Positions 1-64,000 of a stretch of 64,000 bases of DNA are shown in pieces. A program made the translations under genes and the position numbers. This DNA comes from an uncultured Geobacteraceae bacterium (lineage in GTDB: Bacteria; Desulfobacterota; Desulfuromonadia; Geobacterales; Pseudopelobacteraceae), in contig CAIQWT010000053.1 of the NCBI GenBank assembly GCA_903875605.1, positions 1-64,000 on the forward strand. Reading direction: 5' to 3'. The notes beneath the pieces were generated by a model. That model did no database searches, was not told the origin of the DNA, and saw nothing but the letters and a program-made list of their open reading frames with translations. Numbering within the stretch: the first letter of the stretch is position 1; each line of letters opens with the position of its first letter.

Positions 1-1
1 A

Positions 2-196
2 AAAGATTACGTTACTCAGCCTGCTGGAGTTGCCGAAGCGGGTGAGGAATACATAGCACCGAAAGATATTCCGAAACTGGTAAAAAAACTGAGGAAAGAG
101 ATGTTGGCAGCGGCCAAAGAGTTGAACTTTGAAAAAGCTGCCGGGTTGCGTGACCGGGTCAAAAAATTGGAGGTAATGGAGTTGGCACTGAGGTAA
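2..196 (+). CDS. uvrB: UvrB C-terminal fragment (UVR domain), 5' truncated by window edge
   Basis: Open frame from base 2: [64 protein letters not shown], typical UVR motif and UvrB tail. Confidence 0.85.
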
Positions 197-275
197 TGGT
201 GATGAGTGGGATGCAAAAAAAGAGGGCAACGCTGTTGCGTCACCCCCATTTCCGTATCGTCTATAGTATCACTTC

Positions 276-554
276 TTATTTTTTGTGACAATCCTTGCAG
301 CCAACTGGTCCTTTTTTCATTTCAGTGTGGCAACCTTTACAGGTTTTGTGAGCCCAGTCTTTGCCGAGCTCAGCAATTTTACCAGGACCTTTTTCGTGGC
401 ATTTTTTGCAATCTTTCAACATTTCCTGATGCTTCTTATGCGGGAAAGATATTTTACCCATGGAAGCAGGCAATTCAATTACGTCTGCTGCGAAGGCTAC
501 TCCAGCAAAAGCTGTTACGGCAAGCATAGCTACTACGGCACTGATTTTTTTCAT
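276..554 (-). CDS. ppcA: Periplasmic triheme cytochrome c7, PpcA-like
   Basis: Signal peptide ending VAFA-AD; three CxxCH motifs (CKKCH, CKGCH, CKDCH) with PpcA-like FPHKKHQ and KGPGKI segments. Confidence 0.9.
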   Translation of the reverse strand: MKKISAVVAMLAVTAFAGVAFAADVIELPASMGKISFPHKKHQEMLKDCKKCHEKGPGKIAELGKDWAHKTCKGCHTEMKKGPVGCKDCHKK

Positions 555-648
555 CTGATTTTCTCCCTGTTTGTTTTTTTTACTGCGTTATGACGCAGAT
601 GTAATTTACAATGATGTTCTACTTATATCAAAATCTAATGGTTGATTT

Positions 649-664
649 AGCATATTGGGTGCCA
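649..664 (-). promoter_or_regulatory. Putative sigma54 (-24/-12) promoter for the cytochrome gene
   Basis: Minus strand reads TGGCACCCAATATGCT, close to TGGCAC-N5-TTGCW with exact GG-N10-GC spacing, about 95 bp upstream of the ATG. Confidence 0.55.
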
Positions 665-919
665 ATCTGCAAGTACAAATGTAACTACCTGAAAAAATTG
701 AGTTTGTTTTTTGCGTAAATGAAAGTGTCCGTATGCAATGCCGCAATTGAGGCATTTGTGACGCCTTTTGAAGTAACAATTGGCTTGAAAGAGCTTGCCA
801 TACAGCTCATCTCTTAGTAAGTTGGACTTACTCGGTTGTTAAGGGTTTTTACCAAGAATTAATTGTTTTCCTACTCATAGTCAAATCGCAGGCATTCCAC
901 ACAGGAGGGGTACACCCAC

Positions 920-1360
920 ATGCAGCTTGTAAACAACAAAAAAGGTTTTACGTTAATCGAGATCATGGTTGTAATCGTTATACTGGCTCTGTTGGCAGCG
1001 CTTGTCGGACCGAAACTGATGGGGCGTACTGATGACGCCAAAATTACCGACGCCAAAGTACAGATAAAAAATATCGAAACTGCCCTCAAACTTTACAAAC
1101 TTGATAACGGCAACTACCCGGCTACGGAACAGGGGTTAAGTGCGCTGATTACAAAACCTACAGTAGGGATTATGCCAAAGGGCTACAAGGATGGCGGTTA
1201 TCTGGAAAGCAAAAAAGTTCCAAAAGACCCGTGGGGGAACGACTATCTGTACGTATCACCTGGTGAGCATGGTGACTACGACTTGTTTTCTTATGGTTTT
1301 GATGGTGTAAAGGGTGGCGAAGGTAAGAACACTGATATAACCAGCTGGGATACCAAATAA
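920..1360 (+). CDS. gspG: Type II secretion-type major pseudopilin GspG
   Basis: N-terminal [30 protein letters not shown] prepilin signature; GspG-like [26 protein letters not shown]. Confidence 0.88.
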
Positions 1361-1380
1361 GAAGTTTTTTTACAAAATGG

Positions 1381-1408
1381 TTGATATTTTTTAGATCTGC
1401 GCTATAGT
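1381..1408 (+). promoter_or_regulatory. Putative sigma70 promoter upstream of ppdK
   Basis: TTGATA - 16 bp - TATAGT in the intergenic region upstream of ppdK. Confidence 0.55.
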
Positions 1409-1501
1409 CTGATCCTCTAAACTATTATTTTTATTATGAATAAAGGTTTTTAGTGCCTGTAAAGAGCACGTTGTTATTCTATTTAAAGAGGAGGCAGTAC
1501 T

Positions 1502-4153
1502 ATGTCGCAAAAGTTTGTGTATTTCTATGGGAACGGTCAGGCAGAAGGCCGGGCTGACATGAAAAACTTATTGGGGGGTAAAGGTGCTAACCTGGCTGAA
1601 ATGACCAGCATTGGCCTTCCGGTGCCACCCGGCTTCACCTTGACTACTGAAGTGTGTACAGAATTTTACAAAAACGATAGAAATTATCCCTCCACGCTGG
1701 CCTCTGAAGTTGCCACACACCTTTCACAAGTAGAAGCTCTAATGGAGCGAACATTCGGTGACCCTGCCAATCCGCTTCTGGTTTCAGTCCGTTCCGGTGC
1801 CCGAGCCTCAATGCCGGGCATGATGGATACTGTTCTCAATCTTGGTCTCAACGATATTACTGTACAGGGAATCATTACCCAGAGTGGTGACGAACGATTC
1901 GCCTATGATGCGTATCGTCGCTTTGTCCAGATGTATTCTGACGTTGTTATGGGGATGGATAAACACTTGCTTGAGCACCTGCTGGAGCAGAAAAAGGAAG
2001 AGCGTGGAGTTCACCTTGACACAGATCTTAGTGCAGGCGACTGGAAGGATCTGGTTAGTGCCTTTAAAGCGAAGATCAAGGAAGAGTTGGGGGTCGAATT
2101 TCCTGAAGATCCTATGGATCAGCTCTGGGGAGCTATCGGTGCCGTATTTGGTTCTTGGATGAACCAACGTGCCGTTACATACCGTCGCTTAAACAACATC
2201 CCTGCAGAGTGGGGGACCGCTGTTAACGTACAGTCTATGGTCTACGGGAATATGGGTGATGACTGTGCCACCGGGGTGGCCTTTACCCGCGACCCCTCCA
2301 CCGGGGAAAATTATTTTTACGGAGAATATCTGATTAACGCCCAGGGTGAGGATGTTGTGGCCGGTATCCGCACCCCTCAGCCGATCAATCGCGCTAAAGC
2401 TACTACTCTTCCGCCAATGGAAGAGGTGCTTCCGGAGTGTTACCAGCAACTCGATTCCATCCGTTCGATTCTTGAGAAACACTACAAAGATATGCAGGAC
2501 ATCGAGTTTACTATCGAAAAAGGTAAGCTCTTCATGCTGCAGACCCGTAATGGGAAGCGAACCGCACCAGCCGCCATCAAGATCGCGGTTGATATGGTTG
2601 CCGAAGGTCTGATCGACGAAAGGACTGCGGTAAAACGTGTGGCACCGGAGCAGCTTGATCAGTTGCTGCACCCGTCGCTTGACCCGAAAGCGGTCAAGAA
2701 CATAATAGCCAAAGGCTTGCCGGCTTCTCCGGGAGCCGTGTCCGGTACGGTTGTCTTCACTGCCAACGAAGCAGAATCGGAAGCTAAAACCGGTCGTAAA
2801 GTGATTCTGGTCCGCGTCGAAACCTCGCCGGAAGATATTCACGGCATGCATGCTGCTCAGGGAATCCTTACAGCGCGAGGTGGTATGACGTCTCATGCGG
2901 CAGTTGTTGCACGCGGAATGGGCAAGTGTTGTGTCGCCGGATGTGGTGATATCAAAGTGGACTATGCCAACCAATGCTTTACCGCCAAAAACGGTGTAGT
3001 GGTAAAAAAAGGTGATGTGATTACTCTGGATGGTTCGCAGGGCGAGGTCATGCTGGGCGCTGTGCCGACGGTGACGGCACAGTTAACCGGCGATTTTAAC
3101 ACCTTGATGGGATGGGTTGACGGAATTCGCCGCTTGAAGGTGCGGGCAAATGCCGATACGCCGCATGACGCCAAGGTCGCTCGCCAGTTCGGTGCTGAGG
3201 GGATTGGTCTCTGTCGTACAGAGCATATGTTTTTTGATGCTGAGCGAATTGCCGCTGTGCGTGAGATGATTCTGTCCGATGATGTTGAAGGGCGTGAGCA
3301 TGCTCTGGCTAAAATTCTTCCGATGCAAAAAAGTGATTTCATCGGGTTGTTCCGCGAAATGAAGGGACTTCCCGTGACCATCCGCCTGCTTGATCCGCCG
3401 CTGCACGAGTTTCTTCCGCAGGAAGAGAAAGACATTGTGGAACTGTGCAAAACAATGAAGGTTCCGGTAAATGCTCTCAAACATAAGATTGAGTCATTAC
3501 ACGAATTCAATCCGATGTTGGGTCATCGTGGTTGTCGCTTGGGCATAACGTATCCGGAAATCTACAACATGCAGGTTACAGCTATAATGGAAGCAGCTTG
3601 TGAACTGGTCAAAAACGAGGGGTTCAGTATTGTGCCGGAAATTATGATCCCGTTGATCGCTACGGTAAAAGAGCTGGCGGTTCTCAAACAGAATGCAGTA
3701 GCTATCTGTGACGCTACGATCGCCAGTTACGGTGTCAAGGTCGAATACTTGATCGGTACGATGATTGAGCTGCCGCGTGCCGCTCTGACAGCCGATGAAA
3801 TTGCGGTCGAGGCTGAATTTTTCTCATTCGGTACCAACGATCTGACTCAGACAACTTTTGGCCTGTCGCGTGACGATGCCGGTAAGTTCCTCCCATTTTA
3901 TGTAGATAACGGCATATTGCCGGAAGACCCGTTTGTGTCGCTTGATCAGAAGGGTGTTGGCAAGCTGGTCAGTATGGCTTGTGAACTGGGACGAAGCACC
4001 CGACCGAATATTAAGCTAGGCATCTGCGGTGAACATGGCGGTGATCCGTCCTCGGTTATCTTCTGCCACAACGCCGGCCTGGATTATGTCTCCTGTTCAC
4101 CATTCCGGGTGCCGATTGCCCGATTGGCTGCGGCCCACGCGGTATTGGGGTAG
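1502..4153 (+). CDS. ppdK: Pyruvate, phosphate dikinase
   Basis: 883 aa; GGKGANLAEM, phosphohistidine region GGMTSHAAVVARGMGKCCVAG, FGTNDLTQ and CGEHGGDP motifs. Confidence 0.96.
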   Translation: MSQKFVYFYGNGQAEGRADMKNLLGGKGANLAEMTSIGLPVPPGFTLTTEVCTEFYKNDRNYPSTLASEVATHLSQVEALMERTFGDPANPLLVSVRSGARASMPGMMDTVLNLGLNDITVQGIITQSGDERFAYDAYRRFVQMYSDVVMGMDKHLLEHLLEQKKEERGVHLDTDLSAGDWKDLVSAFKAKIKEELGVEFPEDPMDQLWGAIGAVFGSWMNQRAVTYRRLNNIPAEWGTAVNVQSMVYGNMGDDCATGVAFTRDPSTGENYFYGEYLINAQGEDVVAGIRTPQPINRAKATTLPPMEEVLPECYQQLDSIRSILEKHYKDMQDIEFTIEKGKLFMLQTRNGKRTAPAAIKIAVDMVAEGLIDERTAVKRVAPEQLDQLLHPSLDPKAVKNIIAKGLPASPGAVSGTVVFTANEAESEAKTGRKVILVRVETSPEDIHGMHAAQGILTARGGMTSHAAVVARGMGKCCVAGCGDIKVDYANQCFTAKNGVVVKKGDVITLDGSQGEVMLGAVPTVTAQLTGDFNTLMGWVDGIRRLKVRANADTPHDAKVARQFGAEGIGLCRTEHMFFDAERIAAVREMILSDDVEGREHALAKILPMQKSDFIGLFREMKGLPVTIRLLDPPLHEFLPQEEKDIVELCKTMKVPVNALKHKIESLHEFNPMLGHRGCRLGITYPEIYNMQVTAIMEAACELVKNEGFSIVPEIMIPLIATVKELAVLKQNAVAICDATIASYGVKVEYLIGTMIELPRAALTADEIAVEAEFFSFGTNDLTQTTFGLSRDDAGKFLPFYVDNGILPEDPFVSLDQKGVGKLVSMACELGRSTRPNIKLGICGEHGGDPSSVIFCHNAGLDYVSCSPFRVPIARLAAAHAVLG

Positions 4154-4231
4154 TATCCGGTCATTATCTTGTGAAAGTGTTTCCAAAGCGCAATCAGCTC
4201 TGAAACAGATAATTCAATTGTAGATATATTT

Positions 4232-4278
4232 AAAAAGTCCGTTTATCGACTGCTTCGCAGGGATAAACGGACTTTTTT
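4232..4278 (+). terminator. Intrinsic terminator after ppdK
   Basis: AAAAAGTCCGTTTATC ... GATAAACGGACTTTTTT hairpin with T tract. Confidence 0.85.
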
Positions 4279-4354
4279 ATTTACGGCGAATTACATGCGC
4301 CGATATGGCAGCGCATTATAGGTTGTTAAAAGAATGGCGAAAGCATTTTTGCCC

Positions 4355-5053
4355 TCACTTAATAATCATCAGCGAGAGATAATCCGGAGAATGTGCTGCA
4401 ATTTCCTCAAAATCAGTTAGAAGTTTCTGCCGGGGAGAGCCGACCCGCTCAACAAAGACAGTGCGCTGTTCTCGTCCCTGTGCTCGTAGAAGCTCCACAA
4501 TGGCAGAAAAAAGCGGCTTTACCTTCAAAAGAACAACAGTTTCACATGTCTCCAAAGCATCCTTGATAACCTCTATCCCGGCAGTTGCCGGTATCACAAT
4601 CATCCGTTCGTCGCCCTCCACTAAAGGCAGGCTCGCCTCAGAAGCGGCGGCGTTAATACTCGATATGCCGGGGATAATTTCAATCGGCAGCTGCGGCCAC
4701 TGTTCGCGCAGAATGCGTAGCAGGTAGATAAAGGTTGAATAGAAAAGCGGGTCTCCGATAGTGATAAAAGCAACCGAACGTCCCGCCTCCGCGTGGGCCG
4801 CGATCAATGCTGCGGCTTCCTGCCAGGCGGGAAGCAGGCGTGACCGATCGGCGGTCATCGGGAATTGATGTACAATTACTTCCTGACGGATTTCGTCAAT
4901 AAATTCCCGGATCGTGCTCAGTGCAACACTGGCCTCGGAAGGATTCGAAACCGGGGCTAAAATTACATCGGCATTTCGCAGAATCCGTTCGGCCTTACGG
5001 GTCAAAAGCTCTGGATCACCAGGGCCGACTCCAACAGCATAAACAGTAGCCAC
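4355..5053 (-). CDS. cobI: Precorrin-2/cobalt-precorrin-2 C20-methyltransferase
   Basis: VYAVGVGPGDPELLTRKAERIL and ITIGDPLFYSTF motifs; GTG start overlapping the upstream stop. Confidence 0.88.
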   Translation of the reverse strand: MATVYAVGVGPGDPELLTRKAERILRNADVILAPVSNPSEASVALSTIREFIDEIRQEVIVHQFPMTADRSRLLPAWQEAAALIAAHAEAGRSVAFITIGDPLFYSTFIYLLRILREQWPQLPIEIIPGISSINAAASEASLPLVEGDERMIVIPATAGIEVIKDALETCETVVLLKVKPLFSAIVELLRAQGREQRTVFVERVGSPRQKLLTDFEEIAAHSPDYLSLMIIK

Positions 5054-6270
5054 TATTCCCCACCCTTCCGGGCAGAAATCACGTACACCGGGTTCTGCGC
5101 TTCAAACATTTTATACTCGGTCAGATTCCTGGTTTTGGCTACGTTAATACAGCTTGCTTCTACGGTAAATCCATGATATTCGAGGAATTCTACTGCACGG
5201 GTAAGGGTATCAAGGGTCACCGCATTTATAACTACAACTCCGTCAGGCCTGAGGCGCTGCGAAATAATATCGATTATCTCATCCAGCTTGCCACCGGCTC
5301 CGCCGATGAAAACACGGTCCGGATCCGGTAAATCATCTAGGCCGTCAGGCGCAACAGCTTCTATCAATTTTACGTTACGAGTGCAGAATTTTTTCAAATT
5401 TTCGTTGATGAATCCGATACACTGTTGGTTCTTTTCAACAGCAAAAATCCGTCCACCCGGCATCAGGTTCGATGCCTCAATAGAAACAGAACAGCTACCG
5501 GCGCCAATGTCCCAGAGAACCAGGTCGTCCTGTAGTTGAAGCTTTGCAAGAGTAACCGCACGCACTTCAAGTTTAGTAATCAGCTTCTTGGATGTGTGAA
5601 ACTCGTCGTCATCGATACCGATCAGTGGGTAGTGGACGAGGTTCGGTTCGTAAGTGCGTATGAGAATGAGAATATTCAGCTCAGATGCGTTGATTCCCAG
5701 CAGTCCGCGTACGGAAGTTTTAGTAAACTTTTCAGTCGGCATCCCCAGGTCTTCACAGAGCCATGCTTCATACCCTTCTGCACCTCGCTCAATTAGTTCT
5801 GCAGCAATCGCGGCCGGAGTGTTTATCTTGTCGGTCAATACGCAGGCTTTTTCAGCAGCGATTATCTTGTCTACAGCTTGATGCATGCCTCGCCCGTGTA
5901 CCGAAACAAAGATGCCGTCATCCCATGGTTCCTTGATTCTGGCAAATGCATACTGCATGCTGGTCACATTAGGGAAAATTTCAAGGCGCTCTTTGGGTAA
6001 ATTGCGCAGCAGAAAACGAGAGATACCAAAAAAAGTCGGATCTCCTGAAGCAAGCAGGACTACACGCTGATTGGTCTTTTTTAGAAAATCAATCAGTTCC
6101 GGAAGACTGCCCAGTTCCATTTTATCACCGGCGAAATCTGGAAAAATATCCAGGTGACGCTGATGGCCGACCATAATGTCGGCAGTGGCAATAATATCCA
6201 GTGCCTTGGCCGGAAAACCATCCCAGCCGGTAAAGCCGGCACCTATCAGATAGATTGTTTGTTGTTCCAT
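5053..6270 (-). CDS. cobL: Precorrin-6Y C5,15-methyltransferase (CbiE-CbiT fusion, CobL type)
   Basis: N-terminal SAM tetrapyrrole methylase (LASGDPTFFGISRFLL) plus C-terminal CbiT-like domain (LWDIGAGSCSVSIEAS). Start may be ATG 6270 or 6282. Confidence 0.87.
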   Translation of the reverse strand: MEQQTIYLIGAGFTGWDGFPAKALDIIATADIMVGHQRHLDIFPDFAGDKMELGSLPELIDFLKKTNQRVVLLASGDPTFFGISRFLLRNLPKERLEIFPNVTSMQYAFARIKEPWDDGIFVSVHGRGMHQAVDKIIAAEKACVLTDKINTPAAIAAELIERGAEGYEAWLCEDLGMPTEKFTKTSVRGLLGINASELNILILIRTYEPNLVHYPLIGIDDDEFHTSKKLITKLEVRAVTLAKLQLQDDLVLWDIGAGSCSVSIEASNLMPGGRIFAVEKNQQCIGFINENLKKFCTRNVKLIEAVAPDGLDDLPDPDRVFIGGAGGKLDEIIDIISQRLRPDGVVVINAVTLDTLTRAVEFLEYHGFTVEASCINVAKTRNLTEYKMFEAQNPVYVISARKGGE

Positions 6271-6351
6271 GGTGTGCCCCATCCCTAAGACTAAATATTT
6301 TTGCGGACTATATCACCCGTCTGTCCAAAAATCACCTAGTTATTCAAATGC

Positions 6352-6384
6352 AAAAAAAAACGGGCCGGAAAAAATCCCGGCCCG
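6352..6384 (-). terminator. Intrinsic terminator of typA
   Basis: Minus strand: CGGGCCGGGATTTTTTCCGGCCCG followed by a run of T. Confidence 0.85.
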
Positions 6385-6406
6385 CATATAGTACATTTAC
6401 AAGATA

Positions 6407-8212
6407 TTACGACTTGTTAGAGCGCTTGCGACGTGTCGGATCAAGCTCTTTCTTGCGCAGTCGAATCGAGAGCGGAGTAACTTCAACCAGCTCGTCGTCC
6501 TCGATGAACTCCAGCGCCTGCTCAAGCGTCATTATTCGCGGAGGAGTTAGTTTGATGGCGTCATCGGTGCCTGAGGCACGCACGTTGGTCAATTTTTTGC
6601 CCTTGCAAGGGTTGATGTCAAGATCGTTATCCTTGTTGTTCTGGCCGATGATCATGCCGCCGTAGACTTCAACTCCAGCGCCAATAAACAGTGTGCCACG
6701 CGGCTGCAATGCGTCCAGTGAGTAAGCGGTGGTTTCGCCGTGATCCATGGCCATCAGTGCGCCGTTTTTGCGTCCCGGGATGTCACCCTTGTAGGGAGCA
6801 TATTCGTGAAAGGTGTGGGTCATAACAGCAGTACCGCGAGTATCTGTAAGCACCTCGCCGCGCAGACCAATCAGGCCGCGGGCAGGAATTATGAATTCGA
6901 GGCGTACCATCTCGCCCATCGGTGCCATTGCGACCATCTCGCCCTTACGTGGCCCCATTTTTTCGATAATTGCACCCTGGAACTCCGAAGCAACATCGAC
7001 CACAAGGTATTCCATCGGCTCCATTTTGACTCCGTCCTTCAAGCGGACGATTACTTCCGGCTTGGATACTGCAAGCTCAAAGCCCTCGCGGCGCATGGTC
7101 TCAATCAGAATCGAGAGGTGCAGTTCACCGCGACCGGAAACCATGAAGGTGTCAGCGCTATCGGTGTCGTCTACACGCAGAGAAACATTTGTGCGAAGCT
7201 CTTTGGTAAGGCGTTCGCGAATATTACGTGAGGTAACCCATTTGCCTTCGCGACCGGCAAAAGGTGATGTGTTAACAATAAAGTTCATCGAGAGGGTCGG
7301 TTCGTCTATCGAAACGTAAGGAACTGCTATCGGATTCTCGGCGGAAGCAAGGGTTTCGCCGATACTGACTTCCTCAAAACCGGCAACGGTGACAATATCA
7401 CCTGTTCCGGCCTCTTCGATATCGACCTGTTTCAGGCCTTCATAGCCGAGCAGCTTGGTGATGCGCCCCTTCGTAATGGAGCCATCCTGCTTGATCATTG
7501 CAACAGTTTCACCTGCTCTTACTTTACCGTTAAAAATACGGCCGGTGGCCATACGGCCGATGTAGTCATTGTAATCGATGTTGGCAATCAACATCTGAAA
7601 CGGAGCATTGACATCACCTTTTGGCGGACGAACGTTGGACTCTACCACTGCGAAAAGCGGCTCCATGCTGTTTGATTCAATGTTAATATCCAGTTTGGCG
7701 TATCCCAGCTTTGCGCTGGTATAAACAACCGGAAAATCAAGCTGATCGTCGGATGCGTTCAGTTCGCAGAATAGATCGAATACCATGTTGAGCACTTCGT
7801 CAGGGCGACTGCCGGGACGATCGATCTTGTTGATGACAACGATCGGCTTTAGGTTCAGGTCGAGAGACTTTTTTAGTACGAAGCGAGTCTGCGGCATTGG
7901 GCCGTCAAGTGCGTCTACTAGCAAAAGTACGGAGTCAACCATCTTAAGTACGCGCTCTACCTCACCGCCAAAGTCGGCATGGCCGGGGGTGTCAACGATA
8001 TTAATTTTGTAGGGGCCGTGGTGGATTGAGAGGCTTTTGGCCAGAATGGTAATGCCGCGTTCTTTTTCAAGGTCGTTTGAATCCATAACGCGTTCAGTGA
8101 TGGCTTCATTGGCGCGGTAAACACCGGCATGTTTCAGCATGGCATCAACCAGTGTGGTTTTACCGTGGTCAACGTGGGCAATAATGGCAATATTTCTGAT
8201 TCGTTCCTGCAT
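6407..8212 (-). CDS. typA: Translational GTPase TypA/BipA
   Basis: [44 protein letters not shown]; 601 aa. Confidence 0.97.
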
Positions 8213-8243
8213 GGGTAAAACTCCTCAATGCTGCAAAATAAAA

Positions 8244-8265
8244 CGACGGGCATTACTGCCCGTCG
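8244..8265 (-). terminator. Probable intrinsic terminator of the CoA-binding protein gene
   Basis: Hairpin CGACGGGCA-TTAC-TGCCCGTCG; minus strand followed by TTTTATTTT. Confidence 0.65.
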
Positions 8266-8346
8266 AAGACTGTGTACTATGTCAGATATATGTTGATCTG
8301 ACAAGCATTTATACGATAGTCAAGAAAAAATTATCAATCTAGCGAT

Positions 8347-8751
8347 TTAATGCTCGTGATATCCCATTACAACCAGAAGACAACTGCCATCGGCGATGAC
8401 GTTTATTCCCTTTTCGCGGCAGAGTGCCACCGCATCCGGATGCTCGGCTCCCGGCTGCATCCAGATATTCTTTATCCCCTTTTGGATTGCCTGTGGAACT
8501 AGCTTTGCGGTGACAGTTGGCGGAGTTATCATTGATATGCTTAAGGCTCCAGGTGGCAGGTCACCGATTGAGGCCGCGCAGAGTATCCCTTCTATTTCTG
8601 ATTCATTGGGATTAACAGGAATGGCAATTTTTTCGTGCTGCAGGTAGCAGCGCAGTACTTTATTGCCATATTTTTGGCGATTGATGGATGCACCGACCAC
8701 GCCGTATGCGGGTGAAGCGAGGAACTGCAGGATCTGCTCTTGAATGGTCAT
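8347..8751 (-). CDS. CoA-binding domain (YccU-like) protein
   Basis: YGVVGASINRQKYGNKVLRCYLQH ... IWMQPGAEHPDAVALCREKGINVIADGSCLLV; start moved to ATG 8751, which has a GGAG RBS. Confidence 0.82.
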   Translation of the reverse strand: MTIQEQILQFLASPAYGVVGASINRQKYGNKVLRCYLQHEKIAIPVNPNESEIEGILCAASIGDLPPGALSISMITPPTVTAKLVPQAIQKGIKNIWMQPGAEHPDAVALCREKGINVIADGSCLLVVMGYHEH

Positions 8752-9174
8752 ACGAGGCTCCTTTTCTAAGTTAAGGTTATAAAGTGTAAAGATTAAGTAA
8801 TGGAGACAGTTGTCGCCAAGAGATGCCGCTTCCATGGTAGCTGGTACTCATCAAAAAACCGGTTAGAGGACTTTCTTCCGCTCCAGTATATGCACTCCTG
8901 TTGTTAATGCAATCGGATTTAAAGCGGTACATTAGCGGGAGAATGTCGAGAAGCTTGCCCTCTTCTTGGATTCAACTACCAATTTAACTAATGGATTGCA
9001 TACTGAAAGCAGATTTGGAAGTAGAAGTTTGAACTCTCTGCTTTAGAACAGCATTAGATATTCACTAATTCATATGGCATAAACGGCGATGATGTCATTT
9101 AGGCAACCAGACAATATTCCGATTTATCGGCATGTTGATTTGTCTATTATATTTTATATATTTTATAAAACCAA

Positions 9175-9204
9175 TTGACATCCGCTCAATATTTCGATTA
9201 TATA
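9175..9204 (+). promoter_or_regulatory. Putative sigma70 promoter of the repeat-protein cluster
   Basis: TTGACA with a TTATAT/TATATA element 17-18 bp downstream in an AT-rich intergenic region. Confidence 0.45.
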
Positions 9205-9340
9205 AACGCCATTTCATAAATATAAATTGAATAAAATCATAGAATATACATAGAATCTAATTCTTGTTGCAGCGATTTATAAAAACATTGATTAAATGAA
9301 AACACCCATTTAGATCTAGCTTGCCTTGGGAGACTCATTA

Positions 9341-11182
9341 GTGAATATCGCGATTAATTATACTCATAGTTGTGTTCTCTGCTTGGCGTGTCTTGCAATT
9401 TTCAGCTCTTCTGTAATGGCTCAGTGCGAAGGCGATTGTAAGGATGGTAAAGGTGTTTTACGCTCTTCCGAAGGTCAAATATTATATGAAGGTCAATTTA
9501 AATATGAGAAGTTTGAAGGCCAGGGAGTCCAGTACAGGCTAGACGGTAAAACAGCCTATGAGGGTACATGGAAGAAAGATAAAAAAGAAGGTCAAGGCAC
9601 TTTATATGCGCCTGACGGGAGTAAATACAAGGGTCAGTTCGTGGCTGATATGAAAAACGGACAAGGCCATTTTTACGGGCAGGATGGTGTAGAGCAATAT
9701 GAGGGTTTGTGGAAAGACGATACATGCGTTTACAGAGGCCAGATCAAAGACGGTAAAAAAAATGGGAACGGGGTACTCTTCGGGGCAAATGATGCAATAG
9801 AATATGAAGGTGTGTGGAAAAATGACCGGAAAGAGGGTAAAGGCACTTCATACGAACCGGATGGAAATAGATATGAGGGACAATTCGAAAATGACAAAAA
9901 AAACGGCCAGGGGATTTTATACGTTCCTTTTGAGGGAGCACAAAGTATTTGGTCAGTTATGTTTAAGCCAGGCGACGATAAAAACAAAAATGCCATAAAG
10001 CAATACGTCAAACTATACGAAGGACAATGGAAAGAGGGCAGACTTGATGGCGCGGTAATCGAGTATTATCCCGACGGGAAAAAGAGTTATGAAGGATATA
10101 TGATAAATGGCATTCGCGACGGCCAGGGGATCGGTTACAGGAAGGACGGCATCAAGACGTATCAGGGTATGTGGAAGAGTAATAACTATAACGGAAGGGG
10201 AACTTCCTTTAGCCAGGACGGAAGGAAGATCTACGATGGATTTTGGAAAGATGGGAAATATGAAGGCCAAGGGATTTCATTCTACCCGGATGGCAACAAG
10301 CTTTATGAAGGTGCATGGAAAGACAGTAAGCTAAACGGCAAGAGTGTTTCTTATGCACCGGATGGTGGCATGCTTTACGATGGTGAATGGAAGAACGACA
10401 AAAAAGACGGCATGGGAGCGTTTACGTGGTCGGATGGCAGTAAGTATGAGGGGCAATTCAAGGATGATATGATACATGGCCAGGGCAGCTTTTATGTGAC
10501 TCTTGGAAAAGAAGGAAGCAGCTCTCTTTCCCAATTATTCGATTTTCTTATTAAGCTTGATGAAAGGGAAGAGATCAATATTCCATCGGACATAAAAGTT
10601 GTAAAAGAGAAAAAAAATACAAAGAGTTCCAAAGGAGCAAAAGCCTCCAAGGGAATAAAAAACATAGAGAGCAGTGAAGCCATAAAAGAAGCAGTAACCC
10701 TGATTAAACTTTTTACCGGCGAGTGGAAGGATGGAGAAATACATGGTCATGGCACCTATTATTATCCGGATGGTAATAAACGCTATGACGGTGAGTGGAA
10801 GGATGGGGAAATTAGTGGCAAAGGGATTTATTTTTATCCTAAGGGTACAAAACTTTATGAGGGTGAATTAAAAAACGGTAAGCCCGACGGGAATGGTATT
10901 AAATATCGCAGGGATGGCAGCAAAATTTTTGATAGTACATGGAAAAACGGCAAAATAGAGGGCAAAGGTGTGGAGTTCCGGAAGGATGGTACCAAGCTCT
11001 ACGAAGGACAGTGGAAAAATAGTGAGTACAACGGAAAAGGGATCTCCTTCGGAGCCGGTGGAGTCAAGCGTTACGAGGGGCAGTGGAAAGACCGCAAGTT
11101 TGAGGGCAAGGGAACGTACTTCTCCCCGGACGGGAAAGTTAACTATGAAGGTCAATGGCATGACGGCAACTTATCCAAGTAA
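9341..11182 (+). CDS. Secreted MORN-repeat protein (about 20 repeats)
   Basis: Signal peptide ...FSSSVMA-Q; repeated YEGQWKDGKxEGxG(x)nYxPDG units. GTG 9341 with GGGAG RBS preferred over TTG 9326. Confidence 0.88.
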   Translation: MNIAINYTHSCVLCLACLAIFSSSVMAQCEGDCKDGKGVLRSSEGQILYEGQFKYEKFEGQGVQYRLDGKTAYEGTWKKDKKEGQGTLYAPDGSKYKGQFVADMKNGQGHFYGQDGVEQYEGLWKDDTCVYRGQIKDGKKNGNGVLFGANDAIEYEGVWKNDRKEGKGTSYEPDGNRYEGQFENDKKNGQGILYVPFEGAQSIWSVMFKPGDDKNKNAIKQYVKLYEGQWKEGRLDGAVIEYYPDGKKSYEGYMINGIRDGQGIGYRKDGIKTYQGMWKSNNYNGRGTSFSQDGRKIYDGFWKDGKYEGQGISFYPDGNKLYEGAWKDSKLNGKSVSYAPDGGMLYDGEWKNDKKDGMGAFTWSDGSKYEGQFKDDMIHGQGSFYVTLGKEGSSSLSQLFDFLIKLDEREEINIPSDIKVVKEKKNTKSSKGAKASKGIKNIESSEAIKEAVTLIKLFTGEWKDGEIHGHGTYYYPDGNKRYDGEWKDGEISGKGIYFYPKGTKLYEGELKNGKPDGNGIKYRRDGSKIFDSTWKNGKIEGKGVEFRKDGTKLYEGQWKNSEYNGKGISFGAGGVKRYEGQWKDRKFEGKGTYFSPDGKVNYEGQWHDGNLSK

Positions 11183-11218
11183 AGCCGCCCGAATCACACT
11201 TTGTGCAGGGAGTTTTTC

Positions 11219-13102
11219 ATGAGTTCTCAACCCAACCTGAAAAAGAATAGCACGCCCGCACGTATCTTGCGTGAATACTTTCATTTCAGTTTTTCACTGT
11301 ATTACGTGAGAGTTTTCTGCCTTTTACTGCTTTCACAGTTGTTTTATGGATGCGACGGCAGTTACAGCTCAAATCCCACAACAAATGCGTCAATACCGGG
11401 AGTGTCCGGGGCAGTCGTGAGCGATCTGTCAACACCGACAACATCGACAGATGCCAGGCTTGCCTATGCATTTACCGATGATATCGTTATGTATAGTCCA
11501 TCCTGTCCTGGACAGAGTTGTACTGAGTATATACCAGTAGGTAACCCCGTAAACTCCTATGCGATCGATCCGGTTACCGGTGGTTTTACCCTGATCGGAG
11601 AGGTTGGCGATCTTTCCCCTCCGAATACGTTATCAATAGCTTTGGCTCCGTCAAGCAATTTCCTCTACCTGCTTTCCGGCGAGAATCTTGTGCACACGTT
11701 TTCAATCGGCTATTTGAACGTTACCGGCACCGAATTTGCCAACCAGAAACTCGACCCGCTGAAACTCTACTATAAACTGGTAAAGGGTGGGTATATTTCG
11801 GAAGCCGTCTTATCACCAGGACAGGCAACCGATAATTTGATTACCCTGCTTGAAGAAACAACCCTCTTTGACCAAATAGCTGCAAAAAACCCAAACATAA
11901 CGCTGACGAATGATTTAGCAGCTCTGAAAACTAAAACTGTTGCAATCAGGGGAAAGAGCTTCAGTATACTTTCCTTCAGCGACAGAAAGGCGATCGTAAA
12001 CCTGAACCGGCTAATGCTTGAACTGGTCTATCCGGATGATATTCCTAAAAACAAAGGCTTCTCCTCACTTCATGCCGTTGGCTCACCGGTATCGACACCA
12101 ACTGTACCCTGGGGTGCTTCAATTGTGATTGATCCACTTGGTAAATTCGCCTATGTCCTTGGTTCCAGCAGTGTGTGGGTGTATTCCATAAATCAGGCCA
12201 CCGGTGCGCTAACCTCCAGAGCTGTTCAGTCGGTTGGATTAAGTCAACTTATAATCACCCCATCCGGTTCTTTTGCCTATGGTTCAAATAATGGCACAAT
12301 GCACACCTACAAAGTTGAGCGCAGCACCGGAGTGCTTAATGAAATCGGAAGTTCCTATTCATTTAAAAGTTGGGTAGGAGGCGTTCAATTCCATAATATG
12401 GCTTTGGACCCAACAGGTAAATTTCTTTATTACATCGGAAGCTCCGGTTTCCATACCAATTTAGCTGAATTTGGTCAGTGCGGATCCACCAGATATCAGC
12501 TCGGCAGCTTGATCTACACCTTCATAATAGATGCAAACACTGGCCTGCTGACTCAAAGCGGGGCCGTAGTCGATACTACACCCAATATTATGGTGTGGGG
12601 TGCGGTGGATCCAAATGGCCGTTTTGTACAATTGCTAAACACTCAACGGTATTCCGGAAACCCCATCCCGCCATATACGGATGGCATTTGTCCTGGTCCT
12701 ACAACAAACGATCTTAAGCCGGGGCACATAAATTCGTATCTAGTTGATCCGTCATCAGGACAATTGTTTTCCACCGGAAATATTGCGGCAGGCGGAAGGG
12801 AGTATCAGCCTGGGTATGTCAACGCAGCTTTAGATTCAGTAATGTTACTAGGTAATATAACAGGCAGTTACCTCTATCTTCTTAATGCCGGTGATATGTA
12901 CATGTACAACATTGATCAGGCTGATGGTTCTCTCACTGTTACCGGATCTCCTTTGACCGGAGCAACTATAACGGCAATGCCAGTAAAGAAAGATCCTCCT
13001 AATACCTGGCCATCAAAGTGCTATTCAAATTCACAATTTAATTCGGCTCTATGTAGAGTCACTGATTCTCGTTTTAACTCAATAATCTGGGCGGGGCATT
13101 AA
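11219..13102 (+). CDS. Putative lipoprotein with lactonase/YncE-like beta-propeller repeats
   Basis: Hydrophobic N-terminus ending LFYGC; repeats such as DPLGKFAYVLGSSSVWVYSINQATGALT. ATG 11219 follows a GGAG RBS. Confidence 0.72.
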   Translation: MSSQPNLKKNSTPARILREYFHFSFSLYYVRVFCLLLLSQLFYGCDGSYSSNPTTNASIPGVSGAVVSDLSTPTTSTDARLAYAFTDDIVMYSPSCPGQSCTEYIPVGNPVNSYAIDPVTGGFTLIGEVGDLSPPNTLSIALAPSSNFLYLLSGENLVHTFSIGYLNVTGTEFANQKLDPLKLYYKLVKGGYISEAVLSPGQATDNLITLLEETTLFDQIAAKNPNITLTNDLAALKTKTVAIRGKSFSILSFSDRKAIVNLNRLMLELVYPDDIPKNKGFSSLHAVGSPVSTPTVPWGASIVIDPLGKFAYVLGSSSVWVYSINQATGALTSRAVQSVGLSQLIITPSGSFAYGSNNGTMHTYKVERSTGVLNEIGSSYSFKSWVGGVQFHNMALDPTGKFLYYIGSSGFHTNLAEFGQCGSTRYQLGSLIYTFIIDANTGLLTQSGAVVDTTPNIMVWGAVDPNGRFVQLLNTQRYSGNPIPPYTDGICPGPTTNDLKPGHINSYLVDPSSGQLFSTGNIAAGGREYQPGYVNAALDSVMLLGNITGSYLYLLNAGDMYMYNIDQADGSLTVTGSPLTGATITAMPVKKDPPNTWPSKCYSNSQFNSALCRVTDSRFNSIIWAGH

Positions 13103-13104
13103 AT

Positions 13105-15888
13105 ATGAAAAAATTATTTTCATCCCATTTTCATCCTCGTATTCCGTCGTTTTATAGCTTCTCAATTAAAATATCGGCGCTCGCAGTTCTGCTGCTTTCG
13201 CTAGTAGCCTGTAACAACTCGCAGTCGGGCAAGATTAATCCCATCGATACCAATGGAAAGGAACTTGGCGTGCTTGCCAGTGTCGCAATTGGCCCTACAA
13301 CCACATCTTCTGCCACTGACGGCTTGTACAGTCCGATGGCGGTGTCGCTCTCCTGTGATGGAGGTGCTGATGGCTACTGCCTGGCAACATATTACACAAT
13401 AGATGGTACAACCCCAAACAGGGCTTCTACAGTTTACTCCGGGCCAATTTCTATCTGGTCCAAAACAACTTTGAAATATTTTTCAATTGACAAAGCCGGT
13501 AATGCCGAACCGGTTAAAACTCAAAACTTCCTGGTTGGGTCTATCGCTATTCGCGATATTAAAACGTTTGCAGCCGGCTGGAACCACACGCTAGGGATTA
13601 AAAAGGACGGCACACTGTGGGCGTGGGGGGGAGGAGACTCCGGACAGCTCGGTAATGGGACTCTTGTCGACCAAAAAATACCCGTTCTAATCGATAGCGG
13701 CAGCCCGCCATGGTCAGCCGTTTCTGCAGGCAAATCTTTTTCGCTGGGGCTCAGAAGTGACGGAACTCTATGGGCTTGGGGTTTAAACACCAATGGTCAG
13801 CTTGGAGACGGATCCACGATTGACAAAAAAACTCCGGTTCAAATAGGTACTGATACTTTATGGCAGGCAATAACAGCAGGGTCGTCATTTTCTTTGGGAC
13901 TCAAAAAGGATGGTTCACTCTGGGCATGGGGTTCTAATTCATTTGGCCAGCTTGGTGACGGGTCGCAAAACGACAAAAACATTCCAATCCGGATTGGCTC
14001 CAAGGATACCTGGACCTCTATTTCTGCCGGATATTCTCATTCAGTAGCTCTTATGAACAATGGCACCCTCTGGGCGTGGGGCGGCAACAGCTCAGGACAG
14101 CTTGGTGATGGCACGAAGGCTGACAGTAATATTCCGGTTTCGGTTCCAGGAACAAACTGGTCTGCAATTGCCGCAGGCGGCAGTGGCGTACCGTATGCTG
14201 TCACCGGTGGATATATCGTAGGAGGACACACGCTTGCACTGAAAAGTGATGGGACCTTGTGGGCGTGGGGACAGGACACCTTTGGTCAGCTTGGTGACGC
14301 CGCTTCGCAATTAAATTATTACATGGGATGGGCGGAAGCCGGAACCTCGCCACTCTCTGAATATGGCGGCAGTAGAGATGGATCACTTCCATTCCAAATA
14401 GGTTCAGATAGTGACTGGTCAAATATCTCCGCCGGAGGGGGGCATAGCGTAGCATTGAAAAACGATGGCACTCTCTGGGCGTGGGGTTTAAACGTTAATG
14501 GCCAACTGGCCAACGGTAATGCCGGGATGAACAATCTGCTTCCCCTCCCTGTTGGCGACGACATCCGGTTGCCATTGATTCTACCGAAACGGCCCTGGGC
14601 AACCATCTCTGCCGGGGGATACCATACGACAGCTTTGCGGAGTGATGGCACCCTGTGGGCATGGGGTTGGAATAGCTCCAGTCAATTGGGTGATAATACA
14701 ACCATGTCAACCGGCGGAGGGTCAGGTTCGGCTACTGTTTCTAAAGGGGGATTCACGGCAATATCTCCAACATGGAAGCTGCCTAGGTTCGCCTATGTTG
14801 TGTCTGACAAGGTGTACCCCTACTCGATAGATTATAATCCCGGCTCTGGTTCTGGACCTAACACCGGATCAGGTAAATTAACCAGCACAGCTGCACCTGT
14901 CAATGCAGGTGAATTACCTACATCTGCTGCGATCCATCCCACCGGAAAGTTCCTTTATGTGACGGACAGTAAAACAGCTGCGGTGAACGGTGATAAAGTC
15001 AGTTACATCCATCAATTTTCTGTTGACCCAATATCCGGCGCCTTAACCGAAATCGGCAGCGATTCCAACGGAGTAAAAACACTTTACGATCCTGTCTCGA
15101 TAACGGTTGATCCTTTGGGCAGGTTTGTATATGTCGTTGGCTCTCATTCCAAAGGGTGGAAGACGATAGCGGTCTATACGGTTAATCCTGCATCAGGTGA
15201 GCTAACCTGCACTGGAACTGTGGCCCAAGGGGCTTATGCCCTCGCGGTTGAGCCACTTGGAAGATACGCCTATGTATTGAAAAATTCCGGGATACCATCA
15301 TCAACCGGAGTTATCAGCTACAGTATCGACCAAACCACCGGTATGTTGAATAGCGCTATTCGTGGGCGAGATGAGTTGTTTTCCAAAGTGGACAACGAGA
15401 TTGTATCAGCCAAGTATCTCACGGTTGATCTCTCCGGGCAGTTTCTGTATGTAGCCAAAGAGGGAGGAGCCTCAAGCAGTGCTGAAATACAGATTTATCG
15501 AATTATTCAGGCATCTGGGGAAGTAGTTGTTTCCGGGAGTCCCTATCCGACAACTTCAATTTCGGCGATGGCAATTAGTCCGCGCAGTGAAGGTGAGCCT
15601 TTTGCTTATCAGTATTTATCCATGATCAACTACTCAAAGCCAAACATAATAAGGATCGACCAGGCTGTCGGAAGTTTAACGGACATGAACATTGATCTGT
15701 CTGCTGCATCCGGTTCGGTAGGAGTTGCTGCTGAAGCAACCGGCAAACTGTTTTACTACCTGACTTCCAGTTCGATTTATGGATATGCATTGGACCGATC
15801 CGGTAAAATGCAGCCACTCGGTTCTATGGCCGGCAATGCTGGAACCGGGGGTAGACCCCTGAAAACGATGGTGTTTGCTTCGTATTAG
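13105..15888 (+). CDS. Lipoprotein: chitobiase/HEX C-term-like module, seven RCC1 repeats, lactonase-like propeller
   Basis: LSLVAC lipobox; YYTIDGTTPNRASTVYSGPISI; seven AGxxHxxALxxDGTLWAWGxNxxGQLG units; C-terminal PTGKFLYVTD / PLGRFVYVVG repeats. Confidence 0.85.
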   Translation: MKKLFSSHFHPRIPSFYSFSIKISALAVLLLSLVACNNSQSGKINPIDTNGKELGVLASVAIGPTTTSSATDGLYSPMAVSLSCDGGADGYCLATYYTIDGTTPNRASTVYSGPISIWSKTTLKYFSIDKAGNAEPVKTQNFLVGSIAIRDIKTFAAGWNHTLGIKKDGTLWAWGGGDSGQLGNGTLVDQKIPVLIDSGSPPWSAVSAGKSFSLGLRSDGTLWAWGLNTNGQLGDGSTIDKKTPVQIGTDTLWQAITAGSSFSLGLKKDGSLWAWGSNSFGQLGDGSQNDKNIPIRIGSKDTWTSISAGYSHSVALMNNGTLWAWGGNSSGQLGDGTKADSNIPVSVPGTNWSAIAAGGSGVPYAVTGGYIVGGHTLALKSDGTLWAWGQDTFGQLGDAASQLNYYMGWAEAGTSPLSEYGGSRDGSLPFQIGSDSDWSNISAGGGHSVALKNDGTLWAWGLNVNGQLANGNAGMNNLLPLPVGDDIRLPLILPKRPWATISAGGYHTTALRSDGTLWAWGWNSSSQLGDNTTMSTGGGSGSATVSKGGFTAISPTWKLPRFAYVVSDKVYPYSIDYNPGSGSGPNTGSGKLTSTAAPVNAGELPTSAAIHPTGKFLYVTDSKTAAVNGDKVSYIHQFSVDPISGALTEIGSDSNGVKTLYDPVSITVDPLGRFVYVVGSHSKGWKTIAVYTVNPASGELTCTGTVAQGAYALAVEPLGRYAYVLKNSGIPSSTGVISYSIDQTTGMLNSAIRGRDELFSKVDNEIVSAKYLTVDLSGQFLYVAKEGGASSSAEIQIYRIIQASGEVVVSGSPYPTTSISAMAISPRSEGEPFAYQYLSMINYSKPNIIRIDQAVGSLTDMNIDLSAASGSVGVAAEATGKLFYYLTSSSIYGYALDRSGKMQPLGSMAGNAGTGGRPLKTMVFASY

Positions 15889-15940
15889 ATTCTAGCGCGT
15901 ATTATGATCAATGACGGCAGATAAGACGTGGAGGCAGACA

Positions 15941-17959
15941 ATGCTTAAGGGTGATTATTTTCAGATAGATAAAGGGTGGCGGTTGATCGTACTGATCCTT
16001 ATTTCGGTATTCCTCATATCGTGCGGAGGTCCTAAAGAGCCGGGTACATCTTTGTCGTCAAGTCGTGGTAATCAGTTGGTATCCCCACCCACGGCCCCTC
16101 CGTCAATTCCTACAGGAGTGAGGGCGACCGCCGGTAACGGGGAGGCAACGATCAACTGGATTGCAGTCGATGGTGCAACCTCATATAACATTTATTATTT
16201 GATGTTCCCCGGGAAAACGTCTGCTGACTCACACCCGGCGCTGACAATTAAAAACTCAAAACAGATGACAGCGGCTGTTTCCGGTGTGCCCATAACCGGA
16301 CTTGCCAATGGTGAAACCTATTACTTTATCGTGACCGCAGTTAACGAAATCGGCGAAAGTGGTATCTCCAGCGAGATGTCGGCAAAGCCGATGCCAAATC
16401 TGCCAGGAATTCCGACTTCTTTTCAAGTCACCGCCGGAGCAGCAAGCGTTAATCTCTCGTGGCAAAAGGTAGTCAACGCAATCTCTTATAATGTCTATTA
16501 CGGCACTTCGCCGGGTCTATCTACCTCTAGCCTGAAGTATGCGAATACCCAACTCACCTCGCAGTTAGTGGGGGGGTTGTCTATTGCTCCGGGACATTAT
16601 TACTTTATGGTAACGGCTGTGAACGATTCAGGCGAAAGTGGCTCATCCGTTGAGTTGGTTACTACCGCTAAATCTGCTTATAAGACCGTTGCTGCAGGTG
16701 CCAACCACTCCGTAGCACTCAGAATCAGGGAAAGCGTCCTGGCTTCAATTGACAATGGCGGCGTTTATTCATGGGGACAGAACATCAATGGTCAGCTTGG
16801 TACAAATGGCAGTCCATCACAATCAGCAAAACCTCTGGAATCCGCTCTTTCCCAGGTTACTGCAGTTGCCGCCGGTGCAAACCACACAGTGGCTCTTACA
16901 ACCGATAAATCCGTATATGACTGGGGACTTAATGATGTTGGTCAGCTTGGCCAGAAAGGTAAAATAAACACTCTGACCGGCTCTTCAAAGTACCTGATCA
17001 CGAATACAACTGATATGAAAGCCGTAGCCGCCGGATTTGCCCACACCGTTGCGCTCAGAAACGATGGCACAGTATGGGCGTGGGGTGATAATGAGTTCGG
17101 GCAGCTTGCGCGCAAATCTGTAACCTGTAAAGATCCTGATAACCCTAAATTGGGCGAAGATTACAAATGCGATTCTACACCAAGCCAGGTATATGGAGTC
17201 ACCAGGCCGGTTGTCGGAATCGCTGCCGGCGACATGCATACCCTGGCATTAGACGATAACGGCACTGTCTGGGCCTGGGGAAGAAATGATACCGGCCAAC
17301 TTGGGGGAACTTCGTTTTGCGATCCCCTTGTCACGCTTAACCCGCAGGACATTGGCTTTTCCAGCTCAACCGCAACATCCTGCGGTGTTTATCCGGTACA
17401 GGTGACATCAATCAGTGATGCTGTTATTGCCGTTTCGGCAGGAGTCCGGCATTCCGTAGCATTGACCTCCAAAGGAGAAATCTGGACATGGGGTGGCGAT
17501 TTCTATGGCCAGCTTGGCTCAACGTCATCGTCGACCAATACCTGCTATATTAATAGTGCTTTTTCTATGAATTGCACGCCTGACCCGGGAAAAGTGATTG
17601 ATGGAAATCTAAATCACATAGTCGCAATTTCTGCAGGTGCATACCACACGCTTGCACTTAGGAGCGATGGTACAGTGTGGACGTGGGGCTATAATCTTTC
17701 TTACAACGGAGAATTAAAAGATACTGATACAAGGAGTGTGGTTTACAACAGAAATGCTGTACAAATCACCCAGTTGAGCGGGATTGTTGCAATTGCAGCT
17801 GGTGCATATCACTCATTGGCTCTCAAAAATGATGGTTCTGTATGGGCGTGGGGCTATAACGGACACGGACAGCTAGGCGATAATAGCGTTGATATCAGAG
17901 TCATACCGGTTAAAGTTCAAGGCCTTCCAGACCCGGTGGTGGTTTTGCCTGGGTTGTAG
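15941..17959 (+). CDS. Lipoprotein with two fibronectin type III domains and seven RCC1 repeats
   Basis: VFLISC lipobox; two FN3 units (YYFIVTAVNEIGESGISSE, YYFMVTAVNDSGESGSSVE); seven RCC1 units. ATG 15941 has a GGAGG RBS. Confidence 0.85.
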   Translation: MLKGDYFQIDKGWRLIVLILISVFLISCGGPKEPGTSLSSSRGNQLVSPPTAPPSIPTGVRATAGNGEATINWIAVDGATSYNIYYLMFPGKTSADSHPALTIKNSKQMTAAVSGVPITGLANGETYYFIVTAVNEIGESGISSEMSAKPMPNLPGIPTSFQVTAGAASVNLSWQKVVNAISYNVYYGTSPGLSTSSLKYANTQLTSQLVGGLSIAPGHYYFMVTAVNDSGESGSSVELVTTAKSAYKTVAAGANHSVALRIRESVLASIDNGGVYSWGQNINGQLGTNGSPSQSAKPLESALSQVTAVAAGANHTVALTTDKSVYDWGLNDVGQLGQKGKINTLTGSSKYLITNTTDMKAVAAGFAHTVALRNDGTVWAWGDNEFGQLARKSVTCKDPDNPKLGEDYKCDSTPSQVYGVTRPVVGIAAGDMHTLALDDNGTVWAWGRNDTGQLGGTSFCDPLVTLNPQDIGFSSSTATSCGVYPVQVTSISDAVIAVSAGVRHSVALTSKGEIWTWGGDFYGQLGSTSSSTNTCYINSAFSMNCTPDPGKVIDGNLNHIVAISAGAYHTLALRSDGTVWTWGYNLSYNGELKDTDTRSVVYNRNAVQITQLSGIVAIAAGAYHSLALKNDGSVWAWGYNGHGQLGDNSVDIRVIPVKVQGLPDPVVVLPGL

Positions 17960-18031
17960 GCCCTTAGTGTGGTGGGTTTATTGTTTATTTTATAAAGCGA
18001 GTCAGCTTTTAGTGAATTGGGGGGTAATTAC

Positions 18032-19309
18032 ATGAGAAAAGTGCATAACGCCAGACTGGTAGTAATAGCCATAATTGCAGTAGTCTCTTTTTCGTCATTG
18101 AGTGTTAGGAAAGCTTCAGCCCTTGAACTCTATAATAATGACGCATTGTTGACCCGGCTAAAGAAAAACCAGGTTGTTTCTGAAAAAGATATTGTTGAAG
18201 TAAAAAACAGTTATCCAAAAGTGGAATTAATGGGAAGTCTCCAGCTTCGTTATGTCAATGGCCTGGATACCGCCAGTCCTGATAGTGTCAGTGATTTGTA
18301 TATAAATCGACTGAATTTGAGGGTTGTTGCACATCTGACGGAAAAAACCAGTTTTGTCATTCAGCCCGAATATGGCCGTGGAGAATCACTCATTAAAGAT
18401 GCATACCTCCGCTATAGCCAGTCAGGACTGGATATATTTGCCGGAAATCATAGAGTGCCATTCGGCGCCGATGCTCTAAAAAATGACATTAATCTCACCT
18501 TTGTTGACCGCAATCTTGCGTCTCGAATATCGCCGGATTACTTGCCTGGAGCCTCAGTAGGCACAACACTGCTTGGCTCAAAGCTGATGGCTCAGGTCGG
18601 GATGTGGAACGGTAATATAAACAGTAAAGCGGAAGCCAAATTGATCAATAACTCTTTGGCAGACGCGCAGATATTCTCGTCAACTGCCGGCGCATCAGGC
18701 AGTAATATTATAATTGAAGCATTAAGGTTAGCGTACTCTTCTAAAGGGCACAGCACTTTTTATCCCGGTGGACGCAGTTTTGATGACGACGAAAATTTTA
18801 GTAAATCAATGAGCTATGGAGGCGGATTCAGTTATTACAATTCGGCAGCCATTCATGATAAGGCGTCGACAGTTTCTTTAGTCGGCCTGAATGGGGCCAG
18901 TGCCTATGAAATCGACCTTTTTTTCAAGATGTGGCGATTGTCCACTGAATTTGAATATGCAAAAAGAACCCTTGACTGGTGGCAATACAGTGCTGCAACG
19001 ACTAGCAACTCGTTGGTCTCCAGTACTCAGACTTCTGTAGCCATTCAGGCAAGCGCAATTGTTATTGATAATCTGTCTTTAAGTACTCGCTACGAGACTT
19101 TTACGTATGATGGTAAAGGGTCAGTTCTGAAGGGTATGTACGGTCAGGATAAGGATAACTGGTTTACTCTGGGGATAAATTATTATTTCAAAGAGCAACA
19201 CACTAAAGTACAGGCGAACTACATCAATAAGGCGGAAGTTATGCCCGATGGAGTTACTGCACCGTCAACCAGTAACGCATTGTATCTTCAAGCCACAATG
19301 TACTTCTAA
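18032..19309 (+). CDS. Porin, phosphate-selective porin O/P-like
   Basis: Signal peptide (VRKASA-LE); LMGSLQLRYVNGLD..., RLNLRVVAHLTEKTSFVIQPEYGRG, terminal aromatic residue (YLQATMYF). Confidence 0.75.
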   Translation: MRKVHNARLVVIAIIAVVSFSSLSVRKASALELYNNDALLTRLKKNQVVSEKDIVEVKNSYPKVELMGSLQLRYVNGLDTASPDSVSDLYINRLNLRVVAHLTEKTSFVIQPEYGRGESLIKDAYLRYSQSGLDIFAGNHRVPFGADALKNDINLTFVDRNLASRISPDYLPGASVGTTLLGSKLMAQVGMWNGNINSKAEAKLINNSLADAQIFSSTAGASGSNIIIEALRLAYSSKGHSTFYPGGRSFDDDENFSKSMSYGGGFSYYNSAAIHDKASTVSLVGLNGASAYEIDLFFKMWRLSTEFEYAKRTLDWWQYSAATTSNSLVSSTQTSVAIQASAIVIDNLSLSTRYETFTYDGKGSVLKGMYGQDKDNWFTLGINYYFKEQHTKVQANYINKAEVMPDGVTAPSTSNALYLQATMYF

Positions 19310-19396
19310 AAGGCACAATCCCGGAATGTTGCAGGTAAGCAAGTGGTGTAACCGAACTCTTAAACTGTTTGAATCGATTTGAGTAAGAGGTATGCA

Positions 19397-22300
19397 ATGA
19401 AAAAATACTCAGCTCTCTCCCTTGTGTTGGTAACCGTGCTTTTGCTGCTGACAACCGCATGCAGCAGTTCAAATCCAACTGAGTTAGGGTCTAATAAAAC
19501 TTCTGCAGCAGTAACTACCGGGCGAACCCCGGTTATCGCCAGTTTTGCCCCTTCCTGGCAATTAGTTGGCTACCCTATAACCATTTATGGATTAAACTTT
19601 GATGCCATAGCTGCAAATAATACGGTTATGTTCACTGGCGCCAGCACGCCGGCTATTGTTGCTTCCGCTACTGCTACATCGCTTATGGTTATTGTGCCGC
19701 AAGGTGCAACAGTCGGCCCTGTTTCGGTTTCCTCTACGACAGCAGAAGGGACAGCGGTCACTACGACGAGTTTTGTAGTGAGGAGTTTTACGGACGCTTC
19801 TGCGCCCAAAATTTCCAGTTTTTCACCAAACTTCGGAATAGTCGGCACATCAGTAATCATTGCCGGCACAAATTTTTATACATCACCAGAACATAATATA
19901 GTTACCTTTAATGGCACTCAGGCCGTGGTAACAGATGCGAATGCCACGTCACTCACGGTTAAGGTTCCTGACGGCGCAAATGGTAATGTTACTGTTACAA
20001 CACCTGGAGGGAAGACGGCGATCTCTCCAAATAGTTTCACTATAACTTCACCGGAGGGGGTAAATCCGGTAATAAAAAGTTTTACTCCACTTCGTGGTGC
20101 CGCAGGAGTTACTCAGGTAGTTATAAGAGGTAAAAATTTTGATACTACGGCAGCAAACAACATCGTAAAGTTCAATGGCACAGAAGCCCCTGCTGAAGTC
20201 GTTGCGGATGCAGTATCTGCAACTTCACTTATGGTGACAGTCCCGTTTGGAGCCACTTCCGGGCCGATTACTGTCACAAGCGCAACCGGAGTTGTAGCGA
20301 AATCATCGTCTGTATTTACTATACCGGTTAGGCGGGTAATTTCGAACCTGATGGGCGGCGCAATTCAGCGGACTATGAGTCTGTCCGGCACTTCTCTTAC
20401 TTTTGCAGGAGGTGGCGAGGTGAAAACACTAGTAGACGGAACCGGTGCCGAGGCCAGCTTCACAACTCCTAGAAGCATGATATCTTATGGTAACAGCATT
20501 TTTGTCGCAGATTCCGGAAATAAAGTCATAAGAAAAATTGAAATATCCGGGACAGACGCGGGAAAGGTTACTACCTTGGCTGGATCAAATGTCGCTGGTT
20601 CGTCAGACGGGACTGGATTAGCGGCAAGCTTCTCTTCTCTGGGGGGTATTACTACAGACGGAATCAATCTGTATGTTTCTGACAGTGGCAATAATAAAAT
20701 ACGGATGATATCGCCTCGAGCCGGTTTTTTACTCGATACAATGACTGCAAACGATGCAGTTGTTTCGACTTTTGCCGGTTCCGGTTCTATGGGGTCAAAG
20801 GATGGGACAGGTCCGGTCGCCACGTTTAACAGTCCGAACGGAATAACCACAGATGGCACTTCCCTATTTGTTGCAGATGGCTCCAACAAAATTCGAAGGA
20901 TCGATATTACTTCGCGCGCAGTGAGCCTACTTGCAGGGTCTGGTGCATACAGTTCCAAGGATGGCATCGGAAATGCGGCAAGTTTCTTTCGACCACAAGG
21001 CATCTCTTTTGTTAAGAATGATTCGGGCTCCTTCCTTTTTGTTTCTGATATCGGTTCCCATGTTGTCCGGAAAATTGATGTCAAGACGGGCTCTGTGACG
21101 ACTTTTGCTGGTACAGGCACGGCAGGTGCCGCAAATGGAACCGGGGCAAACGCCAGTTTTAGAGTTCCTATGGATATTGCTCTAAGCTCAGATGGCTCAT
21201 TTCTTATTGTGGCAGACGCCGGCAATAATACTATTCGCCAGATTGAACTCTTAAGCGCAAACGTCACGACTCTTGCGGGTTCAGGAACTGTTGGGTTTGC
21301 TAATAATGCTGATGCGCTACTGGCAACATTTAGCCAACCCAACGGAATTACCACTGTAGGAGCAGATGTTTTTGTGTCAGATACCGGTAATGGACTTATA
21401 AGAAAAATATCAGGAGGAGTTGTTTCCTTATTTGCAGGTAATGTTTCATCCACTGGTACAGTCAAAAACATAGGTACTAGCGCTACTTTTAACTTCCCGT
21501 ATGGAATCACTTCTGATGGGGTCAACCTGTATATCACCGAATCAGGGGCAAACATGATCCGCAAAATTGAAATCTTGACAGGAAAAGTTACCGTGCTTGC
21601 AGGGAGCAGCTATGCCGGTTCAGGTGACGCTACTGGTATTTCAGCAAGTTTCAATCATCCAATGGGAATAACTACTGATGGCAGTTATCTCTATGTTGCT
21701 GATGCCGCAAGCAATAAAATTCGGCAGATTGAGTTGTCCAGCGGAATTGTTACAACAATTGCCGGTTCCGGCGCTTACGGATCAAATGACGCTTCTTCTA
21801 ATGGTACGGCTGCTTCATTTAGCCAGCCACTCGGTATAACTACTGATGGCACTTACCTCTATGTGGCAGATACAGGTTGTAATAAGATCAGAAGGATTGT
21901 AATCGCCACTGGATCTGTAAGTACTATTGCCGGTTCAGGAGCTGTTGGTGCAACTGACAATATTGGTGTTTTGGCAAGTTTTAAAAATCCAGCCGGCATT
22001 ACAACCGATGGAACTTATTTGTATGTTGCAGACACCGGAAACAACAAAATCAGAAAGATTGATATTCTGACAAGAGAAGTCACCCAGTTTGCCGGTGCAG
22101 GTGGTGACTACTGGTATAATGATCTTTACGACAATGTAGCCAACGGCACGTGGATTGGTGGCGCTGCAAACTTTCACAATCCTACAGGAATCACCACGGA
22201 CGGTACAAATCTTTATGTTGCGGATGCTGACAATAACGTGATTGTTAAGATTGAAATTTCTACTAAAGCAGTTTCGGTACTCGCTGGTTCTAATGCTTTT

Positions 22301-22420
22301 GGCTCCTCTGACGGGACTGGAACTCGTGCCAGTTTTAGTCAGCCGGTTGGGATTACGACGGACGGAACAAATTTGTTTACTACGGAATACTTAAATAGTT
22401 TGATAAGAAGAGTACAATAA
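19397..22420 (+). CDS. Lipoprotein with three IPT/TIG domains and an NHL-repeat array
   Basis: LLTTAC lipobox; three IxSFxPxxGxxGTxVxIxGxNF domains; repeated GITTDGTYLYVADTGNNKIRKI...VTTLAGSGxxGxxDGxGxxASF. Confidence 0.87.
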   Translation: MKKYSALSLVLVTVLLLLTTACSSSNPTELGSNKTSAAVTTGRTPVIASFAPSWQLVGYPITIYGLNFDAIAANNTVMFTGASTPAIVASATATSLMVIVPQGATVGPVSVSSTTAEGTAVTTTSFVVRSFTDASAPKISSFSPNFGIVGTSVIIAGTNFYTSPEHNIVTFNGTQAVVTDANATSLTVKVPDGANGNVTVTTPGGKTAISPNSFTITSPEGVNPVIKSFTPLRGAAGVTQVVIRGKNFDTTAANNIVKFNGTEAPAEVVADAVSATSLMVTVPFGATSGPITVTSATGVVAKSSSVFTIPVRRVISNLMGGAIQRTMSLSGTSLTFAGGGEVKTLVDGTGAEASFTTPRSMISYGNSIFVADSGNKVIRKIEISGTDAGKVTTLAGSNVAGSSDGTGLAASFSSLGGITTDGINLYVSDSGNNKIRMISPRAGFLLDTMTANDAVVSTFAGSGSMGSKDGTGPVATFNSPNGITTDGTSLFVADGSNKIRRIDITSRAVSLLAGSGAYSSKDGIGNAASFFRPQGISFVKNDSGSFLFVSDIGSHVVRKIDVKTGSVTTFAGTGTAGAANGTGANASFRVPMDIALSSDGSFLIVADAGNNTIRQIELLSANVTTLAGSGTVGFANNADALLATFSQPNGITTVGADVFVSDTGNGLIRKISGGVVSLFAGNVSSTGTVKNIGTSATFNFPYGITSDGVNLYITESGANMIRKIEILTGKVTVLAGSSYAGSGDATGISASFNHPMGITTDGSYLYVADAASNKIRQIELSSGIVTTIAGSGAYGSNDASSNGTAASFSQPLGITTDGTYLYVADTGCNKIRRIVIATGSVSTIAGSGAVGATDNIGVLASFKNPAGITTDGTYLYVADTGNNKIRKIDILTREVTQFAGAGGDYWYNDLYDNVANGTWIGGAANFHNPTGITTDGTNLYVADADNNVIVKIEISTKAVSVLAGSNAFGSSDGTGTRASFSQPVGITTDGTNLFTTEYLNSLIRRVQ

Positions 22421-22478
22421 AAAAACTTGATCAACAATACCTACTAATCTCAATACAATTAAATCAGAATTTTTACTC

Positions 22479-22508
22479 GGGGTAGACAGTTGATGTCTGC
22501 CCCTTTTT
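22479..22508 (+). terminator. Intrinsic terminator after the repeat-protein cluster
   Basis: GGGGTAGACA-GTTGA-TGTCTGCCCC-TTTTT. Confidence 0.8.
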
Positions 22509-22653
22509 AGGACCAGTAACTTATATCCGAGGGCGGATCACGTGAAATAATATTGTGACGTCACCGGTAATTCTGATAAGGTTAGATCTACCGTAAACAG
22601 GGCGCACACAGATTTTAACGTAACAAAATTTAGCAATATCGCCGGAGGGCAGC

Positions 22654-23427
22654 ATGCATGCACTGTACAATATGATATTCGGCTTTGCTCCATTTCTGAT
22701 TATAGTATTCGGCTGGCTTGTTAGCTGCCTCAAGGTAGTTAACGAGTACGAACGGCTTGTGGTATTCACGCTGGGTAAGGTGAACAAAGATCCGAAGGGA
22801 CCAGGCCTGGTTTTCGTTTTTCGGCCATTCCAGACTGCCGTTCGCATTAGCCTGCGTACCGTAGTGCTTGATGTGCCGAGCCAGGACATCATTACTCGCG
22901 ATAACGTAAGCCTGAAGGTCAGTGCTGTCGTCTATTTTAAGGTGCTGGATGCCAAACAGGCCATTCTCGGCGTGGAAAACTATAACTATGCAACCAGTCA
23001 GATAGCACAAACCACTTTACGATCCATTCTTGGGGAGGTCACACTGGATGAGTTGCTTGCGGATCGCGAAAAACTGAGTCTGAGACTGCGGGAGATCATC
23101 GATTCCTCCACAGAGCCGTGGGGCATCCAGGTTTCCGCAGTTGAGCTCAAGAGCGTGGATCTTCCCGAGCAAATCCAGCGTGCCATGGGCAAACAGGCCG
23201 AAGCTGAACGAGAAAAACGCGCTAAGGTTATTGCTGCAGAAGGTGAGCTTCTAGCTAGTAGACAATTACTGGAAGCAGCCAATACGCTAAGCCAGAACCC
23301 TGCCGCAATGCAGATGCGTTATCTTCAGACCCTTACAGAAATAGCAGTGGAGAAGAATAGTACCATAGTGTTTCCACTGCCCATCGAACTGATGAAGGTT
23401 TTTGAAAAGCTCGGTGAAAAGCCTTAA
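22654..23427 (+). CDS. SPFH/Band 7 slipin (stomatin-like) protein
   Basis: Single N-terminal TM; VNEYERLVVFTLGK...GPGLVFVFRPFQ...DVPSQDIITRDNVSLKVSAVVYFKV. Confidence 0.93.
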   Translation: MHALYNMIFGFAPFLIIVFGWLVSCLKVVNEYERLVVFTLGKVNKDPKGPGLVFVFRPFQTAVRISLRTVVLDVPSQDIITRDNVSLKVSAVVYFKVLDAKQAILGVENYNYATSQIAQTTLRSILGEVTLDELLADREKLSLRLREIIDSSTEPWGIQVSAVELKSVDLPEQIQRAMGKQAEAEREKRAKVIAAEGELLASRQLLEAANTLSQNPAAMQMRYLQTLTEIAVEKNSTIVFPLPIELMKVFEKLGEKP

Positions 23428-23435
23428 ATTACCGA

Positions 23436-24353
23436 CTAAATATCATAACTTTTTGAAGGACATGCGACGATACAGGAATCACAAAGCCCAATGCATGGCT
23501 CGATATGGACAAGGATGTGGCTGTGCGCGAGCCGTTTTTCGATGTCAGCAGAGATTTGATGACTGAGTTTATGACCGATCTCAACTGTCATTAGCTTTGG
23601 AACGACCAGGTGCATATCAATATGCCTTATGTGACCTGACTTACGGGTACGGAGTTTATGGTATTCCAGAAAATGACGGGAATGTTCCTGCATTACGGCA
23701 TGGATGACCGCTTCTTCATCATCGGGAAGTTTGATGTCAAGAATGTGAAAAAAAGCATTCCTAGTCAGGTCATAGGCGGCCTTTAGAATCAGGCAGGCCA
23801 CTGCAATAGCAACAATAGGGTCCAGAATGGCTATGCCGGTCAGCTTAATAGCTGCTAGGCCTGCCAGCACTCCGACGGAGGTATAGACGTCCGTACGCAG
23901 GTGCATGGCATCCGCCTCAAGAGCCACAGAATCGGTTTTTATGGCGACATTCAGCAGGTGTCTGGATACAAGATAGTTGGCAAGCGCCGAAATACACATG
24001 ACCACGGCACCCACCCCGAGGTTTTCTAGCTCTACGCCACCTTTAATGAGTTTTTGAACCGCATCCCAGATGATGTAGAGTGCCGCACCAAAAATAAGTA
24101 CAGCCTCAATTGTTCCGGCAACATTTTCTATTTTGCCATGCCCGAAATGGTGTTCATCGTCAGCTGGTTTGCCCGATTCCCTTACTGCAAACCACGCTAT
24201 AATTGCTGCAATCAGGTCAATGCCAGAGTGGACAGCTTCTGAAATAACACTCACTGACTGCATCATGATTCCAGCAGTCAACTTGATTATTATCAGGACG
24301 CAATTTGAAAAAATGGACAATTGAGCTGCCCGGGTTTTTTCTCGGTTTACCAT
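23436..24353 (-). CDS. Cation diffusion facilitator family transporter
   Basis: SVISEAVHSGIDLIAAIIAWFAVRESGKPADDEHHFGHGKIENVAG; multiple TM; LEADAMHLRTDVYTSVGV. Confidence 0.93.
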   Translation of the reverse strand: MVNREKTRAAQLSIFSNCVLIIIKLTAGIMMQSVSVISEAVHSGIDLIAAIIAWFAVRESGKPADDEHHFGHGKIENVAGTIEAVLIFGAALYIIWDAVQKLIKGGVELENLGVGAVVMCISALANYLVSRHLLNVAIKTDSVALEADAMHLRTDVYTSVGVLAGLAAIKLTGIAILDPIVAIAVACLILKAAYDLTRNAFFHILDIKLPDDEEAVIHAVMQEHSRHFLEYHKLRTRKSGHIRHIDMHLVVPKLMTVEIGHKLSHQISADIEKRLAHSHILVHIEPCIGLCDSCIVACPSKSYDI

Positions 24354-24569
24354 GTTCTCGCCTTCATTTCAGGATGCATAAGATTCGCTTAACCCACAGA
24401 TATAAGGTTGCGGATAACTGTAGGAACGATACCAGCTGTTAAAAACTTTCGCTTATATATATGACGTTTGCTGTATTAGCACAAATAAGGCATAGTTTCG
24501 AAACTTATTTATAGTAAAAAAACATGACAAACGAAAATTCCACAACGCCTTGTCCTCAGGAATATATCT

Positions 24570-25085
24570 GTGAGTGTCAGTAAATCGGCTGTGCCTTTGG
24601 TGCTAAAAAAGTTAGGTAAAGGTTCTCGTGGAGAGTGGTATCTTGCCGTTCAGGCGGTGTTGTTTTTGTTACTGGTTGCCGGGCCGTTTATATTCCGGTG
24701 GATATCCGCCTGGGAGTTTAAGGGCTCATGGTTTACTTCTCTTAGCGGTTCTGCTCTATTCTTTGCGGGTATTATTATTGCCGCGACCGGTGTGATCAGC
24801 CTTGGGAAAAATCTCACTCCGCTACCGCTGCCCAGAGAAAATTCGGCTTTAATAGTAACAGGTGCTTACCGATACGTGAGGCATCCTATTTATAGCGGTA
24901 TAATCTTTATGGCTTTTGGCTGGGCATTATGGCGACATAACTGGATTACGGTAGGTCTCGCCTTGCTGCTGTCAGCATTTTTCGATATTAAGTCACGTTT
25001 TGAAGAACGTTTACTGCAGGCTAAATTTCCCGCATATATGGAATACCGGAAGCGGGTGCGGAAACTGCTGCCATTTATATACTAA
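24570..25085 (+). CDS. Isoprenylcysteine carboxylmethyltransferase-like integral membrane protein
   Basis: LIVTGAYRYVRHPIYSGIIFMAFGWAL...EERLLQAKFPAYMEYRKRVRKLLPFIY; GTG start. Confidence 0.83.
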   Translation: MSVSKSAVPLVLKKLGKGSRGEWYLAVQAVLFLLLVAGPFIFRWISAWEFKGSWFTSLSGSALFFAGIIIAATGVISLGKNLTPLPLPRENSALIVTGAYRYVRHPIYSGIIFMAFGWALWRHNWITVGLALLLSAFFDIKSRFEERLLQAKFPAYMEYRKRVRKLLPFIY

Positions 25086-25451
25086 GGACGCATTCCCGAT
25101 AAAACAAAAAACCAGATACCGATTGTTGACTTATTATGTTTATTTTTCGGGACTCTCCCGGATTGGAGCTGATGACGGTTAGAGGCTAAAAACCGCTTGT
25201 AGTCCGTACTGAAGACCTCCGCACTGAATGTGCGCATAGAGTGCCTTTTAGCAGGCAGAATATAATCAGAACTTTCGGGTTGCTTTATTTATTTTGCCTG
25301 CGTAACATTACGCGGTTTAAAGTGTCAAAGTTCCGGTCGTATCGCCAGTTAAACAGTGATATAACTACGCAGTCTAGGGATATCGGCGCAAAACAGTCTG
25401 GCGGTATTTAGTTACGAATGCACTACAATAGCGGTACGAGGAGAATATAAA

Positions 25452-26543
25452 ATGGATGAGCAACTTCAAGCAACGCCAATCTGTGGTCGGCATCGTGCCT
25501 TACAGGCACTGATGGCACCTTTTGGTGGTTGGGATATGCCGATTCAGTATGAGGGGATTATTGCAGAGCACAATTGGTGCCGCACCCAGGCTTCGCTCTT
25601 CGACATCTGCCATATGGGAGAATTCATTTTCCAAGGTGATTTCGAAGCCGACGGTCTGGAGGATGTTTTTACCTTTTCGGTGAATACGATCCCTGTCGGA
25701 CGCTCTCGCTACGGCTTTCTGCTCAACGAGCAGGGTGGCATCATTGATGATCTGATCGTCTTTCGTCTGGCCGCAGACAAGGTGATGATCGTGGTTAACG
25801 CCGCCACTGCTCCCAAGGACTTTGCCGCTATTCAGGGGCGTCTGCAGGGTGGTGAGTTTACGGATATTACTGCTGCTACCGGCAAGCTGGATCTACAGGG
25901 GCCGCTTTCCCGTTACGTTATGGTTGAAGTGTTTGGGGAAGAGGTTGCCACAATTCCCTACTTCAAGTTCATTACTATAAATATTCTCGGAGTTGAAGCG
26001 ATTGTCAGTCGCACCGGTTATACCGGCGAGTTGGGCTATGAAATTTTCATTCCGTCTGAAAAAGTTTGTGAACTCTGGGATCTGCTGCTACAGGATGAAC
26101 GTGTCAAGCCGGCCGGACTGGGAGCGCGCGATGTGCTGCGGCTTGAGGTCGGCTATTCTCTTTACGGCAGTGATATTGACGAAGAGACTACGCCTCTTGA
26201 GGCAGGGTTGGAGGGTTTCATCAACTTTGACAAGTCCTTTATTGGTAAGGATGCGCTGCTGCGCCTGAAAGAAAAGGGCGTTTCCCGGAAAAAAGTGGCT
26301 TTTGAAGTCACCGGTAGACGTTCGCCGCGTCATCATTATGATATTTGCTCCGGTGGAAAGATCATCGGCAACGTGACCAGCGGCGTGTTCTCGCCTATAC
26401 TTGGCAGAGGCATCGGCATCGGCTTTATCAATCCTGAATTGACCGCGACAGGAACGCCACTGACCATTAATCATGAGCGGGTAACTATGGAAGCAACCGT
26501 CTGCGAACTGCCGTTTTTCAAAGGCGGTTCGGTTCGGGCGTAG
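25452..26543 (+). CDS. gcvT: Glycine cleavage system T protein (aminomethyltransferase)
   Basis: PFGGWDMPIQYEGIIAEH...SLFDICHMGEF; SRTGYTGELGYEIF; GLGARDVLRLEVGY. Confidence 0.95.
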   Translation: MDEQLQATPICGRHRALQALMAPFGGWDMPIQYEGIIAEHNWCRTQASLFDICHMGEFIFQGDFEADGLEDVFTFSVNTIPVGRSRYGFLLNEQGGIIDDLIVFRLAADKVMIVVNAATAPKDFAAIQGRLQGGEFTDITAATGKLDLQGPLSRYVMVEVFGEEVATIPYFKFITINILGVEAIVSRTGYTGELGYEIFIPSEKVCELWDLLLQDERVKPAGLGARDVLRLEVGYSLYGSDIDEETTPLEAGLEGFINFDKSFIGKDALLRLKEKGVSRKKVAFEVTGRRSPRHHYDICSGGKIIGNVTSGVFSPILGRGIGIGFINPELTATGTPLTINHERVTMEATVCELPFFKGGSVRA

Positions 26544-26597
26544 CAACAAAAACAACTTATAAGTAATTTAAAATCACATAACAGGGAGGAAGAAACT

Positions 26598-26969
26598 ATG
26601 AGCATGTATTTTACCAAGGAACACGAGTGGGTTAAAGTTGAAGGTAATGTTGGTACGATGGGTATCAGTGATCATGCCGCGCATGAACTGGGTGACATTA
26701 CTTTCGTGGAATTGCCGAAAATCGGCGCCACTGTAAAGCAGTTCGGTGTACTGGGAAGTATCGAGTCGGTTAAGGCCGCCAGCGATATTTTTGCACCGGT
26801 CTCTGGCAAAGTGACAAAGATCAATGACGCGTTGGACCTGGCTCCAGAAGCTGTTAATGAGGGCGCTGAAGATGCCGGCTGGATGGCTCAAGTTGAAATA
26901 GCCGACGAGTCAGAGCTGAAGAACCTGATGACACAGGCGCAGTACGACGACTACCTAAAAACATTGTAG
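26598..26969 (+). CDS. gcvH: Glycine cleavage system H protein
   Basis: 123 aa; lipoylation site region GSIESVKAASDIFAPVSG. Confidence 0.96.
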   Translation: MSMYFTKEHEWVKVEGNVGTMGISDHAAHELGDITFVELPKIGATVKQFGVLGSIESVKAASDIFAPVSGKVTKINDALDLAPEAVNEGAEDAGWMAQVEIADESELKNLMTQAQYDDYLKTL

Positions 26970-26983
26970 GGAGATAATTTTAT

Positions 26984-28330
26984 ATGAATGACAGCCATTA
27001 CTGTCCCCACACACCGGAAGAGATTGCAGAGATGCTCTCTGACATTGGAGTCGCCAGTGTTGAAGATCTTTTCTCTCCGATCCCTTCTGAATTGCGGGCT
27101 ACAACCTTTAATATTCCTCCCGGCATGTCCGAGTTCGAGACGTTTAGCAGGATGCAGGCAATTGCAGGGGAAAATAGACAAGGAATGATCAATTTTATCG
27201 GTGGTGGTTTTTATGACCATATCATTCCGTCTGTGGTAGACCACCTGTCCGGTCGTTCCGAATTTTACACTGCTTATACCCCGTATCAGCCGGAATGTTC
27301 TCAAGGTACCTTGCAGGCGCTGTTCGAATACCAGACAGCCATCTGCCGCCTTACCGGACTGGATGTTTCCAACGCCTCGCTCTACGATGGTGGCACAGCA
27401 TGTGCTGAGGCAGCCATGATGGCGCTGCGTGTGACGGGTCGCAACAAAATAGTTATAGATGGCTGCGTAAGCCCCTTTTCACGGCAGGTACTAAAAACCT
27501 ACCTCTTCAACCTGGATGTTGAAGTTGTTGAAATTACGCCTCTCGACGGATTGCTTAACCGTGCTGAACTGAATAGCGTACTGGATGACAGTGTTGCTGC
27601 TGTACTGGTACAGAATCCAAATTTCTTTGGTGGTATTGAAGACTTCACGCCTCTGGCGGATCAGGTTCATAGCGCCGGGGCTCTTATAATTGCCTCAGTG
27701 TATCCGATCTCACTCGGCATACTGAAATCTCCCGGCGAAATCGGGATTGATATTGCCGTAGGTGATGGCCAGAGCCTGGGAAACCCTCTATCTTTCGGAG
27801 GGCCCTCATTCGGCTTTATTGCAGCAAAAAAAGCTTTTATCCGTAACATGCCTGGGCGAATTGTCGGCGAGACTGTCGACCGGAACGGCAAGCGCGGCTA
27901 CGTATTGACGTTGCAGGCTCGCGAACAGCATATCAAACGCCACAAAGCAACTTCAAATATCTGTAGCAACCAGGGACTTTGCGCCCTGCGCGGATTAATC
28001 TTTCTTTCCTCGGTCGGTAAAGAAGGGCTTGCCGATCTGGCTGTCTTGAACCGTGATAAGGCCGAGTACGCCAAGGAACAGTTGTCAAGTCTTCCTGGGG
28101 TGTCGGTGTTGCAATCTACAGTCACCTTTAACGAGTTTACACTTTTCCTGCCGAAAAACGCTGATGGTGTGGTTGCCTCTCTACTAGAACATGGGATTGC
28201 CGCCGGAGTGCCGCTGGGACAGTATTACGAAGGATCGGAGAACTGCCTGGTGGTAACTGTAACCGAAAAAAGGACAAAAAAGGAAATTGACATATTTGTC
28301 AAGGAACTGGAGGTGGCGCTATGCAACTGA
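26984..28330 (+). CDS. gcvPA: Glycine dehydrogenase (decarboxylating) subunit 1
   Basis: [19 protein letters not shown]...[25 protein letters not shown]. Confidence 0.95.
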
Positions 28331-29769
28331 TCTACGAACAATCCACCCCTGGTCGTCGCGGCGTCAAGCTGCCGGCATCCGATGTTCCTGCCGCCCCCGC
28401 CCTGCCGGCGTTTCTGCTCCGCACAGAAAAAGCCGGTCTGGCTGAAGTCTCTGAACTCGATCTGGTAAGGCATTTTACCAACCTTTCGCGACGCAATTTT
28501 TCAGTGGATACCAACTTCTATCCGCTCGGTTCCTGTACCATGAAATACAACGCCAAGGTGCTGGAAAACGCTGCTGCCCTGTTTGCGCCCTTCCATCCGA
28601 TGACAGCGCTGCTGCCTGGTGGCGAGGATTTCTGCCAGGGAACGCTGGGCATGCTGTACGATATGGGGCAGATGCTGGCTGATATCACTGGTATGGATGA
28701 AGTCACCACCCAGCCGCTGGCCGGAGCCCATGGCGAGATGACCGGTATAATGCTGATTGCTGCTTATCACGCTGCCAAAGGGAACAAAGCAAAAAAGAAA
28801 TATGTGGTTGTACCTGATTCATCACATGGTACCAATCCCGCCTCGGCTGCAATAGCCGGATATGAAATTATTACCGTACCGACCGCTCCCTACGGTGACA
28901 TGGATCTGGAACTGTTTAAGAAGGCAATGACTGACGAAGTGGCAGCGGTCATGATGACCTGCCCCAACACACTTGGCCTGTTTAACCCTCACATCAAGGA
29001 GATCAGCGACATTGCCCATTCTCATGATGCTCTGATGTACTACGACGGCGCCAACCTGAACGCTATTATGGGCAAGGTCAAGCCGGGAGACGTCGGTTTC
29101 GACGTCATTCACGTCAATCTGCACAAAACCTTCGGTACTCCACACGGCGGCGGCGGTCCAGGTTCCGGTCCGGTAGGGGTTAAGAACGCTCTTATTCCGT
29201 TTCTGCCACAACCACGTATTATCATGGACGAAGATGGCAAACTGCTGCTGGAAACTACCAATCCCGGGACTATCGGGCGTACGGCAAACTTCTTCGGTAA
29301 CTTCGGGGTGATGGTAAAGGCATATGCCTACATTATTATGCTCGGCCGCGAAGGATTGATTCAGGTTTCTGAGCAGGCGGTGCTGAATGCCAATTACATC
29401 AAGGAAAAGTTGAAACCTTACTACAATCTTCCATACGACATGATCTGTATGCATGAGTGTGTTTTTTCCGCATCAAAGCAATTGGAGCATGGTGTTCACG
29501 CCATAGACATCGCCAAATTTTTAATTGATAAAGGATATCACCCTCCTACTGTATATTTTCCGATGATAGTCAAGGAGGCAATCATGATCGAGCCGACCGA
29601 GACCGAGAGCAAAGCCACTATGGATGCTTTTATCGAGGTGATGATAGAAGCGGCACAAACAGCCGAAAATAACCCGCAGGCACTGCTTGACGCACCTTTA
29701 ACTATGCCGATATCGCGGCTGGACGAAACCAAGGCTGCCCGTGAGCAGAAGGTCTGCTGTATTGGTTGA
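28321..29769 (+). CDS. gcvPB: Glycine dehydrogenase (decarboxylating) subunit 2
   Basis: [13 protein letters not shown]-lysine region [25 protein letters not shown]; start overlaps gcvPA end. Confidence 0.95.
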
Positions 29770-29803
29770 GATGCGTTTTACTCACTGAAACAAAGATGCC
29801 ACC

Positions 29804-30622
29804 ATGAATTGTAAGTCACCAAACTGGCGCCTCATCGTGACCCCCCCGCTTTCCGGAGCGGAGAACATGGCTATTGATGAGGCGCTGCTGCGTTCATTTG
29901 ATCCGGCTATTTCACAGCCGGTTTTGCGACTGTATGGCTGGTCGCCACCGGCGTTGTCGCTAGGTCGCTTTCAGAAGGCAGATGAAGTACTCGATCTGGA
30001 ACGCTGCCATGCCGAGAGCGTTGCGGTCGTGCGCCGGGTTACCGGCGGCGGCGTGATTTATCATGCTGATGAACTGACCTATTCTCTGGTCTGCTCACCG
30101 GGTCAGATACCTTCTGCTGTCTCCATTAAAGACTCCTTTCGCGTGCTAACAGGTTTTCTGCTCTCCTTCTACCGGACGTTGGGGATTGATGCCGCCTATG
30201 CTGTTGATGCCGTGCCTGAAGGAGCCCGCCTGGGTGAACGCACCGCCTTCTGTTTCGCCGGTAAAGAAAGTTTCGATATTATCTCGGGTGGTCGCAAGAT
30301 TGGTGGTAACGCTCAGCGGAGACTTAAAGGCGTCATTTTTCAGCATGGCTCTATTCCACTACAGAACCGTGCCATAACGGGATTGACGTATATGCGGGAT
30401 CAGTCTCCCGAACATGCCGTGTGGGCAGCAAGTATGGCTGAATATGGCGTTACTGCTGACAGAATCAGCCTGGAAAGTTGCATAGTGTCTGCGTTCCGTG
30501 GATATTTTGCAGTGGCGTTGAATAATGATTCACTGTCTAAATCGGAATTGGCGGATAGAGATAAACTGCTGTTCAGCAAGTATTCCGGGGATCTTTGGAA
30601 TCTGGAAGGGGTAGATGGATGA
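29804..30622 (+). CDS. Lipoate-protein ligase / octanoyltransferase (LipM/LplA-like)
   Basis: ENMAIDEALLRSF...PVLRLYGWSPPALSLGRFQ; VVRRVTGGGVIYHADELTYSLV; KIGGNAQRRLKGVIFQHGSIPL. Confidence 0.85.
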   Translation: MNCKSPNWRLIVTPPLSGAENMAIDEALLRSFDPAISQPVLRLYGWSPPALSLGRFQKADEVLDLERCHAESVAVVRRVTGGGVIYHADELTYSLVCSPGQIPSAVSIKDSFRVLTGFLLSFYRTLGIDAAYAVDAVPEGARLGERTAFCFAGKESFDIISGGRKIGGNAQRRLKGVIFQHGSIPLQNRAITGLTYMRDQSPEHAVWAASMAEYGVTADRISLESCIVSAFRGYFAVALNNDSLSKSELADRDKLLFSKYSGDLWNLEGVDG

Positions 30623-31461
30623 AAATAGTGCGTAAGCCGGAATGGCTGAGAAAAAAAGTCAATCCGGGTGACCAGAATGAGATGCGTCAGTTACTGGGAG
30701 AGCTGCGGTTGAATACGGTCTGCCAGCAGGCACTTTGCCCAAACATCTCGGAATGCTTTGCCTGTGGACAGGCCACGTTTCTCATTCTGGGGAAAAATTG
30801 CACTCGTTTGTGCAGTTTCTGCAACGTGGAGAAAACTTTGCCACTGCCGGTAGATAATGATGAGCCGGGAAGGATTGCCGAAGCGATTGCCCGCCTGAAA
30901 CTGTCCCACGTGGTCATTACCAGTCCGACCCGTGATGATCTTCCTGATGGCGGTGCGAAGATCTATGCGGCGACGGTCGCTGCTATCCGGTACATGTCTT
31001 CAACAACCCGGATCGAGTTGCTCATCCCTGATTTTCGGGGGGACGCGGCAAGTCTTGAGGCAGTTACGGCCTCACGCCCTGATATCATTGCTCACAACGT
31101 CGAAACTGTACCTCGCCTTTATCAGATTCGCAGTGGCGCCGATTATGAACGCTCGTTACAGGTGCTGAGGGCTTGTGCCATGTTTGCGCCTGATATTCGC
31201 ACTAAGTCAGGCATCATGTTGGGAATGGGTGAAGATAAAGCAGAAGTGCTACAGGTGCTGCGCGAACTTCGTGGTGCGGAATGCGACTATCTAAGTATTG
31301 GCCAGTATCTGGCCCCCAGCCGCCAACATTATCCGGTTCAGGAGTACGTTGCACCGGAACGGTTCGAATCGCTCCGGATACAGGCACTGGAGATGGGGTT
31401 CAGTCACGTGGAAAGTGGTCCCTATGTACGAAGTTCATATCACGCGGGAAAATATGTATGA
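30619..31461 (+). CDS. lipA: Lipoyl synthase
   Basis: CQQALCPNISECF and radical SAM CTRLCSFC clusters; C-terminal VRSSYHAG. ATG 30619 overlaps previous stop (ATGA). Confidence 0.94.
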   Translation: MKIVRKPEWLRKKVNPGDQNEMRQLLGELRLNTVCQQALCPNISECFACGQATFLILGKNCTRLCSFCNVEKTLPLPVDNDEPGRIAEAIARLKLSHVVITSPTRDDLPDGGAKIYAATVAAIRYMSSTTRIELLIPDFRGDAASLEAVTASRPDIIAHNVETVPRLYQIRSGADYERSLQVLRACAMFAPDIRTKSGIMLGMGEDKAEVLQVLRELRGAECDYLSIGQYLAPSRQHYPVQEYVAPERFESLRIQALEMGFSHVESGPYVRSSYHAGKYV

Positions 31462-31467
31462 AGCCGT

Positions 31468-32889
31468 TTATCGCCACGTCAGTACAAAGGCCCGAAGTTT
31501 GCCGCCTTTATCTTCGCGGTAATACACCACATTGATGTTTTCTGCTATTTTTCCCCGCTGAATTTGGTACCCCTCTTTTTTTTCCGTGGTATAGCTGCTG
31601 AAAACGGGGTTTTGGGTTGCCTGATGAAGAGCTCGATTCAAAAACGGCTCTGATAGACCTCGCCAACCTCTGTCAATTACCTGGATGGCCTTTATTCCCT
31701 GCCCCTCCCTCAGTACTTTGAACTCTGTCACTTGTCCCCTATAGAGTTCCCAGCCGGGATTGGCCACTCCGAACTTTTTGTCGACACCATTAACAGGTAT
31801 AAAGCGAGGAAGGGACATCAATCTTGTGCTTGCCGGAGCGGTCACAGGAGCGGGTTTCTGCTCACGATTTTCAGAAATTGCTGATAGCACCGATCTGTCA
31901 CTTATGGGTTCCTGGGGCCTGGATACCGGGGGAGGAACGACAACTGCAGCAGGAGCGATTTGTGCTGGTCCAGGTGCGGGTGCTACTGGAGCAGGTGTCT
32001 GGGCGGCAGGTTTATGAACTGCAGCTGGAGCGGGTATAGTCGCCGCAATGTTCTGCTTGGGCGGTGCTTTTTGCTGCTGCAAGTATGTTACGCCGACGAC
32101 TGCTATGATAACCGGCGCCAACCATAATAGAAACATCCCTTTTTTTGATCTGGGTTTTCCTGTTTCCACCGTCTCGATCTCTTCGGCATTTCTGGCAGGT
32201 ATGACAGCAGGAGTATCCTGTTCGAGTGTTATAGGCTCAGGTGTGGTGCTGACAGCACTGTCGAAGGAGATATTGAAATCTGAGTAAACCGATAGGCGCT
32301 GCGACGGAGCGTACGTAATTCCCAGCTCCTCCAAAGATGGTTCGGTGATAGCCGGAGTGGCAACAGGAAAATTTAATCTGGTATCATTCTGTTGCGGTAT
32401 AACGGCCCCGGAAATCGGTACGGAATCGAGCAGGGCGGATGATTCAGCGCCACTCACCGGTTGAGGTGCCCCGTCGACTGCAGCGAGGGATTTTGCTGGG
32501 TCAGGTAACCCGCTTTTTTTATGTTTGCCCGGAAGTTCGGCAATCAGACTCCGTATATCAGATAATAGCTGATTATCATCTGCTGAAGTATTCAGCCACC
32601 CCTGATACGGCTTCAGCGCAGCATCGTTTATTTCTGCTGGCGAAGCCATTAGCACAAAACGCGATCTCTTGCGGCCGAGCTGTTTTTTAAGGTGCATAAG
32701 CAGAATCTCAGCCGAGAGGCCGGATAAGTGTGTCTGAACAAAGACAATATCAGGCTTCTCAATGGTGATCTCTTCACCACCCTTTTCCAGGTTATTCACG
32801 ATGCGGAGGCGAACGTTTTTGTCATCAGCCAATCGACCGAAAATTTTGCGCAGACGTGCAACATCAGTGATTAACAGCAGATTATTCAC
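31468..32889 (-). CDS. Receiver-like (degenerate)/TM/Pro-Ala-rich protein of unknown function
   Basis: N-terminal receiver-like fold, TM MFLLWLAPVIIAVVGVTYL, Pro/Ala-rich linker, conserved-looking C-terminal domain. GTG 32889 with GGGGGAGG RBS preferred. Confidence 0.6.
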   Translation of the reverse strand: MNNLLLITDVARLRKIFGRLADDKNVRLRIVNNLEKGGEEITIEKPDIVFVQTHLSGLSAEILLMHLKKQLGRKRSRFVLMASPAEINDAALKPYQGWLNTSADDNQLLSDIRSLIAELPGKHKKSGLPDPAKSLAAVDGAPQPVSGAESSALLDSVPISGAVIPQQNDTRLNFPVATPAITEPSLEELGITYAPSQRLSVYSDFNISFDSAVSTTPEPITLEQDTPAVIPARNAEEIETVETGKPRSKKGMFLLWLAPVIIAVVGVTYLQQQKAPPKQNIAATIPAPAAVHKPAAQTPAPVAPAPGPAQIAPAAVVVPPPVSRPQEPISDRSVLSAISENREQKPAPVTAPASTRLMSLPRFIPVNGVDKKFGVANPGWELYRGQVTEFKVLREGQGIKAIQVIDRGWRGLSEPFLNRALHQATQNPVFSSYTTEKKEGYQIQRGKIAENINVVYYREDKGGKLRAFVLTWR

Positions 32890-33060
32890 AGGAACCTCCC
32901 CCATCGGAAAATGACACATTGTACGGGATTGAAGTGCGTTAATCAACAGTTATGCTTACCAATTTAGGCCAAGAGATGTGAATGATGCTTTTAGTTTGAC
33001 AAAACAGTGCTGTGAAAATTATTATCAGAAGATTCGGATTCGATGTCAACTGGGGGAATA

Positions 33061-34149
33061 ATGAGCAAAACGTTCAAATTAGCGGTTCTGGCTGGCGATG
33101 GCATAGGCCCTGAAGTTATGGCCGAAGCACTTAATGTTCTTGATGCGGTAGAGAAAAAATTTGATGTAACCTTTACACGCACTCCTGCCAATGTTGGTGG
33201 AGCGGGCATTGACAATGAAGGTAAGGCGCTTCCGCAGAGTACTATTGATATCTGTAAAGCTTCAGATGCCATACTGTTTGGCTCGGTCGGCGGCCCAAAA
33301 TGGGAAACTCTGCCACCCGATGAACAGCCGGAACGTGGTGCCCTGCTGCCGCTCCGGAAGATATTCGGCTTGTATGCAAACCTGCGCCCGGCCATCATTT
33401 TTCCCTCACTGACTGGAGCATCGTCGCTTAAAGAAGAGGTGATCGGCGGTGGATTCAATATACTTGTTATTCGTGAGCTGACCGGGGGCATCTATTTTTC
33501 CCAGCCAAAAGGTATTGAAGGGGTCGGTCGCGAACGGATCGGAGTAGATACCATGCGCTATAGCGTTCCGGAGATAGAGCGAATTACCCATGTTGCTTTT
33601 CAGGCAGCCAGAAAACGTGACAAAAAAGTATGCTCGATTGATAAGGCCAATGTACTATCAACTTCGGTACTTTGGCGTGAAATTGTCATCGGTATTGCCA
33701 AAGAATATCCGGATGTTGAATTGACCCATATGTATGTAGACAATGCTGCCATGCAGCTAGTCAAGTGGCCGAAGCAGTTCGATGTAATTCTGTGCGAAAA
33801 TATGTTTGGTGACATTCTTTCCGATGAAGCAGCCATGCTGACCGGTTCGCTCGGAATGCTTCCTTCGGCATCTTTGGCAGAGGGTTCCTTTGGCATGTAC
33901 GAGCCATCCGGTGGCTCTGCGCCGGACATTGCTGGCCAGGGTATTGCCAACCCCATTGCCCAGATCCTTTCGGCCGCGATGATGCTGAAATTTTCCTGCG
34001 GCATGCTGGAGGCTGCTGATGCCATTGACAATGCTGTAGCAAAGGTACTTGATCAGGGCTATCGTACAGCAGACATCTACCAGAAGTCGGTTGGCGAAAA
34101 GCTGGTGAACACGAAAGAAATGGGCGCTGCCATAATCGCGGCATTATAG
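33061..34149 (+). CDS. leuB: 3-isopropylmalate dehydrogenase
   Basis: [73 protein letters not shown]. Confidence 0.96.
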
Positions 34150-34192
34150 AAATCTGCAAATTAACGAAAACAATTAGAAAAGGAATTATATT

Positions 34193-35293
34193 ATGAAAGT
34201 TGGAATCGTCGGATGGCGCGGTATGGTTGGTTCGGTTCTTATACAGCGGATGCAGGAAGAAAACGATTTTGCCCTTGATTTTGAACAGGTGTTTTTTACG
34301 ACGTCCCAGGTTGGACAGCCGGCGCCTATGAATGCCGGTACCTTGAAGGATGCCTCGGATATCGCCGAGCTCAAAAAACTTGACGTGATTCTCACCTGCC
34401 AAGGTGGCGACTACACTAAGGCTGTTCATCCAGAGCTGCGCAAGCAGGGATGGAATGGCTACTGGATTGATGCCGCCAGCACTCTGCGCATGGAGGACAA
34501 CGCTGTCATCATCCTTGATCCGGTTAACCGGGATGTTATTGATACAGCACTGGCAAAAGGGGGAAAAGATTTCATAGGTGGCAATTGTACGGTCAGCCTT
34601 ATGTTAATGGCTTTGGGCGGATTGTTCCGTGCCGGAGTTGTTGAATGGATAAGCTCCATGACTTATCAGGCAGCAAGCGGCGCCGGTGCTCCAAATATGC
34701 GTGAACTGCTATCACAGATGGGAGTCTTAAATAGCGTTGTAGCAGAGGAGTTGAAAAATCCGGGATCTGCAATTCTTGAAATTGACAAGAAGGTCACTGC
34801 CACCCTCCGTGATGGTTCTCTGCCGACCAAAGAGTTTGGTTTCCCACTGGCAGGAAATGTACTTCCCTGGATTGACCGCGAGGTCGAGGATGGCCAAAGC
34901 CGTGAAGAGTTGAAAGGTTTTCAGGAAACTAACAAAATCCTGGGCACGTTGATTCCGATTCCGGTAGATGGTCTTTGTGTCCGTGTTGGCGCCATGCGCT
35001 GCCACAGTCAGGCTTTGACAATCAAGCTGAACAAAGACCTGCCGATTGCCGAAATCGAAAACCTGATCAAAAGTGATAATCAGTGGGTCAAGCTGATCCC
35101 CAACACCAAGGCGGAGTCTCTTAACGGGCTAACCCCGGCGGCTGTTTCAGGGACTCTGACCGTTCCAATCGGCCGAGTACGTAAGATGAAAATGGGGCCA
35201 CAGTATCTATCCGCGTTTACCTGTGGCGATCAGCTCCTGTGGGGTGCTGCAGAACCACTCCGCAGGATGCTGCGTATTTTGTTGGAGAAATAA
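34193..35293 (+). CDS. asd: Aspartate-semialdehyde dehydrogenase
   Basis: [59 protein letters not shown]. Confidence 0.95.
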
Positions 35294-35325
35294 ACGATCA
35301 CCTCTGAATTATTTTGTATTGAGTT

Positions 35326-35345
35326 AGCGCCCCGAATGGGGCGCT
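35326..35345 (+). terminator. Probable terminator after asd
   Basis: AGCGCCCC-GAAT-GGGGCGCT followed by a T-rich stretch. Confidence 0.65.
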
Positions 35346-35387
35346 TTCAGTTTGTATTTATTTTCTCTCTGAGCCAGGTTAAATCAT

Positions 35388-37790
35388 ATGAAATTACAAG
35401 CAAAACCAGAACTACTCGCCCCGGCCGGATCACTGGAATCCTTTTTTGCCGCTATTGAAAAAGGCGCTGATGCCGTATATGCCGGCCTTCAGGACTTTTC
35501 CGCCCGTGCCCGTGCCAAAAACTTTTCGCTGGCACAAATGGAGCGGATGCTAGCCTACGCCCACGGGCAAAACCGGAAGATTTACATCACTCTAAACACT
35601 TTAGTGAAGGAAAAGGAACTGCCACAACTGGTTGACACGCTGGCGGCTCTTGCTGGAATGAGGGTAGATGGCGTGATTCTACAGGATCTGGCCGTTGCCA
35701 GACTGATTCGCAATCACTTCCCAACCATACCGCTCCATGCATCAACCCAGATGACGATCCACAACACTCCAGGTGTCAAAATGCTGGAGGAGCTTGGCTT
35801 TCAGCGAGCCGTGCTTGCGCGTGAACTGGCGGTTGATGAAGTTGCTGCTATTGTCGCTGCCACACCCGTTGAAATTGAATGTTTCGTTCATGGAGCGCTC
35901 TGCTTCTCAATATCGGGGCAATGTTTTTTCTCCTCGCTGCTTGGTGGTCACAGTGGTAATAGAGGGCGCTGCGCCCAGCCATGCCGACGTCTTTATAACC
36001 ATCGTGGTAAAGAGGGGCACTACTTTTCTACAAGTGACCTGTCGGCAATTGACCTTATCCCTGATATGGTCAAAGCGGGAGTGAAATCGCTGAAAATTGA
36101 AGGTCGCATGAAATCCGCCGAGTATGTTGCCTCTGTTGTTGAAGCCTACCGTACCGTGCTTGATGCACCGGAAAAAACGCACAAAGAGGCATTGACTGTT
36201 GCCAAGGGGATTTTGAAATATTCCTTTGGCCGTACTCCGACCAAGGGCTTTCTGGCATCACAGCAGCCGGATGACATCGCAAACCCCTGGCAGAAGGGTG
36301 GTACCGGTCGTTTTATCGGCCAAATAAAAAGTATCAAGGGCAAAAATCTGGTTTTTGAAACCAGAGACAGTCTTCATGTGGGAGATCGGCTTCGGGCACA
36401 GCCCAAAAGCGACATGGCCGGCCAGGCCTGGACCGTAAGGGAGCTGCTTTTCAATCGCAAGAAGAGCATGGAGGCGCCCGCTGGAAGTTTGGTAGAGGTT
36501 GAGACTCCCTTCAGCTTTTCAGTAGGTGATTCGATCTACAAGGTTTCTTCTAAAGAGGCATATAATCTGAGTGATAATGCATGCCAGCGCAGACTTGAAG
36601 GGAAACACGGGGACAAGCTCCCATGCCGGCTGAGGCTGAAACTCGTTCCCCCCCCCGCTACGGATGAAGAGCAGAAAAGTGGCTATCTACTCAAGGTCTC
36701 CGCAGAAGTTAACGGCTTGTTCCATGACTTTAGTTTCCCGCTTGGCCAGCTAGAACCGGCCCGCAGTGGTGACATGCAAGCCGTTTTGTTCGGCCAGTTT
36801 TCAAAATGCGGAGAAACACCATTTCAGCTAGAGTCACTTGAAGCCCCCGATTTTCCGGCTATGTTGATTCCATCGGCGCTGTTTAAGGATCTTCGCCGTC
36901 GGTTTTACCAACAGTTATTTGAAGTCTCTTCGGCGGTTTTCCGGGAAGAGCTTGCAGCTGCTCGCAAGGGAGCACTTCATGAGCTGAAAAAAGTACAGGT
37001 AGGTAAGCCACGGTCGGCAGCACGCGAGTCATTGGCCGTAGTAATGGCCGAAGCAAAAGAGTGGCGATTTCCACTCCAAAATGGCGCTGACGCAACACTA
37101 TTGCCACTCTCAAAAGCGGTAATTCATCAGATAGCATCAACAGTTCCACGTATGATTGGTTCGCAAGAGCGCATTATCTGGCAGCTCCCGTTTATCATTT
37201 TTGATCGTGATATGCCTCTGTATCGCGACGCGCTCCGCACCTTATACAACGCGGGCTTTCGCCGTTTCGAGGCTGCTAATCTATCACATTTTGAACTGTT
37301 ACGCTGTTTTCAGGATATACGTATTTCAGCCTGGCATCGTTGCTTTTCACTCAACAGTCAGGCGCTGGCTGCCTGGCGAGAGCTTGGCGCTGAAGCCGCA
37401 ACTCTCTATCTGGAAGACGATAGCAGTAACATTACGGAGCTGCTCTCAGCAGGCATTGATATCGAACAGCGGATGCTGGCGTATTCTCCATTACCTGTTA
37501 TGACCACAAAAATCCGCATCAAAGATGTACATGCCAATGCCCCGCTTCGTTCCGATAGAGGTGAAACATATCGAGTCACAAGCCATGACGGCTTACAAAC
37601 AATCACCTCCTCACTGCCATTTTCTCTTACCGCACGGCATAGTGAATTGCTGCAGAAGGGGTGCGCTTCGTTTGTAGTAGATCTTAGCGAAGAACCACGC
37701 GAAAGATGGAGTGAAATTATTGCTGCATTCAAATCCGGCAGGGCGCTTTCCGGTACTACCGAATTCAATTATACTGCGGAGCTGGTCTGA
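35388..37790 (+). CDS. Peptidase U32 family protein (RlhA/YdcP-like, 800 aa)
   Basis: PELLAPAGSLESFFAAIEKGADAVYAGL; ECFVHGALCFSISGQCFFSSLLGGHSGNRGRCAQPCRR; SLKIEGRMKSAEYVA. Confidence 0.9.
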   Translation: MKLQAKPELLAPAGSLESFFAAIEKGADAVYAGLQDFSARARAKNFSLAQMERMLAYAHGQNRKIYITLNTLVKEKELPQLVDTLAALAGMRVDGVILQDLAVARLIRNHFPTIPLHASTQMTIHNTPGVKMLEELGFQRAVLARELAVDEVAAIVAATPVEIECFVHGALCFSISGQCFFSSLLGGHSGNRGRCAQPCRRLYNHRGKEGHYFSTSDLSAIDLIPDMVKAGVKSLKIEGRMKSAEYVASVVEAYRTVLDAPEKTHKEALTVAKGILKYSFGRTPTKGFLASQQPDDIANPWQKGGTGRFIGQIKSIKGKNLVFETRDSLHVGDRLRAQPKSDMAGQAWTVRELLFNRKKSMEAPAGSLVEVETPFSFSVGDSIYKVSSKEAYNLSDNACQRRLEGKHGDKLPCRLRLKLVPPPATDEEQKSGYLLKVSAEVNGLFHDFSFPLGQLEPARSGDMQAVLFGQFSKCGETPFQLESLEAPDFPAMLIPSALFKDLRRRFYQQLFEVSSAVFREELAAARKGALHELKKVQVGKPRSAARESLAVVMAEAKEWRFPLQNGADATLLPLSKAVIHQIASTVPRMIGSQERIIWQLPFIIFDRDMPLYRDALRTLYNAGFRRFEAANLSHFELLRCFQDIRISAWHRCFSLNSQALAAWRELGAEAATLYLEDDSSNITELLSAGIDIEQRMLAYSPLPVMTTKIRIKDVHANAPLRSDRGETYRVTSHDGLQTITSSLPFSLTARHSELLQKGCASFVVDLSEEPRERWSEIIAAFKSGRALSGTTEFNYTAELV

Positions 37791-38324
37791 ATGAATATCA
37801 TACTTGCTATCTTTCTGCAGGGGCTGTTACTGACGAATATTGCCTGCGCCGGTAGGACGGTGGAGGGCATGGTGAAGGCGGTTTATGATGGTGATACTGT
37901 TGTATTGCTAACCCGTGAAGACAGTAAACTCAAGGTGAGGTTATACGGGATTGATGCCCCCGAAACAAAGAAACCCAACAAACAGGGACAGCCATACGGT
38001 GATATTGCGAAGCGCACGCTGATGTATAAAATAATGGGTCGCCGCGTGACTGCAGAAATTATGGACATCGACCAATACAAGCGGGCTGTCGCGGTTATCC
38101 GTTATGAGGGGAAAGACATCAATCGCGAAATGGTGTCGGAGGGTATGGCGTGGGCTTACCGCCAGTATCTGCACGGGGCTTATGCATCGGAGTATATCGG
38201 AGCGGAAAGTCTGGCTTGTTCACGTCGCGCCGGGCTATGGCAAGAGTCTAACCCGAAACCACCATGGGAGTTCAGGAATGGGCCTAAGGGGATGAAAAAA
38301 CATTCAAAACACTGGTGGTGGTGA
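37791..38324 (+). CDS. Thermonuclease (SNase-like) family protein
   Basis: VKAVYDGDTVVLL...KVRLYGIDAPETKKP...GMAWAYRQYL; signal peptide. Confidence 0.9.
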   Translation: MNIILAIFLQGLLLTNIACAGRTVEGMVKAVYDGDTVVLLTREDSKLKVRLYGIDAPETKKPNKQGQPYGDIAKRTLMYKIMGRRVTAEIMDIDQYKRAVAVIRYEGKDINREMVSEGMAWAYRQYLHGAYASEYIGAESLACSRRAGLWQESNPKPPWEFRNGPKGMKKHSKHWWW

Positions 38325-38349
38325 TTTTATTGAAATCCGATTGGCAGAG

Positions 38350-39171
38350 TTAGCGTCGGTATTTTTTTATCATGTCAAGGATGTGTTTAACCCTGGAAAC
38401 AACCCGCACAGGTTGAACCGGTTTGGGAATAAAATCACTGAATCCGAACTCAAAAGCTTTCTGCTCATCCTCGGTCGACGCTTTGGACGTCAGCATAATA
38501 ACGGGAATATCGGATGTCATAGGGTTGGCTTTGATGGCTCTCAGTAAGCCATACCCATCCATGCGTGGCATTACTGAATCAGTTATAATGAGCTTGGGGC
38601 GCTCTGATATGGCGATCTTTAACCCATCCAGTCCATCACTGGCAAGCAGCACCTTATAACCTTCCTTCACAAGTGCCATCTGGATGATCGTGGCAACCGG
38701 CGTGGAGTCTTCTACCACCAGGATAGCTTCTCCGCACTCTGAACTGCTTTTTAGGTAATGAACCGAGATGGCATCTAATATTTCTCTGCGAGTGGCAAGA
38801 ACAGGAACCACCTGAAGCCCGGTAATGCGACTCAGCGTTTCCATTGTTTCCAGATCAAAGGGGTCAGTGATTGCAACCGCAAGCATGGAGTCTTTTTGTT
38901 TCAGGGGAAAAACCAGCTTCTTCATGGCAAAGTCGGATGGCAGCATATCGAGCAGTTCTTTAGAGTACGAGTGCCCGACAAAATTTTTGATCGTCTTGAA
39001 GTTGAACTGTTTTGAAAGGGCGTCTACAAGCTCTCCTTCGGTAATAACCCCCATCTCTTCGAGCACGATACCCAGGCGTTTTTTGTCGAGTTTCTGGCGT
39101 TCCAAAGCCCGTTCGAGCGTTTTATAGCTGATAATCTCAGCTTCTACCAGAATATCGCCCAAATGCTTCAT
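38350..39171 (-). CDS. MshEN-like domain fused to a response regulator receiver domain
   Basis: Tandem LGxxLxxxxxIxxxxLxxALxxQ motifs, then AILVVEDSTPV...LIITDSVMPRMDGYGLL...FIPKPVQP. Confidence 0.85.
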   Translation of the reverse strand: MKHLGDILVEAEIISYKTLERALERQKLDKKRLGIVLEEMGVITEGELVDALSKQFNFKTIKNFVGHSYSKELLDMLPSDFAMKKLVFPLKQKDSMLAVAITDPFDLETMETLSRITGLQVVPVLATRREILDAISVHYLKSSSECGEAILVVEDSTPVATIIQMALVKEGYKVLLASDGLDGLKIAISERPKLIITDSVMPRMDGYGLLRAIKANPMTSDIPVIMLTSKASTEDEQKAFEFGFSDFIPKPVQPVRVVSRVKHILDMIKKYRR

Positions 39172-39277
39172 ACAGCCCACCTTTAAAGTCCGACTCGACA
39201 CAACTCTTTTATATCATACAACAGATAGGTTCACACAGCATTTTCAGAAACCAATAGTCTGCGTCAGTCGTAAGAAA

Positions 39278-41371
39278 CTATTTCGGCGCCAGATAACCGA
39301 TACGGATCCCGCCCCAGTGTTTGTTATTTATTACAAGAGGTTTTGACATATCATTTAAAATTTCACCGGTGTCACGTCGATAGGTCTGCAGGAGGTAACC
39401 ACTAGTATTTCTGGCACAGCGGATACCGGTCTTGTCATCAAAGATGCGTTTGGTGCGGTTATGGTTTTTGTCTGTTTCAGGATTGCCGGTCAGAGGCTTG
39501 GAAAATCGTAGATTGTGACACGGGACATACCCATTGTTGTCAACGCAAATAGCGTAGAATATTTTGCTGTCTCGATTAACAATCAATTCCTGAAGGGGAG
39601 AAATAATCCTGTCAAAGAACACATCAAAGCGGGTTGTATACTTTTGCGGAGTGGTATTAGGAACCGGTACATAGCTCCTGTCAAACAGGTTTTCAATCGT
39701 AATAGTCCGGTCTTTGAGGGCCTTTTCAATCGCATCGAGGACAAGAGATTCTACCTCGCGGATGTAAGACTTTACCGTGTCATGGTAATTACCAACTGAA
39801 AATTTCCCGACGGAGCTGTAAATCTGTTCAACTACGTCTGCGAAAGTCGCAAATCCTTCGCTGGTTCTCTGCATCATTGTATTTGTTTCTTCAGCGCTAT
39901 GGGAAACAAGGCGGATCATCTCTGAAATATGATTTGTCGTTGCATTTTGTTCTTCTGAAGCGGTAGCGATCTGCTCGATCATAATGCGAGATTCGTTCGC
40001 ATGCATTTTGATGTTTTCCAGACTTCCTCGAGCCTCAGCAGCCTTGGCAAGGCCGGTCTGCACAAGAACACTTTCGGTCCCGATCATATCAGCGGCGCTG
40101 CGGCTGGTTTTCTGTATGTTTGCTACAACCCGTTTGATCTCGCGGGTTGAAGCGGTTGTTTTCTCGGCCAATCCCTTAACCTCGCTGGCTACTACAGCGA
40201 AGCCTTTGCCAGCGTCACCCGCACGCGCCGCTTCAATTGAAGCGTTAAGAGCCAATAAGTTGGTCTGGTCAGCAATATCTTCAATTAATACAACCATTTC
40301 ACCAATGTGAGCAGAAGAAGCCTCAAGTTCTCTGATAATCACCAGGGTGCTGTTCACGCTTGCACTGATTTGCTGCATACAGTTCCAGGTTTCTTCCACA
40401 ACTTCCATACCGCTGCTGGCGGCGCTGTCTACTGCACTTGAGAGAGCCGCCGCGCGGTGGGTGTTCTCGGTAACCTCATGAATAGTCTGTGCCATCTCCT
40501 CGGAAGATGCAGCAACAGTAAACGCCTGATCCTTCTGATCCTGAGTCATTTTTTGTGTCCGCTCAGTGCCGGCTGCTAACTCGCAGACATTAGTTCCAAT
40601 AAGGCAGGTTTGTGTGTATAGATCTGAAAAAGTGCTGCGGATCTTTTCCGTGAGGTTATTAACTTCATCACCCAGTCTGCCAATTTCACAGGTTGTTCGA
40701 ATTTGAAGAATTTTGGTCAGATCACCTTCACTTCCGGCCAGATCGCCGAGCTGCCTGTAAAGTTCAGTGATCTGCTGTACTACGGTACGGTTGAAAAAAA
40801 CATAGAGTGTTCCCAGCATTGCAAAAAAGAAAAAAGCTCCGACAACTGACATGATAAGCGTCAGATGCAAGGCGGAAGTGAATCCGGCCTCCAGGGAGGT
40901 AGTCATGATAACACCACCCAGATATTTTGCACTGCTTTTGTGGCAGCCACGGCAGCGCTCCTCATTTGCCAACGGGATAGCAAGATCAAGGAAACGCTTT
41001 CCACCTTTACTGGCGGACAATTCCGTCGGTACGCCGGAGGCGATTGCTGAACGCATTTCCTCACTTACCGAAACACTTCCCCACTCTTTCCCATCGCTGT
41101 TATACAGCTGTATTCCTGTGACTCCATCCGCCGTTTTAATCCCGGCAACGTACCCCCCGAAATCCTTCATATCACCCTTGGTCATCTGGTTAAGAATGTC
41201 ATGGGTCACAGTAGAAGCCAGTAGCCTGGCATTTTTTCTCTGCAGATCAATGGTGGCGGTATATTCAAGATATATTGAGAGTATTCCAAGGCCTGAGAAG
41301 CCAATGAAAAGTGTTGCAGCAATAATCAGGATAATCTTGCGTGTTAGGCTTGATTTGAACATGACGGACAC
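39278..41371 (-). CDS. Methyl-accepting chemotaxis protein with a periplasmic c-heme motif
   Basis: Two TM segments, periplasmic [14 protein letters not shown]-like region, signalling hairpin [43 protein letters not shown]-terminal extension. Confidence 0.93.
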
Positions 41372-41603
41372 CTTCTGATGGAGTATTTACGGATTTGAGA
41401 TTTTTTATTCTATATCATGAAAGACGATTATACAAACAGTTTGTCTGTATATAAAACCGTGTTAGTTGCTAACCCACTGCTATAAATAGAAAAAATATTA
41501 TCGATAAAACGGGGATTTAATGCGGTGTACGAGAAGTTATTCCGCAGTTCTTTATTTTAGATGACACTGCAGAGCGTGGGGAATCAGCTGTCGTTTGATA
41601 AAC

Positions 41604-41634
41604 AAAAGCCCGGAAGATTGACTTCCGGGCTTTT
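41604..41634 (-). terminator. Terminator after rpmA
   Basis: AAAAGCCCGGAAG-ATTGA-CTTCCGGGCTTTT. Confidence 0.85.
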
Positions 41635-41658
41635 GTAGCTGTTATAAAGAGGTATTAG

Positions 41659-41913
41659 TTAGTTGGGATATACTGAAACCTTTTTGCGGTCTTTACCGAG
41701 ACGTTCGAAAGCAACTACGCCTTCTATCAGAGCGAAGAGTGTATAGTCCTTACCGCAGCCGACGTTGTTTCCCGGGTGGATCTGGGTGCCGCGCTGGCGA
41801 TAAATAATGTTCCCGGCCTTGACTGTTTCTCCGCCGAATTTTTTGCATCCCAGGCGCTGTCCGCCCGAATCTCTGCCGTTCCTTGAACTACCACCAGCTT
41901 TCTTATGTGCCAT
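41659..41913 (-). CDS. rpmA: Ribosomal protein L27 (bL27)
   Basis: [48 protein letters not shown]. Confidence 0.97.
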
Positions 41914-41951
41914 TTCCGTATCTCCTGGGAAAAATATTTATGCGGTTTTTT

Positions 41952-42260
41952 TTAAGCGGTAATCTTTTCAATCTTGAGGACGGTCAGGTGCTGACGATGC
42001 CCGCGCAATTTACGTGAATCTTTACGGCGTTTTGATTTGAATACAAGGACTTTTTTGCCTTTGCCCTGTACTGCAATTTTAGCTGTTACGGAAGCCCCTG
42101 CAACGAGAGGTGCACCCACGACTGTCTTTTCTCCGCCTACCATAAGGATTTCAGCGAATTCTATGCTGTCGCCGATCTCGCCCTCAAGTTTTTCAACTTT
42201 AAGAAATTCGCCTTCGGTAACTTTGTATTGCTTCCCACCTGTTTTGATTACTGCGTACAT
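41952..42260 (-). CDS. rplU: Ribosomal protein L21 (bL21)
   Basis: [25 protein letters not shown]...[24 protein letters not shown]. Confidence 0.97.
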
Positions 42261-42407
42261 ATGCCATCTCCATCCGCTTCTGATTTTTAAAGAGTTTTGG
42301 AATATAGATACATGGGTTCAACATGTCAAGCAGAAAATGACATCAAATAATGAGTGGCCGGATCTGATAGCATCTGTTCTGCAGAACCAGGCGTCACAGT
42401 AGCTGGT

Positions 42408-43481
42408 TTATGCTCCTGGTGCGTCTTCAAACAATTCGTCAAAGATTGCCTGTACGGTGCTGATTCGATCTGCCTTCCAGGCATTAGTGCCGCAGAAAAC
42501 CAGTCCGGTTTCAACATCACCGCGCTGGGCACGGTCAAGCGCGGTGACAATGCAGAAACGCTCTCCAGATTCCTTATAGGAACATTTTTTCAGGCAGCCC
42601 ATTCGGCAGGGAGTGTGGTTGTCAAGGTCATACTGACGAATATTGTCTTTGTTAGTCAGTATGGCCCGCCCCGGAAGCCCGGCCGGACTCATTATTAAGC
42701 CTATATCCTCTTTCGAGCAATCAAGATAGTGTTGTTTAAACTCGTCACTGGCGTCACACTCTTCGGTACAGACAAAACGGCTTGCCATCTGAACACCATC
42801 AGCTCCCTGAGCAAGGGCGTACTCCAGGTCAGCTCTATCCCAAACGCCTCCGGCGGCAATAACCGGGATATCAGCTCCGCATTCATCGCGGAAAAAAGTT
42901 TTGATTTCGCGTACAGTCGCGTACTGGTCGTATTCACCGGTACCGATGTTCTCCATTTTTTCACCAAGATGGCCTCCGGCTGTATCCGGATCCTCTACGA
43001 CCACAGCATCCGGCAGACGGTTGTAGGTTTTACGCCACTTGCGCACGATAAGCTGGGCTGCCCGCAGTGATGACACAATCGGTACCAGGGCTACATCAGG
43101 ATAACCGGCCGTAAGTTCCGGCAGCCCCATCGGCAGTCCGGCGCCACAGACTATGACCTTGGCACCCCCCTCTATAGCAGCTTTGACGAGCGGTTCGAAA
43201 TCGGAAAGCGCGACCATGACATTGACGCCGATAATGCCATCAGGTGCGATCTCGTAAGCTTTACGCAATTCTGCCTTAAAAGCCTCTGTCTCGGCCTGGA
43301 AAAAATTCCTGCCGTCATAAAGACCGCTGTTAAGTGCTATGCCGGCAGCCGCAACCAGGCCCACTCCGCCGCTTTTTGCAATATGACCGGCCAGTCTGCC
43401 GGCAGATATGCGTACGCCCATTCCGCCCTGGATAAGCGGATAGCGTACAGTATGTTTCCCAATTGTCAGTGGCTGTGCCAT
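42408..43481 (-). CDS. Nitronate monooxygenase / FabK-like flavin oxidoreductase
   Basis: YPLIQGGMGVRISAGRLAGHIAKSGGVGLVAA; VIAAGGVWDRADLEYALAQGADGVQMASRFV; start at ATG 43481 with GGGGGG RBS. Confidence 0.88.
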   Translation of the reverse strand: MAQPLTIGKHTVRYPLIQGGMGVRISAGRLAGHIAKSGGVGLVAAAGIALNSGLYDGRNFFQAETEAFKAELRKAYEIAPDGIIGVNVMVALSDFEPLVKAAIEGGAKVIVCGAGLPMGLPELTAGYPDVALVPIVSSLRAAQLIVRKWRKTYNRLPDAVVVEDPDTAGGHLGEKMENIGTGEYDQYATVREIKTFFRDECGADIPVIAAGGVWDRADLEYALAQGADGVQMASRFVCTEECDASDEFKQHYLDCSKEDIGLIMSPAGLPGRAILTNKDNIRQYDLDNHTPCRMGCLKKCSYKESGERFCIVTALDRAQRGDVETGLVFCGTNAWKADRISTVQAIFDELFEDAPGA

Positions 43482-43653
43482 AGTACCCCCCGTAGTTTCA
43501 TGCCGGGACATAATAGCAAAGCATTAGTCAGAGCGAATGTAATAGTTTTGTAAAAGTAGTTGGTCGGCTGCGGATTTAACCTCTGGATTTATTTTGTGGA
43601 CTTGTTGCAGTATTCTCACTAATATCACGTTTTATTTAACTAGGGAGCCGGCT

Positions 43654-44010
43654 ATGGATAAGGAAAAACTGGAGTATTTTAAAGGCATACTGAATGACGA
43701 AATGAAAGCGCTTCAAGGTGAGGCCGGCAAGACAGTAACGGAGATGACGACGGATGCCCTGAGTTTTCCTGACCCTACTGATCGTGCTACTCAGGAATCA
43801 GATCGCAATTTTGAGTTGCGTATCAGAGACCGTGAGAGAAAGCTTATCAACAAAATAAAAGATGCACTCGACCGTATAGATTCAAAAGAGTTCGGTATTT
43901 GTGACGATTGCGGAGAAGAAATCGGCGAGGCTCGCCTTAAGGCCAGACCTGTAACCACACAGTGTATCGACTGCAAAATGGCTGCTGAAGAAAAGGAACG
44001 CCGAATTTAA
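43654..44010 (+). CDS. TraR/DksA family zinc-finger regulator
   Basis: C4 motif CDDCGEEIGEARLKARPVTTQCIDC; start at ATG 43654 with GGGAG RBS. Confidence 0.92.
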   Translation: MDKEKLEYFKGILNDEMKALQGEAGKTVTEMTTDALSFPDPTDRATQESDRNFELRIRDRERKLINKIKDALDRIDSKEFGICDDCGEEIGEARLKARPVTTQCIDCKMAAEEKERRI

Positions 44011-44050
44011 ATTTACTTATTATATGGGTACAGCGGTTCCAGGATTACTC

Positions 44051-45418
44051 ATGGATATTGACAAATCTCCACATTCCATCGAAACCGACAATCGTCTGGC
44101 TGAATTGACGCTTCTATATCAGTTCAGTAATACGATGCTTTCTACTATACGCCTCAATAAATTAACGCATCTTATCCTTACGGCAATTACCATGCCGTCA
44201 TCCAACCTATTTGAACGTGCCGTTCTATTTCTACGTAACGAAAAAACAAACGTCCTGCAGGGAATGCTGTCAGTAACCCGACTTAAGTCTGATGATTTGC
44301 AGATAGTCGGTGGCCAGGATGTTCTCGGAAGCCGCTGGGATATAAGTGATGAGACAATATCACGGCAGCGGTCTGAAGAGTTCTGTATGCTTGTACGTCT
44401 GACACGTATAGAAATTGATAAAGGCTGCCCGCTAATAAACAAAATTGTATACGGTCGCAGTCCAGGGCGCTCCGATGATACCGAATGTCATCAGTGCACA
44501 TCCTGTCATTTTATCAGGCCACTCTGTAACGGGATCTTTGCTGCTGTGCCACTGGTTGCCCGCGAAACAACAATTGGTATGATTGTTGTCGATAACCCCG
44601 ATTCTGCCTGCGAAATATCCGGCAGTGCCCTGCATTTTCTCCAGCTTTTCGGCAACCAGGCGGGTATGGCTATAGAAAATTCCATGTTGTATAATCGTAT
44701 CGAAGATGCTCATCTGAATCTTAAGGATGCCCAGGAACGCCTGTTGCACGGAGAGCGCCTGGCGGCAATCGGCGAGATGGTCGCAAGCCTGGCTCACGAG
44801 CTGAAAAACCCGCTTATCGTCATTGGAGGTTTTGCCGGACGACTTATCAAATCACTATCATCTTCGACGCGTGAATATAACTATGCCGAAACCATTTTTT
44901 CTGAAGTCAGCAGGCTTGAAAAAATGCTGGCTGAAATTTTGGCATTTTCGCGTAAGCCGACCATCTGCTTCACTGCCTGCGATCTGGAGGATATCGTCCA
45001 GGATTGCCTTTCATGCTGTACTACCACTTTTGAAGACCACAATATCAAGGTGTTATTGAGCGCTGATGATCGCCCTTGGGTAGTTATGGGTGACTCTCAC
45101 CAGCTGAAGCAGGTGTTTCTCAATCTGATATTGAACGCCTGTGACGTCATGCCGGAAGGTGGGCGGTTGACTCTGACGCTCAAAAAAGTTCTTAAGGATA
45201 AAAAAACAGTAACCGTAACATGTGTGGATACTGGAGGGGGTATCGCGAAAGAAATACTTCCCAAAATATTCAATCCTTTTTTTACTACGAAACATCATGG
45301 AACCGGCCTTGGACTTGCTATTGTGAATCGGATCATTCTTAATCACTTAGGATCTATAGAAGTCTGTAATACCGGCAGTGGCGCTGCTTTCACACTGACA
45401 ATGCCGCTGGCAGAATGA
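44051..45418 (+). CDS. Soluble GAF-domain sensor histidine kinase
   Basis: GAF-like region, H-box SLAHELKNPLIVIGGFAG, N-box NLILNACDV, VDTGGGI, GTGLGLAIVNRI. Confidence 0.9.
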   Translation: MDIDKSPHSIETDNRLAELTLLYQFSNTMLSTIRLNKLTHLILTAITMPSSNLFERAVLFLRNEKTNVLQGMLSVTRLKSDDLQIVGGQDVLGSRWDISDETISRQRSEEFCMLVRLTRIEIDKGCPLINKIVYGRSPGRSDDTECHQCTSCHFIRPLCNGIFAAVPLVARETTIGMIVVDNPDSACEISGSALHFLQLFGNQAGMAIENSMLYNRIEDAHLNLKDAQERLLHGERLAAIGEMVASLAHELKNPLIVIGGFAGRLIKSLSSSTREYNYAETIFSEVSRLEKMLAEILAFSRKPTICFTACDLEDIVQDCLSCCTTTFEDHNIKVLLSADDRPWVVMGDSHQLKQVFLNLILNACDVMPEGGRLTLTLKKVLKDKKTVTVTCVDTGGGIAKEILPKIFNPFFTTKHHGTGLGLAIVNRIILNHLGSIEVCNTGSGAAFTLTMPLAE

Positions 45419-45578
45419 AGAATTGCTTTCGAACGGACAGTCTCCGATTTAATATACAATTACAGCATAACCTACTTGTATGACTGTGGTTTTTGCTTGC
45501 ATTAAAAGCAGTACACATGTACTCTCCGCCGCATATGAAATATAAATTACTGAAAAACAGCTGGCAGAGGACTTTATT

Positions 45579-47507
45579 ATGCTGAGTAAACGGCGTTTTA
45601 TAATTTTTGTCTCCGATACTGTGCTAATAGGAGTTGCGCTACTCCTGGCATTTCTGCTGCGGTATGATTTTTCTATTCCGCAGGATCAGCGGGCGCTTTT
45701 TTGGGAATGCCTGCTGGTAGTCTTGATCTTTAAGCCGATGGTTTTTGCGATGACCGGTTTTTACAACAGCCTTTGGCGCTATGCTTCGGTTCAGGATGCG
45801 CTGCAAATAGTTAAAGGCGTATTCCTGTCTTCATTTGTGGTTATAGCCGCGGTATTTTTTCTACAACAATTTACTCCGCTCCCCCGATCCATATTTGCCC
45901 TCGACTCGATACTGCTCTTTATTATGTTGGCGTCCAGCCGTCTTGTGTGGCGCGTCTGCCGGGAAACTTACATTGTCAGCAAGAACGTTTCAGGGCCTCT
46001 TACGCTGATTGTTGGTGCCGGAGAAGCGGGAAGTCTGCTGCTAAAAGAAATACGACGTCAGTCCGGGGCATCTTACCGGGTGATTGGTTATGTTGATGAT
46101 GACCCTGAAAAAAAGGGGATGAAGCTGCACGGCATTCCGGTGCTGGGTGGGGTAAAGCAGCTTAATAAACTGATCCTCACCAATGAAGTTGAAGAGGTTA
46201 TCATCGCCATGCCTTCGGCTGACGGGAAAACTATCAAGGACATCATAAATTCCTGCAAAAACGCCGACGTGATTTTTAAAACGCTTCCCGGCATCAGTGA
46301 TTTGATAGACGGAACTCTGACTATATCCCAAATCAAGAAAGTTCAGATTGAAGATCTTCTGGGGCGTGAGCCGGTAGATTTGGATCGTGACTTGATCGGT
46401 GCCTTTCTGACAGGTAAGCGCGTGCTAGTCAGTGGCGCTGCAGGCAGCATCGGCAGTGAAATCTGCCGTCAGGTCGCCCTGTTTAAACCGGCGAAGCTGA
46501 TCTTGCTGGATCAGGCCGAAACGCCCCTTTACGAGATAGAAAAGGAGCTTGTAAACCGCTTCCCAGAAATACGCATGCTGGCATTAATGGCTGATGTCCG
46601 CGACCGTGAAAACATACTGCAGCTCTTTGATGAATTTACTCCCGAGGTCGTTTTTCATGCTGCCGCTTACAAGCATGTGCCGATGATGGAATATAACCCG
46701 ACTCAGGCGGTGCTTAACAATGTCTTCGGTTCGCGTAATATCGCCGATGCAGCCCACCAGTCCAAGGTGAGCAATATGGTTATGATCTCGACTGACAAAG
46801 CGGTTAACCCGACAAATGTTATGGGGGCTACCAAGAGATCAGCCGAAATTTATATCCAGGCGCTTTCACGAAATAGCAGTACCAGATTCACTACTGTCCG
46901 CTTTGGTAATGTGTTGGGGAGTAACGGCAGTGTCATCCCGTTGTTCAAACAACAGATAGCCGCCGGTGGACCGGTTACTGTGACCGACAAACGGGTCATC
47001 CGCTATTTTATGACTATCCCCGAGGCTACGCAGCTTGTGCTGGAGGCCGGTTGTCTTGGCAAAGGCTGTGAAATAATGGTGCTGGATATGGGTGAGCCTG
47101 TGCGGATTATTGATCTGGCTGAGGAATTAATCAGGCTGTCAGGCTTTACGCCATACGAAGACATAGATATTGTTATAACCGGTCTTCGCCCCGGTGAAAA
47201 GCTGTACGAAGAACTGCTGATAGAAGGTGAAGGCGTTATGCCGACTAGTCACGACAAGATCAAGGTGATGGCACCGGTTCATACCGATCTTACGTGTGTC
47301 TGCGATGAGTTTGAGCGGCTGTATGAGGCTGCCCGATCTAATAAAGTTCATGAGCTGATGGAATCCCTGAAACGACTGGTTCCCGAATTCAATCCTACTT
47401 ATAGTTTTAATGGTTCAGCTCCGTTAACATTTCAGCGCGTGCGGCCTGACCTGTTCCCTGCTCCGGCATATGGTTCAGCAAAGGTGGTTTTGCTGCGGAA
47501 GAGCTGA
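45579..47507 (+). CDS. Membrane-anchored nucleotide-sugar dehydratase/epimerase (CapD/PglF/WbpM-like)
   Basis: N-terminal TMs; VSGAAGSIGSEICRQVALFKP; HAAAYKHVPMMEYNPTQAVLNNVFGSRN; STDKAVNPTNVMGATKRSAE. Confidence 0.93.
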   Translation: MLSKRRFIIFVSDTVLIGVALLLAFLLRYDFSIPQDQRALFWECLLVVLIFKPMVFAMTGFYNSLWRYASVQDALQIVKGVFLSSFVVIAAVFFLQQFTPLPRSIFALDSILLFIMLASSRLVWRVCRETYIVSKNVSGPLTLIVGAGEAGSLLLKEIRRQSGASYRVIGYVDDDPEKKGMKLHGIPVLGGVKQLNKLILTNEVEEVIIAMPSADGKTIKDIINSCKNADVIFKTLPGISDLIDGTLTISQIKKVQIEDLLGREPVDLDRDLIGAFLTGKRVLVSGAAGSIGSEICRQVALFKPAKLILLDQAETPLYEIEKELVNRFPEIRMLALMADVRDRENILQLFDEFTPEVVFHAAAYKHVPMMEYNPTQAVLNNVFGSRNIADAAHQSKVSNMVMISTDKAVNPTNVMGATKRSAEIYIQALSRNSSTRFTTVRFGNVLGSNGSVIPLFKQQIAAGGPVTVTDKRVIRYFMTIPEATQLVLEAGCLGKGCEIMVLDMGEPVRIIDLAEELIRLSGFTPYEDIDIVITGLRPGEKLYEELLIEGEGVMPTSHDKIKVMAPVHTDLTCVCDEFERLYEAARSNKVHELMESLKRLVPEFNPTYSFNGSAPLTFQRVRPDLFPAPAYGSAKVVLLRKS

Positions 47508-47601
47508 AAGCAATGACCCGAAACGCGGGATTTTAATTGGATGATGCATGTAAAGATATAAATAGTTACTCACCATCCAAAATATCGTCAACTGGTGAGG
47601 C

Positions 47602-49251
47602 ATGAAACAAAATAATTCAAAATTCAAAATTCAAAGATCAGTATATGTCTTATCTGTCTCCGCCTTGATTATTCTGCTGTTTGCCGCCGCACCGCTGCAT
47701 GCCCTTTCTTCAGCGAACATTCCGCTTGACAGCCCGTTGTACTCTTACCTTGAAAAGCTCGCCGGTTTCGGCCTGATAACCAGCGACATGAGCGGAATAA
47801 AGCCGTTCAATAAGGCCGAGGTTGCCCGCCTGCTGCTGGAGGCAGAGCAGAATCTTGTCGCAGGAAAGGTTACTAACACCGTTTTTGCCGCTGAACTGAT
47901 CAGGCAGGTTCGTTCTATGATTCCCCGCGAAGTTACATTACGGGAGAATCCTGAAAGAAAAGGGCCTCATCTTGACTATGATCCGCTGGCATCCTTGCGG
48001 CTACGTTCCCTTTGGTTAGATGGAGTACCGCGTAATTATCGGCGCGATGTTTACGATCCGGGTAACGACGGTGTTTTCGGTATCGGGTCTGGTCTTAGGC
48101 CGAAAAACCCGTATCCATCCGCAGCACACCAGCGAGGAACTGAAGGGACACCACTGCTTGAAAACAACAATGGTGTTATTCATGAAGCCGGTTTTAGCAG
48201 TGAACTCCGCTGGGGTTCAGAATGGTATCTGGGTGACCAGGTCGCCGGTCTGCTTGAACCTTCTGTTCTGGCCAGCGGGGACGACACCAGTGTTCGTCTC
48301 AACAGGGGTTATGTGAAGTGGGGGGGCGGAAGCGTAGAGCTCGAAGCCGGTAAGGATGAAAACTGGTTGGGGCAGGGTTACCGCGGTAATATCACTTTGA
48401 CGAACAATGCTGATAACTTTACCCAGGTCAAAATATCCAGCCCCGAACCGTTTGACGTGAAGTACCTCGGAACCATGAAATATGCGCTCATTATGTCCCG
48501 TTTCGAGACTACAACTATCGATGGATCATTACGTCAGCCATGGTTCTATGCTGTTAAGCTATCAATTAAACCTCTTGAAAATCTGGAGGTCGGTTTTAAT
48601 CTGGGGCGACAGGTTGGCGGGCCGGGGGTTAACAACAGTTTCGGTGATACTCTTCGCGGATTAATCGGCGGAACCAGTGCTGATAATTCCAACGGTCTTG
48701 CTGGGTTCGAAGCCCGCTATCGCCTGCCGTGGCTGCGCAATTCTGAAATATACGGTGAACTATCAGGAGAGGATACCGCGCTGTTCTGGCCGATTGTTGA
48801 GAGTTATGTTGCCGGTCTGTATCTGCCTCGCCTGACGGATGATGGCAGGAACGATCTCCGCTTTGAATTTTTTCAGGGGAATCAAATTCTTTACACCCAC
48901 GGCACCTTTCCGGGTGGGTATCTGTACAAAAATATGCCGATTGGTCATTCGCAAGGCGGAGCAACACAGGACTTTTTCTTCCGCGGCAGCCACTGGTTCA
49001 ATGTGCGTAATAATGTTGCTTTGGAATATATCTATACCAACCGTGGGATGGTCGGACGGATTCCGGTAGATGGGGTACCGCAGGCGATCGAGAGAAAACA
49101 CGCCGGACGGATATTCTGGAGTTTGCCGCTTTATGCTGATCTGGACGGCCAGTTGGGTTACGGGGTTGAGAAGATTACCAACCTGGACCTTAAAGATGGT
49201 CAGGATCGAACCAACCAGCTGCTGAAATTTGAGCTCCGGTACAAATATTGA
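47602..49251 (+). CDS. Capsule assembly Wzi family outer membrane protein
   Basis: Signal peptide; NIPLDSPLYSYLEKLAGFGLI; beta-barrel-like sequence; ends LLKFELRYKY; lies in a polysaccharide locus. Confidence 0.8.
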   Translation: MKQNNSKFKIQRSVYVLSVSALIILLFAAAPLHALSSANIPLDSPLYSYLEKLAGFGLITSDMSGIKPFNKAEVARLLLEAEQNLVAGKVTNTVFAAELIRQVRSMIPREVTLRENPERKGPHLDYDPLASLRLRSLWLDGVPRNYRRDVYDPGNDGVFGIGSGLRPKNPYPSAAHQRGTEGTPLLENNNGVIHEAGFSSELRWGSEWYLGDQVAGLLEPSVLASGDDTSVRLNRGYVKWGGGSVELEAGKDENWLGQGYRGNITLTNNADNFTQVKISSPEPFDVKYLGTMKYALIMSRFETTTIDGSLRQPWFYAVKLSIKPLENLEVGFNLGRQVGGPGVNNSFGDTLRGLIGGTSADNSNGLAGFEARYRLPWLRNSEIYGELSGEDTALFWPIVESYVAGLYLPRLTDDGRNDLRFEFFQGNQILYTHGTFPGGYLYKNMPIGHSQGGATQDFFFRGSHWFNVRNNVALEYIYTNRGMVGRIPVDGVPQAIERKHAGRIFWSLPLYADLDGQLGYGVEKITNLDLKDGQDRTNQLLKFELRYKY

Positions 49252-49359
49252 GGGTTATCTTGTGGATGGCCGGAAATAAACACACAAAATGAGTTGGCTT
49301 TACATAATGCTTAAATTTGCTTACTATGCTCGGCTATTGAATTCGAGGGGGAAATAAAA

Positions 49360-51966
49360 TTGAATAATCGTATTTCGCTAAAACATCTGACAGCACATAT
49401 TCTTGTGCAGACAATGATTTTCTTTGTGATGCTTACTTCTGTTAGTGCAGCACAATTGGAAGAACCTTTTGCTGCTCCTGCCGATGCCCCTTCTGGGGTG
49501 GGGATACCAAAGGGTACGGCCGCTTCTGCCATCGGTGCAACTTTAACCCCGATTGGAGCGCCAGCAATTAATTCAGGTATATTTTCTGCCAATAAGCCAA
49601 GTGAAATACAAGCACCTGACGCCTCTCCGCTCTCACCTCTTTCCACAAAGTTGCTGTCTAATAAGGCGGGCACTCCAAAAAATAAGCCTACGCTTCAGGA
49701 GCCAGTGACTGATAAAAGTACACTTGACCCCTCTGTCATTGAGGCTGCCATGATGGCCTCTGGTAAAGATGCGGAAAAGACGCTCCCACAAAAGTTTCAA
49801 TATGGAAAGCTACTGCAGTTCGGCTACAGTTTCTTTCGCGCTGAAGTTGATCCTTTTGCAGCAATGAATGATATCCCGGTAGGGCCTGACTATCTGCTCG
49901 GCACAGGTGACCGGATAAACCTGACGGTATGGGGTAGTATAGACGGCTCTTATCAGCTGGAGGTAAACCGGAACGGCGAACTGGTTATACCCAAAGTTGG
50001 ACCGATCAAGGTTGCAGGTGTAAGCTTTGGCCAGCTTCCTCAGCTACTTACAGGTCAACTCTCTCGTATATTCCGCAATTATCAACTGAGTGTAACCATG
50101 GGCAAGTTGCGCATGATCAAGGTTTACGTTGTCGGAGATGTCAATTCGCCTGGTGATTACAATATCTCTTCCATGTCAACACTGCTGAATGCCCTTTCAG
50201 CTGCCGGTGGGCCGACTCGCAACGGCACACTCCGTTCTATTGCTATCAAGCGTGATGGTAAGCTTGTCGATACGGTCGATCTATATGAATTCTTTCTAAA
50301 AGGGGATAAAAGTCGGGACATCAGGCTGCAGCCTGGCGATACGGTTTTTGTTCCCACTATCGGCCCGGTGGCCGGGATTACCGGGAATGTTCGGCGTCCC
50401 GCCATTTTCGAGCTGAAAAACGAAAAAACACTCAAGGATCTCCTTGCGCTTGCTGATGGTATAGTGCCAACCGGCTATCTGCAGCGCCTGCAGATATCGC
50501 GGGTTGATGCCTACGAGAAAAAGAGCGTCACGGATGTAAATCTCGACCCCAAAACTGCCGGTAAAGATTTGGACACTCTTGCTACTGCTATCCCAATCAA
50601 AGATATGGATCTAGTAAAGATTTTCCCGATTGACAGCACTGTGCGCGGGTATGCCCGTTTATCCGGTTATGTCTTGCGGCCGGGAGATTACGCTGTAAAG
50701 CCGGGCATGACACTACGGGATCTGTTACCTCCAGACAATCTTCTGCCGGAATACCATCAGTCGGTCGGCAGCCTTATCCGGCTTGTCCCACCTGATCTTC
50801 ACCCCGAAGTTACCATGATTCACCCGGCCAATGCTGCCGCCGGTAAGCCGGGCTTCAACCTGGATGTTCAGGAATTTGACACCATCAGGATCTATTCCCG
50901 CTGGGAGATGGAAGAGATGCCGCGTGTGCGCATCAACGGCGATGTACAAAAGCCCGGTGAGTACAGATTGCTTGAGGGTATGACTGTGCGGGATCTGTTG
51001 TATACCGCCGGTAATGTCAAGATGACGGCTTTTCTGAAAAATGCCGAAATTGCCCGCATGAGACGCACCGGTGATAATGTTACCATGACGACAATGGTAA
51101 TAGATCTGGGACGCGCTCTTGACAAAGATCCAAAACATAACCTGCTGCTAGAGCCTTTTGATGAGCTTTCTGTTCGCCGGATCCCAAGCTGGGCAGAAGA
51201 AACCGAGCGTTATGTAACAATAAGTGGTGAGATTCTCTTTCCCGGCACCTATCCGATCATCAAAGGAGAACATCTTAGCGATATACTTCGTCGTGCCGGC
51301 GGCTTTACTGACAGATCCTACCTGCGCGGAGCAAAGCTGACCAGGCGTTCCGTAAGGGAGTTGCAGCAGAAACGGATGGATGAAGTTCTTGTAAGAGCTG
51401 AGCGTGATATTACACAAAAGCAGGCGACTGTAGCGGCGGCTGCTACGTCAAAAGAGGAGCTTGATGGAACAAAAGCTGCTCTGGATGCACTGCAGAAAAA
51501 TACGGAAAGGCTGAAAATTGCGAAGGCTGAAGGCCGCGTGGTTATACACCTCAATCAAGGGCAGGAATTAAAAGATAGCGAATATGATCTGCTGATGGAG
51601 GGGGGGGACACTTTTGATGTGCCGTCACGCCCCAGTGTCGTCAATATATTAGGTACGGTGTACAATCCGAGCTCCTTTGTGTATCTGCCTAACCGTTCGC
51701 TTTCAAGCTATCTGGATCTATCGGGGGGCACGACAATCGAAGCGGAAACGTCTGATATGTATGTTATTAGGGCCGATGGGTCGGTATTCAGTCGTCAGCA
51801 AACATTTTTTGGTGGATTCCTTTCGAGTCAGTTAGAGCCGGGTGATACACTGGTTGTGCCGCAAAAACTCGAGAAAACTGCCTGGATGAGGGAAATCAAG
51901 GATTGGACCCAGATTCTGGCTAATCTGGCAATTACGGCCGGCACCGTTATGCTCGGCTTGAGATAG
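49360..51966 (+). CDS. Polysaccharide biosynthesis/export protein with multiple SLBB domains (Wza-like)
   Basis: YLLGTGDRINLTVWGSIDGSYQLEVNRNGELVIPKVGPIKVAG; repeated SLBB units; TTG start with GGGGG RBS. Confidence 0.92.
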   Translation: MNNRISLKHLTAHILVQTMIFFVMLTSVSAAQLEEPFAAPADAPSGVGIPKGTAASAIGATLTPIGAPAINSGIFSANKPSEIQAPDASPLSPLSTKLLSNKAGTPKNKPTLQEPVTDKSTLDPSVIEAAMMASGKDAEKTLPQKFQYGKLLQFGYSFFRAEVDPFAAMNDIPVGPDYLLGTGDRINLTVWGSIDGSYQLEVNRNGELVIPKVGPIKVAGVSFGQLPQLLTGQLSRIFRNYQLSVTMGKLRMIKVYVVGDVNSPGDYNISSMSTLLNALSAAGGPTRNGTLRSIAIKRDGKLVDTVDLYEFFLKGDKSRDIRLQPGDTVFVPTIGPVAGITGNVRRPAIFELKNEKTLKDLLALADGIVPTGYLQRLQISRVDAYEKKSVTDVNLDPKTAGKDLDTLATAIPIKDMDLVKIFPIDSTVRGYARLSGYVLRPGDYAVKPGMTLRDLLPPDNLLPEYHQSVGSLIRLVPPDLHPEVTMIHPANAAAGKPGFNLDVQEFDTIRIYSRWEMEEMPRVRINGDVQKPGEYRLLEGMTVRDLLYTAGNVKMTAFLKNAEIARMRRTGDNVTMTTMVIDLGRALDKDPKHNLLLEPFDELSVRRIPSWAEETERYVTISGEILFPGTYPIIKGEHLSDILRRAGGFTDRSYLRGAKLTRRSVRELQQKRMDEVLVRAERDITQKQATVAAAATSKEELDGTKAALDALQKNTERLKIAKAEGRVVIHLNQGQELKDSEYDLLMEGGDTFDVPSRPSVVNILGTVYNPSSFVYLPNRSLSSYLDLSGGTTIEAETSDMYVIRADGSVFSRQQTFFGGFLSSQLEPGDTLVVPQKLEKTAWMREIKDWTQILANLAITAGTVMLGLR

Positions 51967-51974
51967 GGGGGGAT

Positions 51975-53183
51975 ATGAACGAACAACAAACTATTCGCCC
52001 TGAGATTGAAGCTGAGGAAGAGATTAACCTGCTGGAGTTGTTACGGGTGGTCGTACGTAACCTGCCGTTGATCGTCAAGATCACTACCGCTGCAGTGGTC
52101 CTCTCTGTGCTGTATTCATTGACGCTGAAAAACGTCTACACAGCCAGGGCTACGCTGCTGCCGCCGCAAAAGGATTCCGGCGGCGGTGCATCGGCACTGC
52201 TTGCTTCTATGGGTGGCGGATTGGCCGGTCTGGCCGGAGGACTAGGCGGCTCAGCCGACCTGTATTTGGGACTCCTGAAAAGCCGCACGGTTACCGATGC
52301 CGTAATTAAACGGCTTGATCTGCACACGGAATTTAAATCAAAAAATGTCGATTCAACAAGAACAACAGTACAAAATCTGGTCAAGTTTCAGGCTGGTAAG
52401 GATGGTATTATCACTATCACCGCCGATTACAAGGATCCGGTTAAGGCGGCTCTTCTTGCCAATACTTTCATAGATGAACTGCAGAAAAAAAGCATGCAGC
52501 TTAATCTGACCAAAGCAAGCACGGAACGGAGTTTTCTTGAAAAGCGACTGGTAGTGGTAAAGCAGGATTTGAAGGTCGCCGAAGAGGATATGAAGAGCTT
52601 TCAGGAAAAAAACAAAACTATCAAGGCAGACAGTCAGGCCGCGGCAGCCATCGAAGGTATAGCCCGATTACGGGCGGAGGTTGTCACTAAAGAGGTCCAG
52701 TTGGCAGCACTGCGCAATTCCATGACGGATGAGAGCACTGAAGTAAGAACGCTGCTGGCGGGAATAACAAAACTTAAAAGCCAATTGCACTCCATGAGCG
52801 GTACCGGTGATGGTGGAGGAGTTATTCCATCCGTCGGTAATGCCCCTTCTATCGGCGTCGAGTATGTGCGTCGATTACGTGAATTAAAGACCCAGGAAGC
52901 GCTGTTTGAACAGCTTACCAAACAGTTTGAGATGGCAAAAATCAGTGAAGCCCGGGATTCATCCTCGCTGCAGGTACTCGATGAAGCGGTGCCGCCTCTC
53001 TACAAAAGCAAGCCAAAACGGTCGTTGGTCGTGATTCTTTCTGCAGTAACGGCTTTTTTCTGCTCTATTTTTCTGGTGTTCATCAAAGAGTATCTGGCCA
53101 AGCTGTCACCTGAAGACAGTGCCATCATGAACGAGATGAAGGGCACTTTAAAGGGAATGCTGCGACTGCGAAGATCGGCATAA
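51975..53183 (+). CDS. Wzz-like chain-length determinant protein
   Basis: EEEINLLELLRVVVRNLPLIVKITTAAVVLSVLYSL; C-terminal VPPLYKSKPKRSLVVILSAVTAFFCSIFLVFIKEY. Confidence 0.9.
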   Translation: MNEQQTIRPEIEAEEEINLLELLRVVVRNLPLIVKITTAAVVLSVLYSLTLKNVYTARATLLPPQKDSGGGASALLASMGGGLAGLAGGLGGSADLYLGLLKSRTVTDAVIKRLDLHTEFKSKNVDSTRTTVQNLVKFQAGKDGIITITADYKDPVKAALLANTFIDELQKKSMQLNLTKASTERSFLEKRLVVVKQDLKVAEEDMKSFQEKNKTIKADSQAAAAIEGIARLRAEVVTKEVQLAALRNSMTDESTEVRTLLAGITKLKSQLHSMSGTGDGGGVIPSVGNAPSIGVEYVRRLRELKTQEALFEQLTKQFEMAKISEARDSSSLQVLDEAVPPLYKSKPKRSLVVILSAVTAFFCSIFLVFIKEYLAKLSPEDSAIMNEMKGTLKGMLRLRRSA

Positions 53184-53187
53184 CAGT

Positions 53188-53565
53188 GTGACTGACCGAA
53201 AACCCTTCAATACACCGTTAATCTGGCTGTTTCTCTGTGCCGGCCTGACTATTTTTATCCTCTGGCTGGCGCTGATGCCTGCCACCTCGGCACCAACGGG
53301 TCTGGGATGGGATAAATTGAATCATGCCGGTGCAATGGCCGTTGTCACCGGTTTTGCGTATCTGGCCTTTCGACCGCGCGCGCAGGCTGCCACAGCTGCG
53401 TTTTGGTACGGATCGCTTCTCGGTATTCTGATCGAAATACTGCAGGGTACTCTAACGACCACCAGATTTGCAGAGTGGAGTGATGTTGTCGCCGACCTGA
53501 TCGGGGCCGGCTTTGCCCTGATTGTGATAAAAATATACCAACGCAGAACAGCACCAACACGGTGA
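53188..53565 (+). CDS. VanZ-like family protein
   Basis: WDKLNHAGAMAVVTGFAYLAF...LLGILIEILQGTLTTTRFAEWSDVVADLIGAGFAL. Confidence 0.82.
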   Translation: MTDRKPFNTPLIWLFLCAGLTIFILWLALMPATSAPTGLGWDKLNHAGAMAVVTGFAYLAFRPRAQAATAAFWYGSLLGILIEILQGTLTTTRFAEWSDVVADLIGAGFALIVIKIYQRRTAPTR

Positions 53566-53643
53566 CGTTGCTCCATTTCCCTCCTTGCCATCCCCACTAC
53601 AAACAGGCATAATACCCACCATTTTACTAGCGGAGTTTATCGT

Positions 53644-55125
53644 ATGGCATTACGCGTCTACAACACCTTTACCGGTGAAAAAGAGCTCTTTGTTCCACTC
53701 ACCCCCGGCAGAGTCGGGATGTACGTCTGCGGTGTAACGGTCTATGATTACTGCCATATCGGACATGCCCGTGCCGGAGTGGTATTCGACATCATCTTCC
53801 GCTACCTGAAATACGCCGGTTTTGATGTCACCTATGTCCGCAATTACACAGATATCGATGACAAAATCATCAATCGCGCCAATCAGGAAGGCACTGATTA
53901 CCGCACAATAGCAGACCGCTATATTCAGGCTTTCGATGAGGATATGGCCAAGCTTGGACTGGCCAAGCCGACGGTAGAGCCGAAGGCTACCGATCATATC
54001 GGTGGAATCATCAGCATCATCGAAACGCTTATCGCCAAGGGACACGCTTATGCTTCTGATGGAGACGTGTATTACGCTGTGGAGACCTTTCCTGATTATC
54101 TCAAACTGTCCGGACGGAATCTGGAGGATATGCAGGCGGGCGCCAGGGTAGAGGTGGGTGATAAAAAACGCCATCCAATGGACTTTGCCCTCTGGAAGGG
54201 GTCAAAGCCCGGAGAACCATGGTGGCAATCCCCCTGGGGAGAAGGTCGCCCAGGATGGCATATCGAGTGTTCCGCAATGAGTATGGAATTTCTCGGTAAA
54301 ACATTTGACATCCATGGTGGCGGCAAAGATCTTGTGTTCCCCCACCATGAAAATGAAATTGCCCAGTCGGAAGGCGCGAACGGCTGCCAGTTTGTTCGTT
54401 ACTGGCTCCATAACGGATTCGTAAATATCAATGCCGAGAAAATGAGTAAGTCACTGGGGAACTTTTTTACCATCCGCGAGGTGCTGAAAAAGTATGATCC
54501 GGAAACACTCCGTTTTTTCATTCTTTCGGCTCACTACCGCTCACCTATAGATTTCTCGGATCAAAACCTTGATGAAGCCCAGTCAGGGTTGGAACGGATC
54601 TGTTCCTGCCTGGCCGCTCTCGATGAAATTCTGAATAGCCACCCACGGTCGTATGAAACTGCAGTTTCCGACAATCTGACACAGATAGGTCTGGAACTGC
54701 AGGAAAAGGTTAATCAGTTTTTGCCACGTTTTGCCGAAGCGATGGACGACGATTTTAACGCGGCACAAGCTCTGGGCATTCTATTTGAAACAGTACGGGC
54801 AGCCAACCGCTTTCTGGCGGAGACGAAGGCTATAACAGCGGCCCCTTTGATATTGATAGCGAATGTCCGGGATCTGTTTGTGGAGGCCGGAAGTGTCTTG
54901 GGGCTATTTACGACTCCTCCGGCACTATGGTTGGAGGGTGTCAAGGCTGCCAGAACCAGTCAGCTTGAATTGACGCCTGACGAAATAGAGCTGCTGATTT
55001 CTGAACGAGCTGCTGCCAGGATCGCAAAAAATTTCAAGCGCGGCGACGAGATCCGCGACCTGCTACTGGCAAAAGGGGTTCATTTGCTGGATTCAACGCA
55101 GGGAACGACGTGGGACGTAAAGTAG
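53644..55125 (+). CDS. cysS: Cysteinyl-tRNA synthetase
   Basis: [56 protein letters not shown]. Confidence 0.97.
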
Positions 55126-55127
55126 GG

Positions 55128-55155
55128 TTGCAAAGTCGTTTTTGGCTGATATAAT
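55128..55155 (+). promoter_or_regulatory. Putative sigma70 promoter upstream of the kinase gene
   Basis: TTGCAA - 16 bp - TATAAT between cysS and the kinase. Confidence 0.55.
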
Positions 55156-55219
55156 CTGATACTGGCACTGATAGACGGGTAAATGCGTTAACGAAATCAT
55201 ACATCTGAAGGGGTTCTGT

Positions 55220-56845
55220 GTGGATCGGGAGTGTTGCTGGTACAGGGACGTTATTGAACAGGCCGATTGCCCGAATATCAGTGAGGGCGAAGAGGAACTG
55301 CTTATTTTAAAACATCAGCGCTTGACTGAAAAGTGCTGTGACTGCCCTGTCTTCATTGAGAGCCTGGCCCGGTTGCATGACTCCGCCAACCCATTGGCAA
55401 CAATTCTCTCCGAAGTATTGAGTGAAAACTGTCGGCAGAAAAACCAGATTCAGTCACTGGTTAGTTTTCTCGATAGCAAAACCCTTGAAATTCGTTTTTT
55501 ACACGAACTCGGCTCTATTCTGCAAAGTTCGGTCGATCTGGATGAAGTGCTTTCTGTGGCACTGACCGCCATTACTGCCGGTAAGGGCTTCGGCATGAAC
55601 CGTGCCTTCCTGCTTTTGTGTGATCGCGAGGAGGGTGTCCTTAAAGGCTATATAGGGATCGGTCCACGTAACATGGAGGAAGCCAGTCAGGTCTGGGATG
55701 AAATTATCCAGAACGATATGGATCTGCAGACTCTGGCTCAGAACTTCCGTCTGAACAAGCTCTCCTCAGAACGAGCAAAGTTTCAGGATGTACTGGAACA
55801 GTTAACAATTCCGCTTACCGATAAAAATCATATAGTCATCAAAGCGCTAGACGGGAAACGTCCGATAATGGTCGAGGGTGCTTACCAGCGAACGGATGTC
55901 CCATCTGAACTGTCTCGCCTACTGGGTGTTGAAACCTTTCTGCTGCTGCCGCTTGTTTCGCGCAATCGCTGTATCGGTATTATTATTGCCGATAACTGCA
56001 TCACTCACCGAAGCATAACTGAAGAGGATATGCGTTCGCTCGAAACATTCGGTTTTCCGGTTGCATTTGCAATTGAGCGCGCATCTCTCTACGACAAGCT
56101 GCATGTTGAACTTAATCGCGTTACCGAAGCGGGAAGAAAGCTGAAAGAGCAGCAGGAGTTAATAGTCCGGATGGAGAATATGGCTCTGGTCGGGCGCATT
56201 ACATCCAGTATCGCTCATTCAGTGCGCAACCCTTTGATGGTTATCGGAGGATTTGCCCGTTCGATGCTGAAAAACAGTCCCGTGTCCGATCCCAAGCGGA
56301 GTTTCATCGAGTCAATTGTTGCGGAAACTCGGCAGCTCGAAGGCGTGCTTGATGAAATTCTCAACTATTCCGATTCATTATATCCTACTCGCGATTTCTG
56401 GGATGTAAACCAGTTGATTGAAGGAGCTTTGCGCGATACTGCGGACATTATGAAATCACTAGGGTATGCCACCGGCTATACTCCCGGCCATGCCATGCTC
56501 CCGGTATATATAGACTTCAAACAGCTCTCTTACTGTCTTCGGACTGTGCTGCAAAACGATATCAATGGTACCGGCTCAGACCGATCAATTGCTATCAGTT
56601 CCCAGAGCGGTGAAAATTGTGTCATCCTCAGGATTGAGGATCACAGCCGTCACACATCACAGATTGAGCTTGACCACCTGCTGATACCCTTTTCTGAATC
56701 TCGAGACCTTGGAACCGGCCTCGGCCTCGCGCTATGTAAAACAATGCTTGAAAAGCAGGGGATTCCTTTTGTTGCTCAGGCCGGTCTCATTGAAGGAATC
56801 CTTTATACAATCACACTTCCCACCTGTAAGGAGGAACAGCCATGA
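55220..56845 (+). CDS. GAF-domain histidine kinase-like protein with degenerate ATPase domain
   Basis: H-box SSIAHSVRNPLMVIGGFA; GTGLGLALCKTML present, but canonical DxGxG box not seen; GTG start. Confidence 0.85.
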   Translation: MDRECCWYRDVIEQADCPNISEGEEELLILKHQRLTEKCCDCPVFIESLARLHDSANPLATILSEVLSENCRQKNQIQSLVSFLDSKTLEIRFLHELGSILQSSVDLDEVLSVALTAITAGKGFGMNRAFLLLCDREEGVLKGYIGIGPRNMEEASQVWDEIIQNDMDLQTLAQNFRLNKLSSERAKFQDVLEQLTIPLTDKNHIVIKALDGKRPIMVEGAYQRTDVPSELSRLLGVETFLLLPLVSRNRCIGIIIADNCITHRSITEEDMRSLETFGFPVAFAIERASLYDKLHVELNRVTEAGRKLKEQQELIVRMENMALVGRITSSIAHSVRNPLMVIGGFARSMLKNSPVSDPKRSFIESIVAETRQLEGVLDEILNYSDSLYPTRDFWDVNQLIEGALRDTADIMKSLGYATGYTPGHAMLPVYIDFKQLSYCLRTVLQNDINGTGSDRSIAISSQSGENCVILRIEDHSRHTSQIELDHLLIPFSESRDLGTGLGLALCKTMLEKQGIPFVAQAGLIEGILYTITLPTCKEEQP

Positions 56846-57216
56846 GTAGACTATTAGTCGTAGACGATGAAGCCAATATCCGGTTGCTTTACGCAGAAGA
56901 GTTGAAGGATGAAGGGTATGAGGTGGTGACGGCAGCCAGTAGCGCCGAGGCGTCTGAAAAACTGCAGGGTTGTACATTTGATCTGGCTATTCTGGATATC
57001 AAGCTGAAGAACGAAAGCGGCATTGAGCTGCTGCAGCGTCTGGTTAAGGAACGTCATGATATGCCTGTGATACTCTGCTCGGCATTTTCCTGTTACAAGG
57101 ACGATTTTTCAGCCTGGCTTGCAGATGGCTATGTGGTGAAGTCGGGTGATCTTACCGAGCTGAAACAGGAGATAGCCAGGGTGCTGGCCAAGAAGGCGCT
57201 TAAAGCCAGAGGATGA
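56842..57216 (+). CDS. Stand-alone response regulator receiver protein
   Basis: LLVVDDEANIRLLYAEELKDEGYEVVTA...LAILDIKLKNESGIELL; ATGA overlap with kinase gene. Confidence 0.93.
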   Translation: MSRLLVVDDEANIRLLYAEELKDEGYEVVTAASSAEASEKLQGCTFDLAILDIKLKNESGIELLQRLVKERHDMPVILCSAFSCYKDDFSAWLADGYVVKSGDLTELKQEIARVLAKKALKARG

Positions 57217-57257
57217 TGGGTGAGGGCGCCATGTATCAATAATATGAAGGAGAAATT

Positions 57258-59762
57258 ATGAAAGCTGTCATTATGGCGGGGGGCTTCGGTACCCGCATTC
57301 AGCCGCTTACCGGCAGTATGCCAAAACCGATGATTCCGCTTTTTAATCGTCCGATCATGCTTCATATCGTCGAACTCTTAAAGAAGTACGATATCACCGA
57401 TATCGTCATGCTGCTCTATCATCAGCCTTTCTATATCAAAAACTTTTTCCGTGACGGTTCTGATTTCGGCGTCAAGATCACTTATGTGAACCCGATTGCC
57501 GATATGGGTACGGCGGGTGCGGTCAAGGCAGCCGAGAAGTATCTGGACGAGCGCTTTATGGTTATCAGCGGTGATCTCCTGACGGATTTCAACCTCCAAA
57601 AAATTCTTGATTTTCATTCAGACCATAAAGCCAAAGCCACGATTACTCTTACCTCTGTCAAAGATCCTCTCCAGTTCGGTGTTGTGATTACAGACAAGGA
57701 AAAACGTATTACCCAGTTTCTGGAAAAGCCGGGTTGGGGCGAGGTGATTTCCGATACAATCAACACAGGAATCTATGTGCTGGAGCCGGAGATTTTGAAA
57801 TACATTCCGGTGGGAGAAAATTTCGATTTTTCACAGGATCTTTTCCCGCTGATGTTGAAAAAGAAAGATGCCCTGTATGGTGTGACCGCCAAGGGCTACT
57901 GGCGGGATATCGGCAATACGGATTCCTACCGCGAAGCGTATCACGATATTTTTAAAGGCAGAGTCAACTTGAAGATCGATGAACCGCGACAGGATGCGGT
58001 TGGTAAGGATCTGCGAGTTGGTGCTGATGTGAAGTTGGAAAATGCCGCCGGGTTGGAGGGTATGGTCGTGATCGGCGACAACAGCCAGGTCCTTGGCGAC
58101 GTTCGCATAAAGGACTCCGTTATCGGCCGTAACTGTACAATCGAAGCTGGTGTCAGACTCAACCGATGCATTGTATGGGACAACTCGTATGTTAAAAAAG
58201 GAGCAAAGATAACGGATAGCGTCATCTGCTCCAATGTACGTATTGGTCAGGGTGCGATCCTTGAAGAGGGAACAATTGTTGCCGATGAAACATCGGTAGG
58301 AGACGAAGCCGTTATCAAGGCGGATGTTAAAATCTGGCCCAAGAAGACCATTGAGGCCGGTGCAACAGTTACCTCCAATATGATTTGGGGCGAAAAATGG
58401 AAAAAGGCGCTGTTTGAGGGAGCTATCATCAAAGGGCTCTCCAATGTGGAGTTAACCCCCGAATTCTGCGCCAAGCTAGGCTGCGCCTACGGCACCTCGC
58501 TTCCCAAAGGGAGTTTTGTTCTTGGTGGGCGCGATTCCAATCCCTCATCCCGCATGCTCAAGCGTTGTTTCATGGGTGGCCTGCTTTCGGCTGGCATCAA
58601 CGTGCGCGATATGAAGATGACTTCACTGCCGCTGGTCCGCTATAAATTGAAGACATTTGGCGAGGTTGGCGGTGTCCATTTTCGCCAGGCTCAGGATGAT
58701 CCTGCGGCGCTGGAGATCGTTTTTCTGGATGGCGACGGCCTTGACTTTTCCAGTAACATGGGGAAGAACGTAGAGCGTACTTTCTTCAAGGAAAATTTTC
58801 GCCGTGCCCACCATACTGAGCCTGGTGTCATCACTGATATCAATAATGTGGGTGATTTCTATCGGGAAGGGTTTTTGCGGGCGCTTGATCGTGAAATACT
58901 GAAAAAATCTGCTTTCACGGTTGTTGTGGACTTTAATTTCTCCCCTTCCAGTCAAGTGCTGCCGCAACTTTTAAATGAGCTTGGTTTCTCGGTTATCGCT
59001 TTAAATGCTTATGTTGATGAGGGCAGGGGAGTCCAGATTAAGGAAAAAGAGCTGGCCTTGAATCAGCTTTCTGCAATTGTGTCGTCACTGGGGGCTCAGG
59101 CCGGATTCTGGCTTGACACTTCTGCCGAAGCAATTACTCTGGTTGATGAAACAGGTCGCATTTGTACCGGTATAGAATTGCTTTCCCTGACGGTTGCGTT
59201 GCTCATGAAAGTCGGGCAGAAAGGGACAATTGCCGTGCCGGTGCAAGCGCCGTCGACAATCGAACAGATGGTTGTACAGAAAGGATGTCAGGTCGTCCGC
59301 ACCAAGAGTTCGGATCGGGCCATGCAGGAGATAGCCTCCTCTTCAGAAATCGTACTTACCGGCACAACCGATGGCCGCTTCGCCTTTCCCCGTTTCCAGT
59401 CTGCTTTTGACGGAATGTTTGCCATCGCAAGGTTGATGGAACTGAGCGCCGCTGGAGGAGTAACGTTGTCGCAGGCTCTCCAGGGTGTCCCCCGCAGCGC
59501 CTTCCTTCAGACCAGCCTCCCCTGCCCTTGGGAAATGAAGGGCGGAATTATGCGCAAGATGAGTGAGGACAGCCTGGAAAAGGAGGCTACATTCATAGAC
59601 GGTATTACAGTGCATTTTGGCACGGAGTGGGTTTTAGTTCTTCCTGATCAGTATCTGCCTGTGGTGCACATTGTGGCGGAGTCCAGAGATCATAAGTCTG
59701 CACAGAAGCTGCTCAGTGAGTACGAAAAGAAAATTATCGCATGGAAGAAGGAGATGGTGTAA
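57258..59762 (+). CDS. Mannose-1-phosphate guanylyltransferase-like nucleotidyltransferase fused to phosphomannomutase-like domain
   Basis: MKAVIMAGGFGTRIQPLTGSMPKPMIPLFNRPIM; left-handed helix hexapeptides; C-terminal PMM-like fold. Confidence 0.88.
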   Translation: MKAVIMAGGFGTRIQPLTGSMPKPMIPLFNRPIMLHIVELLKKYDITDIVMLLYHQPFYIKNFFRDGSDFGVKITYVNPIADMGTAGAVKAAEKYLDERFMVISGDLLTDFNLQKILDFHSDHKAKATITLTSVKDPLQFGVVITDKEKRITQFLEKPGWGEVISDTINTGIYVLEPEILKYIPVGENFDFSQDLFPLMLKKKDALYGVTAKGYWRDIGNTDSYREAYHDIFKGRVNLKIDEPRQDAVGKDLRVGADVKLENAAGLEGMVVIGDNSQVLGDVRIKDSVIGRNCTIEAGVRLNRCIVWDNSYVKKGAKITDSVICSNVRIGQGAILEEGTIVADETSVGDEAVIKADVKIWPKKTIEAGATVTSNMIWGEKWKKALFEGAIIKGLSNVELTPEFCAKLGCAYGTSLPKGSFVLGGRDSNPSSRMLKRCFMGGLLSAGINVRDMKMTSLPLVRYKLKTFGEVGGVHFRQAQDDPAALEIVFLDGDGLDFSSNMGKNVERTFFKENFRRAHHTEPGVITDINNVGDFYREGFLRALDREILKKSAFTVVVDFNFSPSSQVLPQLLNELGFSVIALNAYVDEGRGVQIKEKELALNQLSAIVSSLGAQAGFWLDTSAEAITLVDETGRICTGIELLSLTVALLMKVGQKGTIAVPVQAPSTIEQMVVQKGCQVVRTKSSDRAMQEIASSSEIVLTGTTDGRFAFPRFQSAFDGMFAIARLMELSAAGGVTLSQALQGVPRSAFLQTSLPCPWEMKGGIMRKMSEDSLEKEATFIDGITVHFGTEWVLVLPDQYLPVVHIVAESRDHKSAQKLLSEYEKKIIAWKKEMV

Positions 59763-59768
59763 CCGCTT

Positions 59769-61958
59769 ATGCCCAAACCCCTGGACGTGGTCATCGTATG
59801 GCATATGCATCAGCCGTACTACAAAGACCCGCTGAAAAACGAGTACGCCCTCCCATGGACTTATCTCCACGGTATAAAGGATTATTTCGACATGCCGGCA
59901 ATCATCGACGACACACCAGGCGCCAAGGCTGTTTTCAACCTGGTGCCGTCGCTGATTGAGCAGCTACTGGAATACGCTTCCGGTAGTGCAGTGGACCCTT
60001 TTCTTCAAAAAGGGAAAGCGGCTCCATCCGAGTTGAGTCAGGAAGACCGCATTTTTTTGCTGGAAAACTTTTTTTCAGCCAATAGACAGCATATGATCGA
60101 GCCTTCACGGCGCTATCTGGAGCTGCTTTACATGGCCGGTGAAGGTAAGCCTGGGAGTGCCGCAGAACGGGTCAGGCATTTCAGTGAGCAGGATCTACTG
60201 GATTTACAGGTTCTGTTCTTTTTAGCATGGACCGGCGAAGCGGCCCGTCGCCGTTATCCTGTTTTTGCCGATCTGGTTGCCAAGGGTGAAGACTTTACCG
60301 CTGCAGACAAAGAGCTGCTTTTTGCCACACAGTTGGAAGTTTTACAGGCAATAATTCCTCTGTATCAGCGGCTTCATCTTGAGGGGAGAATAGAACTTTC
60401 AGTAACACCGTACTATCACCCGATTCTGCCATTACTCTGTGATATAAAAATTGCCCAGACCGCTATGCCCCGGGTCACTCTGCCGGCAGCAAATTTCCGT
60501 CACTCCGAGGACGCTCGCGCCCAGATCCGCCGCGGGATCAGCTATTTCCGCGAGATTTTTGGTTTCACACCGACCGGAATGTGGCCTTCAGAAGGTTCCG
60601 TCAGCAATGAGACTCTGACTATAATTGCCGAGAGCGGTATTCGCTGGATTGCAACCGATGAGGAGATACTGGAGAAAAGTCTTGACGGAGGTCTTGGTAG
60701 TGGCAAAGAAAGGCTCTATAGGCCCTGGCGCTACAGTAGCAGTCGGGGAGAAATAGGAGCGTTCTTCCGTGATCATCAACTTTCAGACCTGATCGGGTTT
60801 ACTTACTCGCAGTGGGAAGCAGGACGCGCAGTGGAAGATCTGTGCGGTCGTCTAAACGGAATAAAGTCGCGCCTTGGCGGGGAAGGCCGTGTAGTCCCGA
60901 TTATCCTCGATGGTGAAAATGCCTGGGAATACTACCCTAACAACGCTTATGATTTTCTGCAGGGCATGTACAAGGGAATTGCCGGCTCTCCGGCTCTTCG
61001 TCTGAGCACTTGTGACGAAGTATTGAATGAGACCCGTTTCGACGGACGTTTGCATACAATTTTTCCCGGATCCTGGATTAACGGCAACTACGGCATCTGG
61101 ATCGGTCATCCTGAAGAAAATCTGGCCTGGGATCTCATTGCCCATGCCCGTGAAGCTGCTGTTTCCGCTAATCCGCTCGTTGCCGCAGCTCTTGCGAATG
61201 GAGACCCCTCCACGGACGCCACCGCTGAGATGATCTGCCGCTCCCTGTATGCCGCTGAGGGGAGTGACTGGTTCTGGTGGTACGGAGATGACCACTTTTC
61301 ACCGCACAGCGATCGTTTTGACCGGCTTTTTCGTCAACACCTGATGAATGTCTACCGGCTTCTGGGGCAGGACCCCCCTCGTGAGTTGCTGGAGCCTATT
61401 AAGAAGAAAAATCCTGCCGGTTTAATAAGAGAGCCGGCCGCATTTATTGATCCCGAAATAAACGGCAGGATTAGTGACTATTTTGAATGGCTGGCCGCCG
61501 GGTTGTATGACCTGACCCGCCAGGGCTCGGCCATGCACTCGTCTGACAGAATGCTGCAAAGCTTCTTTTACGGCTACAACAGCCGTTCTTTCTTTATCAG
61601 AATAGATGGGGTTCAGGATATATCCCGCCTACTAAGGGAAGACGATGTCCTCAATATCCACCTGATCTATGATCATGATTACCGATTGTCGCTGCAGATG
61701 AAACATGATGAGGGACTGCTGCAAATCAAGGAAAACGGCGTATGGACACCGACCAGCAGCTGCTGTCACTGGAAGATCGCTAAAACGTGTGAGATAAGTA
61801 TCCCACTCAGCTGCCTCAAGTTAACGGGAGGAAGCAAATTATTCGTTTCGGTGACACTGGTGCGCGATAATGAAGAGCTTGGACGCTGGCCGAGCGATGC
61901 GCCGCTAATGCTATATTATGCAGGGATGGATCTGGAGCTTGATAATTGGTTGATATAA
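59769..61958 (+). CDS. Glycoside hydrolase family 57 protein
   Basis: VVIVWHMHQPYYKDP; FTPTGMWPSEGSVSNETLTIIAESGIRWIATDEEIL; FRDHQLSDLIGFTYSQW. Confidence 0.9.
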   Translation: MPKPLDVVIVWHMHQPYYKDPLKNEYALPWTYLHGIKDYFDMPAIIDDTPGAKAVFNLVPSLIEQLLEYASGSAVDPFLQKGKAAPSELSQEDRIFLLENFFSANRQHMIEPSRRYLELLYMAGEGKPGSAAERVRHFSEQDLLDLQVLFFLAWTGEAARRRYPVFADLVAKGEDFTAADKELLFATQLEVLQAIIPLYQRLHLEGRIELSVTPYYHPILPLLCDIKIAQTAMPRVTLPAANFRHSEDARAQIRRGISYFREIFGFTPTGMWPSEGSVSNETLTIIAESGIRWIATDEEILEKSLDGGLGSGKERLYRPWRYSSSRGEIGAFFRDHQLSDLIGFTYSQWEAGRAVEDLCGRLNGIKSRLGGEGRVVPIILDGENAWEYYPNNAYDFLQGMYKGIAGSPALRLSTCDEVLNETRFDGRLHTIFPGSWINGNYGIWIGHPEENLAWDLIAHAREAAVSANPLVAAALANGDPSTDATAEMICRSLYAAEGSDWFWWYGDDHFSPHSDRFDRLFRQHLMNVYRLLGQDPPRELLEPIKKKNPAGLIREPAAFIDPEINGRISDYFEWLAAGLYDLTRQGSAMHSSDRMLQSFFYGYNSRSFFIRIDGVQDISRLLREDDVLNIHLIYDHDYRLSLQMKHDEGLLQIKENGVWTPTSSCCHWKIAKTCEISIPLSCLKLTGGSKLFVSVTLVRDNEELGRWPSDAPLMLYYAGMDLELDNWLI

Positions 61959-62033
61959 AATCAGGGGTAATGCTCATGGGGCAGGGATAGTAAATGAATC
62001 CTGCTCTCACTAACTTGCCGCTATGGAGGATAT

Positions 62034-63059
62034 ATGTCTGAACTTCGCTGGGATCCTATAAAGATGTACTGGGTAATTATTGCCACTGAGCGTGGCCGCA
62101 GACCGCGTGACTTTCAAGTTGAGCCCGAGCGTAGCGGGATGGTTGCATGTCCGTTTTGTTATGGTAATGAGGATAAAACTCCGCCAGAGATTTTTGCAAT
62201 TCGCCCCGGTGGCGAAGCTAATGCCGCAAACTGGCGGGTGAGGGTAATTCCGAACAAATATCCTGCCCTGCGTGTAGAGGGAGATCTCAACAGTCAGGGT
62301 TACGGCATGTATGATGTGATGAACGGCATCGGTGCTCACGAAGTGATTATAGAAACACCTGACCATAACCGTACGCTGGCCGATCTGACGGTAAACGAAG
62401 TGAATGATGTTCTTATCGCTTATCGCCACCGTTACCTTGATTTACGCAAAGATTTTCGCTTTCGCTATATGGTTCTGTTTAAGAACCATGGCACCCGTGC
62501 CGGTGCGTCCCTACATCATTCCCACAGCCAGCTTATCGCAGTACCACTGTTGCCGCCGGTAGCAAGTACCCAGCTGAAAGTTGCTCGCAATTATTTCAAC
62601 GATAAGGAACGCTGTATCTTCTGTGATCTAATTGAGTTTGAGCTGCGGGAAGGGGTGCGCGTCGTAAAGGAATTTTCCAATTTTGTGACGTTGACTCCCT
62701 ACGCGTCAAGTTCTCCCTTTGAACTGCGCCTTTATCCCAAACGTCACAGTCATGACTTCGCATTAATGGACGATGCCCAATTGGCAGAGTTGGCTGTGGC
62801 GATGAAGGATATGCTTCTGCGCGTGAAAACGGTGCTGCGTGATGCTCCATATAATTTTATTCTCCACACCGCCCCGCCCATGCATCGCCGCCCCGGTAAG
62901 CCTGATCATTGGAACTCGTTGGAGTATGATTATCACTGGCATATAGAGCTAGTGCCGCGTTTGACGCAAGTGGCCGGTTTTGAGTGGGGTACCGGCTTTT
63001 ACATCAATCCGACTTCACCTGAAGATGCAGCACTGTTTCTGAGAGAGGCAGATGTCTGA
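62034..63059 (+). CDS. Galactose-1-phosphate uridylyltransferase-like (GalT/HIT superfamily)
   Basis: ACPFCYGNEDKTPPEIFAI; RVIPNKYPAL; FKNHGTRAGASLHHSHSQLIA; GAGG RBS. Confidence 0.85.
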   Translation: MSELRWDPIKMYWVIIATERGRRPRDFQVEPERSGMVACPFCYGNEDKTPPEIFAIRPGGEANAANWRVRVIPNKYPALRVEGDLNSQGYGMYDVMNGIGAHEVIIETPDHNRTLADLTVNEVNDVLIAYRHRYLDLRKDFRFRYMVLFKNHGTRAGASLHHSHSQLIAVPLLPPVASTQLKVARNYFNDKERCIFCDLIEFELREGVRVVKEFSNFVTLTPYASSSPFELRLYPKRHSHDFALMDDAQLAELAVAMKDMLLRVKTVLRDAPYNFILHTAPPMHRRPGKPDHWNSLEYDYHWHIELVPRLTQVAGFEWGTGFYINPTSPEDAALFLREADV

Positions 63060-63915
63060 TATACGCAAAGCACTCAACGATCTCCGTACCTCCGCATCAG
63101 AACAGCATCTGGAAAATGATCCACTTTCATTCTGTCATCGCTACACTGATCCGCTCGATCAGGAGATCGCAGCGGTTGTCGCTTCTTCATTTGCCTATGG
63201 TTCGGTAGTTATTATTCTGCGCACTCTGGAAGTAATCTTTTCCGAATTAGGCCCTTCGCCAAGAAGTTATGTAGAGAGATTTGATCCTGAGGCGGGTTTC
63301 AAGGCTTTTTCTGGCTTTAAACATCGCTTTAACGACGCCCGCGACCTTTGCGCGTTACTGTGGGGGATGCGGCAGATTATTGAGCAAACTGGTAGCATTC
63401 AGTCGTTTTTTCTGAGTGGGCATGGCGCCAGTGATCAGGATGTGAGCCGCTCCTTGAACCGCTATTCAGCGGCAGTACTGGCGCTGGACTATTCTGCCGT
63501 ATTCGGGAGTAACAGCATTCCTGACAGTTCTTATTTCCCGTTTCTATTCCCGGCACCCGCTTCCGGAAGTGCCTGTAAGCGTCTCTGCATGATGCTTCGC
63601 TGGTTGGCCCGCTCTGCAGACGGAGTTGATCTTGGTATCTGGAACGGAGTGTCCCCTGCACAGCTGATTATTCCAGTAGATACGCATATAAGTCGCATTA
63701 GTCGCTATCTCCGCTTTACCGCCAGAAAAACAGCAGATTGGCGCATGGCTCAGGAAATCACTGCTGCGCTGCGCGACTTTGACCCCGCTGATCCTGTAAA
63801 ATATGATTTTTCGCTGGCTCATCTCGGTATTAGCGATGGCTGTGATGGTAAAGATTTCCGTGCATGCGTGACGTGCCCGATTGTTGGAATATGTGCGCAA
63901 AACCTGACTAAATAG
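63052..63915 (+). CDS. DUF2400 / TIGR02757 family protein
   Basis: DPLSFCHRYTDPLDQEIAAVVASSFAYGSV; IPVDTHISRISRYLRFTARKTADWRMAQEIT; terminal CDGKDFRACVTCPIVGIC. Confidence 0.85.
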   Translation: MSDIRKALNDLRTSASEQHLENDPLSFCHRYTDPLDQEIAAVVASSFAYGSVVIILRTLEVIFSELGPSPRSYVERFDPEAGFKAFSGFKHRFNDARDLCALLWGMRQIIEQTGSIQSFFLSGHGASDQDVSRSLNRYSAAVLALDYSAVFGSNSIPDSSYFPFLFPAPASGSACKRLCMMLRWLARSADGVDLGIWNGVSPAQLIIPVDTHISRISRYLRFTARKTADWRMAQEITAALRDFDPADPVKYDFSLAHLGISDGCDGKDFRACVTCPIVGICAQNLTK

Positions 63916-63938
63916 TCGAAATATCACGGAGTAATGAT

Positions 63939-64000
63939 TTGACACCCTTCACCCTTTCTGATATAGAACTAGCGTTCTTTCAGATAGTTCCGTCAATTTC
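63939..64000 (+). CDS. 5' end of an unidentified ORF truncated by window edge
   Basis: TTG start with CGGAG RBS; open to the end (TPFTLSDIELAFFQIVPSI). Confidence 0.35.
   Translation, partial: MTPFTLSDIELAFFQIVPSI

Follow-up and report, generated by a model that had tools for sequence, protein, structure and literature searches.

In SusCD-like pairs, a surface lipoprotein adjoins a barrel. The Porin O/P family (PF07396) comprises barrels such as OprP, OprO and ExtI, and the phosphate site of OprP is formed by residues K121, S124, S125, K126 and R133 (list from PMC5877670). In the Uet (undecaheme electron transfer) clusters, a barrel is combined with NHL-repeat proteins (PMC10734462). A literature search for surface proteins of the RCC1 or MORN type in this bacterial group found nothing. 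Here we analyze a six-gene block within a 64,000-nucleotide stretch of DNA (the window). We read the block, with a probability of roughly 0.45, as a lineage-specific accessory operon for the surface display of binding proteins together with a divergent porin.

Organization of the block

The block comprises the following features; gene starts were set by the position of the Shine-Dalgarno sequence (GTG 9341, ATG 11219, 13105, ATG 15941, ATG 18032 and ATG 19397).

9175..9204, + strand: candidate promoter called from sequence, TTGACA, 18-nt spacer, TATATA (weak -10)
9341..11182, + strand: gene 1, exported MORN-repeat protein, 613 aa, GTG start, signal peptide ..SSVMA|Q
11219..13102, + strand: gene 2, lactonase-type β-propeller protein, possible lipoprotein, 627 aa, non-canonical lipobox FYGC
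13105..15888, + strand: gene 3, lipoprotein with CHB_HEX_C_1, RCC1 propeller and lactonase propeller, 927 aa
15941..17959, + strand: gene 4, lipoprotein with two FN3 domains and RCC1 propeller, 672 aa from ATG 15941
18032..19309, + strand: gene 5, divergent OprO/OprP-family porin, 425 aa, signal peptide, C-terminal ..LYLQATMYF
19397..22420, + strand: gene 6, lipoprotein with three IPT/TIG domains and NHL propeller(s), 1007 aa
22479..22503, + strand: intrinsic terminator, GGGGTAGACAGTTGATGTCTGCCCC-TTTTT, 10 pairs

A sequence-only reading of this DNA had described six consecutive genes on one strand with short gaps, and the ORF listing of the window bears this out: six adjacent ORFs occupy 9341-22420 of the + strand in the order originally proposed, separated (5' to 3') by 36, 2, 52, 72 and 87 nt. 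The start of gene 4 at ATG 15941 has ggagg upstream; if the far start is used instead, the gap between genes 3 and 4 is 22 rather than 52 nt. A terminator scan detected no terminator-like site in the five gaps, and the terminator that had been placed at about 22479 is indeed the strongest on the + strand within 8200-23000. The promoter suggested at about 9175 is a different matter: its TTGACA is perfect, but the -10 element is poor (just TATATA, 18 nt behind), and a promoter scan returned 26 sites versus 24.8 expected, which is chance level, with the 9175 site absent from its list. We therefore do not use this promoter as evidence. The gaps and the terminator agree with co-transcription, and the six genes would form a single operon.

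Exported repeat proteins

Domain calls with Pfam/NCBIfam assign MORN repeats to gene 1 (11 stretches, 2.9e-73), Lactonase to gene 2 (3.9e-8), CHB_HEX_C_1, RCC1 and Lactonase to gene 3, FN3 and RCC1 to gene 4, and TIG and NHL to gene 6. The gene 1 protein has an ordinary signal peptide, and canonical lipoboxes follow the signal peptides of genes 3 (LVAC), 4 (LISC) and 6 (TTAC). These data confirm the secreted MORN protein, the RCC1+lactonase lipoprotein (with CHB_HEX_C_1 as an extra domain), the FN3+RCC1 lipoprotein and the IPT/TIG+NHL lipoprotein of the initial description. Gene 2 had been described as a lactonase-like lipoprotein; the Lactonase domain stands, but the lipobox (FYGC) is non-canonical and weak, with Asp at +2. 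AlphaFold models made without an alignment were of low confidence for both gene 2 (pLDDT 37) and gene 5 (pLDDT 30). Elsewhere in the window, at 45579-53183, lies a polysaccharide export cluster that encodes Polysacc_synt_2, Wzi, SLBB/Poly_export and Wzz proteins.

The sequence-only reading also held that the block has no heme motif, and CxxCH is indeed absent from all six proteins, nor does the window encode a multiheme cytochrome. Both absences, and that of a cyclophilin (UetB) from the block, stand against a trans-outer-membrane electron conduit of the Pcc or Uet kind with its cytochromes encoded elsewhere, an idea to which the barrel and NHL-repeat pairing of Uet clusters (PMC10734462) lends some weight, as does ExtI, which belongs to the porin family of gene 5 and is encoded next to multiheme cytochromes in a sibling species (L087). 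We regard this conduit, already weakened, as very improbable. Membership in a porin-cytochrome/Uet conduit was rejected because the required multiheme c-type cytochrome is not in the cluster.

A far-diverged porin

By itself, gene 5 has no Pfam match, and a scan of genome contigs with this single protein gave no match. It matches just the ExtI model NF040900, at 17.8 bits versus a cut-off of 150 bits (a sibling's true ExtI scores 677 bits), so gene 5 does not qualify as ExtI. The closest relatives from other genomes share ~25-30% identity with gene 5. When gene 5 was compared with a profile of 14 such relatives by hhalign, the match reached 99.5% probability over 360 of the 425 columns; 14 of the 15 alignment members match Porin_O_P, and the family profile matches the solved structures of OprO (4rjw, 1.2e-31) and OprP (2o4v, 5.4e-30). 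Furthermore, the C-terminus carries a barrel-type Phe signature. The OprO/P-like label that gene 5 had been given is therefore right but distant; judged from its sequence, gene 5 is a far-diverged barrel of the OprO/OprP family. At L087:6617-11009, in a sibling species, a true ExtI porin gene adjoins genes for 9-heme and 12-heme cytochromes.

A further observation concerns the phosphate site. In the gapless stretch that was compared (FGADALKNDINLTFVDRN versus FGLEKATSSKWVTALERN), OprP residues K121, S124, S125, K126 and R133 correspond to A, N, D, I and R in gene 5, such that R133 alone is kept. The mature barrel is not Arg/Lys-rich (36 K+R versus 39 D+E). Bearing both features in mind, gene 5 is not an evident anion channel, and a phosphate channel, which we considered and rejected, is unlikely.

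Porin O/P relatives adjoin TupA, ModA, ModE-like or sulfate-binding-like genes at L080, L081, L083, L085, L149, L151, L152, L155 and L156, with the sulfate-binding calls made from reading sequence and not from a model; this suggests that those relatives are outer-membrane channels for tungstate, molybdate or sulfate (oxyanion uptake). Gene 5 has no such oxyanion-binding neighbor in the window. Since tungstate, molybdate or sulfate binding-protein genes adjoin the relatives at these loci (all but L151 and L156), the barrel family appears to work in specific uptake, which favors viewing the block as a unit for solute capture and uptake, in which the porin would receive an extracellular substrate from the propeller lipoproteins that bind it, as SusD-type lipoproteins serve their barrel. 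However, neither a transporter of the ABC or TonB kind nor a periplasmic binding protein or an enzyme is encoded in the block, and the substitution of K121, S124, S125 and K126, together with the charge balance of gene 5, also argues against uptake; we consider such a unit unlikely.

Distribution and genomic context

We searched 58 genomes of relatives (own included; 37 of one genus) and two wider sets of 277 class and 396 phylum genomes, with one genome per species. These searches used single-sequence queries of sampled genomes and can overlook relatives that are very distant or were not sampled. Within the 58-genome set, gene 1 (MORN) has partial matches in five other genomes and gene 2 (lactonase) in four, and gene 5 has weak matches in nine; eight other genomes match the lactonase portion of gene 3 in part. 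RCC1/FN3 matches occur in 55 of the 58 genomes and NHL/TIG matches in 46 (own included in each count), but in other proteins. Across class and phylum, gene 2 matched just lone or neighboring lactonase lipoproteins, beside which no porin, RCC1 or MORN gene was recognized, and no orthologue of gene 5 was present in the 277 class and 396 phylum genomes. The same gene set as that of the block was found in no other genome sampled, be it from the relatives, the class or the phylum. The domain content of the block is ordinary for the group; it is the combination that is unusual.

These data do not uphold the proposal of a recurring, undescribed surface system, bearing in mind that there is neither a second genome with the block nor a porin orthologue in the wider sets. 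The neighborhood search for recurrent co-occurrence, set beforehand as the refuting test, had a largely negative outcome in all three sets of genomes (relatives, class and phylum). There is consequently no conservation signal for the six genes working together, and the restriction of the block to one genome argues for a species-specific surface decoration and not a widespread undescribed machine.

The genes of the left flank (ppsA-like, two cobalamin-type genes, typA and a CoA-binding gene) are conserved together in the genus, and in genus relatives the CoA-binding gene is not followed by the block. The slipin gene of the right flank is 93-96% identical in five siblings, and is located elsewhere in those genomes. 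The GC3 of the block is 0.37-0.47, versus 0.51 ± 0.03 in other window genes. Flanking genes that the genus conserves without keeping them next to each other, together with the low GC3, mark the block as an accessory segment, and the data fit one that is acquired or fast-changing. No RNA elements or tRNA were found at the borders of the block, no mobile genes mark its ends and no inverted repeats flank it; the only direct repeats are those that code for the RCC1 and MORN repeats. A plasmid origin was considered and gave no match.

A junction that is variable, a block present in one genome only and repeat proteins as frequent as the RCC1/FN3 and NHL/TIG counts indicate would all be expected if six surface-protein genes had been gathered by chance, or by local repeat-domain shuffling at a variable genome site, and had no joint function. 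On the other hand, in a survey of 123 fetched loci plus the window (92 propeller proteins in total), runs of three or more propeller genes occur in the window alone, where four of them surround a single barrel gene at spacings of 2-87 nt and share one terminator with it. Moreover, in their RCC1 parts, genes 3 and 4 resemble each other less than they resemble proteins from elsewhere, which argues against simple tandem duplication; gene duplication inside the block is not supported as its origin. We hold the absence of any joint function to be a serious contender, albeit a rather unlikely one.

Propeller and barrel genes at other loci

In five sibling species, an FN3/NHL lipoprotein gene is followed at 0-1 nt by a gene for a ~300-aa protein with a signal peptide and a barrel-type C-terminus. 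Two genomes (own and one sibling) contain a second arrangement, in which the gene for an RCC1/NHL giant repeat protein is followed by those for a small lipoprotein, a protein with TPR and barrel parts, FecR and a CHASE2 adenylate/guanylate cyclase.

L095:4701-7241, L103:1478-3777, L104:8409-10684, L176:2466-5671, L190:6099-9523: NHL lipoprotein and ~300-aa barrel-like pairs
L098:8968-20000 to L100:1-10589 (own contig C7) and L226:8056-17400: RCC1 giant, TPR-barrel, FecR and CHASE2 loci

The ~300-aa proteins of the five siblings are 40-50% identical among themselves. Type I secretion genes adjoin the pairs in all five, and a cyclophilin-like lipoprotein is next in two of the five (one of the two was tested). 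Outer-membrane proteins were called by a simple home-made rule (signal stretch, C-terminal aromatic, alternating hydrophobic residues) that passes 4.8% of ORFs of ≥180 aa, so these calls are suggestive only. Near the slipin gene of one sibling, L142:13-3053 encodes a protein distantly homologous to the NHL-associated barrel (33% over 308 aa), adjoining a 657-aa lipoprotein without a Pfam match. In a same-genus genome, one reading frame of >4000 aa (L090:2538-14681) joins lactonase-type and NHL propellers.

A looser form of the original proposal, that propeller surface proteins are paired with dedicated barrels in the genus, fares better, since such pairing recurs at other loci, although with other barrel families. 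It is conceivable, but in our estimation quite doubtful, that the block encodes a cytochrome-free outer-membrane complex of several β-propeller lipoproteins on a dedicated Porin O/P-type barrel, as one case of a group-wide habit of pairing propellers with barrels for display or anchoring (NHL, barrel and type I secretion; RCC1 giant, TPR-barrel, FecR and CHASE2 cyclase).

Proposed surface display and comparison with known systems

The claim of an outer-membrane surface complex had rested on export signals, repeat folds and one barrel; these are real, and the term 'outer-membrane surface system' is reasonable on that account, but the system fails as a recurring unit. We hypothesize that the block serves surface display as follows: the five non-barrel proteins would exit the cytoplasm by Sec; three of them, and probably a fourth, would receive a lipid anchor and be targeted to the outer membrane; the MORN protein would be set free in the periplasm or farther out. 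Binding heads for a putative extracellular ligand (matrix polysaccharide, mineral or neighboring cells) would be formed by the RCC1, lactonase-type and NHL propellers, carried on Ig-like stalks of the FN3, TIG and CHB type, such that the block would function in attachment or in matrix or ligand binding. The porin would be an outer-membrane pore, probably not for phosphate, that may pass small solutes beside the binding proteins or anchor one of them, most likely the product of the adjacent gene 6. Should the barrel and the propeller lipoproteins indeed assemble into a complex, this would reveal how these bacteria hang large binding proteins outside the cell without cytochromes. As it stands, the block is an accessory surface locus of one genome that points to better, recurring propeller-barrel loci in siblings.

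Among described systems, the Porin O/P family is one that the block comes close to: gene 5 aligns with it over nearly its full length and has the barrel-type C-terminus, but differs in lacking a Pfam match of its own, in its ~25% identity, in the loss of OprP phosphate-site residues and in having no transporter or cytochrome neighbor. The block resembles Uet clusters in placing a barrel beside NHL-repeat proteins, but has no hemes or cyclophilin (UetB), and has RCC1, lactonase and MORN proteins instead. The likeness to SusCD-like pairs, a lipoprotein gene beside a barrel gene, is an analogy: the block has no TonB-dependent receptor or plug, and the folds are unrelated. The sibling NHL and ~300-aa barrel loci differ in their barrel family, their tight spacing, their type I secretion genes and, in two cases, the cyclophilin lipoprotein that comes next, yet they share with the block a propeller lipoprotein that adjoins an outer-membrane-like barrel.
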